Shown here one piece after another: positions 1 to 61,307 of a stretch of 61,307 bases of DNA. The notes beneath the pieces were generated by a model. It saw nothing but the letters and a program-made list of their open reading frames with translations, searched no databases and had not been told where the DNA came from. The DNA is from Bacteroidales bacterium (GTDB taxonomy: Bacteria > Bacteroidota > Bacteroidia > Bacteroidales > F082). The stretch spans positions 1-61,307 of the forward strand of contig JAFYNK010000016.1 in the NCBI GenBank assembly GCA_017548125.1. Reading direction: 5' to 3'. Within the stretch, counting starts at the first letter, position 1. Each line of letters opens with the position of its first letter. A program made the position numbers and the translations under genes.

Positions 1-56
1 GGCTCTGTCGTAAATTCCAGTGGGGATAATTGTAAAAAAGTATGTATCTTTGTGTT

Positions 57-413
57 ATGGGAAAGAGTAAAAATAAGATAGAAGATCCGTTGAAGTTGTT
101 GCTGCCTAAGGCTGTATATGACTATTTTGAACTGGTAAACACAGAAGTGTCTGATATAGATGTTCATCTGTTTCTGGATGAGAAACATAATCCTCCTGCA
201 CCCTCTGGCTATGAGAGCAAGGGGTTTACCGAGCATAACGTCATCCAGGACTTCCCGTTACGAGGCAAGCAGGTATTTCTTCACATACGTCGCCGTAAAT
301 GGTTGGAAAAAAACACGGGAAAGGTACTTGCAAACAACTACGACCTGACACATCTGGGAACTCAAATAACAGCAGAGTTCGCTGATTTTTTAAAAGGAGT
401 CTATCGAGAGTAG
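57..413 (+). CDS. ISAon1-family transposase N-terminal region (orfA)
   Basis: The product of about 118 residues resembles the helix-turn-helix/N-terminal part that ISAon1-group elements encode as a separate frame: a short basic start (MGKSKNKIEDP), a KLLLP segment, and an HIRRRKW basic block followed by a C-terminal helix. ATG 57 is preferred over ATG 42, because ATG 42 lies upstream of the -7 box (45-52) and would not be in the transcript. The frame ends at TAG 413, inside the open part of the downstream frame. It presumably contributes DNA binding at the element ends, either alone or fused to the catalytic part. Confidence 0.8.
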   Translation: MGKSKNKIEDPLKLLLPKAVYDYFELVNTEVSDIDVHLFLDEKHNPPAPSGYESKGFTEHNVIQDFPLRGKQVFLHIRRRKWLEKNTGKVLANNYDLTHLGTQITAEFADFLKGVYRE

Positions 414-441
414 CGCGCTGAGCATCCGTACAGTAGGCCGT

Positions 442-1386
442 ATGTATGGAGTGGATGGGAAGAAGCTGTCTTCTTGGTACAGGTGCTATCTTAGCAGTTA
501 TCAGGAATGGGAACAGCGTTGCCATGCTTCGGAATATGCGCTTTTCAAGGAAAATCTCGGAGACAGCTTGTCCATGGATGAAACGTGTCTGTCGCAGGGC
601 GAGCTATACACCATCATAACCAACAAGTCGGCGCACGGAGGCAAGGGGTCGCTTGTAGCAATGATAAGAGGCACTAAAAGCGAAGATGTCATATATTATC
701 TTAATCATTTGCCAAGAACCAAACGCTTGAAGGTAAAGGAGATAACAATCGATTTAAGTCCTTCGATGTGCCTGATCGCCAAGCGCGCTTTCCCTAATGC
801 CACCATTGTGTCTGACCGCTTTCATGTGCAAAAACTTATGAACGAAGCAGTATCCGACTTGCGTGTTGATTTCCGCTGGCAGGCTGTCGATCAGGAGAAT
901 AAAGAGATAGCACTGGCAAAGGAGCTTGGAAGGAAGTTTGTTTCGCATACTTTTGAAAACGGAGACACTCGCCGACAGCTGCTGGCACGGAGCAGACATG
1001 TAGTGATGAAGCATCGCTCCAAGTGGACCGACTCGCAAAAACGCAGAGCCAGAATATTGTTCAGGGAATATCCTGCAATCGAGGAGGCATACAATGTCTC
1101 GATGAAACTGACTGATATATTCAACACCAGATGTCACAAGGGCATTGCATTGGCAAAACTCGCACGATGGTACAACGAGGTGGAGAGATTGAACTGTAAG
1201 TTCTTCAACTCTGTGATTCAGACCATGCAAAACAACTATGCCACAATCGCAAATTATTTTGACAACAGATCGACAAATGCTTCCGCCGAGAGTTTTAACG
1301 CTAAAGTAAAGGCTTTCCGTAGTCAATTCCGAGGTATCAGCGATATTCCTTTCTTTATTTTTCGGTTAGCTACATTATTTGCTTAA
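442..1386 (+). CDS. ISAon1-family transposase, catalytic part (orfB)
   Basis: DDE-type transposase of the ISL3-like/ISAon1 group. The segment ITIDLSPSMCLIAKRAFPNA followed by SDRFHV is the characteristic D...D core of this group, and NASAESFNAKVKAFR near the C terminus carries the expected E. First ATG is 442, but the frame is open from 394 and overlaps orfA by 20 nt. It lies in the +1 frame relative to orfA. A run of six T then four A (386-395) sits just before the overlap, so a fused product by frameshifting or transcript slippage is possible. No internal stops, so the gene looks intact. Confidence 0.8.
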   Translation: MYGVDGKKLSSWYRCYLSSYQEWEQRCHASEYALFKENLGDSLSMDETCLSQGELYTIITNKSAHGGKGSLVAMIRGTKSEDVIYYLNHLPRTKRLKVKEITIDLSPSMCLIAKRAFPNATIVSDRFHVQKLMNEAVSDLRVDFRWQAVDQENKEIALAKELGRKFVSHTFENGDTRRQLLARSRHVVMKHRSKWTDSQKRRARILFREYPAIEEAYNVSMKLTDIFNTRCHKGIALAKLARWYNEVERLNCKFFNSVIQTMQNNYATIANYFDNRSTNASAESFNAKVKAFRSQFRGISDIPFFIFRLATLFA

Positions 1387-1460
1387 CTTTTTTAATGCTC
1401 CACCGATTTTTAGGACTGATCCGAAAAACCACCATTTCAACCATGATTTTATGCAAATAA

Positions 1461-1491
1461 AAAAAGGAGTCACATTTCTGTAACTCCTTGG
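1461..1491 (-). terminator. Rho-independent terminator of the tRNA unit
   Basis: On the minus strand, GGAGTTACA, a short loop and TGTGACTCC form a strong hairpin followed by a run of T. It lies directly 3' of tRNA-Pro. Confidence 0.75.
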
Positions 1492-1500
1492 TTTTCTGTG

Positions 1501-1575
1501 TCGGGGTACCAGGATTCGAACCTGGGACCCCCTGCTCCCAAAGCAGGTGCGCTAGCCGGACTGCGCTATGCCCCG
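1501..1575 (-). tRNA. tRNA-Pro (TGG)
   Basis: The minus strand folds as a tRNA: acceptor CGGGGC..., D arm GCGCAGTCCGGCTAGCGC, anticodon stem CCTGC/GCAGG with loop TTTGGGA (anticodon TGG), and T arm with GGTTCGAAT. No CCA is encoded at the 3' end. One acceptor position (C6 with A67) is a mismatch. It is downstream of tRNA-Ser in one unit. Confidence 0.93.
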
Positions 1576-1585
1576 ATAAACTCGG

Positions 1586-1673
1586 CGGAGAAGGGGGGAT
1601 TCGAACCCCCGGTAGCCTTTGGGGCTACGACAGTTTAGCAAACTGTTGGTTTCAGCCACTCACCCACCTCTCC
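1586..1673 (-). tRNA. tRNA-Ser (GCT)
   Basis: The minus strand shows acceptor GGAGAGG pairing with CTTCTCC, anticodon stem ACAGT/ACTGT with loop TTGCTAA (anticodon GCT), the long variable arm typical of serine tRNAs (GTAGCCCCAAAGGCTAC), and a GGTTCGAAT T loop. It is cotranscribed with tRNA-Pro 10 nt downstream. No encoded CCA. Confidence 0.94.
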
Positions 1674-1695
1674 GTGTTCCGTGGTTTTGCGAGTG

Positions 1696-1703
1696 CAAAG
1701 GTA
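1696..1703 (-). promoter_or_regulatory. Promoter -7 box for tRNA-Ser/tRNA-Pro
   Basis: The minus strand reads TACCTTTG, a match to the Bacteroidota -7 consensus TAnnTTTG, 22 nt upstream of tRNA-Ser. Confidence 0.7.
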
Positions 1704-1783
1704 CATCTTTTTTTTATATCTCCAACATTTTTTTGAAAAAAAATTATTTTTTTTTATTTTTTTTATTTTTCCAAAGAAATAAA

Positions 1784-1791
1784 TAACTTTG
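1784..1791 (+). promoter_or_regulatory. Promoter -7 box for the alkaline phosphatase gene
   Basis: TAACTTTG matches TAnnTTTG and lies 17 nt before the ATG. The upstream region is T-rich without a clear -33 TTTG. It is divergent from the tRNA promoter. Confidence 0.65.
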
Positions 1792-1808
1792 CGTATAAAT
1801 ATAATGTT

Positions 1809-2909
1809 ATGAAAAAACACTTTTTATTATCCAGTATTTCTCTTGTAACTATCTTACTATCAATTTCTTGCTCAATGTCAAAAGATAGTTCCGCAAACCA
1901 AAAAACATGTCAACAGCCAACAAATATAATATTAATGATTGGCGACGGAATGAGCACTCCTCAGGTATATGCAGCCATGCTAACATCGGAAAATCCCACC
2001 TCTTTTGAGCGTTTTCCTTTCACTGGACTGGCAAAAACGTACTCAAAATCTCACAAAATCACAGATTCTGCCGCGGGAGGCACTGCAATAGCTACAGGTC
2101 ATAAGACAAACAACGGCATGATTGGAATGGATTCCGACAGTATTCCCGTCCCAAGTGTTTTGGAAATTCTTTCTGAAAAAGGCATGAAAACAGGCGTAAT
2201 CGCCACTTCTTATATCACGCACGCCACGCCGGCTTCTTTTGTAGCGAAAAATATCAACAGAAACAACTATGAAGAAATTGCCATGAATTTTGCCAAAAGC
2301 AATAAAGTTGATTTACTAATAGGTGGCGGAAGAAAACACTTCAACCAAAGACAAGACGGCGTCAACCTTATTGAGCAGATGGTTTCTGAAGGATGGAATT
2401 ATTACGACACATTAATTAATATTAAAGAAAGTGACAAAACAATGATTCTCGCTTCCGAGGGTCATCTTCCATCCTATCCTTCTCGCGGAAATTTCCTTCC
2501 TGACGCAACAGTCTTGGCATTGGAAAAGCTCAGCGGAAGCGAAAACGGATTCTTCCTGATGATTGAAGGCTCACAAATAGACTTTGCAGCCCATAACTGC
2601 GACTCAACTTATTTGGTAAATGAATTGCATGATTTCGACAATACTATTAATAAGGTATTAGATTTTGCAGAAAAAGACGGCAACACATTGGTTATTGTTA
2701 CCGCCGACCACGAGACTGGCGGACTCACTATGATAGACACAAACGGACGTTACACGGAGACATTTTTCAAGTTCTCAACAGGCAGCCACTCCCCTCTTAT
2801 GGTTCCAGTCTTTGCTTTCGGACCAGGTTCAGAGAACTTTACCGGCATAATGGAAAATACGGACATTGTCAAGAAAATATATCAACTGCTAGAATGCAAT
2901 CATAACTAA
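1809..2909 (+). CDS. phoA: Alkaline phosphatase, lipoprotein form (PhoA family)
   Basis: Hydrolyses phosphate monoesters outside the cytoplasm to release inorganic phosphate. The 366-residue protein has a lipoprotein signal ending at Cys21 (LLSISC). Metal and catalytic motifs are in order: IGDG with Asp46; TDSAAGGTA around residue 86, holding catalytic Ser88; EGSQIDFAAH (about 253-262); TADHETGG with Asp300/His301; and a final SH near 328. All key residues of the PhoA/Zn2-Mg fold are present. Own promoter and own terminator, so it is monocistronic. No Pho box was identified. Confidence in the family is very high; the physiological substrate is not visible. Confidence 0.95.
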   Translation: MKKHFLLSSISLVTILLSISCSMSKDSSANQKTCQQPTNIILMIGDGMSTPQVYAAMLTSENPTSFERFPFTGLAKTYSKSHKITDSAAGGTAIATGHKTNNGMIGMDSDSIPVPSVLEILSEKGMKTGVIATSYITHATPASFVAKNINRNNYEEIAMNFAKSNKVDLLIGGGRKHFNQRQDGVNLIEQMVSEGWNYYDTLINIKESDKTMILASEGHLPSYPSRGNFLPDATVLALEKLSGSENGFFLMIEGSQIDFAAHNCDSTYLVNELHDFDNTINKVLDFAEKDGNTLVIVTADHETGGLTMIDTNGRYTETFFKFSTGSHSPLMVPVFAFGPGSENFTGIMENTDIVKKIYQLLECNHN

Positions 2910-2918
2910 ATGATAATT

Positions 2919-2946
2919 AAGGGAGTTTTCAAAACTCCTTTTTTTA
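2919..2946 (+). terminator. Terminator after the alkaline phosphatase gene
   Basis: GGGAGTTTTCAAAACTCC forms a hairpin followed by TTTTTTT. Confidence 0.85.
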
Positions 2947-2979
2947 TTTACAAAATCATTTTCATATTGATAAAATATT

Positions 2980-2987
2980 TAATTTTG
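2980..2987 (+). promoter_or_regulatory. Promoter -7 box for the RRM protein
   Basis: TAATTTTG fits TAnnTTTG, about 45 nt upstream of the start codon. Confidence 0.6.
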
Positions 2988-3032
2988 CAGTGCAAAAGAT
3001 ATTTAAACTAAACTATTTTTAGGGGTAATTTT

Positions 3033-3293
3033 ATGAAGATTTTTGTAGCTAATTTAGGATTCAACACAAGAGCGGATGATTTAATAGCTCTTTTCAGCAA
3101 ATTTGGCAAGGTAGATTCTGCAAAAGTTATTATGGATAGAGAAACCAATCGTTCTAAATGTTATGGTTTTGTCGAGATGCCCAATGATACGGAAGCATAC
3201 GTCGCTGTCGTAGAATTAAACGAAGCTGTATTCCAAGGAAGCACTTTGAACGTGAAAAAATCAAAGCCACAACAAGCAATTTATTACATTTAA
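3033..3293 (+). CDS. RNA-binding protein, single RRM domain
   Basis: The 86-residue protein is almost entirely one RNA recognition motif: RNP2 is IFVANL (residues 3-8) and RNP1 is KCYGFVEM (42-49), with the usual alpha/beta spacing. Small free-standing RRM proteins of this type are abundant in Bacteroidota, which lack or diverge in other RNA chaperones; a post-transcriptional regulatory or cold-response role is an inference. Monocistronic between a promoter at 2980 and the tRNA-Arg promoter. The RNP1 tyrosine is in place but the first aromatic position is Cys43-Tyr44 rather than Gly-Phe/Tyr, a mild deviation. Confidence 0.92.
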   Translation: MKIFVANLGFNTRADDLIALFSKFGKVDSAKVIMDRETNRSKCYGFVEMPNDTEAYVAVVELNEAVFQGSTLNVKKSKPQQAIYYI

Positions 3294-3354
3294 GCACTCT
3301 TAATCATTGATTTTTAACACAATAAAGATTATTTTAAAAAAATAACATTTTTTA

Positions 3355-3384
3355 TTTGTATTTAAATAAAAATTTGTATCTTTG
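3355..3384 (+). promoter_or_regulatory. Promoter for tRNA-Arg (-33 TTTG and -7 TATCTTTG)
   Basis: TTTG at 3355-3358 and TATCTTTG at 3377-3384, 18 nt apart, match both halves of the Bacteroidota promoter. Confidence 0.8.
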
Positions 3385-3400
3385 CAATCGCAAAAGCGAT

Positions 3401-3474
3401 GGTTCGGTAGCTCAGCTGGATAGAGCAACAGCCTTCTAAGCTGTGGGTCTTGGGTTCGAATCCCAACCGGATCA
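3401..3474 (+). tRNA. tRNA-Arg (TCT)
   Basis: Acceptor GGTTCGG pairs with CCGGATC (two G-T pairs), D arm GCTCAGCTGGATAGAGC, anticodon stem ACAGC/GCTGT with loop CTTCTAA (anticodon TCT), T arm TTGGGTTCGAATCCCAA. No encoded CCA. Confidence 0.94.
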
Positions 3475-3485
3475 CAAAATTGAAT

Positions 3486-3516
3486 GAGACTGGCTTAAAC
3501 AAGTCAGTCTTTTTGT
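3486..3516 (+). terminator. Terminator after tRNA-Arg
   Basis: GACTGGCTT, loop AAAC, AAGTCAGTC, then TTTTTG: a strong hairpin with T run between the tRNA and the next gene. Confidence 0.8.
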
Positions 3517-3536
3517 TTATAAAAACATTCGTTGAT

Positions 3537-5006
3537 ATGGATTTGAATATTTCTTATTGCTCCGACAAGTACCAATACACAATGGGAAAGTCATTCTACG
3601 ATAGCGGAATGAAAGACAAGCGTGCCGTTTTCAACCTCTTCTACAGAAAGGCACCTGACACAAACAACTGGGCTGTCGTGAGCGGAATCACAGAAGTTTT
3701 GGAAGTAATAAAAGGCCTTAACTGCGGCGACGAGAGTTTCTTCGAGCAATTTCTTCCAGGCGAGGATTATAAAGAAGTACGTCAATATTTCGCCAAAATG
3801 AAATTTACCGGCAACGTTTATGCCATGCGAGAAGGTGAAATAGCTTTTCCAACGCAGCCAATAATAACAATTGAAGCTCCTGTCATTGAAGGTCAAGTTC
3901 TTGAAACTCCCCTACTTTCAATCATGAATCACCAGATGGCTGTCGCCACAAAAGCCTCTCGCGTGACAAGAAGCACAAGCAAACCTGTCAGCGAATTCGG
4001 AAGCCGCCGCGCTCACGGTCCTTGGGCAGCTATTTATGGCGGCAAAGCAGCTCTCATCGGCGGTTGCGCCAACAGCTCAAATATCGTCTCCGGAATGAAA
4101 TTCGGATTTCCTTCCGTTGGAACCATGGCTCACAGCTATGTCACTTCATTCGGATGCAGCATCAAAGGCGAATTCACAGCATTCGACACTTATATCAAAA
4201 CACATAAATCTGAAGCACTCATATTACTAATAGATACATACGACACTTTGAGATGCGGCGTCAAAAACGCAATCAAGGCTTTCAAAGAAAATGGCATCGA
4301 CGACAATTATCCTTACGGCTACGGCATCAGATTAGACAGCGGCGACTTGACATATCTTTCTATAAAATGTAGAGAGATGCTCAACGAAGCAGGTCTTAAA
4401 AATTGTAAGATATTTGCAACCAACGCACTAGACGAATATCTCATCACAGAACTAGAACGTCAAGGATGTCAAGTTGATTCATACGGCGTTGGTGATGCTA
4501 TCGCAACAAGCAAACACAACCCTTGTTTTGGAAACGTTTTCAAACTCGTCCAAATTGATGACTTGCCTGTTTTAAAACGTTCTGAAGAGACAACGAAACT
4601 CATCAATCCTGGATTCCAAATCACATATAGAATCATACAGAACGGCAAATTCAAGGTTGACGTCACCTGCCTTCGCGGCGATAATTTGTCAAAAGATATA
4701 GAAGCCGGCAAGACAATCACTCTTCGTGACGAACGCGACAGATTCAAGACAATGACCTTTGAAGAAGGCAAATATGAGTTCCGCACCTTACAACAGCAGA
4801 TCGTCAAGAATGGCGAAATAACATATCAAGACAGAACAATACAAGAAAAACACGCATACTACAAGGAAAATCTCGCGCATCTCGACGACTCACAGAAGCG
4901 TCTCATCAACCCACATTATTATAAATGTGACATATCCGACGCTCTCTATGATTTAAAGAATAAGCTGATTGACAACTTGGTGAAAGAGATAGAAGAACTT
5001 GAATAG
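3537..5006 (+). CDS. pncB: Nicotinate phosphoribosyltransferase
   Basis: Joins nicotinate and PRPP to give nicotinate mononucleotide in NAD salvage. The 489-residue product has the family signatures EFGSRRAHGP, GTMAHSYV and the RLDSGDL phosphate-binding loop, with a full-length C-terminal domain. ATG 3537 (MDLNISYCSDKYQYTMG) is chosen because the frame continues upstream into tRNA-Arg, where a start would be meaningless. It is 60 nt after the tRNA and its terminator. The 3' end runs into a repeat-rich gap, so it is probably monocistronic. The sequence is slightly longer than short bacterial PncB forms, as usual in Bacteroidota. Confidence 0.95.
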   Translation: MDLNISYCSDKYQYTMGKSFYDSGMKDKRAVFNLFYRKAPDTNNWAVVSGITEVLEVIKGLNCGDESFFEQFLPGEDYKEVRQYFAKMKFTGNVYAMREGEIAFPTQPIITIEAPVIEGQVLETPLLSIMNHQMAVATKASRVTRSTSKPVSEFGSRRAHGPWAAIYGGKAALIGGCANSSNIVSGMKFGFPSVGTMAHSYVTSFGCSIKGEFTAFDTYIKTHKSEALILLIDTYDTLRCGVKNAIKAFKENGIDDNYPYGYGIRLDSGDLTYLSIKCREMLNEAGLKNCKIFATNALDEYLITELERQGCQVDSYGVGDAIATSKHNPCFGNVFKLVQIDDLPVLKRSEETTKLINPGFQITYRIIQNGKFKVDVTCLRGDNLSKDIEAGKTITLRDERDRFKTMTFEEGKYEFRTLQQQIVKNGEITYQDRTIQEKHAYYKENLAHLDDSQKRLINPHYYKCDISDALYDLKNKLIDNLVKEIEELE

Positions 5007-5047
5007 AATCTTAGAACTTTAGAATCTTAGAACTTTAGAACTTCAGA
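5007..5047 (+). repeat. Short-period tandem array
   Basis: Units of about 9-10 nt (AGAATCTT / AGAACTTT alternating, then AGAACTTCAG) follow immediately after the pncB stop codon. Confidence 0.75.
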
Positions 5048-5090
5048 AATTTTTAAGTTTTTGAGGTTCTTTTTTTTTATAGCAGCGTTT

Positions 5091-5183
5091 GCGTTAGGGA
5101 TTGGAGCGGCATCCTTTGCGAGCGAAGTGAAACGCAGCGAGCAAAGATATAGCGGAAAGCCCGACGGCGATAGCCGGAACGCG
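5091..5183 (+). repeat. Interspersed repeat, copy A
   Basis: The segment starts GCGTTAGGGATTGGAGCGGC and ends in AAGATATAGCGGAAAGCCCG plus ACGGCGATAGCCGGAACGC. A nearly identical copy lies inverted at 55264-55358 and a copy with the same ends but a different interior at 50092-50228. The middle (CTTTGC...GCAAAG) can form a hairpin. It carries no convincing coding sequence. Confidence 0.88.
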
Positions 5184-5185
5184 CA

Positions 5186-5229
5186 AAATAAAAGACTACA
5201 AGACCACAAGACTACAAGACTACAAGAAG
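5186..5229 (+). repeat. Tandem array of GACTACAA units
   Basis: Four to five copies of AAGACTACA (one with CCACA) follow copy A of the interspersed repeat. The same unit recurs at 48098-48133. Confidence 0.85.
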
Positions 5230-5333
5230 TCAACTTTCCAACTACTCTACACTTTTCTGAGATTATGGTTCTTAGTTCTTAGTTCAATGGTTATATTTAT
5301 CGACAATATAGATATTAACATCGAAATTATATA

Positions 5334-5365
5334 TTTGTACAATCTAAAAAACCGTTATATCTTTG
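5334..5365 (+). promoter_or_regulatory. Promoter for desulfoferrodoxin
   Basis: TTTG at 5334-5337 and TATCTTTG at 5358-5365 with 20 nt between them; an approximately 60-nt leader follows. Confidence 0.8.
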
Positions 5366-5431
5366 CATCGCAAATGAGAGAGAAAATCTCTCGGAAAAAA
5401 CAAAATAAAAACTTAATAAAACTTGAATATT

Positions 5432-5806
5432 ATGGCAACAAAATTTTATAAATGCAATCATTGCGGAAATGTAATAGAAAAGATAGTAGATAAAAACGTA
5501 CCAGTAGTATGCTGCGGCGAGAAGATGCAAGAGCTCATTCCTAACACTGTTGAGGCAAGCGGCGAGAAACACATTCCTGTCGTGACAGCCCTCGAAGGCA
5601 ACCGCCTCAGAATAGAAGTCGGCAGCGTTCATCACCCTATGCTCCCAGAACATCACATCGCGTTCATCTATGTTGAGACAGACAAAGGCGGCATCCGCAT
5701 CAACCTCAACGACGAACCAGTGGCAGAAGTAAGCCTCGGCGATGCAAAAGCGACAGCAGTTTATGAATACTGCAACTTACACGGACTCTGGAAAGTCGAA
5801 CTCTAA
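5432..5806 (+). CDS. dfx: Desulfoferrodoxin (superoxide reductase)
   Basis: Reduces superoxide to hydrogen peroxide without releasing oxygen, a route used by anaerobes. The 124-residue protein has an N-terminal desulforedoxin iron site (C8, C11, C27, C28) and a C-terminal neelaredoxin domain with the catalytic iron ligands: EKH near residue 45, HHPM near 67, HH near 74, and CNLH at 114-117. ATG 5432 (MATKFYKC) starts exactly at the conserved N terminus. It is followed 79 nt later by rubrerythrin, its functional partner, which would remove the peroxide produced. Full length with no missing ligands. Confidence 0.96.
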   Translation: MATKFYKCNHCGNVIEKIVDKNVPVVCCGEKMQELIPNTVEASGEKHIPVVTALEGNRLRIEVGSVHHPMLPEHHIAFIYVETDKGGIRINLNDEPVAEVSLGDAKATAVYEYCNLHGLWKVEL

Positions 5807-5885
5807 AAAAAAATAAAGCACATAAAACAATCTGAAAGAAAATTTGTTAAATAAATAATCACGAACCTTAAAAAAACATTGAATC

Positions 5886-6461
5886 ATGAAAAGCGTAAAA
5901 GGAACAGAAACAGAAAAAAATCTTTTGAAATCATTTGCAGGCGAATCACAAGCACGTTCACGTTATAAATTCTTCGCATCAAAAGCACGTAAGGAAGGTT
6001 ACGAACAAATAGCAGCTGTTTTTGAAGAAACAGCAGAACAAGAAAAAGAACACGCAGAACGTTTCTTCAAATTCTTGGAAGGCGGCATGGTAGAGATCAC
6101 AGCATGTTATCCAGCTGGCGTCATCGGCGACACAATGGAAAACTTACGCGCTGCTGCAGAAGGCGAAAATGAAGAATGGGTTGATTTATATCCAGAATTT
6201 GCACGCATCGCTGACGAAGAAGGCTTCCCAGCAATAGCAACAGCATGGAGAAAAATATCAGAAGTAGAAGCTTTCCACGAACAACGCTACCGTCGCTTAC
6301 TCGCCCGCGTTGAATCTGGCCAAGTATTTGAACGTGACGAAGAAATAGAATGGCAATGCCGCAACTGCGGTTACGTACACAAAGGCAAATCAGCTCCTAA
6401 AGCTTGCCCAGCATGCGTACACCCACAAGCATACTTTGAACCAAGAAAAGACAACTATTGA
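5886..6461 (+). CDS. rbr: Rubrerythrin (peroxide reductase)
   Basis: Non-haem diiron peroxidase reducing hydrogen peroxide in the cytoplasm. The four-helix domain carries the ligands: E20 (AGESQARSRY), E53 and H56 (EQEKEH), an E near 97, and E128/H131 (EVEAFHEQRY). A C-terminal rubredoxin domain has C158, C161, C174, C177. The 191-residue length is standard. Same direction as the superoxide reductase, which generates its substrate; a two-gene unit is likely, although the 79-nt gap could hold a second promoter. A strong terminator follows. Confidence 0.96.
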   Translation: MKSVKGTETEKNLLKSFAGESQARSRYKFFASKARKEGYEQIAAVFEETAEQEKEHAERFFKFLEGGMVEITACYPAGVIGDTMENLRAAAEGENEEWVDLYPEFARIADEEGFPAIATAWRKISEVEAFHEQRYRRLLARVESGQVFERDEEIEWQCRNCGYVHKGKSAPKACPACVHPQAYFEPRKDNY

Positions 6462-6484
6462 TTAAACAATGGCTAAAGACAAAA

Positions 6485-6518
6485 GGCTAAAGGTTTTGAG
6501 TCCTTTAGCCTTTTTTTT
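6485..6518 (+). terminator. Terminator after rubrerythrin
   Basis: GGCTAAAGG...CCTTTAGCC hairpin followed by eight T. It sits between convergent genes. Confidence 0.9.
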
Positions 6519-6536
6519 ATTTTTACAGTTCTTAAT

Positions 6537-8777
6537 TTATTGATTTACTGTTTCATTTTGAATCAGTTCTTCTCCTACAATAGTATCCGTTACAATCTCC
6601 ACGTTTTCTTTATTATATTTAGGAAGAGGAGATTTCAAGTTTTGATTTATCGGTGCCAAAACGTTGAAAATCCATAAAGCTGCTGCAACCACAGCTATCA
6701 ACAATATAGAAATGCAGCATTTTTTCCATGTCGCCATTCCTTTCTTAGCGTAAGGGTCTTGCAGTTTTAACTTAGGATATTTCGCTATGTCAGTGAGCGT
6801 CTCGCCGAAAGGAATACTTATCTTCGCCACGGCGTTGACAGCCCATCCGTTTGCGTTGAGGAGAGGCGCTATATTTCTACGGCGCAGTTTCAGCCAAGCC
6901 ATCACCATAGCCGGTCCTGATATTACCAGAATGATACCAATGAACAACATTATAATCTGCCACCAGTTGAGTGCGAACAGACCTTTGAAAAGGCTTGCCA
7001 GCGCTGTGCCTATCATACCGACGGCCATACCGATGGCAGCGAAGATACCTGCAAATTTAGCGATGTCGAATGGCGGCGTTGCTGCGGCGGCTTTGGCATC
7101 TTCTGCCGTTTTAGTCGGGGCAGCGTTGATGTTTTCAGTAGCCTTTGCCATCATCTTAGAGTCTTTATCGGCTGCGCTCTTGTTTATAAGATTCTCGACA
7201 GCTGTTGCCATCCTGCGATATGGCGACCAGAATGATTGTGAAATATTTATAGGGTTATCGATGATTTTTGTAATGACAGCGTCCCATTCAAGACCATTAT
7301 TGTCGTAATAGATACCGTTTTTACCGACAGCCAACTCACCAATATCGCCCACAGTAACAGCTGCAACTATTTGTAATTTAGAAGATTGTGTCTTTGTTGT
7401 ACAATCACAGTAAACCAAATACATACCGCTCTTGACAGCTGTTGCGCTATGTTTGCCAGTATCACTTACCTTCATACAGAACTTGCAAGCTCTTTGGTCT
7501 ATGATGAGAGTTCCTGATTGGAAAATAGCCTTGACAGTTTTGTCCTTATCATAGAAATCATGAAGTGTGACAAAATTTTTAACAAGTTTATAGAAATCAC
7601 GATATACATAAAGGAACTTATCCACCAATTCAATATTTTCCGCTTCTTCTTTCAGTGCGATATCTTGTGTAACTAATTCCAAAAGTTCGTTTTTCTTGTC
7701 TTGATTGATGAAATTCTTGATATTATCCAAACCTAACGCCTCTACATTGGCACCTATCTTAGCAGCTTTCCAAGAATTATACGCGGCGAATTTAGCAGCT
7801 ATAGCTGTCCAGTCATCTTCAGAAAGCATTGTCTTTCCTGGTTCTATAGCTGTGTTTTTAATTATGTTAAAATATTTTGTCCAAACTGGGTTGATGGCAG
7901 CATTCAAATCCAAGTCTATGTTTTTTGTAATATGAGTCAAAGGATAAGTTGCAATTTCATCATTTTTCGTTGCGAGATTAGCAGCGCTTATATCATTGAT
8001 ACGAGATGTCTGAACATCCAATGAAGCAATACTTTCTGGAGAGAACGCTGCGAGTTTTGAACGCATGAAAAAGTCTTTCATTTTGGCGTCCAATGCATTA
8101 TAAGCCTCAATGACGCTTTCTGTCTTATCACCGAAAGGAGCTTCCACAGCATTCTCAACCCATGATAAATATTCGTTAAGGTTTTTGTAGAATGTTTCTA
8201 TTTGCTCTGCGTTAACGCCTTGCACGCCGCTTCTGTCGGCAGTACCTCCCGTTGCAGCGACAGCAGCCGCTATTGTAGATTTGATAATAGCATCATCTGA
8301 AGAAGCCTCTGTGATGACGCCATCGCCGTTGAATCGTGTCTTAGCAAAAATAGCTGTAATATCAGCAGTATCAGCCAAAGAAATAACGCTGCCATCTTTA
8401 CCCAGATTCTCAAGAATCTGTTTAGCAGACTTGTACAACTTACTTCCTTTAGCGTCATCAGTATTGATTTTATTAATATCTATTGACGACTCACCTTTTA
8501 ATATAAGGTCCTTATCTTTCAATACAGATGTAATCCATTGAGATACAATAATAATATCGTTAACACGCAGCTTACCATCAGCATCCCAATCCATGTATTT
8601 CAAACTTTTCTCGTCTATTTCGAGACCTGTAGTAGGACATGAGAGCACTGTCCACATTTTAGGATCAAGTTCATCGAGGTGTGCTAAGTCCTCTCCTGAA
8701 TTAATCTTTACACGAGTAGAACCGCCCAAGTTGACGTATTCCCACTTATACTTTTTGTCTTTATCAATAAGTGCCAT
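6537..8777 (-). CDS. Large membrane-anchored protein with EF-hand-like loops, function unknown
   Basis: I do not recognise a characterised family for this 746-residue protein. Visible: a canonical EF-hand calcium loop DWDADGKLRVND (near residue 63, D1-D3-D5-G6-L8-D12), a degenerate second loop around FNGDGVIT (near 150), a long Ala/Asp/Lys-rich helical middle, a segment with CKFC near 432 and CDC near 453, then three hydrophobic stretches after residue 575 (IGMAVGMIG..., WWQIIMLFIGIIL, CCISILLIAVVAA). No signal peptide at the N terminus, so the bulk is likely cytoplasmic with C-terminal anchors. Last gene of the minus-strand glycan unit, 49 nt after the GH20 gene. Confidence 0.8.
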   Translation of the reverse strand: MALIDKDKKYKWEYVNLGGSTRVKINSGEDLAHLDELDPKMWTVLSCPTTGLEIDEKSLKYMDWDADGKLRVNDIIIVSQWITSVLKDKDLILKGESSIDINKINTDDAKGSKLYKSAKQILENLGKDGSVISLADTADITAIFAKTRFNGDGVITEASSDDAIIKSTIAAAVAATGGTADRSGVQGVNAEQIETFYKNLNEYLSWVENAVEAPFGDKTESVIEAYNALDAKMKDFFMRSKLAAFSPESIASLDVQTSRINDISAANLATKNDEIATYPLTHITKNIDLDLNAAINPVWTKYFNIIKNTAIEPGKTMLSEDDWTAIAAKFAAYNSWKAAKIGANVEALGLDNIKNFINQDKKNELLELVTQDIALKEEAENIELVDKFLYVYRDFYKLVKNFVTLHDFYDKDKTVKAIFQSGTLIIDQRACKFCMKVSDTGKHSATAVKSGMYLVYCDCTTKTQSSKLQIVAAVTVGDIGELAVGKNGIYYDNNGLEWDAVITKIIDNPINISQSFWSPYRRMATAVENLINKSAADKDSKMMAKATENINAAPTKTAEDAKAAAATPPFDIAKFAGIFAAIGMAVGMIGTALASLFKGLFALNWWQIIMLFIGIILVISGPAMVMAWLKLRRRNIAPLLNANGWAVNAVAKISIPFGETLTDIAKYPKLKLQDPYAKKGMATWKKCCISILLIAVVAAALWIFNVLAPINQNLKSPLPKYNKENVEIVTDTIVGEELIQNETVNQ

Positions 8778-8826
8778 ATCGTTATTATTTTAAGTTATTA
8801 ATTATTTCTGTTCTAATGTTTGGATA

Positions 8827-11091
8827 TTATGATATTCTCAAATCCTGTAAAATAGCATATTCGCACTCTCCTATTCCTGTCACAACGATTTTCACTGCCA
8901 CGACTGGTTTTTCCGGATATATTTCTGCTTTATATCCATCGAAGTAATCATAAACGAAATCATCGCCTTTTATAAAGTTTTCGCCATCATAGGAATATTC
9001 TATTCTTGCATTTGGCAAGCCTACTATAGCCAAGCCATAGTGACCTGTTCCGACTAAAATCTTTTCACATTCAACTGGATTTTCGAAAGTGTACAAGAAA
9101 TAATCGCCGTCTTGAACCGGACGTGCAGTATTGCAATATGTATTCATATTATAATCGACCAACACATTAATATCTTGTTCCATTGGAACGTTTGATGTTA
9201 TTGTTGTGACAGGTTTTTGATAATGATATAAATCAATATTTTGCGCACCTCTTGCGATACTTGAACGTTCTTTATAGAATGCTGCGAAACGGTAATTTTC
9301 CGGATTGTCAGTCGCTATTGCCTCAACATATTCAGCTGACTCCAATGTTGGAACTGATTTATCATCTGTATAACGTATCACTTGAAAATCGTAATCTTTG
9401 TCAGCTACGAGTTTTCCATCTTCATATTTCACTGTTGGAGGAGACACTCTAAATTCAAAATTCATCTGATATAATTTTTCCAGATGACTGTCGTACAATC
9501 TCTTTTTGAAATAATCGAGGTCTCTGTCTTCGTAAGCAGACCATCCTATTTCAGAAAGCACGAGCACTTTAGGGAAAAGCTGATAATGAGCATAGCCATC
9601 AACCTGACCGCATTCTGTCCAAAGTCCGCCTTGAGGTCCGAGAACGAGTTTTTCCTCTTCTTCGGTAAGTTCAAAATTGCCAATTGGGTCAAACTCATAC
9701 ACTTTATCTAATGGGATGATAGCAGCCCATTTAAGGCCGCGTTCGTCGGCAGATTGCTTCATATCAAAATACATATACTGAGACACTTGCATAACTGTAG
9801 GCTGACCAGCCTTGACAGATTTTATGCCTCTTTCTGAATTTTGCCATACATAAGGAATTGTTGTCTCCATAAGGTCGCCGCCATCAAGAATTTCATCCCA
9901 TCCAGCCATTGTCTTACCATATTTCGCCAAGATCTTTTCAATTCTTCTTACAAAATGATTTTGCAACTCAACGAGTTCCTTCATATCTTTTTCTTTCATA
10001 AGATTTTGACAAACATCACAATCGCGCCATGAATTCATATTAACCTCGTCGGCACCGATGTGATAAATCTTGCTTGGGAAAAGCTCAGTCATCTCTTTTA
10101 TGATTGTTTCGAGCATTTCATAATTCTCTTCACGGCCAACACACCAAACGTTGTTCGACTCGCCTTGAACGCTAAGATGCTTAGCATCAATGTCACATAC
10201 AATTTCAGGATAAGTGACAGCTACTGCTTTGCTATGACCTGGCAGATCTATTTCAGGAATGATATTGATATTTCTGTCGGCTGCATATTTCACGATATCC
10301 TTTATTTCTTCTTGAGAATAGAAACCGCCATTACGTTCATTACCAGAGCCATAAGCTGGCATAAGCAATTCATCAGCGCCTCTCCATGCACCCAATTCTG
10401 TAAGTTTCGGATAAGACTTTATTTCCAATCTCCATCCTTGGTCATCAGCAAGATGCCAGTGGAAGTTATTGATTTTATAATGAGCCAAACCATTCAAAAG
10501 ATGTTTGATATAATCCGCATCGAAGAAAGTACGAGAGCAGTCAAGCATAAGACCTCTATATTTAAAACGCGGATTATCAATAACGTTCAATGAAGGGAAA
10601 GTAACGCCGGCAATTTCAGCAGCGTTTTCAGAATAAATGTCATTAGGCATCATCTGAATCAAGGTCTGGATGCCGTAGAAAATACCAGCAGCGTCGATAG
10701 CATAAATGTCTATCCTATCAAGACTTACGCTTAATAGATACGCCTCGTTATCGTTCTTCAACCCTAAGCTCTCACATTGAGATGCGTCAACGATATTGAG
10801 ATTGATGCTGTTATTAGACGCCAAAGAAGAGAGGTCTCTACCGATTTTCAAATCTTTCTTGAAAATGTTTTTAAGATAAGATTGCAGAAACTCAGCATTG
10901 AATTGATTTGCTTCGTTTTCATAAATGATGACGGTTTCTTTATTGAGTTGGAAACCATTTTCATTCATACAAACGACAACTTCCTGAGGTACAGGGACGA
11001 TGTCGAGATTAGCATCCACGACAGGCGCTTTCTTTTCTACACACGATGAAAGCATTGCGAAAATCGCTGATAATAAGATTAGTTTTTTCAT
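8827..11091 (-). CDS. Beta-N-acetylhexosaminidase, GH20 lipoprotein
   Basis: Removes terminal GlcNAc or GalNAc from glycans. 754 residues: lipoprotein signal with Cys17 (LSSC); GH20b domain (about 30-170); catalytic TIM barrel (about 172-520) with HWHLADDQGWR, PEIDLPGH and the catalytic pair D348-E349 in HIGADEV; C-terminal beta-rich domains, the last resembling an F5/8-type carbohydrate-binding fold. Complete and ordinary in length for Bacteroidota enzymes. It follows GH95 in the same direction, separated by a decayed lipoprotein, so both enzymes probably act on the same fucosylated, N-acetylhexosamine-containing glycans in the periplasm or outer membrane. Confidence 0.95.
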   Translation of the reverse strand: MKKLILLSAIFAMLSSCVEKKAPVVDANLDIVPVPQEVVVCMNENGFQLNKETVIIYENEANQFNAEFLQSYLKNIFKKDLKIGRDLSSLASNNSINLNIVDASQCESLGLKNDNEAYLLSVSLDRIDIYAIDAAGIFYGIQTLIQMMPNDIYSENAAEIAGVTFPSLNVIDNPRFKYRGLMLDCSRTFFDADYIKHLLNGLAHYKINNFHWHLADDQGWRLEIKSYPKLTELGAWRGADELLMPAYGSGNERNGGFYSQEEIKDIVKYAADRNINIIPEIDLPGHSKAVAVTYPEIVCDIDAKHLSVQGESNNVWCVGREENYEMLETIIKEMTELFPSKIYHIGADEVNMNSWRDCDVCQNLMKEKDMKELVELQNHFVRRIEKILAKYGKTMAGWDEILDGGDLMETTIPYVWQNSERGIKSVKAGQPTVMQVSQYMYFDMKQSADERGLKWAAIIPLDKVYEFDPIGNFELTEEEEKLVLGPQGGLWTECGQVDGYAHYQLFPKVLVLSEIGWSAYEDRDLDYFKKRLYDSHLEKLYQMNFEFRVSPPTVKYEDGKLVADKDYDFQVIRYTDDKSVPTLESAEYVEAIATDNPENYRFAAFYKERSSIARGAQNIDLYHYQKPVTTITSNVPMEQDINVLVDYNMNTYCNTARPVQDGDYFLYTFENPVECEKILVGTGHYGLAIVGLPNARIEYSYDGENFIKGDDFVYDYFDGYKAEIYPEKPVVAVKIVVTGIGECEYAILQDLRIS

Positions 11092-11121
11092 ATTTTTATT
11101 ATTTTTATTTTATCTTAATTC

Positions 11122-11401
11122 TTAATAATCAATAGGCGTTGGGTAATCTACCAAAACCACTTTTACGCTTTTGTTGCTGCATATTTCCTTTGTAAATTCT
11201 ACATTTTTAGGAGTGAATGCCTTAGGTGTGTCAACTTCAACACCGTCGAATACGTTTTCTATTTGTTGTAATTCTACGGTAGTATTCACTCTATGTTTCC
11301 ATACATTGGAATCAGGATAATTATAACTTTTTATATCATTAGTTTTGCTACATGAAAATAATGTTATGATTATCAGTATATAATGTTATTAATTTCTTCA
11401 T
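11122..11401 (-). pseudogene. Small lipoprotein broken by a frameshift in the signal peptide
   Basis: On the minus strand, ATG at 11399-11401 opens MKKLITLY and then hits a stop. The next frame continues the sense as LIIITLFSCSKTND and on to TPIDY with stop at 11122-11124, giving a body of about 80 residues. The 280-nt span is one nucleotide over a multiple of three; removing one base near 11374-11380 restores a perfect lipoprotein signal with lipobox LFSC. There is no alternative start in the body frame. It sits between GH95 (end 11419) and GH20 (start 11091). Either a recent mutation or a sequencing error. Confidence 0.8.
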
Positions 11402-11418
11402 ATTATATAGCTTGGATT

Positions 11419-13785
11419 TTATCTAATTGTTTTAGTCCTATTCTTCTTCAATTTCACTTCCTTAACGGAATTGTCTAGCATCAATATATTATATGTGCCT
11501 CCTATTTTGGATTTTATCTTGATTTTTTCAACCTTACCATTTTTCCAGTAGCAATCGACCACAGCACCGTTTTCAGCGCACAATCCTTTGAAGTGGCCGT
11601 CTTTCCATGCTGATGGCAAAGCTGGCAGCACTTCAATGAAACCGTCGTGAGACTGAAGCAGCATCTCTGCTATACCAGCTGTTCCTCCGAAGTTACCGTC
11701 GATTTGGAAAGGAGGATGAGCGCAGAAGAGATTTGGATAAGTGCCGGCTCCCACTCTGTCGCCAACCATCGCTGGTTGCAGCAAGTTTTTAAGGAGTTTA
11801 TAGGCTCTGTCGCCGTCATGAAGCCTTGCCCAGAAATTTATTTTCCATGCGCGAGACCATCCTGTTCCCTCATCGCCGCGTCTTTCGAGCGACATCTTAC
11901 AAGCTTCGTATAAGTCAGGAGTCTTTGATTTTGTTATCATTCTTCCAGGATGCAAGCCAAAAAGATGCGAAACATGGCGATGATGAATCTCAGGTTCTCC
12001 ATAATCTTTCAGCCATTCTTGAAGATAGCCGTTTTCACTAATCTGCATTGGAGGGAATCTCTTCAAATCATTTTCAAGAATCTGTGCAAATTCTTTATCA
12101 GTGTTTAAAATCTTCGAAGCATCAATCACATTCTGATATAACTCTGTGATAATCTGTATATCCATAGTCGGTCCCATGCAAACGCTGGCGATTCTTCCGT
12201 CTGAGAGATAGAATGAATTTTCAGGTGAAGATGTCGGTGCTGTGACGAGCCAAGAATGTTCTTTTTCTTCAATCATGACAGAATTGAAGAACTTGGCAGC
12301 GCCTTTCATTACAGGATATATTTCTCTCAGATAATCAATGTCTTTTGTAAAGAGATAATGTTGGTAAAGATGTTGGCACAGCCAAGCGCCTCCAGTGTTG
12401 GTAGCGCCCCATGAAGGATGTTCGCCAGGTGCAGTAAATCCCCATAAGTTACAGATAGAGTGAGCAGTCCAGCCTTCAGCACCGTAAAATCCATGAGCTG
12501 TTTCTTCTCCAGACTCCACAATGCCTTTGGTAAATTCAATAAGTGGTTTATGCAACTCAGAGAGATTGCAAACCTCGGCAAGCCAGTGGTTCATCTGCAC
12601 ATTAATATTAAGGTGATAGTCACCGTTCCAAGGAGTCTGAATCGTGTTAGCCCACAGACCTTGCAAGTTTGGAGGCAACAAAGCTTCGCGTGTCGAAGAA
12701 ATCAAAAGATAACGGCCATATTGGAAATACAATTCAGCCAACTGCGGATCGTCATCTTCTTGAAAATCATAAAGTCTGTCGGTGATTGGATGATTGTCAG
12801 CAATAGCTTCGCCAAAATCGACATCAACTCTATCGAACAATTCCTTATATGTCCTTATATGATTTTTTCTTAAAGAACTATAAGAACGAGACTTAGCATC
12901 TGACATCAGACTGTCAACGAGTGCGATATAGTTTTCATTTTTATAATCTGTCGCAGAAGAGAAAATAACGGTAAGTTCATCAGCGTTTCTGACAAGCACT
13001 TTATTATCAACATATTTAACCTCACCTCCTTTGTTTTTCACAGTTACCTTAGAAAGATATTTCATACCTTCATCGCCATTGTTTCCGTCGTTAAGCTGAC
13101 CGAACATCACGATGGAATTGTCTTCAGTGAGATAACTGACGCGTTCTTGTCTGTTTAAATTAATGTCAACGGAAATCATTTCGGATTTGTCAGCATCGAG
13201 GTGAATCACAGCGACATCAGATTCTCTAGACACGAAATATTCGCGATAGAATTTTGCTTTGTTTGTTTCAAATTCGGTAGTTGCTATTGCATTATTCAGA
13301 TCGAGTTTTCGAGAATAAGAGCCATCTTTAACGCATTCATTTTCTTGATAAAAATAATCGATATTAATATTTCCTAAAGTCTGGAAACATCCGAAGTTAG
13401 ACTGAGCGCCGTTTCCCCAATTAGATCCGTTGTTAGAGCAAGTGAATGTTCTATATACCAATTCCTGAGCTTCATAGTTTTTATCATCGAGCAAGAGCTG
13501 CTGTATTTCTGGCAGCGCCTCCTTTGCCTTTGGATTGGAGTAATCGGCTACTTTTCCCGACCACAGCGTTATGTCGTTAAGCACAATATTTTCGCTTTTA
13601 ATTCCACCGTCGGGCATGATTCCAAGGCGGCCGTTTCCGAGTGGCAGCGTTTCTTCCCAACATGTGGCAGGTTCTTCAAAGAAAAAGCTCAAATCCTTGG
13701 ACTTCTCAGGCCTCAGCAAAAGCACACACATAAAAATAGTGAGAGCTTTATAGATAAAATTAAGTCCTTTCCACTTGAATATCAT
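11419..13785 (-). CDS. Alpha-L-fucosidase, GH95 family
   Basis: Hydrolyses alpha-1,2-fucose linkages as in host mucin-type or plant glycans. N-terminal segment EEPATCWEETLPLGNGRLG is the GH95 hallmark. The (alpha/alpha)6 catalytic domain contains NLQGLW, the WNGDYHLNINVQMNHW region and HHRHVSHL/GDEGTGWSRAWK toward the C terminus, all conserved. ATG 13785 gives 788 residues with a basic n-region and hydrophobic ALTIFMCVLLL, a plausible signal peptide, and lies about 43 nt after the probable transcription start. The farther ATGs at 13827 and 13818 fall at or almost at the transcription start. First gene of the minus-strand glycan unit. Confidence 0.9.
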   Translation of the reverse strand: MIFKWKGLNFIYKALTIFMCVLLLRPEKSKDLSFFFEEPATCWEETLPLGNGRLGIMPDGGIKSENIVLNDITLWSGKVADYSNPKAKEALPEIQQLLLDDKNYEAQELVYRTFTCSNNGSNWGNGAQSNFGCFQTLGNINIDYFYQENECVKDGSYSRKLDLNNAIATTEFETNKAKFYREYFVSRESDVAVIHLDADKSEMISVDINLNRQERVSYLTEDNSIVMFGQLNDGNNGDEGMKYLSKVTVKNKGGEVKYVDNKVLVRNADELTVIFSSATDYKNENYIALVDSLMSDAKSRSYSSLRKNHIRTYKELFDRVDVDFGEAIADNHPITDRLYDFQEDDDPQLAELYFQYGRYLLISSTREALLPPNLQGLWANTIQTPWNGDYHLNINVQMNHWLAEVCNLSELHKPLIEFTKGIVESGEETAHGFYGAEGWTAHSICNLWGFTAPGEHPSWGATNTGGAWLCQHLYQHYLFTKDIDYLREIYPVMKGAAKFFNSVMIEEKEHSWLVTAPTSSPENSFYLSDGRIASVCMGPTMDIQIITELYQNVIDASKILNTDKEFAQILENDLKRFPPMQISENGYLQEWLKDYGEPEIHHRHVSHLFGLHPGRMITKSKTPDLYEACKMSLERRGDEGTGWSRAWKINFWARLHDGDRAYKLLKNLLQPAMVGDRVGAGTYPNLFCAHPPFQIDGNFGGTAGIAEMLLQSHDGFIEVLPALPSAWKDGHFKGLCAENGAVVDCYWKNGKVEKIKIKSKIGGTYNILMLDNSVKEVKLKKNRTKTIR

Positions 13786-13834
13786 AAATATAATAACAGG
13801 GATTAAAATTAGTTTCATACACAACATTTTTCTT

Positions 13835-13842
13835 CAAAAATA
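13835..13842 (-). promoter_or_regulatory. Promoter -7 box of the GH95-GH20 unit
   Basis: The minus strand reads TATTTTTG. Transcription would start near 13829, which argues against the 13827 ATG as start of GH95. Confidence 0.6.
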
Positions 13843-13855
13843 ATTATTTTTTTCA

Positions 13856-13863
13856 TATTTTTG
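13856..13863 (+). promoter_or_regulatory. Promoter -7 box for the deaminase/PIG-L gene
   Basis: TATTTTTG matches the consensus 25 nt before the ATG. Its mirror on the other strand lies only 13 bp away, so the two divergent units share a very short control region. Confidence 0.6.
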
Positions 13864-13888
13864 TTGAATATTTTAAACTTTTTATTTT

Positions 13889-16213
13889 ATGGCATCATTT
13901 AATTCTAAAGTCGAACAATCTTTCTTGAACGAGTCAATAATTCAAGATTTTACGACTAAAGTTCCATATATCATCACCGACAGCGTGCCTAAGCTTGGCA
14001 TTATGACATCGCTGCGTTTTTTAGAATGGGTTGCTGAAAATGAAGAAGGCGTAATAAGTCTTTCTTCAGATAAGTCTTTCAAGAATTTCATTCATTACAC
14101 TCATCATTTTTTAGACACTTGGGACGAGAAAAACACAAAAAACGTTCTAGAAAGATATGGTTTAGGCGATTTGAAGAAGCCTAATCTTTCAGGACTTCAA
14201 TTCGTTCAAATGGACGAGTTCTACCCTATCCCTTCAAAACAACACAACTCATTTTACAATTATGTAAACGAAAATTATATCAAAGGTTTTGGCCTTGACC
14301 CTAAGCGTGCATTGCTCATAAACTGTGACGATATAAAATTATACAACGGCAAGACTTACAACGAAATATTCCCTGACTTCAAGATTGATTTGAGTCTCCG
14401 TTACCGACAAGCTGAAAATGCAACAGAAAGAATCCAGCAACAATCACTTTTCTTAATTGATGACTGGTGTTCGCAATATGAAGAAAAAATCAAAGCCAAA
14501 GGCGACATTGGCTTTTTAATCAGCACATTAGGCTCTGACGGACGCGTCGCTTTTAACATTAGCGGAACAAGTCTCCATTCTAACACAGCATTACGTCAGA
14601 CTAATTTTGCGACACAAGCCGACGCTGCTGCTTCTTTAGGCGGTATTGAAGTCGCAAAGAACCGTCTGGTCATAACTATTGGATTAGAAACAATTACAAG
14701 AAATCCTAATACCGTCGCTATCGTCTGCGCCGCTGGTCAGTCCAATTCTATCACCATCAAGAACGCTCTTGAATCAGAGATGACGACACAACACCCTGCC
14801 ACCGCACTTCAAAGACTCAAAAACTCTCGTTTCTATTTGACACAAGGTGCCGCAAGCCGTCTTGATGATTATATCAATTATTACTATTTCAAAGAAGAAT
14901 GGAACTTTGAAAAAACAGAAAGAGCAATCATAGGATTATGCAAGAAACTTAACCGCTATGCTCACGACCTCACTTTAGAAGATCTGCAGAACGACCACCG
15001 TTGCAGCATGATTCCAAATCTCAGCCTCGATACAGTTAAGGAAGTCATAAAATCGACAGAGCAAAAATTGTTCAGAGGTTCCATAACTCCAACAAACAAA
15101 GTAATTTACAACTCAGGGCCTCACCACGACGACATAATGTTAGGCATCATGCCTTTAACAAACAGACAATTACGTCCTATCAGCAACACCGTTCATTTCG
15201 CTGTAATGACATCAGGATATAATTCAGTGACAAACGGCTTCCTCTGCGATTCCTTTAAAATGGCTCTTGATTTCATTGAAAAAGATGAAATTCAAATGCT
15301 TCATTTCCCAGACTTCTTTGAAGAGGGCTACAAACATAAACACGACAAAGACATTTATCATTATTTGGACAATGTCGCGAGAGACGATCAATATCAGATG
15401 AACAGAGGATTCTGCCATAGACTGATACGTTGTTCTGTTGACATCTGGCAAATCAAGAGCATCGACGAGCTTAAAGCCAAATATAAAGAGGTTATCGATG
15501 TTTTGGAAAGAAGCTATGACGGAGAGAAAAACACTCCAGATCTGCAGCGTCTTAAAGGAATGATTCGCGAATTTGAAGAAGAATTGGTATGGGCTTACAA
15601 CGGCGTTCTGACAAGCAACGTTCATCACTTGCATCTTGGCTTCTATCAAGATAACAGCGTATCAAAAGGTCCAAACATGGAACGCGACGTCATGCCCATC
15701 TTAAATCAGTTCAGAGAAATACAACCTAACATCATCAGCGTCACATTAGACCCAGAAGGCAGCGGTCCTGACACTCATTATAAGGTGTTGCAAGCCACAG
15801 CAGCAGCCGTTGCAGAATGGAGCAAAGAAAAAGATTTGTCCGACGTGAGAATATATGGCTATCGTAATGTTTGGTTCAAATTCCATCCAGCCGAAGCAAA
15901 CATGTACGTTCCTGTATCATTAAACGCACTTGCCGTTTTAGACAAGTCATTCAACGCAAGTTATTTAAGTCAGGTTAAAGCTGAATTTCCAAGTCCATTG
16001 TACAACGGACCATTCAGCGACATTTCCAAGAAGACATGGATTAAACAGCTGCAAGACATTCAGCTTATTTTAGGCAAAGATTACTTCTACGAACACCCAC
16101 GTCAACTGATTAGATCTACACACGGATTGGTATTCATAAAAGACATGAGTGTCGATGAATTCATTGCTATATCTGAAGAAATGAGAAGACGTTCTGAAGA
16201 AGCTTTTTTCTAA
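13889..16213 (+). CDS. Glucosamine-6-phosphate deaminase-like protein fused to a PIG-L/LmbE-type domain
   Basis: 774 residues. The N-terminal part (about 25-330) is NagB-like: QMDEFYP, a LGSDGRVAFN segment matching the NagB GxGxDGHIAFN motif, and LETI. The C-terminal part (about 400-770) has GPHHDDIMLG, a variant of the PHPDDE zinc motif of the PIG-L deacetylases, with a later HH pair. Suggested role: deacetylation and deamination of N-acetylglucosamine phosphate in amino-sugar catabolism; the exact reaction is inferred. Divergent from the fucosidase/hexosaminidase unit that would supply the amino sugar. In the NagB part GRVAFN replaces the usual GHIAFN histidine, and in the deacetylase part HHDD replaces HPDD. 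Confidence 0.82.
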   Translation: MASFNSKVEQSFLNESIIQDFTTKVPYIITDSVPKLGIMTSLRFLEWVAENEEGVISLSSDKSFKNFIHYTHHFLDTWDEKNTKNVLERYGLGDLKKPNLSGLQFVQMDEFYPIPSKQHNSFYNYVNENYIKGFGLDPKRALLINCDDIKLYNGKTYNEIFPDFKIDLSLRYRQAENATERIQQQSLFLIDDWCSQYEEKIKAKGDIGFLISTLGSDGRVAFNISGTSLHSNTALRQTNFATQADAAASLGGIEVAKNRLVITIGLETITRNPNTVAIVCAAGQSNSITIKNALESEMTTQHPATALQRLKNSRFYLTQGAASRLDDYINYYYFKEEWNFEKTERAIIGLCKKLNRYAHDLTLEDLQNDHRCSMIPNLSLDTVKEVIKSTEQKLFRGSITPTNKVIYNSGPHHDDIMLGIMPLTNRQLRPISNTVHFAVMTSGYNSVTNGFLCDSFKMALDFIEKDEIQMLHFPDFFEEGYKHKHDKDIYHYLDNVARDDQYQMNRGFCHRLIRCSVDIWQIKSIDELKAKYKEVIDVLERSYDGEKNTPDLQRLKGMIREFEEELVWAYNGVLTSNVHHLHLGFYQDNSVSKGPNMERDVMPILNQFREIQPNIISVTLDPEGSGPDTHYKVLQATAAAVAEWSKEKDLSDVRIYGYRNVWFKFHPAEANMYVPVSLNALAVLDKSFNASYLSQVKAEFPSPLYNGPFSDISKKTWIKQLQDIQLILGKDYFYEHPRQLIRSTHGLVFIKDMSVDEFIAISEEMRRRSEEAFF

Positions 16214-16232
16214 TTCATAATCGCATATAATA

Positions 16233-16272
16233 TGAAAAAGAGATGTCACCAGTAGGAGACATCTCTTTTTTC
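16233..16272. terminator. Terminator between convergent genes
   Basis: AAGAGATGTC, an eight-base loop region, GACATCTCTT with A and T runs on either side: works in both directions. Confidence 0.85.
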
Positions 16273-16296
16273 ATTATCTTATTATTTAAGTCTTAT

Positions 16297-17241
16297 CTAC
16301 AGACCTTTATTAAGTTTGGCTACCAATTCAGGCAAAGCCTTCAATGTTGCTATTTCTCTCCATTTCTTTCTTACTTCAACAGCTGGAACGCCGAAATAAG
16401 TCTGACCTGGCATTGTGTCCTTATCTACACCTGAATAAGCTAACACTGTTGTTCCTTCTGCAATGACGAGGTCTTTATTTACAGCAGACATTGCCCAAAT
16501 AGAAACATTGTCTTTAACGACGGTAACACCGCCTACTGAAGCATGAGCGCCGAGGAAACAGTTTTTGCCAAGTTTAGCATCGTGGCCGATTTGAACGAAG
16601 TTATCCATCTTTGTTCCCTTGCCAACGATAGTATCACTGGTCACACCTATATCCACACAGCAACATGCGCCTATTTCCACATCATCTTCAATAATCACTC
16701 TTCCACATGATTCAAACTTAACGAAACCATCAGGACGACGTTGGAAATAGCAAGCGTCGCCACCAATTACGCTACCACTTTGAATGATAACATTATCGCC
16801 TATAACGACGTGATTGTATATTGTAACATTAGGATGAATAATACAATTCTTACCAATTTTAACTTTGTCGCCAACAAAAGTACCAGGTTCTATTATAGTG
16901 CCTTCACCTATCTCTGCTTTAGGGCCTATCATCGCTGTTGCAGGTTCGAATCTGCGATACGACAATATGAGTTTGTTGAAAGCATCTAATGGATTATCGT
17001 GGATTATCAAAGCTTTGCCTTCTGGGCACTCAACTTCATCAGTGTTGATGATGATTGTTGTAGCAGCAGAATTTAAAGCCTTGCTATAATATTTAGGATG
17101 ATCGACGAATGTAATATCACCAGCTTCCACTTCGTGAATTTCATTAAGGCCTGAAATCACGAAATTAGGGTCGCCGACCATCTTTTTGGCTCCGACGTAA
17201 TCTGCAACACACTTAAGTGTTGTATGTGGATTTATTTTCAT
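16297..17241 (-). CDS. lpxD: UDP-3-O-acylglucosamine N-acyltransferase (LpxD family)
   Basis: Adds the N-linked acyl chain in lipid A synthesis. The 314-residue protein has the LpxD N-terminal uridine-binding domain (ITFVDHPKYY) followed by left-handed beta-helix hexapeptide repeats (about 103-250), catalytic His220 in VQIGHDAKLG, and a C-terminal helix. Downstream of efp with only 6 nt between, in the same unit. Slightly shorter than typical Bacteroidota LpxD (about 345); it might be a second, specialised LpxD paralog rather than the main housekeeping enzyme, which in related genomes lies beside lpxC/fabZ. Confidence 0.88.
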   Translation of the reverse strand: MKINPHTTLKCVADYVGAKKMVGDPNFVISGLNEIHEVEAGDITFVDHPKYYSKALNSAATTIIINTDEVECPEGKALIIHDNPLDAFNKLILSYRRFEPATAMIGPKAEIGEGTIIEPGTFVGDKVKIGKNCIIHPNVTIYNHVVIGDNVIIQSGSVIGGDACYFQRRPDGFVKFESCGRVIIEDDVEIGACCCVDIGVTSDTIVGKGTKMDNFVQIGHDAKLGKNCFLGAHASVGGVTVVKDNVSIWAMSAVNKDLVIAEGTTVLAYSGVDKDTMPGQTYFGVPAVEVRKKWREIATLKALPELVAKLNKGL

Positions 17242-17247
17242 TTAAAA

Positions 17248-17811
17248 TTATTTTACTCTTTCTGTATATTCGCCTGTACGAGTATCGATTCTGATTTTAT
17301 CGCCAGTGTTGATGAACAAAGGAACTCTAACTGAAGCGCCTGTTTCAACTGTAGCGTCTTTCATAGCGTTTGTTGCTGTATTACCTTTTTCACCTGGTTC
17401 TGTATATGTAACTTCCAAAACAGTCTTGATTGGCAATTCAGCGAAGAGAACTGTTTCTGTTGATGTATCGAATACAACTTCACAAATATCGCTTTCTTTA
17501 AGGAAGTCAACGCCTGTGATTAATTCTCTGTTGAGAGGGATTTGTTCATAATCTTCTTGGTTCATGAAGATAAAGTCATCACCTTCTTTGTATAAATATT
17601 GGTATTGACGGCGTTCAACGCGTACGTCTTCGAGTTTCTCACTAATGTCAAAACGATGTTCTAATGTACGGCCGTCAACAATGCTCTTCAATGTTACACG
17701 CATGAATGTGTTACCTTTACCTGGTTTTACGTGTTGGAAATCAACACAGAAATAAAGTTTTCCGTTGAAACGGATACATGTTCCTTTTTTAATGTCTTGT
17801 GAGTTAATCAT
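17248..17811 (-). CDS. efp: Elongation factor P
   Basis: Relieves ribosome stalling at polyproline. 187 residues with the three beta-barrel domains; domain I tip loop KPGKGN places the modifiable Lys32. C-terminal signature around TGDKIRIDTRTGEYTERV is present. First gene of an efp-lpxD unit with promoter box at 17861-17868 about 50 nt upstream. Full length and unremarkable. Confidence 0.96.
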   Translation of the reverse strand: MINSQDIKKGTCIRFNGKLYFCVDFQHVKPGKGNTFMRVTLKSIVDGRTLEHRFDISEKLEDVRVERRQYQYLYKEGDDFIFMNQEDYEQIPLNRELITGVDFLKESDICEVVFDTSTETVLFAELPIKTVLEVTYTEPGEKGNTATNAMKDATVETGASVRVPLFINTGDKIRIDTRTGEYTERVK

Positions 17812-17860
17812 AATTATTTATCTTTCTTATATTTATGTTTGTATTTCAATTTATTTTGCA

Positions 17861-17868
17861 CAAAAATA
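17861..17868 (-). promoter_or_regulatory. Promoter -7 box for efp-lpxD
   Basis: The minus strand reads TATTTTTG, with the efp start about 50 nt downstream. Confidence 0.6.
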
Positions 17869-17901
17869 CAAAAAAAAAGCATTAAAACAAGGTTTTAACA
17901 C

Positions 17902-18189
17902 TTAAATTATTACAATATCTTTCAATATGTCAGCGCCTGCTATTCTATTAAGATTTCTTAACAAAATTGTTTTAGAATAAAGCAGCTCATTTCTTAATGA
18001 ATCAGCATCGACTTTAACATAGAGTATGCTTTTTATAATTCTCAAGTCTAAGGTGTGAGAAGATATAAAATCGCCGACGACAGAGCGCCACGACTCAAGG
18101 ATTTTCATCTCTTCAAATCCGTTTTCTCTGTTATGGTTCTTATAGAATGCCTTTATCAATTCCGCTAATGTGTATCCGTCTTCATTCAT
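17902..18189 (-). CDS. DUF721 protein (DciA-like)
   Basis: The 95-residue protein fits the DUF721 fold: helical start TLAELIKAFYKNH, central WRSVVGDFISSHT, and the YVKVDADSLRNELLYSKTILLRNLN helix. DUF721 includes DciA, the ancestral replicative-helicase loader, and it commonly sits beside recF, as here. Start at 18189 (MNEDGYTLAEL) overlaps the recF stop by 8 nt, suggesting translational coupling; the alternative ATG 18219 would extend further into recF. Last gene of the glycosyltransferase-nusB-porQ-recF unit. Confidence 0.85.
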   Translation of the reverse strand: MNEDGYTLAELIKAFYKNHNRENGFEEMKILESWRSVVGDFISSHTLDLRIIKSILYVKVDADSLRNELLYSKTILLRNLNRIAGADILKDIVII

Positions 18190-19294
18190 CGTCAGAAGTA
18201 ATTTCTCCGTTGTTAACATTAAAAATCTTATGGTTCACAATGGTATTATCCATCAGTATTTTGATACGATGTCGCTGCGTATCGGTGATAAAAACCTGAC
18301 CGAAATGATCGTTGCCTACAAGTTTCACAAGCTGTCCCACCCTATTGTCGTCGAGCTTATCGAAAATATCGTCAAGCAAAAGGATAGGTTTATGGCCGAT
18401 TTTTCTATAATTAAAATCGAACTGAGCCAGTTTTATGGCAACCACAAACGACTTCTGCTGACCTTGCGACGCGAACTGTTTAACCAAATGATTGTCGATA
18501 AGGAAAAGCAAATCGTCTTTATGAATGCCTACATTAGTATATGTGCTATATCTATCATGATTAAGGCTTTCCGCCAACAAGTCTTGATATGATTTTTCAT
18601 TAAGGGCGGAATTGTAGTTTATTGCGACCTTCTCATTTGTTCCTGATACTATTTCATAATATTTCTGAAATACAGGTACAAACTCTTCTAAGAAGGACTT
18701 TCTTTTCTCATTGATAGGAACCGCATTCTGAATGAGCTGTTGGTCCCACATTTCGAGCAAGGTGCTGTCCCAGATTCTGTTTTCAGAGAAATATTTCAGC
18801 TGTTTGTTTCTTTGTTGCAGAGCTTTGTTATAATTCAGGAGACAGCTAAGATAAGACGCGTCGAATTGAGAAATGACACCGTCAATGAATTTGCGTCTCA
18901 ACTCGCTTCCGCTGTTAATCAAGTCGCTGTCATAAGGAGAAATCATCACCAAGGGAATCTTTCCGATATGGTCGGCAAGTCGCTCGTATTCCTTTTTATC
19001 GCATTTAAAAGATTTCTTGGCAGCGTTTTTCTGCACGCATGATATTGTATGAAGTTCATCATTATCAAAATGAAAATCACCATGAATAGCAAAAAAATCC
19101 TCTCCGTGCCTTATGTTTTGCCTGTCGGTCAAAGTGAAGTAGCTTTTGCAAAATGCAAGGTAATATATTGAATCCAAGATGTTTGTCTTGCCTGCAGCAT
19201 TGAGACCGACAAAACAGTTTATTTTTTCTGACAGATGTAGTTCTGCAGAACGGCAATTCTTAAAATTGCTTAACTTAAGTTCTTGGAGATACAT
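18182..19294 (-). CDS. recF: DNA repair/recombination ATPase RecF
   Basis: SMC-like ATPase that loads RecA at gaps. The 370-residue protein has Walker A GLNAAGKT (30-37) after the N-terminal MYLQELKLSNFKN, a Q-loop/signature region with SQGQQKSFVVAIKLAQ, and Walker B LLLDDIFDKLD followed by the Q-V-F-I-T-D-T segment. 4 nt after porQ and overlapping DUF721, so embedded in a transcription unit. Unlike many bacteria it is not next to dnaA/dnaN, which is usual in Bacteroidota. Confidence 0.96.
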   Translation of the reverse strand: MYLQELKLSNFKNCRSAELHLSEKINCFVGLNAAGKTNILDSIYYLAFCKSYFTLTDRQNIRHGEDFFAIHGDFHFDNDELHTISCVQKNAAKKSFKCDKKEYERLADHIGKIPLVMISPYDSDLINSGSELRRKFIDGVISQFDASYLSCLLNYNKALQQRNKQLKYFSENRIWDSTLLEMWDQQLIQNAVPINEKRKSFLEEFVPVFQKYYEIVSGTNEKVAINYNSALNEKSYQDLLAESLNHDRYSTYTNVGIHKDDLLFLIDNHLVKQFASQGQQKSFVVAIKLAQFDFNYRKIGHKPILLLDDIFDKLDDNRVGQLVKLVGNDHFGQVFITDTQRHRIKILMDNTIVNHKIFNVNNGEITSDDE

Positions 19295-19298
19295 TATA

Positions 19299-20345
19299 TC
19301 AATGTTTTTTGAAGCTGTCTAAATTTGTTGTTACCGTGATGAAGTTTGGGGAGCCATAGATATGCATCTCTGAGCGTGAATAACTTATATTGAATTTATA
19401 TACGTTTATTCCAACGCCGTATGAAAAGCCTACCGCACCTTTTTTTGTCGGCGTTTTCATATCTTGACGCATGCCGTAATTATATCCTGCTCTCAAACAT
19501 AAATTCTTGCCAAGCGCCAGCTCTCCTGAGATAACGACATGACAGAATAAGTTTTGAGCGAATTTGTCAATCTTGTTCTTTTCCTGAATCTGGCCTGTCA
19601 TAGGATCGTAATTGCCTTCTAAATCAAGAGGATCATCATAGCTCAAATCCCACTTCTGAATATTGTCATATACAACTATTATTGTAAAAGGCAGATGTTC
19701 GAGTCTTTTTGACGCTGCGGCCTGCATTCTAAACGGCAGTTTATTTCTTTCTCCTTGATAATTGTTATAAAGCTCAGCGCCTATATTACGAGCAGCGAGA
19801 GACAAGTTCCAATTGGTTTTTGTACGATAATGTCCAGCCACATCAACAGCAATAGCGAAAGACGAATTGGCTTCATATTGAATACCAGCGAATTTAACAT
19901 TGGCGCCTATAGAAAATCTGTCGTCTAACTGGCGGCCCCAACCGATATTGAACATGTAGTCAGAAACAGAGAAAGATGCTTCGTCTTGATAGCCAGTCTC
20001 ATCAGAATAATAGAAATCGCCATAATCATGATATTGTATTGTTCCGACGAAACTCCCTATTTCTTCAAATGTGTGAGCGTACTGGACTGTTCCGAAATTA
20101 ATATCATTATAATAATCCACGTATGAAAGCGAAACGGAATTATTCATTCCTGAATTTATCAATGAAGGATTATATGTAACCAACTGAATATCGGAATCAT
20201 AAATCGGCAGCGATGTTCCGCCGAGAGCAGCCACACGCGCCGAATTAGGCGTGTTTAAAAAGGTATATGTACCATCTTTCTGCTGAGCAAAAACATTCGT
20301 CAGAGACATCAACAAAACAAACAGTATATATATCCTTTTATTCAC
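19299..20345 (-). CDS. porQ: Type IX secretion system outer-membrane protein PorQ
   Basis: The 348-residue beta-barrel protein has signal peptide MNKRIYILFVLLMSLTNVFA, then the PorQ N-terminal hallmark YTFLNTPNSARVAALGG, alternating amphipathic strands and the C-terminal aromatic strand. PorQ works with PorU/PorV/PorZ in the attachment of T9SS cargo to A-LPS in Porphyromonas; its presence implies that the organism has a type IX secretion system. Located between nusB and recF, 41 nt after nusB. Confidence 0.9.
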   Translation of the reverse strand: MNKRIYILFVLLMSLTNVFAQQKDGTYTFLNTPNSARVAALGGTSLPIYDSDIQLVTYNPSLINSGMNNSVSLSYVDYYNDINFGTVQYAHTFEEIGSFVGTIQYHDYGDFYYSDETGYQDEASFSVSDYMFNIGWGRQLDDRFSIGANVKFAGIQYEANSSFAIAVDVAGHYRTKTNWNLSLAARNIGAELYNNYQGERNKLPFRMQAAASKRLEHLPFTIIVVYDNIQKWDLSYDDPLDLEGNYDPMTGQIQEKNKIDKFAQNLFCHVVISGELALGKNLCLRAGYNYGMRQDMKTPTKKGAVGFSYGVGINVYKFNISYSRSEMHIYGSPNFITVTTNLDSFKKH

Positions 20346-20386
20346 GTTCCTAATTTTTTATCTGTAACGGTTTAGTTTAGATTTTA

Positions 20387-21349
20387 TTATGAATCCAACA
20401 AACCTATTCCTTTTTTCTCAATGATTTTTTCTCCCAAAAGTTTCTTCGACATTCTATCCAAGATACCGTTGACGAAAATCTTGCTCTTCGGTGTGCTGAA
20501 GTATTTTGAAATTTCAATATATTCGTTCATGGTTACTTTCACAGGAATATAAGGGAAACAGCAGAACTCTGTCAAAGCTAACTTCAAGATAATCATATCC
20601 ATAACACAAACACGTTCTTTTTCCCAGTTTGATGTGTTAGCACCAATCATTTTGCCGTATTCTTCATTATGCTTGATAACTTCTCTGAATAATTTCTTGA
20701 CAAATTCCTTATCTTCGTTGACGATGTCTTTTTCTGTCTTGTAAATTGTAGGCAACAAGCTAAATTCATCAAAGCTTTCCTTCATATCAGTGAAGAATTT
20801 TATAAGCATTGATGTAACAAGATGATAATCATCAACAAAGAAAATACTCTTTTCTTCATAAAAATCTTGAAGAACTTCAAGTTGCGAAAAATATTCAGTA
20901 ATCATCTTAACGATGAACTTTTTGTCTTGTGCGAAGCTATCAACAGAATCAGACATATAGTCATTATATTCCTGAGTGTTACGCATCATATTGTAATAGT
21001 TTCTTACAATATCTTGATGTTCAGCCCAATTAATCTTCAAGCTTTCTTCTTCTCTACGAAGGTCTCTATTGTTCTGCAAGGCATTGAGGACGCGGTTTTG
21101 AACATAACGCAAGTTAGGATTCAAATCCTCTTGTGTTGGGAAGTTCTTGCGTTTATTTTCTTCTATCCTATTTTCAGCAAAACGTTTGGTCTCAACAAGA
21201 AACGAAAGCTGCCACACGAACAATTCTTTCATTTTATCAATACTGTCGAGCAAATGTCCGACACCTTTTTCTACGAAATCTTCGCCAGATTCCATATAAG
21301 CATAAACTGCTTGCAAAACTTTAACTCTTAAAAACCTTCTGTTTATCAT
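20387..21349 (-). CDS. nusB: Transcription antitermination factor NusB, extended Bacteroidota form
   Basis: The N-terminus MINRRFLRVKVLQAVYAYMES and C-terminal ANTSNWEKERVCVMDMIILKLALTEFC...EYIEISKYFSTPKSKIFVNG are NusB signatures separated by a charged helical insertion, giving 320 residues versus about 140 in E. coli. This long form is standard in Bacteroidota. Binds boxA RNA with S10 in rRNA antitermination. 26 nt downstream of the glycosyltransferase and 41 nt before porQ. Confidence 0.93.
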   Translation of the reverse strand: MINRRFLRVKVLQAVYAYMESGEDFVEKGVGHLLDSIDKMKELFVWQLSFLVETKRFAENRIEENKRKNFPTQEDLNPNLRYVQNRVLNALQNNRDLRREEESLKINWAEHQDIVRNYYNMMRNTQEYNDYMSDSVDSFAQDKKFIVKMITEYFSQLEVLQDFYEEKSIFFVDDYHLVTSMLIKFFTDMKESFDEFSLLPTIYKTEKDIVNEDKEFVKKLFREVIKHNEEYGKMIGANTSNWEKERVCVMDMIILKLALTEFCCFPYIPVKVTMNEYIEISKYFSTPKSKIFVNGILDRMSKKLLGEKIIEKKGIGLLDS

Positions 21350-21375
21350 ATTATTTAACCTTTAATTGTTTACAA

Positions 21376-23331
21376 TCACGATTTTCTCAATGCTCTGAAG
21401 AAGAAATTTATATCTTTCATCAAAGAATAATCTCTTGCATACATAAGATTCAGATGTTCTTTTTCCTCTTCTGTCAACCCAATTCTACTCATATTTGCAG
21501 ACGGATCGAAAATGCCTTTTCTAATCTTAGGAAGTCTTGATTTTTCACTATCTTTAACATCGCAATATCCTATCCAAGAATACTTTCCGAATAAAACCTT
21601 AAAGCAACTCTTTAAGAAGAAAAATGGCTTGTCGATAAAGAAAACCAAGAAAATCCAAAGCACTATTCCCATAAATGAAGAAACCAAATCGAAGAGACGT
21701 TTCTTTCTTTTGTTGGAATTCGTGCTGATAGTCTTTATGTCTATCGTGTATAAATCGCCTCTTGTGTTGATGGAATTGCTGCCGATGATTGACAATGTAT
21801 CTTCCGGCGCGATTTTATAGTCCAAAGAAGAATGCCACTCTTCCATCTTGTCGATAATCAACTGATGCGACATATCTTTAGAACAGAAAATAATCTCGTT
21901 AATCTTATAAATGTCGATAATATCCGGAACTTGGTGCAAATTGCCAAGATAGTTAGAAGGCACGTCTGTGTTATCTAAAGGCGTGACAAGACCTATGAAA
22001 TCCGGCTTTATTGAAGTGCTTTGCAAAAGCTGTTCAACGCGCTTTGTCTCGTCTTCTCCACCAATGATAAGAAAACGCTTCTTTGCATTCTTACCATATT
22101 GAAAACTAGGACGTTTCAGCAAATATCCCAACCATCTTGTGAAGCTCATTTCCGCAGCAACCCAAATCATTCCAAGTAAAATTAAGGCGCGTGAGAATCG
22201 CAGCTGTTCTGGAAGCAAAGCATATAAAACCAGAATCAAAAAACTGCCAACAAACACGCCGCTCACTGCTGGAGCTATTTTATACGGCTTATCATAACCT
22301 CCTGAAAAATACGAAGTTAACAGCCATATCAGCAGATATACCGGTAAAATTATGGCAAACAATGTTGAAGGATAAGTTCCAGCTCCATCATAAACCATCA
22401 TATTGCCCCATAAATAACCTATTGCTGCAAGACCAGAATAACCCAAAACAGTATCAAAAAGAGGCTGGACTGCTTTGCTAAAAAACTGTGAGATAAGAGC
22501 AAAGAACGCCTTGATATATATTGCGACGTTGATTAAAGAAGAATAAGCCTTTGCTCCTTTTGTTGCGAAATGTTTTCTCACGAATATCTCCATCGCTTTA
22601 TAGAAAACGAGCACATAATTGACACTAGTCTTTTTAGTGCTTTCGCCTTTATAATGAATGATTCTTATTTTCGGGTAATAATAATTCTTGTATCCGGCGA
22701 GTATGATTCTGTATGAAAGATCAATATCTTCACCATACATAAAGAATGTTTCGTCAAGCAATCCGCATTTGTCCAATGTTTCACGACGCATCAGCATGAA
22801 AGCTCCCGACAGAATCTCAACTTCGTTAATCTCCTCATTATCAAGATGTCCAAGATAATAACGAGCGAAACGTTTTGAGTGAGGGAACAATTTTGCCAGT
22901 CCAAACATCTTGTAAAACGCTGTTGCTGGTGTTGGAAGTCCGCGCTTTGATTCTGGGAGGAATCTTCCTTTTCCATCAACCATTTTAACGCCGAGACCGC
23001 CTGCGTCAGGATGAGAATCCATGAATTCGATAGTCTTAGTAAAAGTGTCGTCTTCAACTACAGTGTCAGGATTTAACAGCAAGACATATTCGCCTGTAGA
23101 GACTCTAATTGCTTGATTATTAGCCCTGCTAAAACCAACGTTGTCTTTGTTGGCAATGACTTTTACTTCAGGAAATTTCTTTGCAAGCATTTTCAATGAA
23201 CCATCAACGGAATTATTGTCAACAACATACACTTCCGCCTCAATGTTAGCAATGGCTTTTCTAACCGAGAAAAGACACTGTTCGAGGAAATGCTCGACAT
23301 TATAATTTACTATGACTATAGATAATTTCAT
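21376..23331 (-). CDS. Family 2 glycosyltransferase fused to a sugar-transferase-like membrane region
   Basis: 651 residues. An N-terminal GT-A domain (1-245) has SIVIVNYN, LLLNPDT (the DxD-like site), and GEDIDLSYRI. After a linker come four to five hydrophobic segments (about 305-400), a Rossmann-like FLIIGG segment near 430, another hydrophobic region near 560, and a C-terminal YSWIGYCD...LPKIRKGIFDP block resembling the tail of undecaprenyl-phosphate sugar transferases. The catalytic part of that second module seems absent, so it is likely a membrane-tethered rhamnosyl-type transferase for envelope glycan. Heads the nusB-porQ-recF unit. Confidence 0.85.
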   Translation of the reverse strand: MKLSIVIVNYNVEHFLEQCLFSVRKAIANIEAEVYVVDNNSVDGSLKMLAKKFPEVKVIANKDNVGFSRANNQAIRVSTGEYVLLLNPDTVVEDDTFTKTIEFMDSHPDAGGLGVKMVDGKGRFLPESKRGLPTPATAFYKMFGLAKLFPHSKRFARYYLGHLDNEEINEVEILSGAFMLMRRETLDKCGLLDETFFMYGEDIDLSYRIILAGYKNYYYPKIRIIHYKGESTKKTSVNYVLVFYKAMEIFVRKHFATKGAKAYSSLINVAIYIKAFFALISQFFSKAVQPLFDTVLGYSGLAAIGYLWGNMMVYDGAGTYPSTLFAIILPVYLLIWLLTSYFSGGYDKPYKIAPAVSGVFVGSFLILVLYALLPEQLRFSRALILLGMIWVAAEMSFTRWLGYLLKRPSFQYGKNAKKRFLIIGGEDETKRVEQLLQSTSIKPDFIGLVTPLDNTDVPSNYLGNLHQVPDIIDIYKINEIIFCSKDMSHQLIIDKMEEWHSSLDYKIAPEDTLSIIGSNSINTRGDLYTIDIKTISTNSNKRKKRLFDLVSSFMGIVLWIFLVFFIDKPFFFLKSCFKVLFGKYSWIGYCDVKDSEKSRLPKIRKGIFDPSANMSRIGLTEEEKEHLNLMYARDYSLMKDINFFFRALRKS

Positions 23332-23348
23332 GAACCATTTTAAAGTTG

Positions 23349-23356
23349 CAAAAATA
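23349..23356 (-). promoter_or_regulatory. Promoter -7 box for the glycosyltransferase-nusB-porQ-recF unit
   Basis: The minus strand reads TATTTTTG, 18 nt before the ATG at 23331. Confidence 0.6.
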
Positions 23357-23448
23357 ATGTTTTTTTGTCTATTTTTATTAACGTTTCAATATTTTTTTGT
23401 CGCTTAAAAAAAAGCTGAAAAGTTTTATAAAAATTACCTTTAAAATCT

Positions 23449-23456
23449 TATTTTTG
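23449..23456 (+). promoter_or_regulatory. Promoter -7 box for the GINT1-like gene
   Basis: TATTTTTG 16 nt before the ATG at 23473. Confidence 0.6.
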
Positions 23457-23472
23457 CATAAAAAAGAAAATA

Positions 23473-25137
23473 ATGGAAAACAGGAGAAAATCACTTCGAT
23501 TTGGCTTAATGCTCAACAGTTTAACGGTTGAACATTGGCAATACGAAACCATCAAGCTTTTGATGGATAACGGAATGAAATTATCTCTAATAATTCAAAA
23601 CAACGACAGCACTCCTTCTCCATCATTTCTTGAGAAAATCAAAGACTATCCTTTCAGGAGAATCGTGTTCAGAATATGGAATAGATTCATTTTTAAGCCA
23701 AGAAGCAAATTTCCTACTGATTTAACGGATTTAACAAGTGACATTCACACAATATTCTGCAAGCCAAAGATAAAAGGAATATCAACATATTTTGAAGAAG
23801 TTGACATCCAGGAAATAAGAAACCAAAATCTAGATTTCATACTCAGATTCGGCTTCGACATCGTCCGCGGCGAAGTTCTAAACGCGGCGAAATACGGAAT
23901 CTGGTCATTCCATCACGACGACGAGAGAATCATCAGAGGCGGACCTCCTGGATTTTGGGAGTTCATGAGGAAAATCCCTAACAACGGCGTTATCTTACAA
24001 AGACTTACAAACAGTCTTGACAAAGGAATCATATTAAAAAGATTAAACTTTAAAACAATACTTCACTGTTATAAAGCACATCTCGACCAATTATATTTCG
24101 GTGGAGAGACATTACCTTTGCAAGTATGCAAAGAATTGATTAACAATGGAAAACTAGAAGAAGAACCTTCAACATCAGAAGCACCAATAGTACATCCGCC
24201 AACCAATCTGAAAATGATCATTTATTTTTGGAAATCGATGTGGAGAAGGATAATGTTCCATATCAATGACATCTTTAGACAGGAAGACTGGAACGTTGGC
24301 TTCTGCGAAAGCTCTATCGAAGACTTCATAGACAATAAAGGCAAAGAATCTCTTGACATTCAATGGTTTAAAAAGCCAAAGAGAAACTGTTATTTCGCCG
24401 ATCCATTTATAATAAAGACAAGAAAAGACACATATATTTTCTTCGAATGGTACTCATATTCAAAAGGAAAAGCCGATTTGGCAGTAGCTTTAAAATCGGA
24501 AGGCTTCAACAAATATCATAAGTTAACAAAATTCAAAGAACATCGTTCTTATCCGTATATCTTTGAATATAATGATGTTATCTATTGTCTTCCAGAAGCC
24601 AACCAAACGAAGCAGCTCACATTGTACGTCTTCAACGAAGAAAAACTATCATTTGAAAAAGACTCCGTTTTAATGGAAGGCTTCCCTATTGTCGATGCCA
24701 CTTTGCAATTCCATGACGGCAAATGGTTTATGTATCTGGTAAATCAGAAAAACTCGCATACTCATCTGGAGATTTACTTTTCAGAAAATCTCAGAGGCCC
24801 ATATTTACCGCACGACCTTAACCCTGTCATGATTGATTGCAGCAAGGCTCGTCCTGCAGGAAAAATTTTCAAATATAAAGGAAAAAACATCAGACCTTCG
24901 CAAAACTGCACTGAACATTACGGACAGTCAATCACATTAGAAGAAATCGTTTCTTTGACCGACAAGCAATTTAAGACAAAAGAATTTGGGAACATATCAC
25001 CAATAAAAAACAGCGATTACGACCAAGGAATCCACACCATAAACAGTGACGACGGCATCGTTGTATTTGACGGGAAAAGGTTTGTTTTCACATTTTCTGG
25101 ATTTAAACAACAACTTAAACAAAAGATACATAAATAA
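23473..25137 (+). CDS. Formyltransferase-like protein fused to a glucosamine inositolphosphorylceramide transferase (GINT1)-type domain
   Basis: 554 residues. The N-terminal region (about 1-230) resembles formyl/methionyl-tRNA formyltransferase-like folds: a DFILRFGFDIVRGEVLNAAKYGIWSFHH segment in the position of the HxSLLP motif, then GGPPGFWEFM. The C-terminal region (about 290-545) has YFADPF, FFEWYSYSKGKADLAVA, CLPEA and a five-bladed-propeller-like repeat of F-x-D-x-K-W, which matches the plant GINT1 N-terminal domain family. Role in making an envelope glycan or glycolipid is inferred. The flippase gene starts on the very next base after its stop codon. Confidence 0.75.
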   Translation: MENRRKSLRFGLMLNSLTVEHWQYETIKLLMDNGMKLSLIIQNNDSTPSPSFLEKIKDYPFRRIVFRIWNRFIFKPRSKFPTDLTDLTSDIHTIFCKPKIKGISTYFEEVDIQEIRNQNLDFILRFGFDIVRGEVLNAAKYGIWSFHHDDERIIRGGPPGFWEFMRKIPNNGVILQRLTNSLDKGIILKRLNFKTILHCYKAHLDQLYFGGETLPLQVCKELINNGKLEEEPSTSEAPIVHPPTNLKMIIYFWKSMWRRIMFHINDIFRQEDWNVGFCESSIEDFIDNKGKESLDIQWFKKPKRNCYFADPFIIKTRKDTYIFFEWYSYSKGKADLAVALKSEGFNKYHKLTKFKEHRSYPYIFEYNDVIYCLPEANQTKQLTLYVFNEEKLSFEKDSVLMEGFPIVDATLQFHDGKWFMYLVNQKNSHTHLEIYFSENLRGPYLPHDLNPVMIDCSKARPAGKIFKYKGKNIRPSQNCTEHYGQSITLEEIVSLTDKQFKTKEFGNISPIKNSDYDQGIHTINSDDGIVVFDGKRFVFTFSGFKQQLKQKIHK

Positions 25138-26430
25138 ATGATTAAGAAGATATTTGGAACATTTGGAACACGTCTTTTAAATGCCATAGTAGGCTTTGTC
25201 ACATTATGGTTCGGCACCAACTTTCTTGGCAGAGAAGCATGGGGCATTGGAGCCACCGTTTTGGTCGATGTTTCGCTTCTTCTCATAGCTGTAGAATTGC
25301 TTTCGGGCAGCGGACTTATCTATTACACTCCAAGAAAATCATTCGTCACATTGTTTAAGATTTCATACGTCTGGACTTTTTTAATAATCGGGGTATTCGC
25401 CCTCGCCTTCTCGACACTACATGCATTTTCACCTGCAATATATGACGCCTTCATACCAGATGGCTACGGCTTACACATATTACTGATGGTATTGCTATAC
25501 AGCCTTCACAACTTCAACATGAACGTACTTCTTGGTAAAGAGAGAGTCGGAACGCAGAACATATTGTTTATCATACAATTCATGACGCAGCTTATTTCAA
25601 TGATAATATACATTTTCGCATTTGGAATACGTAACGCAGACGCTTTTGTATATTCATTAATAACAGGTTATGTAACAGTCAACATTTGCGGTTTCATTTG
25701 CATAGCGCAATATTTCAACGACAACAGACACGAATCACTGATTTCTACTGCAAAGGAAATGTTTAATTTCGGCAGCATGATACAGCTTTCCACATTAGTC
25801 ACCATGATTAACAGAAGAATAAGCTATTTTGTCATAAAGAAAGCATTTGGACTTGCAGAAGTTGGAGTTTACACATCAGGCACACAAGTTTCAGAAGCTA
25901 CCAAATTGATTGGCAACAGCATAGCCTTAGTTCAATTCTCAACGATAAGCAATATGGACGACAAGAAGAAAGCTGCCGACCTTACAGTGACATTCATGAA
26001 GCTCGCAGTCATATTAACAGCATTATGTATGCTTGTCATCTGCCTGATACCCAAATCAATATATGCATGGATTTTCACTGCGGAATTTGCAGAGACAAAA
26101 GACGTTCTGGTAAGTCTAAGTCCAGGAATGGTTTTCATGGCAGCCAACATGATTTTCAGTCATTACTTCTCTGGCGTCAATCTTCCGAAACATAATCTTT
26201 ACGGTTCGTTAGTTGGATTATTGGTGACGATACCATCTATTTTTATTCTGATACCTAAATACGGAATCATCGGCGCTGGTGCATCTGTTTCATTAACTTA
26301 TTTAGCTACAATCATTTACCAATGGCGCGTATTTAAAAAAGAAACAAAAGTAAGAACAATTCAACTTCTTCCAACGTTAAACGATTTCAAGACATTGATT
26401 GACAGTCTTAAATCACAATTTTTTAAATGA
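25138..26430 (+). CDS. Polysaccharide/lipid flippase (Wzx-like, MOP superfamily)
   Basis: 430 residues with about 12-14 hydrophobic segments and no signal peptide. It starts with an amphipathic TFGTRLLNAIVGFVTLWFGTNFLGREAWG block typical of polysaccharide-export flippases; further signatures include FGLAEVGVYTSGTQVSE and a late LIPKYGIIGAGASVSLTYL. Start codon abuts the previous gene's stop (25137/25138), so the two are translated from one message and probably act on the same product: synthesis then membrane flipping. Confidence 0.85.
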   Translation: MIKKIFGTFGTRLLNAIVGFVTLWFGTNFLGREAWGIGATVLVDVSLLLIAVELLSGSGLIYYTPRKSFVTLFKISYVWTFLIIGVFALAFSTLHAFSPAIYDAFIPDGYGLHILLMVLLYSLHNFNMNVLLGKERVGTQNILFIIQFMTQLISMIIYIFAFGIRNADAFVYSLITGYVTVNICGFICIAQYFNDNRHESLISTAKEMFNFGSMIQLSTLVTMINRRISYFVIKKAFGLAEVGVYTSGTQVSEATKLIGNSIALVQFSTISNMDDKKKAADLTVTFMKLAVILTALCMLVICLIPKSIYAWIFTAEFAETKDVLVSLSPGMVFMAANMIFSHYFSGVNLPKHNLYGSLVGLLVTIPSIFILIPKYGIIGAGASVSLTYLATIIYQWRVFKKETKVRTIQLLPTLNDFKTLIDSLKSQFFK

Positions 26431-26456
26431 TTATTAACAATTAAAAAAATAAAGTT

Positions 26457-27059
26457 ATGGGATTTTTATCACAAATCAATTTAGTCGAGATATTAAGTTC
26501 ATTCATCGTACTTTTCGTCATCATCGACGTAACAGGTTCAATACCAATCTTTTTAAGTCTCAAGAGCGGTGAGAAAAACATCAAGGCAGGACAAGCATGT
26601 ATAGTAGCATTATTGATGTTTGTCGGTTTTTTCTATGCTGGTGACAGACTTCTCGACTTGTTCAGCATTGATGTAGCGTCATTTGCTGTAGCAGGTTCAT
26701 TTGTAATCTTCATCTTGGCATTAGAGATGGTTTTAGGTTTCGACATTATAAAATATGACAGTCAAGGATCTAACGTCTCTGTCGTTCCTGTCGCATTTCC
26801 TTTATTGGCAGGTCCAGGCGCATTGACAGCATTATTGTCGTTACGTGCTGATTATTCAGTGATTAACATTATGATAGGACTTATTTTAAATCTTGTATTA
26901 GCATTTGTCGTAATCAGATTTGTTGGAAGAATTGAAAAATGGCTCGGCAAAGACATCATATTCATTTTAAGAAAGTTCTTCGGAGTCATTTTGTTAGCAT
27001 TAGCTGTAAAATTATTTGCAAGTAATTTATCTATTGTAATAGACAGTCTAACGAGATAA
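26457..27059 (+). CDS. MarC-family integral membrane protein
   Basis: 200 residues, six predicted membrane segments. DVTGSIPIFLSL near the N terminus and FPLLAGPGALTALLS are the MarC/UPF0056 signatures. Transport substrate is unknown for the family; the early link to multiple antibiotic resistance was not upheld. 26 nt after the flippase and 26 nt before the ZIP gene, so it may be part of a longer unit. Confidence 0.9.
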   Translation: MGFLSQINLVEILSSFIVLFVIIDVTGSIPIFLSLKSGEKNIKAGQACIVALLMFVGFFYAGDRLLDLFSIDVASFAVAGSFVIFILALEMVLGFDIIKYDSQGSNVSVVPVAFPLLAGPGALTALLSLRADYSVINIMIGLILNLVLAFVVIRFVGRIEKWLGKDIIFILRKFFGVILLALAVKLFASNLSIVIDSLTR

Positions 27060-27085
27060 GATTCATAAGTCAATGATTTTCAACC

Positions 27086-27877
27086 ATGAGTAATAACACA
27101 TTAACCATAATAGGCTTTGCTGTTATATTTTTGATGACGACAATGGGTTCGTCGTTGGTTTTCTTTTTCAAGAACGACATCTCGCAGAAAGTCAACTCAT
27201 TGCTTTTAGGATTAGCTGGAGGCATTATGGTAGCGGCTTCCGTTTGGTCGTTGATTATACCATCCATCGACATGTCGGAAGCGACATTTGGAAAATACGC
27301 GTGGTTTCCTGCTGCCACCAGCATCATTTTAGGAGGATTGGCATTGGCCTTATTGGATAAAATCGTCCCTCACATGCACAACGGCACGCACCAAGAAGAA
27401 GGGCCGCGTTCACATTTTTCCAAGTCAATGAAGCTGTTTTTCGCTGTCACTTTGCACAACATACCAGAAGGACTGGCGGTAGGATTTGCCTTTGGAGCTG
27501 CTGCTGTTATAGGCGACACTGCCTCATACATCTCTGCCTTGGGGTTAGCCCTTGGCATTGGCATCCAGAACTTTCCAGAAGGAGCAGCAGTATCATTACC
27601 CATGAAGCAGGTGACAGGAAGCAGCAAAAAAGCCTTCCTTTTCGGCATGAGCAGCGGCATAGTAGAACCGTTGTCAGCTATAGTAGGATTTTTCTTAGCC
27701 TCACATCTTATCGTTTTACAGCCTTGGCTCCTCGCCTTCTCTGCTGGAGCGATGTTGTTTGTCGTGGCAGAAGATCTTATCCCTGACGCAAATATAAGCG
27801 AGAACCCGCACACCGGCACATGGGGGTTTATGGTAGGATTTATCATCATGATGATATTAGATGTAGCATTAGGATAA
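27086..27877 (+). CDS. ZIP-family divalent metal transporter
   Basis: 263 residues, about eight membrane segments. The metal path motifs are present: HNIPEGLAVGFAFGA in helix IV and QNFPEGAAVSLPM in helix V, where the second motif has N in place of the usual H as in many ZupT-like proteins. A short His-containing loop (HMHNGTHQEE) lies before helix IV. Likely imports zinc or iron. Only 3 nt separate it from recQ. Confidence 0.92.
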   Translation: MSNNTLTIIGFAVIFLMTTMGSSLVFFFKNDISQKVNSLLLGLAGGIMVAASVWSLIIPSIDMSEATFGKYAWFPAATSIILGGLALALLDKIVPHMHNGTHQEEGPRSHFSKSMKLFFAVTLHNIPEGLAVGFAFGAAAVIGDTASYISALGLALGIGIQNFPEGAAVSLPMKQVTGSSKKAFLFGMSSGIVEPLSAIVGFFLASHLIVLQPWLLAFSAGAMLFVVAEDLIPDANISENPHTGTWGFMVGFIIMMILDVALG

Positions 27878-27880
27878 GTC

Positions 27881-29791
27881 ATGAGTGAAAGGACAAGAGG
27901 CATATTATTAAGGTATTGGGGGTATCCATCATTCCGACCGATGCAGGAAGACATCGTCGATTCTGTCATTGCTGGCAGAGACACGCTGGCGCTGCTTCCC
28001 ACAGGCGGCGGCAAGTCGATTTGTTTTCAGGTTCCAGCCATGACGATGGAAGGCGTCTGTATCGTGATAACGCCGCTCATCTCGCTCATGAAGGACCAAG
28101 TGCAGCATCTCAAAAAGCTAGGCATATCAGCTGCTGCGATTTTCTCAGGAATGCATAACAATGAGATTGAGACAATATATAATCAGGCAGCGTTTGGCAT
28201 GTTGAAGTTTCTTTATGTCTCACCCGAGCGTCTCATGACCGACGCCTTCATCGAGGCATTAAGGAAGATGAGAGTTAATCTTCTAGCCGTTGACGAGTCG
28301 CACTGTATCTCCCAATGGGGGTACGACTTTCGTCCGCCCTATCTCAAGATAGCCGAGATACGAAAATTCATTCCTAACGTCCCCGTTCTGGCACTCACAG
28401 CGACAGCGACACCGCAGGTCGTTGACGATATTCAATACCGTCTTGGCTTTAAAAACAAAAACGTATTCCAAACGAGTTACGAACGTAAAAACGTAACATA
28501 CAACGTCATTCACGAAGCCGACAAATTCGGACTGATGTATCGTCTCTTCAAGAAGATGGACAAAGGCAGCGGAATCGTTTATGTAAGAAGCCGCAAGCGT
28601 ACCAAGATAATAGCCGACTGGCTCCAACAAGTAGGCATCAGTGCGTCATTCTATCATGCCGGCCTTGACGCCAAGACACGCGATTATCGCCAGCAGCTTT
28701 GGATGGACGGCAGGTTAAAAGTCATCGTCGCCACCAACGCCTTCGGAATGGGAATCGACAAGCCAGACGTGCGTCTCGTCGTACACCTCGACTTGCCAGA
28801 CAGTCTCGAAGCCTATTTTCAGGAAGCAGGACGCGCAGGACGCGACCTTCAGCCTTCTGAAGCATTTCTCCTTGTAGCCGACACCGACATCAACAAATTA
28901 CAAGAAAACATACATACATCATACCCTGACTTGGTCAGAATCAAAACAATATACGATGCTTTAGGAAATTATCTGCAAGTTCCTATAGGCGCAGGTTTAA
29001 ATCAGCGATATGATTTCGACATCAACGCATTCGCACAATATTACAACTTCTCATTGCTGGAGACTTTCAACGCAATAAAACTCATTGAAAGAGAAGGTCA
29101 CATCACAATGTCAGAAGCTCTTAACACTCCATCAAAAATACATATAAAAGCCAGCAGAGAAGACTTATACCGTTTTCAAATAGAATACAAAGAATACGAC
29201 ACCTTAATAAAATATCTTTTAAGAAACACTCCCGGCATATTATCAGATTTCGTCAATATAAGAGAAGAACTAATATCTCAAAAGACAGGAATACGCATTG
29301 ATTCAATCATCCGTCAACTTGATCAGCTTGATAAATTGAATTTCCTTACATATATTCCACGCTGCGAGAAACCTAACATTCAATACATTACAGAAAGATT
29401 AGACACTAAATATTTCAGTCTGTCCGACGAAGTATATAAAAACAGAAAAGACGATGCTGCCAAAAGGATTCAGGCTGTAATTGATTTTGTCAACAATAAC
29501 AAAGACTGCAGAAGTGTCCAGCTATTAAGATATTTCGGAGAAAACATCAAGAAACAATGCGGCAAATGCGACGTATGCTCTTCAAAGAACCAAATGAACG
29601 TCAACAATTCAGAATATCAAGACATTTGCGAAAGCATAATTTACGAACTGAAAGAAAACGAATCTGACGTTTATAATGTATTGAACAAAATAAACAAATA
29701 CCATGAAGAGAAAGTTCTCAACACGATAAGGCTGATGATTGACAACAACATCATAAAAGACGACAACGGAATATTAAAATACAACAAATAA
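27881..29791 (+). CDS. recQ: ATP-dependent DNA helicase RecQ
   Basis: 636 residues. Helicase motifs in order: Q-motif region GYPSFRPMQ, Walker A LPTGGGKS, DESHCISQWGYDFRP (motif II plus aromatic loop), ALTATAT (III), GIVYVRSRK (IV), ATNAFGMGIDKPDVR (V), QEAGRAGRD (VI). Zinc domain ligands CGKCDVC near 560. The C-terminal HRDC domain is missing or replaced by a short helical end, as in RecQ1-type Bacteroidota proteins. Unwinds 3'-5' in recombinational repair. Translationally close to the ZIP gene. Confidence 0.96.
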   Translation: MSERTRGILLRYWGYPSFRPMQEDIVDSVIAGRDTLALLPTGGGKSICFQVPAMTMEGVCIVITPLISLMKDQVQHLKKLGISAAAIFSGMHNNEIETIYNQAAFGMLKFLYVSPERLMTDAFIEALRKMRVNLLAVDESHCISQWGYDFRPPYLKIAEIRKFIPNVPVLALTATATPQVVDDIQYRLGFKNKNVFQTSYERKNVTYNVIHEADKFGLMYRLFKKMDKGSGIVYVRSRKRTKIIADWLQQVGISASFYHAGLDAKTRDYRQQLWMDGRLKVIVATNAFGMGIDKPDVRLVVHLDLPDSLEAYFQEAGRAGRDLQPSEAFLLVADTDINKLQENIHTSYPDLVRIKTIYDALGNYLQVPIGAGLNQRYDFDINAFAQYYNFSLLETFNAIKLIEREGHITMSEALNTPSKIHIKASREDLYRFQIEYKEYDTLIKYLLRNTPGILSDFVNIREELISQKTGIRIDSIIRQLDQLDKLNFLTYIPRCEKPNIQYITERLDTKYFSLSDEVYKNRKDDAAKRIQAVIDFVNNNKDCRSVQLLRYFGENIKKQCGKCDVCSSKNQMNVNNSEYQDICESIIYELKENESDVYNVLNKINKYHEEKVLNTIRLMIDNNIIKDDNGILKYNK

Positions 29792-29828
29792 AAAGACTGC
29801 CTAACTTTATATCGTCGGCAGTCTTTAC
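29790..29828. terminator. Bidirectional terminator between recQ and HU
   Basis: AAAGACTGCC and GGCAGTCTTT form a 10-bp stem around an AT-rich loop; A and T runs allow function both ways. Confidence 0.8.
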
Positions 29829-29845
29829 CGTCAATCATACAATTA

Positions 29846-30115
29846 TTATAAATTTTTAACAAGTTCAGCACCTGCTTTAAATTTCACTACTGTTTTTTCC
29901 GGAATCATTATTTCTTGACCTGTTTGAGGGTTACGACCTTTTCTTGCAGGATACTTGCTTGCTGAAAATGTACCGAATCCAACCAAAGAGATGCGTTCAC
30001 CGTTGTGTAATGCTTCTGCAGATGCCTCCATAAATGCTTCAATAGCTTTCTTTGCATCAACTTTTGTCATACCAGCCTTCTGTGCGATGACATTTACTAA
30101 TTCTGCTTTGTTCAT
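29846..30115 (-). CDS. HU-family DNA-binding protein
   Basis: 89 residues: MNKAELVNVIAQKAG start, ISLVGFGTFSASKYPARKGRNPQTG (the beta-arm with the R-x-G-R-N-P motif) and EKTVVKFKAGAEL end. Dimeric nucleoid protein bending DNA. Short monocistronic gene with its own promoter box at 30169-30176. Confidence 0.96.
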   Translation of the reverse strand: MNKAELVNVIAQKAGMTKVDAKKAIEAFMEASAEALHNGERISLVGFGTFSASKYPARKGRNPQTGQEIMIPEKTVVKFKAGAELVKNL

Positions 30116-30168
30116 ATTAATTCAATTTAATAGGTTACTATATAACAATAACTTAATAATTTCGTTCA

Positions 30169-30176
30169 CAAATCTA
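30169..30176 (-). promoter_or_regulatory. Promoter -7 box for the HU gene
   Basis: The minus strand reads TAGATTTG, about 54 nt before the ATG. Confidence 0.6.
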
Positions 30177-30461
30177 ACTAATAATTAATCAAATTCCAAA
30201 TATTTTTTAATAAAAATACATTCTATATCAATTATTTATTGAAAGCCTTAGATTAAAAACAAAGAGAATTTCTGAAAAGTCAAGTATTTATTAAGAAAGA
30301 GAGAAATCCAATATCGTTTTAGCAGAAAAGAAAAATCGTCGTCAGACAGAGAGAAATGGCTGGTCGGATGTAAAAAAAAGTGATTTTCTTTGACTAAACT
30401 TCACCAAACGATGTCATTTTTTATCAAAAAAAATCACAATTTTATCTAAAAAACAAAATTA
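30177..30461. other. AT-rich gap between HU and fmt
   Basis: No coding sequence supported on either strand. The only structure seen is an 8-bp inverted repeat, GTGATTTT near 30380 and AAAATCAC near 30429, with A/T runs, which may act as the fmt terminator. Confidence 0.4.
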
Positions 30462-31424
30462 TCAATTAACTTTCCAGCATCCATTAAGGCGAGCGCCTCT
30501 CAAGAAATCAGCGACCGGCATCGCTTTTTTTCCTGCCTGCTGTAATGTTATTATTGAAATATTATAATCTTTTAAAACGACTTTAAAATATGATTTCCCA
30601 TCGGTAACAACCTTATACAAATCTTCCTCATTATTGTTCTTTTCTTCCAAAGCCACTTCATAAATCTTGAAATCCATGGTCTCGCCTTCTTCTGAAACGA
30701 ATTGGGTGTGCGCTGCTGGATATGGCGACAGACCTCTGATGAAGTCATATATTGACTTAGCGTCTTTAGTCCAGTCTATCTTGCAGTCTTCCTTGAAGAT
30801 TTTAGGAGCAGGCTTAAGTTGCAGATTATCTCTTTCAATGATCATCTCCTGACTTTGCGACTGCACTCTACCCTCTTCTATTATCTTTATGGTGTCAACA
30901 ACGACCTTATTGCCAAGAAGCATCAGTTTGTCGTGAAGAGTTCCAGCTGTCTCGTTTTCTTCGATAGTTACTTTTTCTTGTATTATGATTTCCCCTGTAT
31001 CAATCTCTTTATCCAAGAGGAACGTTGTGAGTCCAGTCTCAGTCTCTCCGTTAATTATTGCGTGATTGATAGGGGCAGCGCCTCTGTACTGAGGCAACAA
31101 GGAAGCATGAAGGTTGAATGTTCCTTTTGGCGGCATGCTCCACACCACTTCAGGCAACATTCTGAATGCCACCACAATAAACAAATCAGCGTTGTATGAC
31201 GACAGTTCTTCTATGAATTCAGGAGATTTAAGACTAACCGGCTGCATAATTGGCAAACCATATTTCAATGCAGTCTCTTTTACATGAGAACTCTGTATTT
31301 TCTTACCTCTTCCCGCAGGTTTATCAGGGACTGTGACAACTGCAGCGACCTCATAACCGGCAGCTATTATCGCTTCCAACTGCGACGACGCGATCTCCGG
31401 CGTACCAAAATATACTATCTTCAT
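30462..31424 (-). CDS. fmt: Methionyl-tRNA formyltransferase
   Basis: Formylates Met-tRNA(fMet). 320 residues: N-terminal FGTPEIASSQLEAI, catalytic NLHASLLPQYRGAAPI, and the ETGLTTFLLDKEIDTG segment, then the C-terminal barrel. ATG 31424 (MKIVYFGTP) is chosen, since the frame upstream adds 18 unconserved residues and would include the promoter box at 31443-31450. Monocistronic, divergent from hsdM. Confidence 0.95.
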   Translation of the reverse strand: MKIVYFGTPEIASSQLEAIIAAGYEVAAVVTVPDKPAGRGKKIQSSHVKETALKYGLPIMQPVSLKSPEFIEELSSYNADLFIVVAFRMLPEVVWSMPPKGTFNLHASLLPQYRGAAPINHAIINGETETGLTTFLLDKEIDTGEIIIQEKVTIEENETAGTLHDKLMLLGNKVVVDTIKIIEEGRVQSQSQEMIIERDNLQLKPAPKIFKEDCKIDWTKDAKSIYDFIRGLSPYPAAHTQFVSEEGETMDFKIYEVALEEKNNNEEDLYKVVTDGKSYFKVVLKDYNISIITLQQAGKKAMPVADFLRGARLNGCWKVN

Positions 31425-31442
31425 ACTTTTCTTAATTTTTTG

Positions 31443-31450
31443 CAAAAATA
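31443..31450 (-). promoter_or_regulatory. Promoter -7 box for fmt
   Basis: The minus strand reads TATTTTTG, 18 nt upstream of the chosen start. Confidence 0.6.
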
Positions 31451-31539
31451 AGAAAAAGTCAGCAAGAACATTTAACAAAGTGACACAATTATCCTAAAAT
31501 AAATTTGCTTTTATACCTTAATTAATAATCTATTTTTAT

Positions 31540-31547
31540 TAAATTTG
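31540..31547 (+). promoter_or_regulatory. Promoter -7 box for hsdM
   Basis: TAAATTTG matches TAnnTTTG, 31 nt before the ATG at 31579. It rules against the TTG at 31555, which would sit at the transcription start. Confidence 0.6.
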
Positions 31548-31578
31548 CCTAGTATTGTTTGATAACATTAAATATTAT

Positions 31579-33141
31579 ATGGCAAAGAAACAACTCAAAA
31601 CAAAGAGTATTGAAGAAACCTTATGGGAATCAGCGAATAAGTTACGAGGATCAGTAGAACCTTCTGAATATAAACACGTTGTACTTAGTCTTATTTTCTT
31701 GAAATATGCAAACGACCGTTTTGAAGAACGTCGTAACGAACTCATCGCCGACGGCAAAGCAGCATTCATAGATCAGGCTGTTTTCTACAATGCCAAGAAT
31801 GTGTTCTATATCGAAGAACAAAGTCGCTGGAGTTTCATAATGGAGAATGCCAAACAGAATGATATTGCCATAAAAATTGACAAAGCATTATCCGCTATCG
31901 AAGACAGCAACCCAACTCTCAAAGGCGCGCTTCCAAGCAACTACTATTCCGGATTAGGTCTTGATAAAGCTAAACTCGCTGCGTTGCTCGATGAAATAAA
32001 CAAGATCGACACTCTGAAAGATCCTGAAAACGACCTCATCGGACGCGTCTATGAATATTTCCTCGCCAAGTTCGCTATTGCAGAAGGTAAAGGCAAAGGC
32101 GAATATTACACTCCTAAAAGCATTGTAAATCTCATTGCAGAAATCATAGAACCATATAGAGGCAAGATTTACGACCCTTGCTGCGGTTCTGGAGGCATGT
32201 TCGTGCAAAGCATGAAATTCATCGAAGCTCATCACGGCAACAAACGCGACATTTCTGTCTATGGCCAGGAATACACCAACACCACTTATAAGTTGGCAAA
32301 GATGAATCTTGCTATTCGCGGCATCGCCAGCAACCTCGGAGAAATGGCAGCCGACACTTTCCACAACGACCAGCACAAGGATCTGAAAGCCGATTTCATC
32401 ATGGCTAATCCGCCTTTCAACCAGAAATCTTGGCGTGCCGATAACGAGTTAAAAGACGACCCTCGCTGGCACGGTTATGATGTACCGCCGACAAGCAACG
32501 CCAACTACGGATGGATTTTGAATATAGTATCTAAGTTGTCGAGCAATGGCGTAGCAGGTTTCCTCTTGGCAAACGGAGCATTGAGCGGCGACGGCATAGA
32601 GATGAACATACGCCGTCAGTTGTTGCAGAATCATCTTGTTGAAGCAATCGTCATACTTCCACGCAATATGTTCTACTCCACCGATATCAGTGTCACGCTA
32701 TGGATATTGGCAGGAAACCGCAAGTCACGCACCGTGGAACAGAACGGCAAGATGGTGAAATATCGTAACCGCGAGAATGAAGTTCTGTTTGTGGATTTAC
32801 GCCAATGGGGAGAACCTTTCGAAAAGAAATACATACAATTCACTGCTGAACAAATTTCCGAGATTGCACAGAACATACACAACTGGCAACGCGAAGGCCA
32901 CGAGACGACATACAAAAACATTCCGGAATATTGCTATTCTGCATCATTGGATGAGATTGAGAAAAAATCATGGAGCCTTGTCCCAAGCAAATATATAGAG
33001 TTTAAAGACCGTAACGAGGACTTCGACTTCGACGGCAAGATGAAAGAACTGCAATCTGAACTTGGAGAACTTCTAAAACAAGAAGAAGCAAGCAAGAACG
33101 AATTGAAAGAACTGTTTGAAAAGTTGGGATATAAATTATAA
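31579..33141 (+). CDS. hsdM: Type I restriction-modification methyltransferase subunit HsdM
   Basis: N6-adenine methyltransferase subunit. 520 residues: N-terminal helical HsdM domain (SIEETLWESANKLRG), then the SAM-binding motif DPCCGSGGMF and the catalytic NPPF in MANPPFNQKSW, then a C-terminal coiled segment for HsdS contact. Full length. Start ATG 31579 (MAKKQLKTK). First gene of the locus, 23 nt before hsdS; its partner hsdR is separated by roughly 6 kb of inserted accessory genes. Confidence 0.96.
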   Translation: MAKKQLKTKSIEETLWESANKLRGSVEPSEYKHVVLSLIFLKYANDRFEERRNELIADGKAAFIDQAVFYNAKNVFYIEEQSRWSFIMENAKQNDIAIKIDKALSAIEDSNPTLKGALPSNYYSGLGLDKAKLAALLDEINKIDTLKDPENDLIGRVYEYFLAKFAIAEGKGKGEYYTPKSIVNLIAEIIEPYRGKIYDPCCGSGGMFVQSMKFIEAHHGNKRDISVYGQEYTNTTYKLAKMNLAIRGIASNLGEMAADTFHNDQHKDLKADFIMANPPFNQKSWRADNELKDDPRWHGYDVPPTSNANYGWILNIVSKLSSNGVAGFLLANGALSGDGIEMNIRRQLLQNHLVEAIVILPRNMFYSTDISVTLWILAGNRKSRTVEQNGKMVKYRNRENEVLFVDLRQWGEPFEKKYIQFTAEQISEIAQNIHNWQREGHETTYKNIPEYCYSASLDEIEKKSWSLVPSKYIEFKDRNEDFDFDGKMKELQSELGELLKQEEASKNELKELFEKLGYKL

Positions 33142-33164
33142 CAAATTCTCTAAAGCCAAAAGAA

Positions 33165-34328
33165 ATGACCACAAACAAACGCTTAGGCGACTACATACAA
33201 GAAATTGACGTCCGTAATAGAGACTTGTCTGCTACGGAATTGGTCGGTCTTACCATCAACAAAGCTTTTATACCTTCCGTAGCAAATGTTATTGGAACTG
33301 ATTTATCTACATATAAAGTTATTAAAAACGAGCAATTTGCTTGCAGTTTAATGCAGGTAAGTAGAGACGAAAAAATGCCAATTGCAATGTTTACAGGAGA
33401 CACTGCCATAATGTCTCCCGCATATCCAATGTTTGAAGTCATTGACAAATCGGTCTTACTTCCTCAATATTTAATGATGTGGTTTTCTCGCAAAGAGTTT
33501 GACAGAGAAGCCAGTTTCTATGCAGTTGGTGGCGTTCGTGGTAGTTTAACTTGGGAAGACTTCTGCGATTTATCCCTCCCTATCCCACCGATTGAACGCC
33601 AGCGTGAGATTGTTGCCGAATACGAGACATTGAGCAAGCGCATAAGTCTGAACGAGCGGATGATTAGCAAGTTAGAGCAAACCGCCCAGACGCTCTATCG
33701 TAAGATGTTTGTTGATGGCATTGACAAAGAAAACCTGCCCGAAGGCTGGAAAATGGGGACGTTGGGGGAAATTTGTTCAAAAATAGGAAGTGGTTCAACC
33801 CCCAAAGGAGGAAAAGACTGTTATACAAATTCTGGAATTTCGCTTATCAGAAGTATGAATGTTTTTGATTTCAATTTCTGTTACGATGAACTTGCGCACA
33901 TATCAAATGCACAAGCAACATTACTTGACGGTGTTACTATTCAAGAAAAAGACATTCTTTTTAACATAACAGGTGCATCTGTTGCTAGATGCTGCATGGT
34001 ACCCAACAATGTTTTGCCTGCACGAGTTAATCAACATGTTATGATTATTCGTTCAAAACATGATTTCATGTCATATTATTTGCTTTGCACATTATGTACT
34101 GATGAAACTAAACGTTCTTTGCTAGGCATGAGTCAATCAGGTTCAACAAGAGAGGCTATAACCAAAACCGATATAGAATCCTTTAATATTGCAATACCGC
34201 CAAAGGAAATGTTAAAAGATTTTGCAAGTCAAGCAGACATTATATTTTCATATACTGATATATATAAACAAGAAAATTCAAAATTAACGGAATTACAGTC
34301 TTTGCTATTGGCGAGGATAGGGAGATGA
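33165..34328 (+). CDS. hsdS: Type I restriction-modification specificity subunit HsdS
   Basis: 387 residues with two target-recognition domains separated by conserved helices: TRD1 (about 1-140), helix IPPIERQREIVAEYETLSKRI (about 145-190), TRD2 beginning near EGWKMGTLGEICSKIGSGSTP, and a terminal helix ending LLLARIGR. The recognition sequence cannot be read from the gene. No inverted repeats or partial second hsdS were found nearby, so no sign of the shuffling loci common in Bacteroides. A small hairpin GAGATGAGAGAAAGCATCTC follows the stop and may end the hsdMS transcript. Confidence 0.93.
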   Translation: MTTNKRLGDYIQEIDVRNRDLSATELVGLTINKAFIPSVANVIGTDLSTYKVIKNEQFACSLMQVSRDEKMPIAMFTGDTAIMSPAYPMFEVIDKSVLLPQYLMMWFSRKEFDREASFYAVGGVRGSLTWEDFCDLSLPIPPIERQREIVAEYETLSKRISLNERMISKLEQTAQTLYRKMFVDGIDKENLPEGWKMGTLGEICSKIGSGSTPKGGKDCYTNSGISLIRSMNVFDFNFCYDELAHISNAQATLLDGVTIQEKDILFNITGASVARCCMVPNNVLPARVNQHVMIIRSKHDFMSYYLLCTLCTDETKRSLLGMSQSGSTREAITKTDIESFNIAIPPKEMLKDFASQADIIFSYTDIYKQENSKLTELQSLLLARIGR

Positions 34329-34429
34329 GAGAAAGCATCTCATTCCTCCATCATCTAATATCATAGCTTAATTATCCATACCTACTTTATTTAGATTTCT
34401 CCATATCCGTGTCACAAAAGAAACGGACA

Positions 34430-34530
34430 TTTTGTCATATTGCATATTTTTTGTCATTTTCCATATACCAAATTACCTTTTATAATATTTTATTTTTGAT
34501 TTAAACTTATTTTATGTCATTTTTGCTTAT
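34430..34530 (+). promoter_or_regulatory. Candidate operator/promoter of the inserted cassette: direct repeats and -7 box
   Basis: Two 18-bp direct repeats, TTTTGTCATATTGCATAT (34430-34447) and TTTTGTCATTTTCCATAT (34449-34466), match at 16 of 18 positions with 19-bp phasing. A weaker third copy (TGTCATTTTTGCTTAT) follows around 34515. A TATTTTTG -7 box lies at 34491-34498. This arrangement fits binding of a tandem repressor upstream of the GIY-YIG/ubiquitin-like genes. The regulator is not identified. Confidence 0.5.
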
Positions 34531-34638
34531 AAAACCACGCACGGCGCAGTTTTTGTACTACAGAATAACGAAGTTTATATTTATCAAAGTAAATTTCAAA
34601 TTGAAATTAATAACGAAAACGAAAGGAGGTATAAAAAA

Positions 34639-34890
34639 ATTAACAAGAGAAGCACTTACAAGTATGTTTTAAAGGATGGAAACAAGATCAAGTATGTCGG
34701 CATCACAGATGACCCCCAACGCAGAGAATCGGAACATAAGCGCGATAAAGATTTTAAAAAGATGGAAATTATTGGTCGAGCTGTCTCACGTGAATCTGCT
34801 GAAAAATGGGAAACAGAACGTATTAATCAATATCGACGAAACCATAACGGTCAGGTTCCTCCATTAAACAAGACTCTAAATGGCAAGTAA
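34639..34890 (+). CDS. Small GIY-YIG-like nuclease-domain protein without a canonical start codon
   Basis: The frame reads TYKYVLKDGNKIKYVGITDD, then PQRRESEHKRD and ends PPLNKTLNGK. The Y-x-V...K-Y-V-G-I-T-x-D-P-x-R-R-x-x-E-H pattern is that of GIY-YIG domains (Tyr, Gly, Arg, and a downstream Glu in WETERIN). The frame is open from 34486 but contains no ATG, GTG or TTG. The best start is ATT at 34639, preceded 8 nt upstream by the strong ribosome-binding site AGGAGGT (34624-34630), giving 83 residues. Alternatively the N terminus is decayed. Sits between hsdS and the ubiquitin-like gene. Confidence 0.65.
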   Translation: MNKRSTYKYVLKDGNKIKYVGITDDPQRRESEHKRDKDFKKMEIIGRAVSRESAEKWETERINQYRRNHNGQVPPLNKTLNGK

Positions 34891-34900
34891 GCCATCACCA

Positions 34901-34948
34901 AAATCGAGTTTTCTGAGTAGTAATCGTGAACAAACTCTGATTTTATTA
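34901..34948 (+). terminator. Possible terminator/attenuator before the ubiquitin-like gene
   Basis: AAAATCGAGTTTT and AAACTCTGATTTT form a long AT-rich stem with one bulge; a T-rich stretch follows at 34949-34966. Confidence 0.45.
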
Positions 34949-34966
34949 TTAATCTAATTTTTTTAT

Positions 34967-35410
34967 ATGAAAAATTTTTATCATTTAATGATCAATGGCA
35001 CCAATTACAAATGGGAGCAACCATTGATTAAAGGCTCTGAAATCAAACAATTAGGTAGAATTGAGCCAACTGCCAAATTGTATTTAAAAGGAAAAGGCAA
35101 TCAACCTGATGAGATGATTACCGATGACCAGCTAATTACCTTGTCAAATCCAGGAATTGAGAAATTCATTTCAAAAGACATTCGTACTGTTATTGTCGTC
35201 AATGCACGCGAACTTGCCTGGGAAAAAGATCAAATTTCTTATGACGAATTAGTTTTGTTAGCTTACGGTGTCATAGATAAAAATACTGCCTATACAATAA
35301 CCTATTCGAACGGTCCAGAAGAGAATCGAGAAGGTTTTGTTGTAAAAGGACAAGTTGTTGTTGTATGTAATAAAATGAATTTCAATGTTACAGGAACTTG
35401 TCAATCATAA
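34967..35410 (+). CDS. Multiubiquitin-family protein, two ubiquitin-like beta-grasp repeats
   Basis: 147 residues made of two similar halves. Half 1 (about 5-70) reads YHLMINGTNYKWEQPLIKGSEIKQLG; half 2 (about 74-147) reads VIVVNARELAWEKDQISYDELVLLA and ends in a strand plus FNVTGTCQS. The paired pattern V-x-x-N-x-x-x-x-W-x-x-x-x-I-x-x-x-E/D-I/L is that of the Multiubiquitin family, and the C-terminal F-N-V-T-x-T-x-x-S tail is its usual end. No Gly-Gly terminus is visible. It overlaps the E1-like gene by 26 nt, so the two are translationally coupled. Probably the modifier protein or its scaffold. Base composition is more AT-rich than hsdM/hsdR. Confidence 0.85.
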   Translation: MKNFYHLMINGTNYKWEQPLIKGSEIKQLGRIEPTAKLYLKGKGNQPDEMITDDQLITLSNPGIEKFISKDIRTVIVVNARELAWEKDQISYDELVLLAYGVIDKNTAYTITYSNGPEENREGFVVKGQVVVVCNKMNFNVTGTCQS

Positions 35411-36569
35411 TGAAGATTTGCGTAAGCTTCGGGATGAAGGGTACGAAGTCGATGCGATTGGTGGATACTTGGTTATCCACCATATCCCTTATGTTGCTAA
35501 TGAGGATGGAACCCCCACACCTAAAAATAATGGTAAACTTGTTGCTACACTAAATCTTTCTGGCAACAATCTTAACAAACCATTTGATCATACAGCATAT
35601 TTCATTGGACAGCGTCCTTGCAATATTGATGGTTCCATAATCAGTGGATTAATCAACAATTCAAACAAACAGAATTTAGGTAATGGCCTAGTGGTGGATC
35701 ATTATTTATCAAACAAACCTGTTGGTGGAAAAGAAAACTCGTATTATGAAAAGATCAAACGATACGAATCAATCATCTCCAAACCAGCAGAATACCTAGA
35801 CCGTAATTTGACTGCAAAAACCTTCAAGCCGATTCGACCCGATAATAATGCCAGTCCATTCAACTATATCGACACCATGTCATCTAGATATGAGATCCAA
35901 GCTATCTCCGATAAACTTAAAAATGATAAAGTTGCAATAGTTGGATTAGGCGGAACTGGCTCGTATGTACTGGATTTTATCGCAAAAACGCCGGTGAAAG
36001 AAATCCATCTTTTTGACGGAGATATTTTTTGCACACACAATGCATACAGAGCACCTGGTTCTCCATCTTTTGAAACATTAAACAAAAAACAATTCAAGAC
36101 GGAGTATTTTGAAAACATCTACAGCAATATGAGAAGTGGCATTATTTCACATTCAGAACATTTAACATGCGACAATATTGATCAACTATTATGTGGATTT
36201 GACTTCGTTTTTGTATGTATAGATAATGCCGAGGCTAGAATATTTACGACAGAATTTCTCGGATATAGCAACATCCCTTTTATTGATACAGGAATCGGTC
36301 TATATGTAACCAACAATGAAATTTCTGGACAAATAAGAACTACATGTTGCAATGATGATTCTTTCGATAAAATTAAGGATTATATCCCTACAACAAATCC
36401 AGAAGTTGACAATGCATATAGAACCAATATTCAAATTGCAGAAATAAACGCTCTTAATGCAGCTTTAGCTGTTATAAAATGGAAGCAATTTAAAGGGTTC
36501 TACAACATGCAAATAAACAATAATGATTATGTATTTTCAATTAATGACATGACGTTAAACAAAAGATAA
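35385..36569 (+). CDS. E2-like (DUF6791) domain fused to a ThiF/E1-like adenylyltransferase
   Basis: 394 residues. The N-terminal 150 residues resemble the E2-like DUF6791 module, with a conserved-looking segment HTAYFIGQRPCNIDGS that places a candidate conjugating Cys79. From about 175 comes an E1/ThiF fold: dinucleotide-binding GLGGTGSYV (187-195), FDGDIF (D211, D213), R222, and DNAEAR. CC at 321-322 is a candidate E1 thioester cysteine. Such E2-E1 fusions are known to pair with Multiubiquitin and DUF6527 proteins. It would adenylate and transfer a ubiquitin-like protein; target unknown. Overlaps the upstream gene and leads DUF6527 by 2 nt. Confidence 0.85.
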   Translation: MLQELVNHNEDLRKLRDEGYEVDAIGGYLVIHHIPYVANEDGTPTPKNNGKLVATLNLSGNNLNKPFDHTAYFIGQRPCNIDGSIISGLINNSNKQNLGNGLVVDHYLSNKPVGGKENSYYEKIKRYESIISKPAEYLDRNLTAKTFKPIRPDNNASPFNYIDTMSSRYEIQAISDKLKNDKVAIVGLGGTGSYVLDFIAKTPVKEIHLFDGDIFCTHNAYRAPGSPSFETLNKKQFKTEYFENIYSNMRSGIISHSEHLTCDNIDQLLCGFDFVFVCIDNAEARIFTTEFLGYSNIPFIDTGIGLYVTNNEISGQIRTTCCNDDSFDKIKDYIPTTNPEVDNAYRTNIQIAEINALNAALAVIKWKQFKGFYNMQINNNDYVFSINDMTLNKR

Positions 36570-36571
36570 TT

Positions 36572-36883
36572 ATGAAACATTGTTTTGTCGACAACATTCC
36601 TAATAAAGCAAATATGGAAAGCAACACATTATATATTTCTTTGAAATATAATGTTGCAATTCATAAATGCGCTTGTGGATGTGGAAATGAAGTTGTTACA
36701 CCTTTTGACGAACGTAGAGGTTGGATTTTATCATATAATGGGAAAGGCATTTCTTTATCCCCTTCTATTGGCAATTGGAATCTTCCTTGCAAAAGCCATT
36801 ATTGGATTTCTAATAGTGAAGTACATTTTATTCACGATAAAAAAAAGAAGAAAAAAAGAAAAAGATTCTGGCCACTTTGGTAA
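36572..36883 (+). CDS. DUF6527-family zinc-binding protein of the ubiquitin-like cassette
   Basis: 103 residues. Zinc ligand candidates are C33, C35, C37 in CACGCGNEVVTP and C73 plus H76 in PCKSHYWI. This resembles the binuclear/treble-clef-like DUF6527 family that occurs next to E2-E1 fusion and Multiubiquitin genes. A strongly basic tail of eight K/R residues (about 90-98) precedes the end FWPLW, suggesting nucleic-acid or membrane contact. An E3-like or adaptor role is only inferred. Starts 2 nt after the E1-like gene. Confidence 0.8.
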   Translation: MKHCFVDNIPNKANMESNTLYISLKYNVAIHKCACGCGNEVVTPFDERRGWILSYNGKGISLSPSIGNWNLPCKSHYWISNSEVHFIHDKKKKKKRKRFWPLW

Positions 36884-36958
36884 TTTACAATTCTATTTTC
36901 ATTTTTTACACAATATCGTCCATTTTTCAAAACAAAACAGACGGTATTGTTTTTTTTG

Positions 36959-36966
36959 TATATTTG
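36959..36966 (+). promoter_or_regulatory. Promoter -7 box for rloA-rloB
   Basis: TATATTTG 22 nt before the ATG at 36989, after a 75-nt AT-rich gap. It makes rloAB a separate unit from the ubiquitin-like genes. Confidence 0.6.
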
Positions 36967-36988
36967 CAACCTTAAATAATGGAAAGAT

Positions 36989-38290
36989 ATGATACAAGAA
37001 ATAAAAGTAAAGAATTTCTTATCGTTCAAAAAAGAAATAACTTTTAGTTTTGAAGCAACAAAAGACACTTTCGCAGAAGATTACCAAGTTGTAGAAGTTG
37101 CTCCCGGCGTAAGACTTTTACGCTTTGCCATGGTCTATGGCGCAAATGCATCAGGAAAGTCAAATCTATTATCTGTCATAAGATTCTTAGGTTCATTTTG
37201 GAGAAATATACCTCAATCTGTAGATGAAGGAACCAACATTATACCATTCCTTTTAGATTTTGAAACACCAAACAATCCTTCTGAATTTGAAATTATATTT
37301 TATGTAGAAAACAAAAAATACTGGTATCAACTCACAATTGACAAACAAGCTGTTGTATCAGAAAAATTGTTTGTTTACAACAGTGTTCAACCAACTCTGC
37401 TTTTTGACAGAAAATTAGAGAACGACCAATCTGTCATTCACTATGGAGCCCCTATAAAAATCAGTTCTGTTGAAAAAGAGAAAATAACTGTTGAGTGTTT
37501 AAAAAATATGTCTTTTTTTGCAGCACGCAACAAAGTAAACATTTCACTTCCAGAAATAGATGAAGCTAAACAATGGGTATTAAAACATATTATGCCTATA
37601 GTAGCTCCCGAAACATCATTGTTTGAATACGCTGAAAATCACATTACAAAAGATGCTCTTTTAAAAACGCATTTACTTAATTTCTTAAAGCAAGCTGATT
37701 TCAACATTTCAGACATAAAAACCGATATCATAAAAGAAACAATACCAGAACAATATTTAAACCTATTTCTAAATGATGAAAACATTCCTGCCCTTGAAAA
37801 AGACAGACTAAGAAAAGAAAAAACGATTTCTCGTTATGAAACATCATTTGAACACACAGTGAATCTGCAAAATCAATTATCAAAGTTTTATCTATCAAAA
37901 GATTTAGAATCATTAGGCACACTTCGTACATTTGGTATTGAAACCGCCATTTATTACGCACAACAAAATAACTCTGTTCTTGCAATCGATGAAGTAGAAA
38001 ATTCACTTCACCCACAATTATTACGATTAATTCTTTTAGATTTTCTAAGGAACAAATCACGTTCACAACTTATAGTTACCACACATTACGATCCTCTGCT
38101 TAATGATATTTCCAAATTGGACGATCAACGTATATTCAGGAAAGATAGTGTTTGGTTTACAGAAAAAATGGATTCTGGACATACTGATGTTTATTCATTG
38201 GCAGAATTCAGAGGATTAAATCGTTTGTCTTCCGTTCAAAAAGCATACAATCAAGGTAATTTTGGAGCTGTACCTCAAATTAATTTTTAG
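36989..38290 (+). CDS. rloA: RloA-like AAA15 ATPase (AbiL-type defence pair, ATPase subunit)
   Basis: 433 residues. ABC/SMC-like ATPase: N-terminal IKVKNFLSFKKEITFSF, Walker A GANASGKSN (51-59), and Walker B VLAIDEVENSLHP followed by QLIVTTHYDPLL. This is the AAA15/RloA family that partners RloB (also AbiLi/AbiLii). rlo genes were first named as restriction-linked ORFs inside hsd loci of Campylobacter jejuni, the same context as here. Presumed to sense phage or DNA ends and to license the RloB nuclease-like partner; mechanism not established. Confidence 0.88.
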   Translation: MIQEIKVKNFLSFKKEITFSFEATKDTFAEDYQVVEVAPGVRLLRFAMVYGANASGKSNLLSVIRFLGSFWRNIPQSVDEGTNIIPFLLDFETPNNPSEFEIIFYVENKKYWYQLTIDKQAVVSEKLFVYNSVQPTLLFDRKLENDQSVIHYGAPIKISSVEKEKITVECLKNMSFFAARNKVNISLPEIDEAKQWVLKHIMPIVAPETSLFEYAENHITKDALLKTHLLNFLKQADFNISDIKTDIIKETIPEQYLNLFLNDENIPALEKDRLRKEKTISRYETSFEHTVNLQNQLSKFYLSKDLESLGTLRTFGIETAIYYAQQNNSVLAIDEVENSLHPQLLRLILLDFLRNKSRSQLIVTTHYDPLLNDISKLDDQRIFRKDSVWFTEKMDSGHTDVYSLAEFRGLNRLSSVQKAYNQGNFGAVPQINF

Positions 38291-38292
38291 TT

Positions 38293-38883
38293 ATGCCAAG
38301 ACGTGTTGAAAACAGAATACAGAAAAAGCATGCGGTTACCATTTTAGGCGAAGGTATAACCGAACAGCACTATTTCACTCATATTCGTACTTTATTCGGA
38401 TATAACTATACAATAAAACCATATTATTTTTCCGTTACATCTCTTACAGAAATGGACAAAAAAATTGCAGAAGCCATTACTGATGGTGGTTATGCTATTG
38501 CTGTTTTTGATGCTGATGTTGCAAATAGAAACGATATAGAAAAAAGAAAATTAGAATCTATTAGAAAAAAATATGCTAACAAACGCAACGTTATTATTTG
38601 TGATAGTTATACATCTATAGAATATTGGTTTTTGCTACATTTTGAAAACACAAACAAATTCTTCAAAGATTCTGATGCAACTGAAAAGGAGCTACGAAAA
38701 CACATTCCAGACTATGAAAAGAAATCAAAATTCTTACATAATTTCAAATGGGTTTCTGATTTATGTTCAGAAGGAAAATTAGATTTGGCTAGAGAACGTG
38801 CAGAATATTTTGGACAAAATGGGGAATCTTATTCAAATATATATACAGCTTTTGAATTATTAGATAAGTTGAAACAAGTGTAA
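38293..38883 (+). CDS. rloB: RloB-like TOPRIM-related protein
   Basis: 196 residues, 2 nt after rloA. Conserved acidic motifs: GEGITEQHYF (Glu20 and Glu24) and VFDADVANRND (Asp73, Asp75), fitting the TOPRIM-like metal site assigned to RloB; then FENTNKFFKD and EYWFLLHF helices. Together with RloA it forms an AbiL-like abortive-infection module. The reading frame is complete. Confidence 0.86.
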   Translation: MPRRVENRIQKKHAVTILGEGITEQHYFTHIRTLFGYNYTIKPYYFSVTSLTEMDKKIAEAITDGGYAIAVFDADVANRNDIEKRKLESIRKKYANKRNVIICDSYTSIEYWFLLHFENTNKFFKDSDATEKELRKHIPDYEKKSKFLHNFKWVSDLCSEGKLDLARERAEYFGQNGESYSNIYTAFELLDKLKQV

Positions 38884-38887
38884 TCAC

Positions 38888-38935
38888 CCGACAAGCTCCC
38901 GACAAGCTCCCGACAAGTACCCGACAAGTACCCGA
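38888..38935 (+). repeat. 12-nt tandem array
   Basis: CCCGACAAGCTC repeated about four times, later copies reading CCCGACAAGTAC, directly after rloB. Confidence 0.9.
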
Positions 38936-38967
38936 ATAAGTAATGAATTAACAAAACAAAAATAAAA

Positions 38968-39018
38968 CCCTATGCCCCACTTCAACGAACATACTCTCGA
39001 AATGGCAATAATGGAACT
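38968..39018 (+). repeat. 51-bp direct repeat, left copy
   Basis: Identical over 51 bp to 40211-40261. It spans the 4 bp before hsdR and the first 47 bp of its coding sequence. Confidence 0.95.
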
Positions 39019-39034
39019 TTCCAAGAAAGTGTGA
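38972..39034 (+). pseudogene. Remnant of the hsdR 5' end
   Basis: The ATG and first 15 codons (MPHFNEHTLEMAIME) are the same as hsdR; after position 39018 the sequence diverges and stops at TGA 39032-39034 after 20 residues. It marks the duplication that brought in the RhuM gene. Confidence 0.85.
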
Positions 39035-39063
39035 GCATAGAGATGCATTAAAAATAAAGTTGT

Positions 39064-40209
39064 ATGTCAGAAGAGAACAAAATATTATCATGCCCTAAGT
39101 GCAAATCTCCAAACGTGGAGAAAACTGATAACGTATATCAATGCGTAGATTGCGGTTGTGAATGGAGACTCACTGAAGATGAACTTCCCAAAACGCAAAG
39201 TCTGACCATTAGAAATAGTACTGCTGAGTTCCTCATTTTCCAAGCGCAAAGCCAGGCAAACGGAGTGGAAGTAATGTATGCAGAAGAAACTATCTGGTGT
39301 ACACAAGATGCCATCGCCGCATTGTTTGATAAAAGCCGCACGACAATCACTGAACATTTGCAGAATATTTTCAAAGAGGGTGAATTACAGAAAGATGCAG
39401 TATGTCGAAAATTCCGACGAACTGCTAACGACGGTAAAACCTATAATACTCAATTCTACAATCTTGATGTCATAATATCAGTCGGATACAGAGCTAATTC
39501 CACTCGTGCCACCCAGTTCCGCCAATGGGCAACGGCTGTACTCCGTCAGTTTGCTATTCGTGGCTATGTACTTGACAAAAAGCGTATGGAAAATGGTGCG
39601 TTCCTGACAACCGACTACTTTGAACATCTGTTGGCGGAAATACGTGAAATCCGTTTGAGTGAACGCCGAATGTATCAAAAGGTAACCGATATTTATGCTA
39701 CTGCCATCGACTATAATAGAGATGCACCTACAACACGCCGTTTCTTTGCAAAAGTACAGAACAAACTACACTATGCCATTCATGGAAACACTGCAGCAGA
39801 ACTGATTATGAAACGTGCTGATGTTGAAAAGGAACACATGGGATTGACATCTTGGGAGAACGCACCGAAAGGTAAGATTGTCAAGACCGATGTCTCCATT
39901 GCAAAAAACTATTTGAATGCTAAAGAATTAGACAGTTTAGGAAGAATCGTCAATGCATTCCTTGATTTGGCGGAAAACCGAGCAATGCGTCATATTCCAA
40001 TGACAATGGAAGATTGGTCAAATTACATTGACAGATTTCTGATGATTGATGAACTGCCATTGCTACAGGATAATGGCAGCGTCTCAGCAGAAGAAGCTAA
40101 ACAGTTTGCAGAATCGGAATTTGAAAAATATCGCATTATACAAGATCGTTTGTTTAAGTCAGATTTTGACGATGAGATAGAAGGATTATTGTCTAACATA
40201 AAAGATTAA
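39064..40209 (+). CDS. RhuM-family protein with N-terminal zinc ribbon
   Basis: 381 residues. N-terminal zinc ribbon (C10-x2-C13 ... C27-x2-C30) then the RhuM domain: ETIWCTQDAIAALFDKSRTTITEHLQNIFKEGEL, FYNLDVIISVGYR, FRQWAT and a helical C-terminal half. RhuM proteins occur in pathogenicity islands and beside type I restriction genes; molecular function is unknown. The zinc ribbon is an addition compared with the second RhuM gene in this window (49874). It lies in a 1,243-bp unit between two copies of a 51-bp repeat, immediately before hsdR, which starts 5 nt after its stop codon. Confidence 0.87.
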   Translation: MSEENKILSCPKCKSPNVEKTDNVYQCVDCGCEWRLTEDELPKTQSLTIRNSTAEFLIFQAQSQANGVEVMYAEETIWCTQDAIAALFDKSRTTITEHLQNIFKEGELQKDAVCRKFRRTANDGKTYNTQFYNLDVIISVGYRANSTRATQFRQWATAVLRQFAIRGYVLDKKRMENGAFLTTDYFEHLLAEIREIRLSERRMYQKVTDIYATAIDYNRDAPTTRRFFAKVQNKLHYAIHGNTAAELIMKRADVEKEHMGLTSWENAPKGKIVKTDVSIAKNYLNAKELDSLGRIVNAFLDLAENRAMRHIPMTMEDWSNYIDRFLMIDELPLLQDNGSVSAEEAKQFAESEFEKYRIIQDRLFKSDFDDEIEGLLSNIKD

Positions 40210-40210
40210 C

Positions 40211-40261
40211 CCCTATGCCCCACTTCAACGAACATACTCTCGAAATGGCAATAATGGAACT
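40211..40261 (+). repeat. 51-bp direct repeat, right copy
   Basis: Exact copy of 38968-39018; contains the functional hsdR start codon (40215). Confidence 0.95.
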
Positions 40262-43200
40262 CTTTGAAAACGAGGGTTACATATATACCAACGGCGAACT
40301 TATTCATAAAGAGCTGTCTGATGTGCTGCTCCGCGATGACTTGCGCTTGTATCTGCAGAGTCGTTATGCCGAACATGGTATTAGTTCGTTGGAGATAGAG
40401 AACGTCATCGCTCGTCTGACAGCAAACGCTGGCGGTTCGCTTTATGAGAATAACGTCTACACTTATCGTATGATAACCGAAGGCTTTGCCATAAAACGTG
40501 AGGATAGTGCAAAAGCGGATCTTTTCATTGAACCAATAGATTTCACAAAAGAAAGCAATAACATCTTCCGCATCGTTAATCAACTCGAGATAAAAGGCAC
40601 AGAAAAACGTATTCCAGACGGCATCGTCTATATCAACGGTCTGCCGATGGTGGTGCTGGAATTTAAGAGCGCCGTCAAGGAAGATACAACAATAAAAGAC
40701 GCTTATACACAACTGACAGTGCGCTATCGCAGAGATATTCCTGAGCTTTTCAAATACAATGCTTTTGTGGTGATAAGCGACGGCGTAAACAGCAAATACG
40801 GTTCTTTATTCACGCCATACGATTATTTCTATGCCTGGCGTAAAGTGGAATCGGAAGATAAAGCAACTGACGGCATCAGCTCTCTGCTGACAATGATACA
40901 AGGTCTGTTCCGTAAAGAGAGACTGCTGAGCGTGATAAAAGATTTCGTCTTCCTCCCCGACTCTTCCAAGAAAGAACAGAAAATAGTATGCCGTTATCCT
41001 CAGTTCTTCGCGACACATAAATTATTCAACAACATACGTCAGCATTCTAAGTTAAACGCTGACGGCGACGGAAAAGGCGGAACATATTTCGGTGCCACTG
41101 GATGCGGAAAAAGTTTCACAATGCTCTTCCTGACTCGCATGCTGATGCGTAGCCGTGAGTTCGCAAGTCCTACTATAATTCTCATCACCGACCGCACCGA
41201 CCTCGACACTCAGTTGTCGGAACAATTTGGCAAAGCCAAGACTTTTATCGGCGACGATTGCGTCGTTGAAGTTGAAAGCAGAGCAAAACTGAGAGAGCAT
41301 CTGCAAGGTCGCACGAGCGGTGGGGTGTTCCTGACAACGATTCATAAATTCACAGAAGATACAAAGTTATTATCGGAACGAGCCAATATAATCTGTATCT
41401 CAGACGAGGCTCATCGTTCGCAGACAAATCTCTTGCAAAAGGTACAACATACTGACAAAGGTGTGCGACGCAGTTATGGCTTTGCTAAATATCTGCATGA
41501 TTCATTGCCTAACGCCACTTACGTCGGATTCACCGGCACTCCTATCGATGCTACCATTGACGTATTCGGTGATGTTGTTGATTCTTACACGATGACAGAA
41601 TCAGTCGCTGATGAGATTACGTGTCGCATCGTTTATGAAGGTCGTGCTGCCAAAGTATTGCTCGACAACACCAAACTTCAAGAGATTGAGAAATATTATG
41701 AAGAATGCGCTGAAGAAGGAACCAATGAATATCAGATAGAAGAAAGCAAGAGAGCAGTCACGCAGATGGAACGTATTCTCGGCGACCCTGACCGTCTGCA
41801 AACTGTTGCAGAAGACTTCGTTGAACATTACGAATCTCGCATTGAAGAAGGCAGTACAGTGGAAGGCAAAGCGATGTTCGTTTGTTCCAATCGTACGATA
41901 GCATATAATCTTTATAAGAAGATAATAAAACTTCGTCCAGAATGGGCGCAGAAATCAACAAGCAAAATCATAGAACTGCCACAATACGGAATAGCAGCTG
42001 AGGAATCGGAACAATATGGAAGCGAGGCAATGCCGATTGAACGTGTCAAATTGGTGATGACTCGTAACAAAGACGACGAGAAAGAACTCTGGGATTTGCT
42101 TGGCACTGATGAAGACAGGAAAAAAATTGATGTTCAGTTCAAAAACCCACATTCTAACTTCAAGATTGCTATCGTAGTTGATATGTGGATTACAGGATTC
42201 GACGTTCCTTGCCTCGACACAATGTATATCGACAAACCATTGCAACAACATACTTTGATACAGACAATATCGCGCGTCAACAGAGTATATCCTGGCAAAG
42301 ACAAAGGTCTTATCGTTGATTACATTGGCATCAAAAACAATATGAACAAAGCATTGAAACGCTATGCGACCGGCGAAATCGACTCTGGCACAATAGAGAC
42401 TATCGAGCAATCTATAACAATGGTAAAAGACGAGCTTGACATACTGCGTCGTATGTTTGCCAAATTCGACTATAGCAAATTCATTACTGGAACGCCATTA
42501 GAACAATTAGACTGTCTTAACAAAGGCGCCGAGTTCATACAAGTCACTAAAGAAACCGAGAATCTTTTCATGGGACACACCAAGAAACTAAAGTCCGCTT
42601 TCAACATGTGTTGCAACAGCGAACAGATAACATTTGAAGAAAGAGAAGATATTCATTTCTTCTGTGGCATTCGTTCTATTATTTACAAACTCACCAAAGG
42701 TGAAACGCCTGACGCAGCGCAGATGAATGCGAGAGTCTGCAAGATGATTGAAGAAGCAATTCTTTCAGAAAACGTTGAAGAGATAATCCAAATCGGCAAC
42801 GACAAAGATAAGCTCGACCTGCTCAGCGAGGATTATATGGAACGACTCTCAAAACTCAAAATGCCTAATACAAAAGTGAAACTTATGGAACGTCTGCTCA
42901 AAACCGTCATCACTGAGTTCAAGAAAGTCAATAAGATAAAAGGAACAGACTTCACACAACGTCTCAACGAACTTGTAAACAGATATAACGACAGAAGCGA
43001 CAGTGCGATATTCGCTGACGAAGTGCTTACGGAGGTTGCAAGTCAAATGGCAGATTTACTCAAAGAGATAAACAAAGAGAAGCAGTCATTCAAAGATTTA
43101 GGAATAACATACGAAGAAAAGGCTTTTTATGATATTTTGATTGCCGTCGCAAAACAATTCGGCTTTGACTATCCTACAGATAAAGCCAAAACATTAGCGG

Positions 43201-43391
43201 AAGAAATCAAGAAGATTGTCGATGACAAATCCAAATACACTGATTGGTCAAAGCGTGACGACATCAAAGCAGAGTTAAAAATGGACTTGATTCTCATATT
43301 GGCAGAATACGGTTATCCTCCAGTCACCAACGATGATGTTTTCAAAGAGATTTTCGAACAAGCAGAAAACTTCAAGAAATACAATTCATAA
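40215..43391 (+). CDS. hsdR: Type I restriction endonuclease subunit HsdR
   Basis: 1058 residues. PD-(D/E)xK nuclease motif with D135, E149 and K151 (VVLEFKS), SF2 translocase with Walker A GATGCGKS (293-300), DEAH (397-400), FTGTP, and a motif VI-like ISRVNRVYPGKDKG, then a long helical C-terminal region. Complete. Works with HsdM and HsdS to cut unmodified DNA at a distance. Composition is like hsdM and unlike the genes between them. Confidence 0.96.
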   Translation: MPHFNEHTLEMAIMELFENEGYIYTNGELIHKELSDVLLRDDLRLYLQSRYAEHGISSLEIENVIARLTANAGGSLYENNVYTYRMITEGFAIKREDSAKADLFIEPIDFTKESNNIFRIVNQLEIKGTEKRIPDGIVYINGLPMVVLEFKSAVKEDTTIKDAYTQLTVRYRRDIPELFKYNAFVVISDGVNSKYGSLFTPYDYFYAWRKVESEDKATDGISSLLTMIQGLFRKERLLSVIKDFVFLPDSSKKEQKIVCRYPQFFATHKLFNNIRQHSKLNADGDGKGGTYFGATGCGKSFTMLFLTRMLMRSREFASPTIILITDRTDLDTQLSEQFGKAKTFIGDDCVVEVESRAKLREHLQGRTSGGVFLTTIHKFTEDTKLLSERANIICISDEAHRSQTNLLQKVQHTDKGVRRSYGFAKYLHDSLPNATYVGFTGTPIDATIDVFGDVVDSYTMTESVADEITCRIVYEGRAAKVLLDNTKLQEIEKYYEECAEEGTNEYQIEESKRAVTQMERILGDPDRLQTVAEDFVEHYESRIEEGSTVEGKAMFVCSNRTIAYNLYKKIIKLRPEWAQKSTSKIIELPQYGIAAEESEQYGSEAMPIERVKLVMTRNKDDEKELWDLLGTDEDRKKIDVQFKNPHSNFKIAIVVDMWITGFDVPCLDTMYIDKPLQQHTLIQTISRVNRVYPGKDKGLIVDYIGIKNNMNKALKRYATGEIDSGTIETIEQSITMVKDELDILRRMFAKFDYSKFITGTPLEQLDCLNKGAEFIQVTKETENLFMGHTKKLKSAFNMCCNSEQITFEEREDIHFFCGIRSIIYKLTKGETPDAAQMNARVCKMIEEAILSENVEEIIQIGNDKDKLDLLSEDYMERLSKLKMPNTKVKLMERLLKTVITEFKKVNKIKGTDFTQRLNELVNRYNDRSDSAIFADEVLTEVASQMADLLKEINKEKQSFKDLGITYEEKAFYDILIAVAKQFGFDYPTDKAKTLAEEIKKIVDDKSKYTDWSKRDDIKAELKMDLILILAEYGYPPVTNDDVFKEIFEQAENFKKYNS

Positions 43392-43449
43392 TGCGTAATT
43401 ACAATTATTGTTTTTTGGGGTATTATGGCTAACGTTAAAATGCAAAGCC

Positions 43450-44655
43450 TCAGCGTCTCTCAACCCTCTTCATATATGCATTCTTCGCATAGGAAAGGAA
43501 AAATATCAGAGAAAGAGCGCTTACTACTGCCGACATCAGGAATGCCGAGTTGTAACCTCCGAGATGTTCCGCCACATAACCTCCTAAAATAATTCCAAGT
43601 CCTACTCCTAAGTCCCAGCTTGTCAATATCGTGGCATTTGCCGTTCCTCTCTTGTCGTGCGTTGTCATATTCAAGAACATCGTCTGAACCGCAGGATACA
43701 TGCTAGCCTGACCGAAGCCAATAACAACAGCGGAGATATAATATCCATATAAGGTTTGCCAGAATGCAAACATCGAATAACCTACAAAGACGACTATCAC
43801 GCCGTATGTCGCATTTCTGACAGCATAACCTTTGCTCAAGGCCTTCACTCCAACAAAACGCGACAATATCAGACCGAGAGCAAAGAGCATAAAGAAGGTT
43901 CCTGTTCCTGTAGTGATATTCAGCACGTCCTTACTGTAGATGGCGATGTATGTCGCGAGGATTCCATACGCCATAGCTATGAATGTTATACAAATACCCT
44001 GACTCCATCCTTCTAACAGAAGAAATCTGTCGAGCGACATCTTCTTCTTTTCCATGACTGGCGGACGGTATTTACAATTAACGAAGGTATTTATAAGAAG
44101 TCCGAGCAATGCGAAAAGCAGAGAAACGGTAAACAAAAGATTATAACTATCAAAATGATGGTAAAGCATAAGACTCAAGGACGGACCTACCGCCATTGCG
44201 AAGTTGTTGCTAAGTCCCCAATAACCAATGCCCTCGCCTCTTCTTTGCGAAGGAAGCACGTCGATAGCGACAGTATTGCTCGACACCGACGTCAATCCGA
44301 AAGGCGCTCCATGTAGCGTCCTTATCACAGCAAAGAGAATAATGGAACCGGTGAGATAATATCCAAGGAAGAAAAGAGCGAATGAAGCATAACCGATAAG
44401 AAGTACTTTCTTTCTGGAAAACCTATCGACGATGTAACCGCTGAAGAAACGTATCGCGAGCGCTGCGATGCTATATCCGCTCAGCACCAGACCTATCATC
44501 GCCTTGTCGGCATTGAACACGTCTCTGAGATAAAGAGGCAGCAATGGCGTCACGAAATAGAACGAGAAATACATCATAAAGTTGGCCATCCATACCTTTA
44601 GATAATCTCCAGCAAACAGTTTAGGTTCCTTTTCCATATTATCATTATGTTTCAT
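43450..44655 (-). CDS. MFS efflux transporter
   Basis: 401 residues with 12 predicted membrane helices. The loop-2 motif GYIVDRFSRKKVLL is the MFS G-x-x-x-D-R-x-G-R-K/R signature, and helix 5 has the antiporter-type GLTSVSS...GEGIGYWGL. Probably a drug/proton exporter of unknown substrate. Start at ATG 44655 is used because the ATG at 44673 falls inside the terminator hairpin of the upstream gene; 44637 is another candidate. Convergent with hsdR. Confidence 0.88.
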   Translation of the reverse strand: MKHNDNMEKEPKLFAGDYLKVWMANFMMYFSFYFVTPLLPLYLRDVFNADKAMIGLVLSGYSIAALAIRFFSGYIVDRFSRKKVLLIGYASFALFFLGYYLTGSIILFAVIRTLHGAPFGLTSVSSNTVAIDVLPSQRRGEGIGYWGLSNNFAMAVGPSLSLMLYHHFDSYNLLFTVSLLFALLGLLINTFVNCKYRPPVMEKKKMSLDRFLLLEGWSQGICITFIAMAYGILATYIAIYSKDVLNITTGTGTFFMLFALGLILSRFVGVKALSKGYAVRNATYGVIVVFVGYSMFAFWQTLYGYYISAVVIGFGQASMYPAVQTMFLNMTTHDKRGTANATILTSWDLGVGLGIILGGYVAEHLGGYNSAFLMSAVVSALSLIFFLSYAKNAYMKRVERR

Positions 44656-44661
44656 AGCATT

Positions 44662-44695
44662 CAAAAAAAACACCCGACTCTTTCGAACCGGGTGT
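44662..44695 (-). terminator. Terminator after the TPR membrane protein
   Basis: On the minus strand ACACCCG, a 12-nt loop, CGGGTGT and eight T. Confidence 0.9.
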
Positions 44696-44717
44696 ATATC
44701 TCTTGATTATTATATAC

Positions 44718-45407
44718 TTATTTCATTTGAGCTTGAGCTTTAGCGATATATTTTTCGATGCTGAAAGCTTCGTTGCTGTTAGGATATTCAGCTTTGATAC
44801 GTTTGTATGTATCGATAGCTTTTTGGTAGTTACCTGCCATTTCGTAAGCCATACCAGCTCTGAGCAAATAGAAAGGAGATGTGAATGTGTTTTCGTTAGC
44901 TGCTGCATTTTCGTATGCTTTTGCTGCTTCAGCTAATTTGTCGAGTTCCATATATGCATCGCCCATTGCGCCTGCTGCCAAAGATGAAACGATAACATCT
45001 TTACCTTTGAATTCTTTAAGATAATTGATAGCGTTGTTGAAATCGCCTGTGTTGAGGTAGCAAATACCTGCGTAATATTTTGCTAAATTAGCTGTTTTTG
45101 TACCACCGAATTCGTTGATAACATCAACAAAACCGAGATAGTTACCGTCACCATTGAGAGCTGTGGTGAAGTTGTCGTTTTCAAAATACTGCTCTGCATG
45201 ATAAATAGCTTCTTGAGCATTCTTTTCACGTGGTTCGAGATAATACTTCTTAACGCCGAAAACAGCAAGAACTACAACTATCAATGCTACGAGTACAACT
45301 GTGATAGTCTTTTGATTCTTTTCAATAAAAAGTTCTGTGTTTGTTAAAGTTGTTTCAATAGATTCGAGGCGTTCGTCACCTTCATTCTTTACAATTTGTT
45401 TTGCCAT
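44718..45407 (-). CDS. Membrane-anchored tetratricopeptide repeat protein
   Basis: 229 residues: a cytoplasmic N-terminus, one membrane segment (about 34-51, VVLVALIVVVLAVFGV), then TPR-like helices (AKYYAGICYLNTGDFNNAINYL; GAMGDAYMELDKLAEAAKAYENA; RAGMAYEMAGNYQKAIDTYKR). This layout resembles the YfgM/BamD-like periplasmic TPR scaffolds; the exact partner is unknown. ATG 45407 (MAKQIVKNEGDERLES) fits a promoter box at 45431-45438; the longer frame upstream has no conservation and would include that box. Confidence 0.88.
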   Translation of the reverse strand: MAKQIVKNEGDERLESIETTLTNTELFIEKNQKTITVVLVALIVVVLAVFGVKKYYLEPREKNAQEAIYHAEQYFENDNFTTALNGDGNYLGFVDVINEFGGTKTANLAKYYAGICYLNTGDFNNAINYLKEFKGKDVIVSSLAAGAMGDAYMELDKLAEAAKAYENAAANENTFTSPFYLLRAGMAYEMAGNYQKAIDTYKRIKAEYPNSNEAFSIEKYIAKAQAQMK

Positions 45408-45430
45408 ATCTAATACATTTTTTCGAACTG

Positions 45431-45438
45431 CAAATTTA
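45431..45438 (-). promoter_or_regulatory. Promoter -7 box for the TPR protein
   Basis: The minus strand reads TAAATTTG, 24 nt before the ATG. Confidence 0.6.
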
Positions 45439-45473
45439 GTTTTTTTATCTGAAAAATCAACAAAAAAATTAAA

Positions 45474-45481
45474 TATATTTG
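45474..45481 (+). promoter_or_regulatory. Promoter -7 box for the S9 peptidase
   Basis: TATATTTG, 28 nt before the ATG at 45509. Confidence 0.6.
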
Positions 45482-45508
45482 CTTTATTATTTTTTAAATC
45501 AAATTTAT

Positions 45509-48097
45509 ATGAAAAAAGCATTGTTTACCTTAGCATTACTGATGCTAATCACTTCTTTTTCTGACATAAAGGCACAAAGTTCAGAAGAAACATCATACCG
45601 ACAAGCTGAACGCTTCCTTATGATAGAAACACAAAATCTTAACGTTCCTATGTTAAATAAGGGCGCCAACGTCGCCGGCAAGAATTTTAACGCGACAGAT
45701 TTTCTGGAATTAATACAGATGCCAAACGCTCAAAGAGCTGCTTCCGAAAGAAAAATCTACGACAAAACAAACTCTCCTGTCTGGTTCGAGGAATCAACAA
45801 ACGAAGACGGACACCTTAATATTATATATACAAAAACCGAAAAAGAACAATATTCACATACAATACTCGCTGGATATTTAGAGAACACCGAATACCAAGA
45901 AGTCAAGTTCAAAGCCACATCAACTTCTGCTTTCGACTTATACATCGACGGCGAGAAAATCTTATTCAACAAAGAATTTTGCAAAGAAAACAATACCAAG
46001 GATAAAAGCCTTAAACTTGAGATAGGCAAACACGACATCATCGTAAAATCCTTACACAAGAACAACAGCGAATGCGACTGGAATTTCAAGTTTGAATTTA
46101 CAGGCGAAAAACCTGAAGCACTCACATGGAGTACCGACCCGACTAAAAACATGGACTTATACACCGTCATGAACGGCATCCGTCTCACCGGCGCTTCAAT
46201 ATCTCCATGCGGCAACTACGTAAAATATTCTTATAGAGAGACATTAGCTCCTAAAGGCAGCTCTTATTCTTGGTCAGAAATCATCGACTTAAGAAACGGC
46301 AGCACTATCATCAACACCAAATATAATAATATAGGTGGTGTTTATTTCCATCCTAGCGAAGCTGCTGTATATTTCAAAAAGAATGACAACGGAAAGTCAC
46401 AGGTTTATATGCAAAACCTCGAAAACGGCGTCGTTACACTTCTTATGGAAGCTTCAAAGGATATGAATTCTTATACCATCTCTAACGACGGCAACTTCAT
46501 CATCTACGGCATCAACATACAAGGCGAGAAAAGCAAAGACGGCGTCAACCGCCTCGACGGCATGGAAGACCGCTGGCCATGGTGGCGCAACCAGACAGAC
46601 CTCTACCACTACGACATCAACACTGGTATGCATTCACAACTCACAGCCGGAGAATTGAGCACATCCTTGCACGACATCAACAACGACTGCAGCAAAATAA
46701 TCGTAAGCCAATCAGTTAGAGACTATACAACACGTCCTTATTCAAAACAGATCATGATGGAGATTGACGTCAACGACTTCAGCATCGACACATTATGGGT
46801 TGACTATTTCGGCGGTTCTGCAATATATTCTCCTGACGGAAAACAGTTGTTGGTCACAGGCTCAGCAGCGATGTTCGACGGCAAAGGAAGAAACCTTCCT
46901 AAGAAAATGATTGCCAACGACTACGACAAAGAAGCATATATCTTCGACATCGAGACAAAAGACGTCAGATGCATCAGCAAGAACTTCGATCCTAACATCG
47001 ACCAAGTAGTCTGGTGCAAGCACGACAACAAAATTTATCTCAAAGTAGAAGAGAAATCGTACAACAACATCTACGTCTATGATACTAATAAAGGTGCTTT
47101 TGAAGAGATAGAAACAGAACTCGACAACGTCTTCAGCATGAGCAAGGCACAGAACAGTCCGCTCATCGCCTATTACGGCAGCGGCATTCAATCACCAGAG
47201 AGAGGATTCGTCGTCAATTTGGAAAACAACGAAATCGTCTCAAGCAGCAACCCTGAAGAAGAATTGTTCAAAGACCTTAAATTCGGAGAATATCACGACT
47301 ACATCTACAAGACAAAAGCCGGAAACATCGTTGATGGTTTCTATTACCTTCCAGCAGACTTCGACAGCAGCAAGAAATATCCTATGATCGTATATTATTA
47401 CGGCGGAACAAGTCCAACAGGCAGACACCTCAGAGGTCTTTATCCAAAGAACTATTTCGCCGCCAACGGCTATGTCGTTTATATCATAATACCATCAGGT
47501 TCTACAGGTTACGGTCAGGAGTTCGCAGCACGTCACGTCAACAACTGGGGCATCACCGTCGCTGACGAGATTATCGACGCCACCAAGGACTTCATCAAGA
47601 AACACGACTTCGTCGATGGTGAACACGTCGGTTGTATGGGCGCATCGTACGGCGGTTTCATGACAGAGTTATTGACAACACGCACCGACATTTTCGCAGC
47701 AGCGATCTCGCACGCCGGCATCAGCTCCATCTCATCATACTGGGGCGAAGGATACTGGGGATGGGGTTACAACACCGTTGCTGCAGCGGGCACATTCCCA
47801 TGGGACAACCAGAAGATGTATGTCGGACAGAGCGCCTTGTTCAACGCCGATAAAGTCAACACTCCTCTCCTACTCTTGCACGGATCATCAGACACCAACG
47901 TGCCTGTCGGAGAAAGCATACAGCTTTACACAGCATTGAAACTCTTAGGCAAAGAATGCGAGTTGGTACAAGTTGAAGGCGAAGACCACCATATCAGAGA
48001 CTATCAAAAACGCATCAAATGGCACAAGACCATCATGGCATGGTTCGAGAAACACCTCAAAGGCGACGACTCATGGTGGTGTGAGATGTATGAATAA
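45509..48097 (+). CDS. S9 family peptidase (prolyl oligopeptidase/DPP-like), secreted
   Basis: 862 residues. Signal peptide MKKALFTLALLMLITSFSDI-KA, an extra N-terminal beta domain (about 60-200), a propeller (about 200-600) and a C-terminal alpha/beta-hydrolase domain with GASYGG (nucleophile Ser), SSDTNVP (Asp) and EDHHI (His). Similar to Bacteroidota S9 peptidases acting on peptides in the periplasm or envelope. ATG 45509 is chosen; upstream residues are not a signal. Ends with a tandem array and a hairpin. Asaccharolytic peptide use is compatible with such enzymes but is not shown here. Confidence 0.92.
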   Translation: MKKALFTLALLMLITSFSDIKAQSSEETSYRQAERFLMIETQNLNVPMLNKGANVAGKNFNATDFLELIQMPNAQRAASERKIYDKTNSPVWFEESTNEDGHLNIIYTKTEKEQYSHTILAGYLENTEYQEVKFKATSTSAFDLYIDGEKILFNKEFCKENNTKDKSLKLEIGKHDIIVKSLHKNNSECDWNFKFEFTGEKPEALTWSTDPTKNMDLYTVMNGIRLTGASISPCGNYVKYSYRETLAPKGSSYSWSEIIDLRNGSTIINTKYNNIGGVYFHPSEAAVYFKKNDNGKSQVYMQNLENGVVTLLMEASKDMNSYTISNDGNFIIYGINIQGEKSKDGVNRLDGMEDRWPWWRNQTDLYHYDINTGMHSQLTAGELSTSLHDINNDCSKIIVSQSVRDYTTRPYSKQIMMEIDVNDFSIDTLWVDYFGGSAIYSPDGKQLLVTGSAAMFDGKGRNLPKKMIANDYDKEAYIFDIETKDVRCISKNFDPNIDQVVWCKHDNKIYLKVEEKSYNNIYVYDTNKGAFEEIETELDNVFSMSKAQNSPLIAYYGSGIQSPERGFVVNLENNEIVSSSNPEEELFKDLKFGEYHDYIYKTKAGNIVDGFYYLPADFDSSKKYPMIVYYYGGTSPTGRHLRGLYPKNYFAANGYVVYIIIPSGSTGYGQEFAARHVNNWGITVADEIIDATKDFIKKHDFVDGEHVGCMGASYGGFMTELLTTRTDIFAAAISHAGISSISSYWGEGYWGWGYNTVAAAGTFPWDNQKMYVGQSALFNADKVNTPLLLLHGSSDTNVPVGESIQLYTALKLLGKECELVQVEGEDHHIRDYQKRIKWHKTIMAWFEKHLKGDDSWWCEMYE

Positions 48098-48133
48098 AAG
48101 ACTACAAGACTACAAGACTACAAGACTACAAGT
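48098..48133 (+). repeat. Tandem array of GACTACAA units
   Basis: Four copies of AAGACTACA directly follow the S9 peptidase stop codon; same unit as 5186-5229. Confidence 0.9.
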
Positions 48134-48150
48134 GTTTTAGTAATGAAGTA

Positions 48151-48196
48151 ATGCAGTAATGGAGTGATGGAGTAAAATCCGACGACATTACTGCAT
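48151..48196 (+). terminator. Hairpin after the S9 peptidase gene
   Basis: ATGCAGTAATG and CATTACTGCAT form an 11-bp perfect stem around a 24-nt loop. There is no long T run, so function as a terminator is not certain; a small palindrome CCTCGAATTCGAGG follows at 48208-48221. Confidence 0.5.
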
Positions 48197-48247
48197 TATT
48201 TCATTTGCCTCGAATTCGAGGTAATTAAACCATGTATTGTGTAAACA

Positions 48248-48607
48248 TTATCCCCATTTCTCTCCTCTAATCACAGGCATAAGATTCTGTTGGATGAAGT
48301 TGGAATAACTAGAGATATTTTTCTCTTTTTCCATCCATTGCTCATTCTTGTCCATCAACTTGGAAACACTTATGATATGTGTTGAGAACAATCTTTTCTT
48401 TATAATATAGACTTCATAGTCATTACATTCACATCCTAAATCAGAACCGCAGATATTGACATCTATCCCAAATTGATGATTTTTGAAAACTACAGATGGA
48501 TACGATCTTAATCCTATTGTAATATCTTTCACCGAATAATGTTCGTATATCAAAAAATAAAAATGATTTAAAATCCAACTGATATTTTCTATTTGCAATT
48601 CCTTCAT
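48248..48607 (-). CDS. Hypothetical protein, 119 residues
   Basis: No family recognised. The sequence starts MKELQIENISWILNHFYFLIYEHYSV and contains a cysteine group (CGSDLGCECNDYEVY). No signal peptide or membrane segment. Coding status is supported by codon structure and length; it lies in a run of minus-strand accessory genes with the decayed lipoprotein and the second RhuM gene. Confidence 0.55.
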   Translation of the reverse strand: MKELQIENISWILNHFYFLIYEHYSVKDITIGLRSYPSVVFKNHQFGIDVNICGSDLGCECNDYEVYIIKKRLFSTHIISVSKLMDKNEQWMEKEKNISSYSNFIQQNLMPVIRGEKWG

Positions 48608-48648
48608 GACTTTATGATGATATAAATTCGTATTGTTTGTGAATCTTT

Positions 48649-48851
48649 CTACTTCTCTATTTTAACAAGTTTGCCATATTCATAGTAAAATGTATGACCG
48701 TATTTGTCTTCTGGCATGTCTTTGTATTTGGTTTTCACAGGCTGATTGCCAGTTCGTTGCAGATATTTCCGAAACCGTCTATCCCAATCAGCTGCACGGA
48801 ACCACATGACAACATGAAGAATAATGACATTATAAGAGATAATTTTTTCAT
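48649..48851 (-). pseudogene. Decayed small lipoprotein
   Basis: ATG at 48849-48851 opens MKKLSLIMSLFFMLSCGS, a lipoprotein signal with lipobox MLSC, but the frame stops after 38 residues. A neighbouring frame (also open from ATG 48807, MWFRAADW) continues as DWDRRFRKYLQRTGNQPV, then KYKDMPEDKYGHTFYYEYG and stops at 48649-48651, and looks like the lost mature part. The 203-nt span is not a multiple of three, consistent with an indel. Alternatively the 52-residue internal frame is a gene on its own. Confidence 0.5.
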
Positions 48852-48875
48852 GATTTAATTTTTTATATTTTTTGT

Positions 48876-49874
48876 TTATTGATTGTTTATCAAACGAATA
48901 TCTTTATCCAATTCTTTGATGCTTTCAATATGAATTTGTTCTTTTTCTATTTCTTTGAATCTCATATATTCAGATTCCGCTTTCTCTATCGCTAGTTCAT
49001 GAGAAATTTTACCAGGACCTTCCAACACATTTCTTTCATTAAGTTTTAAAATCAGATCTAAACGTTCCTTCCAGTCTTTCATATACATAGGACGATGAGC
49101 CAAAGCTTGTGCTTCTGCATAAGCCAAATATTGTTCAACGATTAGTTTTAACGCCTTTAACTCATCTTCTTGAAGATAATTTTTACCAATTGTGACATCC
49201 TGTTTTCTCACTTTAGAAACAGCACTAGTAGATGTGAGTCCCATCATTGGCAAAGAAGCATTTGCTCTATAATAAATAAGTTCGGCTGCAGTTTTCTCAC
49301 TGACAGCCCATAATAATTTATTTTGAACTTCTTTGAAAAAATTCAACGTCATCTCATCTGAAGGATCATAGTCGATACTTGTTTTGTATATATCTTTAAT
49401 CTGTTGATAGAAAATCTTTTCTTCTATTCTGATTTCTCGAATCTTTTCTATCAACTCTTTGAAATAGTTCATTGAAGATCCCTTTTTGAAGCGTTCTTCA
49501 TTCAAAGCATAACCTCTGATAATATAATCTCTCAGACGTTGAGTAGCCCAAATGCGGAACATCGTACCTTGACGAGATTTTACACGGTATCCAACAGAAA
49601 TAATTACATCTAGATTGTAGAAATTTGTTGGTTTGGTTGAAAAATCGGAAATTCCGATTTTTCTCACGCTCAACTCTTCTTGAAGTTCTCCTTCTTGAAA
49701 AATATGTAATATATGCTCATTAATTGTTGATTTTCCTTTTCCAAACAACAATGCCATTTGTTCTTGCGTGAGCCATACGGTTTCGTCTTGAAAAAGAACA
49801 TCAACTTTAACATTGCCATCTTCCGATTGGTATATGACTATTTCATCTTGGATTGGTGATATTTCCTGTTTCAT
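48876..49874 (-). CDS. RhuM-family protein
   Basis: 332 residues: ETVWLTQEQMALLFGKGKSTINEHILHIFQEGEL, FYNLDVIISVGYRVKS, FRIWATQRLRDYIIRGYAL, and the helical C-terminal half with VTIGKNYLQEDEL. Clearly paralogous to the RhuM at 39064 but lacks its zinc ribbon. A promoter-like TAAATTTG (minus strand 49895-49902) overlaps the first ATG (49895), so ATG 49874 (MKQEISPIQDE) is preferred; a second box TACTTTTG at 49975-49982 would allow the longer start. Function unknown; not beside restriction genes here. Confidence 0.87.
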   Translation of the reverse strand: MKQEISPIQDEIVIYQSEDGNVKVDVLFQDETVWLTQEQMALLFGKGKSTINEHILHIFQEGELQEELSVRKIGISDFSTKPTNFYNLDVIISVGYRVKSRQGTMFRIWATQRLRDYIIRGYALNEERFKKGSSMNYFKELIEKIREIRIEEKIFYQQIKDIYKTSIDYDPSDEMTLNFFKEVQNKLLWAVSEKTAAELIYYRANASLPMMGLTSTSAVSKVRKQDVTIGKNYLQEDELKALKLIVEQYLAYAEAQALAHRPMYMKDWKERLDLILKLNERNVLEGPGKISHELAIEKAESEYMRFKEIEKEQIHIESIKELDKDIRLINNQ

Positions 49875-50091
49875 ATCTCTTAGTTTTTTATTCACAAATT
49901 TAAAAATATTTTCCAGTCCTTTCTTGAACTTTATAACTTATTACACATTTATAGTTGATAAATAATTCACTCTACAAAAGTACAACTATCATTTCGCTTT
50001 TGTCAAGCATTTATAAAGAAAATATTTTGCTTTTAACATTTTTTAACGCAATGTTAATAAAATCAATAATGTTATGTTAAGATTTTTTAAG

Positions 50092-50228
50092 ACTTTCCGC
50101 TATATCTTTTTCCGCCTCCAGCTTCCGTCTCCTTCTCGCTTCCAAAATCCACTTCCGTCTCCAAAATCCGCCCCGTTATCCGTCTCCAGCTTCCGCCTCC
50201 AAAAGAATGCCGCTCCAATCCCTAACGC
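50092..50228 (-). repeat. Interspersed repeat, copy B, with substituted interior
   Basis: Its ends CTTTCCGCTATATCTTT and ATGCCGCTCCAATCCCTAACGC equal those of copies A and C, but the interior is a degenerate array of TTCCGTCTCC/TTCCGCCTCC/CAAAATCC units. The following 50229-50425 has further repeat-like text (TTTCGCCCTTTCAGGGCTTT, GCAGAGACGCAGATG, AATTCC/CCTCAAATCC). Nothing coding is seen in the 49983-50425 gap. Confidence 0.8.
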
Positions 50229-50425
50229 ATAAGGCGATGGAAGTGGCGAGCTTTTATACATCGAATCATTATTTATCCATAAGGCGTTGCCTCATGCTAT
50301 ATATGTTTCGCCCTTTCAGGGCTTTTGTTTTTTCTCGCAGAGACGCAGATGAACGCAAAGAAAATTCCAATTCCCAAATCTCGTCCCCAATTCCTTAATT
50401 CCTCAAATCCTCAGTTCTTAATCAG

Positions 50426-51676
50426 TTACAATTGTATCCTTTCAATATACGATTCAAAATGATTCAAAGAGTTTCTTTTCTTTGTAACGGCATAAAGATT
50501 TCCTTTATGTATTTTTATCTTTTCAGCCATAAAGCCATTTATATTAATCAAAGGTCTTGTCTCGCCGCTTTTGATGTCAATCTCACTTAATTTCGTACCA
50601 AATATAGTGTAAAATCTGCCAAAACCAGAATCTTTGTAAATCTTATAACGCCAGAAGTCTTCTTCAACTGGATAAGAGATGTCGCATTCGTGAAGAGGAT
50701 TCATATTTTCATCGTAAGTGATGATTTTGTTGTTAAGATGGTCGAAATAATATAAGGTGTCATTTATTTTGTCGAGGTGCGAATCTTTTGTATGATACCA
50801 TGCCAGTTTGACGAACTCCTCCCAGTCATCATCCGACGGACTTCCTAAAGGCAATTTGTATTTAGAATGAAACTGACGTTCTTCTTTAATCATACGGTAA
50901 GATTCCATATCGTTACATACTATTATCGTCTCTTTCTGCTTCGACTCAAAATTTATTCTATAGAAATTGGAGATGTATCCGTCCATCATATTTTCCTTGA
51001 AATAAACATATTGATGCGTCATGAAAATGATTTTATCCATCACATTGAAATAATGTTTTTTCTCTGTGGCATAATTGATTATATAATTCATACGATCATC
51101 TTCTCTGACAATCTGATATATTGAATCACGACCTAAAATCTGACAGCAATCCAGACAGTTAAGGAATAATTTCTCAGGTTCAATATGTTTTGGGATACAG
51201 ATCGTATCAATAGGATCAAGCCATAAATCCTGAACCAAGATACGACATTCTTTCAATGTGTTACCTTTTCTTTGTAGCACGAAAACCTTATCATCAAAAA
51301 TCTCGAAGTCGAACATCACATAACCTGTTTCGCTGTAATGTTTTATTTTATCAGCGCTCACTCCCACTGCGTCAAGCATATAATATACTTCTCTCATCTT
51401 GAAGTTAATCTCTATTGTATCACGATTAGGAATCACGTTCACCAAAGTATCTTCGTAACCGATACAGGAAAACAACAATCCGACTTTCTTGTCAGTTCTT
51501 GGTAACATCATAATAAAGTCGCCATTATTATCAGAACTAAGTCCAAAGTCGGTATTGATAATGGAGATGTTGATATTCTTTTCAACTACATTTCCTCTCA
51601 CAACAGAATACTCACTCTGCGCAAAAGAACTCACTCCGCAGATAAAAAGAAATGTTATTAAAAGTAATTTTTTCAT
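50426..51676 (-). CDS. Secreted protein: carboxypeptidase-regulatory-like domain plus propeller-like region (paralog 2)
   Basis: 416 residues: signal peptide ending VSSFAQ, a beta-sandwich (about 22-95) resembling the CarboxypepD regulatory-like domain that precedes TonB-dependent receptors (VVRGNVVEKNI...DNNGDFIMML), then a repeat-rich region reminiscent of a 6-bladed beta-propeller. Shares the signal peptide almost exactly with the gene upstream (MKKLLLITFLFxCG) and the same architecture, so the two are tandem duplicates that have diverged strongly. Function unknown; possibly surface or periplasmic binding. Confidence 0.72.
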   Translation of the reverse strand: MKKLLLITFLFICGVSSFAQSEYSVVRGNVVEKNINISIINTDFGLSSDNNGDFIMMLPRTDKKVGLLFSCIGYEDTLVNVIPNRDTIEINFKMREVYYMLDAVGVSADKIKHYSETGYVMFDFEIFDDKVFVLQRKGNTLKECRILVQDLWLDPIDTICIPKHIEPEKLFLNCLDCCQILGRDSIYQIVREDDRMNYIINYATEKKHYFNVMDKIIFMTHQYVYFKENMMDGYISNFYRINFESKQKETIIVCNDMESYRMIKEERQFHSKYKLPLGSPSDDDWEEFVKLAWYHTKDSHLDKINDTLYYFDHLNNKIITYDENMNPLHECDISYPVEEDFWRYKIYKDSGFGRFYTIFGTKLSEIDIKSGETRPLININGFMAEKIKIHKGNLYAVTKKRNSLNHFESYIERIQL

Positions 51677-51730
51677 AGTGGTTTATTTTTTAAGACAACA
51701 GACACTCCTAATTCCTAACTCCTCATTGAA

Positions 51731-53002
51731 TTATTCAATCGCAACTTCATAAAGTCTTTTATTGTTGGTATAATCGTTAGCGAAAAGGAAATATGCTTTG
51801 CCATTATATACTTTAAGTTTCTCGATGAAAGGAAAACCGCCAAACACTGCGGAATTGCTTACCGTTCCATGAGCCACGTCAATCTTCTTCAAGGTCGTTA
51901 TTCCATGATTCAAGAACACCGCATAGAACGATGAATTACGTTCATCCATCAGCACTTTCTTGTTCCATCCCTCCACGAGACGTACTTTATTATTCCAGCT
52001 GTTTTGTTTATGAAACGTCAATGGGAATGTGTTCATTTTTTCCGCTCTGTTGTCGTAATGGTTTATGATATTATCTTCAAAGTTAAAGACAAATATTTCA
52101 TTATTCATATTAAAGACAGGATCATATATTGGTTTCTCGAAGAGCGACTGCGCCTCGCCTCTCCAGCCCATCGGTCCAAATTTCCTTACGTTCGCCATCA
52201 GCATGCAGCCTTCTTCCCATCTGATATGTTCAAGTACCGTGGTGTCAATCTTCTTTTCTTCATTCTGACCTATATCAAAATAATAAAGTTCCTGACCTCT
52301 GTTTGTATATAAATGAGTGATGATGACTTGGTCGGTCGCTGCCGAGACATGAGCATGAATATAGTAGAATTGATCTATATTGATTCCCATAGTCAGTTTC
52401 ATTCCCACATATTCATCTCCGCGCTTCATGGTGCCGACCCAATAAGCGGAATCCTGACTTACGACATGAATCTGGTCATAGACATCTTTATAAAAATGGT
52501 CGAACTTGCGAGGCAGCTTGATTTCGGCAAGAGTGTCGAAGTCGAAAGAGAGATGAAGAAGCGAATAATGTCTCATCCTATGAGCGAGAAGATAAATGCC
52601 TTGGTTGTTAATTTCATAATCAGCGATGCTCACCACCTTATTATTATATGCCACATGCGGAACATTCTCAACAACGGTTACTTCTGGAAGATTATGGAAT
52701 TTCATGAACATCTTAACGGTAAGAGACTTGTCTTTGATGTTATCTTTGTTTATCACATGTTCCATTTCGTGATAAGCCACATGACTGAAATGCAGCACAT
52801 CACCAGTCTTTACTGAATGGATAGTAACCTCACCTCGCCAATCTGAAACGCCCAACAAATAACCTTCTTCAGAACGAACGCTGACATTCTGCATAGCTTC
52901 GCCATTATCATTATGAATTGTTATTTCAATATTGACACCGCTCTGCGCAAAAGACATCATTCCGCAAAAGAAGAGAAATGTTATTAAAAGTAGCTTTTTC
53001 AT
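51731..53002 (-). CDS. Secreted protein: carboxypeptidase-regulatory-like domain plus propeller-like region (paralog 1)
   Basis: 423 residues with signal peptide MKKLLLITFLFFCGMMSFAQ, an Ig/regulatory-like domain (about 22-100: ITIHNDNGEAMQNVSVRSEEGYLLGVSDWRGEV) and a long beta-rich region (110-420) matching paralog 2 in layout. It is 54 nt upstream of paralog 2, and both have the same leader motif (ATAAACCACTATG before the start). Function unknown. Confidence 0.72.
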   Translation of the reverse strand: MKKLLLITFLFFCGMMSFAQSGVNIEITIHNDNGEAMQNVSVRSEEGYLLGVSDWRGEVTIHSVKTGDVLHFSHVAYHEMEHVINKDNIKDKSLTVKMFMKFHNLPEVTVVENVPHVAYNNKVVSIADYEINNQGIYLLAHRMRHYSLLHLSFDFDTLAEIKLPRKFDHFYKDVYDQIHVVSQDSAYWVGTMKRGDEYVGMKLTMGINIDQFYYIHAHVSAATDQVIITHLYTNRGQELYYFDIGQNEEKKIDTTVLEHIRWEEGCMLMANVRKFGPMGWRGEAQSLFEKPIYDPVFNMNNEIFVFNFEDNIINHYDNRAEKMNTFPLTFHKQNSWNNKVRLVEGWNKKVLMDERNSSFYAVFLNHGITTLKKIDVAHGTVSNSAVFGGFPFIEKLKVYNGKAYFLFANDYTNNKRLYEVAIE

Positions 53003-53021
53003 AGTGGTTTATTTTTTTAGG

Positions 53022-53068
53022 TGGGTTCTATTTATTATCAATTTTCCTACATCAATGGATAGAACCCA
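53022..53068. other. Inverted repeat upstream of the paralog pair
   Basis: TGGGTTCTAT and ATAGAACCCA form a 10-bp perfect stem 20 nt upstream of the 53002 start codon. It may be a 5' leader hairpin or a relic of the nearby IS. The rest of 53069-53308 is AT-rich with no gene. Confidence 0.5.
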
Positions 53069-53308
53069 TTTTTCCACGTCAGTAGTTTGATTCGTTTTTA
53101 AATAACTCTCCCGATAAATTCGCCAATCGAACGATTTATCGAGACAAGCATTCTATGAACTTGTTTTTCCCTAGAATTTGTATGTCATTTTTAACATTCT
53201 CCACACCTTTAATTTTAGTTCCACAAAGTTTATATTTTTATTTCTAATTTCCAAACTTTTTTAAAAATATTTTTAATCAAGTTGGGGGGGTAAATGGTTA
53301 ATATATAA

Positions 53309-53787
53309 TTAGTTACATTTTATAAACTCAGGATGACACTTTTTTATCTGCACCAATCTGCACATATTATAGACAAGATTCGTGAATCCGATGTAGAACT
53401 TCGCCCTTACAATCCCTATTCCCCTAAAGAACAATCCCTTCATGCTTTGCTCCATAAATCCGAACACATGCTCTATCCTGCAACGTTTCTTCGCCTTGTT
53501 TCTGTTGCTGTTCTTCTGTTCTTCCGTCAGCGGAGTGTTCCTGTAGCTTTTCTCTATTATTTCTGGTACAAGCTCATGCTTTGTTATAATTTCTTCAGTT
53601 CCAACGTATGCCGAGTCCAATAAAAGATGCTCTCCCTTTTTATCTTTGCCTTTTCCTATCAAAGCGTCTATCACCTGTGAATCATGAACGCTTGCCGACG
53701 TGACGGCGAAGTCGATGATCATCTTTGTTTTAAGGTCAACCTTTGTATGATCCTTATATCCGTAATAATTAGTCCCGACAAACGGTT
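53309..53787 (-). pseudogene. 5'-truncated IS5-like transposase
   Basis: The last 158 codons or so of an IS4/IS5-group DDE transposase: GTNYYGYKDHTKVD, DFAVTSASVHDSQV, LLDSAYVGTE, NRNKAKKRCRIEHVFG (with the final catalytic Glu), FYIGFTNLVYNMCR. Upstream of about 53787 the frame is lost and merges into the trmH promoter region. No complete terminal repeats, so it is a dead fragment. Confidence 0.85.
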
Positions 53788-53833
53788 ATTTGGAAATATT
53801 GGATTAAACAGAATATCTTATCGACTTTTTTAT

Positions 53834-53841
53834 TATCTTTG
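53834..53841 (+). promoter_or_regulatory. Promoter -7 box for trmH
   Basis: TATCTTTG, 34 nt before the ATG at 53875. Confidence 0.65.
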
Positions 53842-53874
53842 CCAATAAGATTTTTCACATAATTAAAAACAGAT

Positions 53875-54561
53875 ATGTCACCGAAAGATAGAGAGTTATA
53901 CAATTTCCTAAAGCAATATACAACAGAAGAAAGACAGAAACGTTTTGAGGAAGTATTGAACTACAGAACTCGTCACGTCACTGTCGTTCTTGAAGACATC
54001 TACCAATCGCATAACGCCAGCGCAGTATTGAGAAGCTGCGACATCAACGGCGTACAAGATGTTCACGTCATCGAGAACAGATGGGTCTATAACGTCAACC
54101 CTGATATCGTGGTAGGAAGCATCAAATGGCTCGACTTGAAGAAATATAACGAAAACGAATTCAACACTCCTGAAGCTTTCGAGAATCTGCATAAAAAAGG
54201 TTATAAAATCGTGGCGACTTGTCCTCACCAAAACGACTTCACTCCTGAAGAACTGCCATTGGACGAACCTGTCGCTATAGTTTTCGGAACAGAGAAAACC
54301 GGTTTAAGTCAATATGCTTTGGAACATGCTGACATGTACGTCAAAATCCCAATGTTCGGTTTTACAGAAAGTTACAATATCAGCGTCTCCGCTGCTCTGA
54401 TGATGTACACCTTGACACAGCGTCTCCACAACTCCAACATCGACTGGCATCTCACAGAAGAGGAAAAAGACGAATTGAGACTCGACTGGAGCAAGAAAAG
54501 CATCAGACGCTTCTGGGACTTCGAACAGAAATTCAAGGAAATACACCCAGAGTTTTATTGA
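53875..54561 (+). CDS. trmH: tRNA (guanosine-18-2'-O)-methyltransferase TrmH-type
   Basis: SPOUT methyltransferase, 228 residues: motif 1 HNASAVLRSCDINGVQDVHV, motif 2 IVFGTEKTGLSQYALEHAD, motif 3 IPMFGFTESYNISVSAALMMY, with the catalytic Arg (R in AVLRSCD) and trefoil-knot sequences complete. Methylates the 2'-OH of G18 in the D loop of tRNA in the classical enzyme. Monocistronic. Confidence 0.94.
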   Translation: MSPKDRELYNFLKQYTTEERQKRFEEVLNYRTRHVTVVLEDIYQSHNASAVLRSCDINGVQDVHVIENRWVYNVNPDIVVGSIKWLDLKKYNENEFNTPEAFENLHKKGYKIVATCPHQNDFTPEELPLDEPVAIVFGTEKTGLSQYALEHADMYVKIPMFGFTESYNISVSAALMMYTLTQRLHNSNIDWHLTEEEKDELRLDWSKKSIRRFWDFEQKFKEIHPEFY

Positions 54562-54580
54562 TTAGGAGCCATTCATCCTC

Positions 54581-55150
54581 CTACTCCTTAAATCTCACCT
54601 CGCAATTATCGAGACTTTCGATGATTGCCAGCGACTCTACGTGAACTCCTGCGCCTCTGAGAAGCTCTCCGCCTTTCTGGAACGCCTTCTCAATCAAGAA
54701 TCCCATTCCTACCAGCTCAGCGCCTGCCTGCTCCACAAGGTCGATGATGCCTTTGCCAGCGTTGCCATTGGCCAAGAAGTCGTCTATGAAAAGTACCTTG
54801 TCGCCCGACTGAAGATAGTCCCTGCTCACACATATATTATATGTCTTGTTCTTGGTGAAAGAAAAGACTTCAGTCACCAACATATTTTCCATTGTGCTTG
54901 GTTTGTTTTTCTTGGCAAAGACGACTGGCAGCCCAAGCTGATATCCTACCATAATCGCCGGGGCGATGCCGCTAGCCTCAACAGTGAGTATTTTGTTTAT
55001 TTCCGCACCTGCAAAGCGTCTGACAAACTCTTCTGCCATCGACTTCATCAGCATCGGGTCCATCTGATGGTTGATGAAGTTATCAACTTTCAACACTCCT
55101 CCCGGCAAACATCTGCCGTCATTTAAAATACGTTCTTTCAGCTCTTTCAT
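54581..55150 (-). CDS. xpt: Xanthine phosphoribosyltransferase
   Basis: Converts xanthine and PRPP to XMP. 189 residues: [35 protein letters not shown], the PRPP loop [14 protein letters not shown], and IEKAFQKGG near the C terminus, which matches the Xpt subfamily. No purine riboswitch is visible upstream. Convergent with trmH by 20 nt. Confidence 0.94.
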
Positions 55151-55211
55151 TGAATATTCTATTGTTTTTTATTTATATCTATTTATCTCATCCCGCCCTG
55201 CCATCCATCAC

Positions 55212-55260
55212 TACGAAAACTCTTCTGAGATTCTGAGATTCTGAATTTCTGAGTTTCTTC
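55212..55260 (-). repeat. Short-period tandem array
   Basis: TTCTGAGA/TTCTGAA/TTTCTGAG units of about 9-10 nt, directly preceding copy C of the interspersed repeat. Confidence 0.75.
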
Positions 55261-55263
55261 TCT

Positions 55264-55358
55264 GGGCGTTCCGGCTATCGCCGTCGGGCTTTCCGCTATA
55301 TCTTTGCTCGCTCCGTTATCACTTCGCTCGCAAAGGATGCCGCTCCAATCCCTAACGC
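55264..55358 (-). repeat. Interspersed repeat, copy C
   Basis: In inverse orientation this is nearly identical over about 93 bp to 5091-5183; differences are limited to the outermost bases and a stretch CTGCGTTTC versus CTCCGTTATC in the central loop. Confidence 0.9.
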
Positions 55359-55410
55359 TGAGGGGCTGCACTTCATACAACGCAGCGCCCCAACTTGTTG
55401 TATTGTTGTC

Positions 55411-56472
55411 TCAATTAAACATCATCATTCCCGGAATGATTCCCACTTCGAATTTGCTGATGAGATTACCGTTGCTATCATAACGCAGCACATCGCCGTT
55501 CTGTACATAGTTCTTAACGTCAGTGAGATAGATGCCTCCGTCTTCTGAAACAGCGACAGTAGAAAATACCATACTTTGACTGTTGACTAACGCTGTTGTT
55601 GGAAGAGCGTCCGCGTCAACCGACATCTTGTATAAATCCATTGTGCCAAAACCGCCGTTCAAGATATAGAGGTTCTCCCCCGACTTGTCAATGACCATCG
55701 AACTTGGATAGTCGCCCTCAGCGAAATCAAAACGCTTGACAATCTGTCGTGTCGCTGGGTTGATACAGAACAAGGCCGGCTCACATGGTGGCATATATCC
55801 GCCGCTACATAAAACCCAGATGTTGTTGTTCTTATCCAACACTATGCTATGTGGCTCGGCAGTGACATTCATCTCATCAACGAGTTTGTCAGTTTCAACA
55901 TCGATGAATTGTATTGTAGAATTCGATGTCTCTGGCTGATAGTAATTAGACCAGTTGGTCACAACGACTTCATTGCCAACACGCACCATCTTCTCCGTAG
56001 TGTTGCCTGTCTCCACAAAGCCTGTCTTCTGCATAGTAGCAGGATTGAAAATCCAAAGTCCAGTTGACTCCTGGTCCGAGAGATACGCCTTGTTCTTATC
56101 GATAAGCATGATATGACGCGGCGATGTCAGGCCGTCTAACTTAGCCTCATATTTCATGGTCTTCTCATCGACTTTATAAATGTACTTGCTGTTATTCACC
56201 ACTATGTACATTCCGTTCTCGTCAATCGCCATGGAGTTGGCAACGTCGCCGAGCGGAGCAAGATTCACTCTATAAAAGAGATTGTTCTCAACAGTATCTG
56301 CCACAGGGTCATAAAACGTCAATGATGAATTGGCGTAAGTGAACGTTCCTTCGTTCAAGATAAACAATCCTTTAGCGATGTTTTTGTCTTCTTGTTTTTG
56401 TTCTTCGCCTCCACATGAGACTAAAGCCAAGATAATTCCTAAAATCAAAATGTTAAAAAATGTCTTTTTCAT
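55411..56472 (-). CDS. btuG: Cobalamin-binding surface lipoprotein, BtuG-like beta-propeller
   Basis: 353 residues: lipoprotein signal with Cys (ALVSCGG), then YncE/DUF5074-type seven-bladed propeller repeats such as FILNEGTFTYANSSLTFYDP, PHSIVLDKNNNIWVLCSGG, GENLYILNGG. In Bacteroides the BtuG lipoprotein caps BtuB and captures B12 at the cell surface. Linked to btuB upstream under the cobalamin riboswitch. ATG 56472 is chosen because the preceding 18 codons are a translation of the REP element. Confidence 0.88.
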   Translation of the reverse strand: MKKTFFNILILGIILALVSCGGEEQKQEDKNIAKGLFILNEGTFTYANSSLTFYDPVADTVENNLFYRVNLAPLGDVANSMAIDENGMYIVVNNSKYIYKVDEKTMKYEAKLDGLTSPRHIMLIDKNKAYLSDQESTGLWIFNPATMQKTGFVETGNTTEKMVRVGNEVVVTNWSNYYQPETSNSTIQFIDVETDKLVDEMNVTAEPHSIVLDKNNNIWVLCSGGYMPPCEPALFCINPATRQIVKRFDFAEGDYPSSMVIDKSGENLYILNGGFGTMDLYKMSVDADALPTTALVNSQSMVFSTVAVSEDGGIYLTDVKNYVQNGDVLRYDSNGNLISKFEVGIIPGMMMFN

Positions 56473-56499
56473 AGTTTTTCTTTTTAATGTCAACGGTCC

Positions 56500-56556
56500 C
56501 GGTCGTTGAGCTTGTCGAAACGCCAAAGTTTTTGCCTTCGACAGGCTCAGGCATCG
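56500..56556 (-). repeat. REP-like inverted repeat between btuB and btuG
   Basis: TGAGCTTGTCGAA (56507-56519) and TTCGACAGGCTCA (56537-56549) pair at 12 of 13 positions. The TTCGACAGGCTCA motif is a frequent REP core across many bacteria. Lies in the intercistronic gap. Confidence 0.85.
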
Positions 56557-56576
56557 TGGACAAAATCTGTTGTCTT

Positions 56577-58550
56577 TTATAATTTAAATTCAAAATAAAA
56601 CTCATAACTGCGTCCGGGCATCGCTCGCCATAACACAGTCTGATAATCAGCGTTCATCAAATTATTGACTCTAAATTCTAACCTAAACTTATTCAACTGC
56701 TTACCGAATGAAATATGATGTAACATATAATAAGGCAATTGATAAGCAAAGAATTCATCGTCATTCATCGAGGTATTTCTCTCGCCTGTAAATTCGAAAG
56801 TATAATTCAAGTTCCAGGTCTTCCATTTCACTTCCGCGAAGGCATTGGCATGATGCAATGGAATATAAATCAACTGCTTTCCATCGGTTCCGTATTGCTG
56901 CGCGTATTCGCTTTCATCGGTAGTATGGCTATAAACATAATTTCCTGAAATCATGAAATTCCACAAAGCATATCTGTAGTTAGCATTGAAATGCAGCTCC
57001 AGACCGCGCGCCAAGACCTCAGAGACGTTCTTCGGCATCCAATAACGATAGTTCGTCGGGACCCACTGAATCCAGTCTTTCACCTTTGAATAATAAAATC
57101 CTGTTCTGAAATCTAAATTAAAATTAATATCATCATAATGATAGTTCATGTCAAGATCTACAGTCTTGCCATTCTCTCCCTTGAGATTCTCGTTGCCTCC
57201 TGGATTCCAATATAAATCATTCAAAGTAGGATTTCTGTAGTTATGGCTATATCCAGCATTGACACTCAGTCCTTTGACAAAAGGCATCCTATAGGTGAGT
57301 GTCGCTGTAGGGAAGAAACCGACGGATTCCATATTATCATAAGCCACTGTGGAGAGGTCTCTACCGACGAGGTCGTTTCTCAACGTCATCCTTAAGTCCA
57401 AGTCTTTGTATATCTTACCATCGACGGCAGCATAGAATGAAATCATCTTTCTTTTTGGTGACAGAGTCGTCGCATCAGGTGCAGCGCTGTAGTTGGATGA
57501 TCTTACTTTTTCGTGATCGTATTGTATTTTGACGTATAACTTCCATGATCTATACAAGTCTTGCTGTACATCGACAAGGTGTCTGAGCACATCAGAGACA
57601 TTCACGGTGTTAATATGCGTTACAGGATTACCGTTAGAGGTGTAGGATTCCAGGAAATAATCTTGTTTTTCATGAAAATAAGCCAGCTTCACCTCTACCC
57701 TACCAGTATTCCAATAATATTTATATGACAAGAAGTTACGAGTGAAATAGTTATCGACATATTCCTTGGTATTGTTAAACACGTTAGGCATTATCTGTGG
57801 ATAGTTTCTATGACTCAACTGATTCCATGAGACGAATGTCAGCAGCGATTTTTTGAGTCGCAGCTGCATTTCAGGCATGACACCGTAATCGAGGAAATCG
57901 GCGTTTTTCTGTTTCATCTCCTGATGTGGTATCGTCGCGATATTAGTGTAAGTAAAGTCGTTGTCGCTGGAATTACGATATGCCTTGACTCTGGTGATGA
58001 CGTTCTTAGCCGAGTAACCGAGGGTAAGATACAATCCTTTTGCGTCGAAGCTGCCTCTTGTTGTGCGGAAGTCTAATATCAGCCCTTCGTTGAACTTCTG
58101 GCTGTTGTCGATATTGACCACACCGCCTAGTCCGCCGCTGTTAGCTGAGGTCTTGCTACCCCACTGCAGCGACACCTCATCGGTGAAGAAGACCGGTATC
58201 GTACTGAAATCCACTTCACCAAGAGAGGGTGAGTTGAGCTGAAGACCGTTCCACAACACCAAGGTATGACTAGAGGTAGTGCCGCGGAACGATGCCGTCG
58301 CCGTACCACCAGGGCCGTAAGTCTTGATGAATACTGGTGAGTGCTGTATGAGCAACTGCGAGAGAGAAATAGTCTTGAGGCTCTTGACTATGGCAGCGTC
58401 AATCTTGCGCTCCATACTTTTCTGTTCCGCTTTCTTATATACCAACGAAGCACTTATCTCCACAGACTCAAGCATAATAGTATCATTCTGCGCTGAAGCT
58501 GCTACACTTAGCGTAAATAGAATTGATAATATTATTAACAGTCGTTTCAC
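56577..58550 (-). CDS. btuB: TonB-dependent cobalamin receptor BtuB
   Basis: 657 residues: signal peptide (TLSVAASA), plug domain (about 30-150: MLESVEISASLVYKK, TYGPGGTATASFRGTTSSHTLVLWNGLQLNSP, GLGGVVNI), 22-strand beta-barrel, and C-terminal strand ending in F-K-L preceded by MPGRSYEFYFEF. Imports vitamin B12 across the outer membrane with energy from TonB. The assignment rests on the BtuB-type plug and on the cobalamin riboswitch 193 nt upstream. The downstream gene is its BtuG partner. Confidence 0.93.
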   Translation of the reverse strand: MKRLLIILSILFTLSVAASAQNDTIMLESVEISASLVYKKAEQKSMERKIDAAIVKSLKTISLSQLLIQHSPVFIKTYGPGGTATASFRGTTSSHTLVLWNGLQLNSPSLGEVDFSTIPVFFTDEVSLQWGSKTSANSGGLGGVVNIDNSQKFNEGLILDFRTTRGSFDAKGLYLTLGYSAKNVITRVKAYRNSSDNDFTYTNIATIPHQEMKQKNADFLDYGVMPEMQLRLKKSLLTFVSWNQLSHRNYPQIMPNVFNNTKEYVDNYFTRNFLSYKYYWNTGRVEVKLAYFHEKQDYFLESYTSNGNPVTHINTVNVSDVLRHLVDVQQDLYRSWKLYVKIQYDHEKVRSSNYSAAPDATTLSPKRKMISFYAAVDGKIYKDLDLRMTLRNDLVGRDLSTVAYDNMESVGFFPTATLTYRMPFVKGLSVNAGYSHNYRNPTLNDLYWNPGGNENLKGENGKTVDLDMNYHYDDINFNLDFRTGFYYSKVKDWIQWVPTNYRYWMPKNVSEVLARGLELHFNANYRYALWNFMISGNYVYSHTTDESEYAQQYGTDGKQLIYIPLHHANAFAEVKWKTWNLNYTFEFTGERNTSMNDDEFFAYQLPYYMLHHISFGKQLNKFRLEFRVNNLMNADYQTVLWRAMPGRSYEFYFEFKL

Positions 58551-58570
58551 TTTTTACCTTAAGCCTTAAA

Positions 58571-58740
58571 CATTAAACCTTAAACAGACTTAGGATAAAA
58601 ATTCGTCGATGTGATTTTGATTGCGACAGACTCTTATCCCGAAAGTCCTTTTTAAAGTCTATGAGTCTATAAGTCTATGAGTCTATAAGCATCTTAAACT
58701 TATTGACTTATAGTCTTATTGACTTATTGACTTCAACAAT
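58571..58740 (-). repeat. Short-period tandem arrays inside the btuB leader
   Basis: Between the riboswitch and btuB the plus strand reads TCTATGAG/TCTATAAG units (58660-58691), then TTATTGACTTA units (58700-58735), and near the start codon CATTAAACC/TTAAACA units. The AAGTC and GACTT cores of the two arrays can pair. Confidence 0.7.
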
Positions 58741-58742
58741 AA

Positions 58743-58895
58743 ACGGCAGGTCTTCTGACTTACTCCTTACGTTCGGCGTCTTCCCATCTTTCGGAGAAAA
58801 GAAAGTGACATAATGTCGAACGCTGTTAGAGTTCACAGCAGCGGGAACTGTCCGGGATTCACACCCGGTTCCCTATTAAGTCCTGACGGACACCA
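58743..58895 (-). ncRNA. Cobalamin riboswitch
   Basis: The minus strand begins GGTGTCCGTCAGGACTTAAT, contains GGGAACCGGGTGTGAATCCC, GGACAGTTCCCGCTGCTGTGA, and the conserved AGTCAGAAGACCTGCC B12 box near the 3' end. This is the full consensus of cobalamin aptamers. It would shut off btuB-btuG when adenosyl- or methylcobalamin is plentiful. Confidence 0.96.
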
Positions 58896-58906
58896 TTTAT
58901 CGTTTG

Positions 58907-58914
58907 CAAAGATA
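58907..58914 (-). promoter_or_regulatory. Promoter -7 box for the riboswitch-btuB-btuG unit
   Basis: The minus strand reads TATCTTTG, 12 nt upstream of the aptamer. Confidence 0.7.
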
Positions 58915-58941
58915 TAAAAATTAGGAATGTGGAATTAGGAA

Positions 58942-59730
58942 TTAGGAATTATTTTTAAACAACTCATTAAACTCTTCTTCTCGTTTTCTCTGTATGCCTT
59001 CTTCATCGCTCTTAATATGTTCCTTGATCTTAAGACTTCCGAACTTCCACATCTTGAAACAGAAGTAAACGAATCCCACGACAAAAACAAACGAAACGAC
59101 TCCTGCAAGGGTTTCATTTATAACCAAAAACTTATTTATAAGCGCCGATGAGGCGAAGAGTATTGAATCATATATTCCATGTACAATGACTGGAGCCACG
59201 ATCACCATGATCTGGTTTTTAGTTCTATCTTTCTCGTCAAAAGAAGCGAGTGAATAATAGTAGCCCATTATCACGCCGAAACAGAAGTGTCCCGGCACTG
59301 CGGTCAGCGCTCTTGAAAATCCCACCTGCATATAAGAATCCATATTGGAGATGAGATATGTGATATTCTCGAAAGCAGCGAAACCCATTGAAACACATAC
59401 AGCATAGACGATGCCGTCCATCTTCTCGTCGAAGTATTCGTTGTTTTTAAGTATCCGTCTCAATATATAAAGCTTGGCGAGCTCCTCGGGGATAGCAGCA
59501 CCAAAGAATGATATCCTCACAGCATCAGCGATAGAACTGACCTCCTTTGAATAAAATCCCATTTCATGCAGCGGTATCGACACCACAAATGAAAGCGGTA
59601 TGGACAAAACACCAAGCAGAAACGCCTTGACAATCTGTCCTATCGGTTCCGGTTGTTTCTTATCTTTACGATAGATGTAAATTATAAGAATCAATACCGG
59701 CAATAATGCTGTTAATAGAAGATAATTCAT
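58942..59730 (-). CDS. PrsW-family intramembrane protease-like protein
   Basis: 262 residues with about seven membrane segments. Family motifs: AIPEELAKL (EE pair), MGFAAFENITYL (E near a Phe), VPGHFCFG and HGIYDS (His). These match the glutamic-type intramembrane protease PrsW, which in Bacillus cleaves an anti-sigma factor. Whether this one acts on an anti-sigma factor is unknown. A C-terminal cytoplasmic tail (KIKEHIKSDEEG...) follows the last segment. Confidence 0.88.
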   Translation of the reverse strand: MNYLLLTALLPVLILIIYIYRKDKKQPEPIGQIVKAFLLGVLSIPLSFVVSIPLHEMGFYSKEVSSIADAVRISFFGAAIPEELAKLYILRRILKNNEYFDEKMDGIVYAVCVSMGFAAFENITYLISNMDSYMQVGFSRALTAVPGHFCFGVIMGYYYSLASFDEKDRTKNQIMVIVAPVIVHGIYDSILFASSALINKFLVINETLAGVVSFVFVVGFVYFCFKMWKFGSLKIKEHIKSDEEGIQRKREEEFNELFKNNS

Positions 59731-59795
59731 AATCTTTAAATTTAATGGCTATTTTACAATGATTTTATATGACCAATCTGAAACAATCGGAGCAC

Positions 59796-60344
59796 TTAAA
59801 ATACCGGACGTATCGAGTTGCCGTAGAATCGGTCTTCATTCATGACAAAAGCACCTTGTTCTAAGAATGTCATTCTACATGCGCCATTTTCAAAATATGT
59901 CGGAGTCGAGCTCCAGCATTCGCCATATTCTCCAGCGCCATAGAGCGTTGTTTTAAAGCAAGAACCTGCAAAGGGGAAAAAGATACTGTTACCGTTAGGT
60001 CCTGTAACCAAAACGCCTTTCACACCATTTCGGGTCATCTGTTCCCAATTACATTTATCAACCAATTCCATACATTCTTCATATGTCGGCATTCTCCATG
60101 GAGCTCCCCATTGGGTAGCAGCCGCATCATATAGAAGATTTCCACTCACATCTTCATTATTAAATGCGTCTCCGGATGTCAGATTATTATCCATGTCGTA
60201 TGAAGATTTAATCTCTATCTCGCCCCAAGCGAATTTGTCGCCATATTCTTCAGGTTTGTCGGCACCTATGTTATATGTAGCCCATTTCAATCCTGAAGGA
60301 AGTCCGAGATCTACATATTCGTGACCATTTATAATATTTTTCAT
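59796..60344 (-). CDS. FISUMP-domain protein
   Basis: 182 residues starting with EYVDLGLPSGLKWATYNIGA and ending FYGNSIRPVF, with WRMPTYEECMELVDKC in the middle. This is the Fibrobacter succinogenes major paralogous domain, a carbohydrate-binding-like or surface module abundant in Bacteroidales. No signal peptide, so it may be an effector or a cytoplasmic partner. Its start overlaps the 3' end of the MORN gene by 4 nt (ATGA). Confidence 0.85.
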   Translation of the reverse strand: MKNIINGHEYVDLGLPSGLKWATYNIGADKPEEYGDKFAWGEIEIKSSYDMDNNLTSGDAFNNEDVSGNLLYDAAATQWGAPWRMPTYEECMELVDKCNWEQMTRNGVKGVLVTGPNGNSIFFPFAGSCFKTTLYGAGEYGECWSSTPTYFENGACRMTFLEQGAFVMNEDRFYGNSIRPVF

Positions 60345-61069
60345 TCCATGAACTTTTTACCCTGTTCGTATTCCTTCACCTTGCCTTTTATCTCTCCGTT
60401 TTTATATATGCATTCTGACTTAACGCTGCCATCTTCATACAATTCGTATGCTGAGCCATTTGCCTTGTTTCCTGAAAACATCTTTACGGATTTCAAGAAA
60501 CCGCTTTCGTAATAGACTTCCTGCGGTCCTTCAAATTGTCCGTCAACGTATGTGTACATCACAGCTTTAGGGCCTTGCATCTTGTCTGCGTATGAATACC
60601 ATACTGTAACGCCGTTTTTCTTTCCTTCTTTATATTCCGACTCTTCTTGAAGGAATCCGTTGTCGTAACAGATGACGGTACGTCCGTCGAGTTGGCCGTT
60701 TTTATATTCTTGCTTTTTCAAGAGAACGCCGCTTCTTGCCCATTCGCAATAACTTCCGTCAATCAAGTCGTTCTTATAATCTATTTTCTTAACGATATAG
60801 CCTTCTTTATTAAATTCAAGGAAAAGTCCGTTTTTCTTTCCTTCTTTATATTGTATTATATAATGAGGAAGTTCTGTATTAGGGAAATTCTCAGTCCATG
60901 AGCCTGTTTTCATTCCGTCAAGAACCTCTCCTGTCAGTTTTATTGTGCCGATATTTTGTTCTATCCTTCCGTCGGTCCTGTCTGATGTCTTGACGTTATA
61001 AATCTGCTGTGCCGATACAGTCATCACTGACATCATCATTATCATTATTATAAGAAGTGTCTTTTTCAT
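60341..61069 (-). CDS. Secreted MORN-variant repeat protein (YwqK family)
   Basis: 242 residues: signal peptide MKKTLLIIMIMMMSVMTVSA, then about eight repeats of the form G-x-x-x-G-x-W/Y-x-E-Y-x-x-G-x-L-K/I-x-x-x-x-Y-K-N-G (for example EYKEGKKNG, EYKNGQLDG, YENGFL). YwqK is the antitoxin of a Bacillus toxin pair, but MORN-type repeats are also common structural modules. Overlaps the FISUMP gene, suggesting the two are coexpressed as a pair. Confidence 0.85.
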   Translation of the reverse strand: MKKTLLIIMIMMMSVMTVSAQQIYNVKTSDRTDGRIEQNIGTIKLTGEVLDGMKTGSWTENFPNTELPHYIIQYKEGKKNGLFLEFNKEGYIVKKIDYKNDLIDGSYCEWARSGVLLKKQEYKNGQLDGRTVICYDNGFLQEESEYKEGKKNGVTVWYSYADKMQGPKAVMYTYVDGQFEGPQEVYYESGFLKSVKMFSGNKANGSAYELYEDGSVKSECIYKNGEIKGKVKEYEQGKKFME

Positions 61070-61107
61070 GTTATCTTAATTTTTGTTAATCTGATTATTT
61101 TTATTAA

Positions 61108-61304
61108 AGGGGATTTCTATAAATTGCTTTGCAAATGATTTATGATTTTTTCTTTGAGAAGATTTTGTTTTTCTTGAAAGAACATAGCGAGCTATGTGAT
61201 TGAAAGAAAGGCGAAAAGATTCCAAGAAAAAACATAAAGCATGCAAAAGTTTTAATTGTTACTGTCAAAAAATTATTTTAACGGGGAATTTATAGAAGTC
61301 CCCT
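61108..61304 (+). mobile_element. MITE-like palindromic element at the right edge
   Basis: The 18-bp ends AGGGGATTTCTATAAATT and AATTTATAGAAGTCCCCT are inverted with one mismatch. The interior is a long imperfect inverted repeat folding around the palindrome CATAGCGAGCTATG near 61188. No coding potential. The window ends 3 bp beyond it. Confidence 0.75.
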
Positions 61305-61307
61305 AAA

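Follow-up and report, generated by a model that had tools for sequence, protein, structure and literature searches.

A DUF6791-type ubiquitin-like cassette as apparent defence cargo between hsdS and hsdR of a Bacteroidales restriction operon

Gene content of the locus

The window (i.e., the whole stretch of DNA analysed here, the 61,307 nucleotides of contig JAFYNK010000016.1 from the Bacteroidales assembly GCA_017548125.1) contains a type I restriction operon that carries a series of further genes between hsdS and hsdR (Table 1). Four of these reading frames, all on the + strand and free of internal stops, encode a GIY-YIG domain, a ubiquitin-like protein (Ubl), an E1-like protein and a DUF6527 protein; the last three are referred to here as the trio or the cassette. 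A preliminary description of this DNA had named the families concerned, and Pfam searches matched every one of them (PF14452, PF20590, PF00899, PF20137 and PF01541). Its picture of tightly packed, coupled genes was likewise confirmed, as the 26-nt overlap of the Ubl and E1 genes and the 2-nt gap between the E1-like and DUF6527 genes (36570-36571) are both exact. The cassette was also described as nested between hsdS and hsdR, which holds in that it is preceded by hsdM and hsdS and followed by hsdR; the AAA/RloB pair (whose ATPase is AbiLi/RloA-like) and a RhuM gene separate the cassette from hsdR. The GC content of the cassette is 34.1%, vs 42.7% for hsdM and 42.0% for hsdR. A Bacteroidetes-type promoter pattern was not found in positions 34329-34966, and its four matches in the window do not exceed chance expectation.

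Table 1. Positions and family assignments of the features between hsdM and hsdR
Feature	Position	Strand	Assignment	Evidence
hsdM	31555..33141	+	host operon	PF02384 + PF12161
hsdS	33165..34328	+	host operon	PF01420
GIY-YIG frame (83 aa; begins with ATT instead of a standard codon)	34639..34890	+	judged outside cassette	PF01541
Ubl, Multi_ubiq protein, 147 aa	34967..35410	+		PF14452 E 1.6e-18, two stretches
26-nt overlap of Ubl end and E1 start	35385..35410	+		sequence
E1-like DUF6791-ThiF protein, 394 aa	35385..36569	+		PF20590 E 1.8e-44; PF00899 E 3.2e-18
DUF6527 Cys/His protein, 103 aa	36572..36883	+		PF20137 E 2e-22
AAA_21 ATPase, AbiLi/RloA-like	36989..38290	+	co-resident cargo	PF13304 E 5.9e-38; PADLOC AbiLi E 1.7e-75
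RloB-like (AbiLii)	38293..38883	+	co-resident cargo	PF13707 E 1.1e-17; PADLOC AbiLii E 1.3e-15
RhuM-family protein	39064..40209	+	PADLOC candidate PDC-S05	PF13310 E 8.2e-108
hsdR	40215..43391	+	host operon	PF11867, PF18766, PF04313

The GIY-YIG frame matches its Pfam family with E 1.1e-5 (26.1 bits vs a cut-off of 22.6) and has no ATG, GTG or TTG start; its reading can begin at the ATT at position 34639, 9 nt after an AGGAGG (34624-34629). A homologue in another locus (L140) is 56% identical and has an ATG at the matching position. The frame is surrounded by a 13-nt perfect inverted repeat, which 5 of 300 dinucleotide shuffles equalled.

Conservation and distribution of the trio

The order of the three genes is the same in all 82 related loci and in 8 further loci obtained by genome searches, and the genes are contiguous in 80 of the 82, with one extra gene before the DUF6527 gene in L049 and L067. 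In 82/82 loci a start codon for the E1 (ATG in 81, TTG in one) is available at the position within the Ubl gene that gives exactly the 26-nt overlap; in L020 the overlap is 11 nt and the Ubl tail is still kept. The trio is thus an old unit. Regulators of the ImmA/IrrE type lie upstream of, and divergent from, 46 of the 82 copies, and HTH+ImmA or WYL proteins are annotated beside two copies in public records; beside the window copy no ImmA-type regulator was seen, and a WYL regulator was found beside 0/82 copies in a weak test with one query.

Relatives of the E1-like protein number at least 501 in a genome scan and occur in 132 plasmid records, 109 of which contain at least 80% of the protein; relatives also occur beside a terminase. 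Genome records with relatives bear titles that include Bacteroidota, Bacillota, Verrucomicrobiota and Nitrososphaerota, among others, and many of these records are metagenome bins. Within the source order the E1-like protein is sparse (8 of 393 genomes), and no match was found in 50,697 phage records. A literature search with the names DUF6791, DUF6527 and PRK06153 gave no match in the 5.39 million papers searched, outside which the key Bub/Bil papers lay.

Conserved features of the three proteins

The Ubl was previously described as a two-repeat Multiubiquitin protein, and both beta-grasp repeats could be located (at about 34982-35173 and 35192-35398). Among the 82 loci, 40, 16 and 26 encode one, two and three beta-grasp domains, respectively, as judged by length alone. 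The window Ubl ends in FNVTGTCQS-COOH, and across the aligned rows the tail follows the consensus T-[DN]-[KRQ]-S, with a terminal serine in 90/91 and a threonine at -4 in 87/91; this tail is also present in the short versions. Within the gene overlap, the Ubl serine (0.09 bit) and threonine (0.32 bit) are less variable in 83 rows than the matching E1 codons 8 (1.64 bit) and 5 (1.04 bit). By contrast, Ubl residues -3 (1.50 bit) and -2 (1.22 bit) vary more than E1 Ile6 (0.64 bit), and part of the tail pattern may therefore serve the E1 frame. Among 13 further gammaproteobacterial genomes, four carry the DUF6791 class with the serine tail and nine carry another class, in which 0/9 Ubl frames have a T-x-x-S end; serine-ending Ubl frames outside the DUF6791 class are those of L195 (..GASS) and L198 (fused; ..HQNS). 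The preliminary description was right that a Gly-Gly end is absent from the Ubl, which instead carries a distinct tail under strong conservation; its conclusion that conjugation must use another terminus, or that the protein may be a scaffold, is not forced, given a conserved tail that ends in serine.

The E1-like protein, which matches the NCBIfam family PRK06153 (E 1.4e-138), consists of a DUF6791 domain (residues 10-164) and a ThiF domain (residues 176-321). The ThiF ATP-site residues G187, G189, G190, G192, N219, R222 and K238 are present in 91/91 rows and D301 in 90/91. With regard to the two candidate active sites proposed earlier, Cys79 (codon 35619-35621) is conserved in 89/91 rows, while Cys321/322 is not conserved across the aligned rows and was rejected. 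As Cys79 is replaced by His in L060 and by Tyr in L020, a thioester at this position would not be universal. Of 89 columns with conservation of 90% or more, the window protein departs from 9; two rows depart from 14 and four others also from 9. The description of the N-terminal domain as E2-like found no support in profile comparisons, a test of little power in which DUF6791 reached probabilities of 0.2 to 0.6 with E2 sets, which scored 1.1 to 1.3 among themselves (e.g., the E2-like set gave 0.6 with DUF6791 and 1.3 with Prok-E2_B). The JAB set reached 0.2, so that this weak test supports neither an E2 nor a JAB fold; DUF6791 has no known fold and may yet be a diverged E2. An HPC..DG stretch of DUF6791, which by eye we take to resemble the E2 HPN motif, was given zero weight.

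The DUF6527 protein carries the pattern H31-x-C33-x-C35-G-C37 ... C73-x-S75-H76, and all seven named residues are identical in 83/83 aligned rows. The earlier designation as a Cys/His zinc protein with a basic tail is borne out with regard to family, Cys/His set and basic C-terminal tail; zinc binding itself is a prediction.

Comparison with known systems

Iyer, Burroughs and Aravind predicted in 2006 a polyUbl operon (row 6e) in which one to three Ub-like repeats accompany an E1 with an uncharacterised N-terminal domain, "domain X", that replaces JAB (PMC1779556). The two PF14452 repeats and the DUF6791-ThiF arrangement of the window agree with this description, and we infer that DUF6791 corresponds to domain X. 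The same text assigns to the metal-binding protein Y of row 6e the signature C-x(3)-C-x(35-38)-H-x(2)-C (PMC1779556), which is closely matched by C33-x3-C37-x35-C73-x2-H76 in 83/83 rows, except that the second metal pair is C-x2-H rather than H-x2-C. Judged by these features, the trio fits the domain X subtype, in agreement with the previous view that it represents a recognisable predicted ubiquitin-like system. Row 6e was assigned to proteobacteria, actinobacteria and cyanobacteria, whereas the present relatives cover more phyla, and the part of the paper available to us makes no mention of the serine tail or the 26-nt overlap (PMC1779556).

The closest solved chain to the Ubl is the ZDHYS365 multi-ubiquitin protein PDB 9cd2 (sequence E 1.5e-17; full-length profile match E 2.6e-53), which ends in FYVTQTDKS and hence has the same tail; it is longer (222 aa) and matches a three-domain profile, whereas the window Ubl has two domains. 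Among the Bub chains used for comparison (PDB 9ea4, "Citrobacter BubCD", and probably also 9d59, 9d5a and 9d5b), 9d59 is matched by the Ubl, which is of the Multi_ubiq type (profile E 2.5e-16), and BubCD by the ThiF-type E1 (E 4.3e-5). Upstream regulators are a further likeness, as are weak DUF6527-like matches in 5 of the 9 gammaproteobacterial loci of the other class. The trio is distinguished from Bub by its different Ubl end, the 26-nt overlap, and the lack of detectable JAB and Prok-E2 partners: a Pfam scan of ten locus proteins gave neither, while the same library finds Prok-JAB above cut-off in L192 and L196 and Prok-E2_E in L192, L196 and L197. Type II CBASS (Cap2/Cap3) performs conjugation with an E1 of the same superfamily and resembles the trio in this respect. 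Bub and Bil operons are defined by a Ubl, an E1, an E2 and a specific protease (PMC12687455); Bil (BilABCD), as described in PMC11354881, likewise conjugates with an E1 of this superfamily but has an E2 and a JAB protease, neither of which is recognised in the trio.

Proposed function and alternative explanations

Nine loci of the same genus have a related hsdR, eight of them with a visible upstream hsdS; in every one of the nine, other genes precede hsdR, and a CBASS-type cyclase, STING-TIR, ThsB-TIR and AbiH are among the proteins tested from this interval. Of the 90 other cassette copies, only two had hsd genes detected in their vicinity. The proposal that the restriction genes provide a shared defence context is therefore supported insofar as the context looks defence-like, but a single system made up of the restriction genes and the cassette is not supported; rather, the trio is apparent defence cargo of a DNA-restriction operon. 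We estimate a probability of about 0.5 that it represents a self-contained DUF6791-type (domain X) module for Ubl activation and attachment, with the hsdS-hsdR interval accommodating it as defence cargo. A role in stress or phage defence through C-terminal activation of the Ubl is likely on the basis of these sequence comparisons.

In the mechanism that we propose, the Ubl and the E1 would be produced together from their overlapping genes, and the ThiF domain would bind the conserved Ubl tail and adenylate the terminal serine at its carboxylate. Once activated, the Ubl would move through the DUF6791 domain, where Cys79, being near-invariant, is the leading candidate for the acceptor, to be covalently attached to target proteins that the DUF6527 protein may select or present in an E3-like manner. 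As the cassette has no JAB, the Ubl would be made with its final end, and attachment would not be reversed by an enzyme of the cassette. A terminal serine would be an unusual E1 substrate, which counts against this proposal; together with the lack of a recognisable E2 or protease, it also means that better-studied relatives may work by a different chemistry. Its most specific form, a one-enzyme system without a cassette protease, in which a mature-ended Ubl with serine is activated by a ThiF domain without a conserved E1-type cysteine and passed on via DUF6791, is put forward tentatively and is on balance doubtful.

Anti-phage action, as part of the preferred reading, has to be weighed against a general stress response, with the position in the hsd operon being incidental. 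According to PMC13373217, regulators beside Bub operons respond to DNA damage, phage protection by Bub operons has not been demonstrated, and a stress or a phage role is left open for Bub; the scarcity of hsd genes near other copies points the same way. Since the nine same-genus loci place other genes, several of known defence families, before hsdR, and since relatives occur on plasmids and beside a terminase, a stress role to the exclusion of phage defence is conceivable but rather unlikely. It is also unlikely, to a slightly greater degree, that the Ubl acts non-covalently, self-assembling with binding or adenylation by the E1-like protein as the switch and with the zinc protein as a partner. 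One to three beta-grasp domains would suit assembly, and some bacterial Ubls reportedly form filaments (a finding said to be that of Gong et al. in 2025), but the last Ubl residues are among the most conserved, even in short versions, and the ThiF ATP-site residues are intact. Distinctly improbable is a function of the Ubl as a sulfur or small-group carrier in the manner of ThiS/MoaD or microcin C (MccB), with thiolation of its activated end or linkage of that end to a small molecule or nucleotide: tRNA threonylcarbamoyladenosine dehydratase (E 1.2e-6) and MccB (E 2e-4), which act on small-molecule or peptide carboxylates, are indeed among the solved chains closest in sequence to the ThiF domain, but no rhodanese or sulfur-transfer protein was recognised by eye in neighbour clusters of at least four loci (ten members scanned), and the tail ends in serine rather than Gly-Gly. 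Finally, the idea that the GIY-YIG gene is an additional effector, a nuclease of the cassette, is very improbable and was rejected: it shares the strand of the trio and ends 76 nt before it, but it lacks a standard start codon, inspection by eye of 19 kb at the locus of its closest homologue (L140) showed neither a cassette nor an hsd gene, and a survey of neighbourhoods found no such gene beside the cassette in the flanks examined of all 90 other loci, with a search model that recovered all eight left-out GIY-YIG loci, seven of them at E <1e-5 and one at E 0.021. This result is one that the preliminary description had itself named as refuting this part of its proposal.

Implications

The interval before this hsdR is a place to look for defence genes. 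With its conserved serine tail, its precise gene overlap and no JAB, the trio stands apart from Bub, and these features make its chemistry testable with small mutants; the E1 of the trio is widespread, and the Ubl of one member has already been solved (PDB 9cd2). If the one-enzyme form of the proposed mechanism is correct, bacteria would have, alongside the JAB-E1 class, a second ubiquitin-like chemistry that spans many bacterial phyla and some archaea and is present on plasmids and a probable archaeal virus.

Conservation of the Ubl-E1-DUF6527 trio

With the window E1 as a probe, a scan of genome_contigs returned at least 501 confirmed relatives, of which the best 80 (those closest to the window E1) were used, and a scan of viral_contigs returned four loci, with a near full-length match in two. 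The 80 genome loci and two viral loci form the 82-locus set; eight loci from genome searches, of which L016 was taken as the identical place to L030, and the window itself bring the alignments to 91 rows. Because the sample includes near-copies (e.g., L062/L063, L082/L083, and L039/L057), counts refer to loci rather than to independent events.

The order Ubl, E1, DUF6527 was kept in 82 of 82 loci (best 80 of at least 501, plus two viral loci), and the three genes were contiguous in 80, with L049 and L067 having one more gene before DUF6527. In all 82, a possible E1 start (ATG in 81, TTG in one) gives an overlap of precisely 26 nt with the Ubl gene; the E1 open frame extends further upstream in some of these. 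Six of the eight genome-search loci share the 26-nt overlap; L020 has 11 nt, and L021 has 50 nt from the start as called, or 26 nt if translation began at an inner Met. A protein of 530 to 690 aa recurs at the trio in four loci, between E1 and DUF6527 in L049 and L067 and downstream in L022 and L036; its L022 member, the single one scanned, has a cytidine deaminase domain, reminiscent of AvcD-type anti-phage deaminases.

The E1 tree (90 rows) intermingles the phyla, with 14 groups requiring 22 changes against a minimum of 13, a pattern that fits transfer without proving it. The window groups with L103 (support 95/93), both on long branches. L103 (positions 1766-9525 of an IMG/VR contig) holds large and small terminase subunits, an upstream TFIIB-type zinc ribbon protein, DUF5518, and the trio, and is probably a virus or provirus, by inference archaeal, that carries the trio. 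In L021, which is from the window's genus, the E1 is 38% identical and adjoins, by eye, aminotransferase and sugar genes; this different setting within one genus suggests separate gains.

Conserved tail of the Ubl

The Ubl ends in Ser in all but one of 91 rows (Ala in L042). Counted back from the C-terminus, position -4 is Thr in 87 rows, position -3 is Asp/Asn in 81, and position -2 is Lys/Arg/Gln in 90. Since this tail overlaps the E1 start, both frames were compared over the shared 27 nt (83 rows). The Ubl Ser (0.09 bit) and Thr (0.32 bit) are far less variable than their E1 counterparts, codons 8 (1.64) and 5 (1.04); in the other direction, E1 Ile6 (0.64 bit) is less variable than Ubl -3 (1.50) and -2 (1.22), and Ubl Asn/Asp-Val at -8/-7 is tied to the E1 ATG; summed variation is 7.3 bits for Ubl -6 to -1 versus 10.0 for E1 codons 3 to 8. 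The tail is retained in L020 despite the 11-nt overlap, is present at every Ubl length (by length alone, about one domain in 40, two in 16, and three in 26 of the 82 loci), and matches the C-terminal ending of the solved chain 9cd2. Such a fixed, conserved end speaks for C-terminal activation in which processing would be unneeded; the unusual feature, and the first that merits a test, is that this end is serine.

Multi_ubiq was found in 14 of 369 gammaproteobacterial genomes (13 above cut-off); one of the 14 is L054, already in the set, and the other 13 loci were fetched. Four carry a DUF6791-type E1 (347 to 546 bits), and in each the Ubl has a terminal Ser; L188, L189, and L190 show the 26-nt overlap, the start as called in L187 is more upstream, and DUF6527 is present in three, the contig ending in L188. 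The remaining nine have another E1 (17 to 38 bits), seven of which show by eye an N-terminal HSHP or near-HSHP stretch like that of JAB proteins; of three such E1s scanned, L192 and L196 lie above the Prok-JAB cut-off and L198 below. A separate protein in L193 has a sub-threshold Prok-JAB match, and the two L195 proteins scanned have none. Prok-E2_E occurs in L192, L196, and L197, with no match in L199. The Ubls of these loci end in Gly (L192, L196, and L197), Ala (L194 and L199), or Ser (L195, with GASS), and by eye the frames of L191, L193, and L198 continue into a fused E2-like part, L198 ending in Ser. None of the nine Ubl frames ends in T-x-x-S; in this small sample, therefore, the complete tail and the overlap both accompany DUF6791.

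Candidate residues of the E1

The ATP-site residues of the ThiF part, with roles assigned by analogy to MoeB and ThiF, are nearly or wholly invariant (91 rows). Cys278, on a Rossmann strand by position, is the only ThiF-part position that is Cys in most rows (72/91), followed by positions 370 (20/91) and 360 (11/91). Cys321/322, named in the preliminary description as residues on which adducts might depend, do not hold up, as the commonest residues there are Thr at 321 (37/91) and Ser at 322 (43/91). Cys79 of DUF6791, also singled out there, is conserved in 89 of 91 rows (His in L060, Tyr in L020). Of 89 strongly conserved columns, the window E1 is off-consensus in 9 (the maximum for any row is 14), and it has Lys329 versus His in 80/91. 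Profile comparison related DUF6791 to none of the solved chains or other Pfam families and gave probabilities of only 0.2 to 0.6 against E2, E2-like, and JAB sets; the E2 test has little power because two true E2 sets match each other at only 1.1 to 1.3. The two Multi_ubiq classes matched well, at 98.9 (ThiF domains) and 97.6 (Ubls).

Neighbours of the trio in other loci

GIY-YIG, previously counted as a cassette member, was found in the scanned flanks of 0 of 90 other loci (4 to 17 kb, some copies near a contig end); a GIY-YIG model from 26 of 34 rows recovers seven of the eight left-out rows at E < 1e-5, and the short one at 0.021. The hsd genes, proposed earlier as a shared defence context, were detected in 2 of 90 loci, L015 (hsdM and hsdS) and L074 (hsdR), and AAA with RloB lies near the trio in L022 only, by single-sequence search at E 1e-5, which may miss distant ones.

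Of 82 loci, 46 have a divergent ImmA/IrrE-type gene (Peptidase_M78 by Pfam for the single member examined) within 4.5 kb upstream, and 53 have one at any place in the locus; two public plasmid records annotate HTH and ImmA (L166) or WYL (L167) beside the trio. Two upstream clusters (nine and seven loci, including L030, L032, L034, L037, L053, and L069) are sigma-factor-like by eye; of three proteins scanned, one has a Sigma70_r4 match below cut-off (22.9 versus 24.1 bits) and two have none. Some of these genes are accompanied by a small partner plus an ImmA-type gene, in divergent orientation to the trio, and may form another regulator module. Near the trio there are also a large-protein cluster (eight loci; the single member scanned, from L038, has a subtilase domain) and a small-protein cluster (10 loci; DUF2188, the kind to which YegP belongs, in the L046 member), at L038, L046, L051, L058, and L093 upstream and at L047, L089, and L098.

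For Bub, the better-studied JAB-E1 type Ubl operons, PMC13373217 reports CapW or CapH+CapP at 219 of 544 operons and CapK+CapS at 59, control by DNA damage of operons with such regulators, 88 of 443 capKS pairs directly downstream of a predicted R-M system, and YegP-like genes also downstream of capKS; it further states that phage protection by Bub is yet to be demonstrated. No regulator of these kinds was seen adjoining the trio in the window.

The window locus and the slot before hsdR

The window's source genome comprises 2.73 Mb in 97 contigs. All four proteins match, above curated cut-offs, the family names first given to them (GIY-YIG, Multiubiquitin, DUF6791-ThiF, and DUF6527).

Features of the window locus (31.5-43.4 kb, in order) and beyond
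Feature	Position	Strand	GC
hsdM		+	42.7%
hsdS		+	
hsdS, first half		+	41.8%
hsdS, second half	33741-34328	+	35.0%
Perfect inverted repeat, 13 nt	34630-34642 / 34955-34967		
GIY-YIG frame, ATT	34639-34641	+	
Ubl (Multi_ubiq)	34967-35410	+	34.1% (trio)
E1 (DUF6791-ThiF)	35385-36569	+	
DUF6527	36572-36883	+	
AAA ATPase, RloB		+	30-32%
RhuM, hsdR		+	40-42%
Second RhuM-family gene, past hsdR	48876-49895	-	

The GIY-YIG frame is without any standard start codon; a homologue (56% identical) in a different genome of this order has ATG where the window has ATT, and AGGAGG precedes the ATT by 9 nt. The ATT opening may be a rare start or may mark a decayed gene. The inverted repeat flanks this frame in AT-rich DNA (5 of 300 shuffles equal it). 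The low GC of the trio is mild evidence, because 24 of 297 equal-sized windows are equally low. The GC of hsdS falls in its second half, as if the recognition domain there had been exchanged.

A survey of 99 genomes of the genus, including the window's own, found 28 with an hsdR relative at E <= 1e-100; ten places cover the whole hsdR at >=59% identity, the window and nine that were fetched, lower or partial matches being left out. In these nine, hsdS is visible upstream in eight, other genes lie before hsdR in all, and the AAA-RloB pair adjoins hsdR in six. Ten proteins were scanned from L153, L154, L158, and L159; the nine from the stretch before hsdR include a DncV-like cyclase and STING-TIR (L158), ThsB-type TIR (L154 and L159), AbiH (L154), Schlafen/PHP, DUF4062, and TPR-S, and the tenth is a Fic protein between hsdM and hsdS (L154). 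L151, the closest relative of the window locus (identity 84% for hsdM, 81% for AAA, and 74% for hsdR), carries in place of GIY-YIG and the trio a single frame of 236 aa that by eye resembles a REP-associated transposase.

Assignment and meaning

PMC1779556 (2006) describes a subtype in which a polyUbl goes with an E1 whose uncharacterised N-terminal domain replaces JAB, and with a metal protein bearing C-x3-C-x35-38 plus a second pair; the trio fits this subtype. The authors call it tempting to speculate that the extra E1 domain does a JAB-like job. The trio already carries family-name annotation in public records and so is known in kind; what is added here, and may be in print already, is the class-wide Ubl tail, the exact overlap, the verdicts on Cys79 and Cys321/322, the removal of GIY-YIG from the cassette, and the slot in front of hsdR. 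We do not assign the cassette to Bub, since no protease was detected and an E2 is unproved; the trio may still work much as Bub does.
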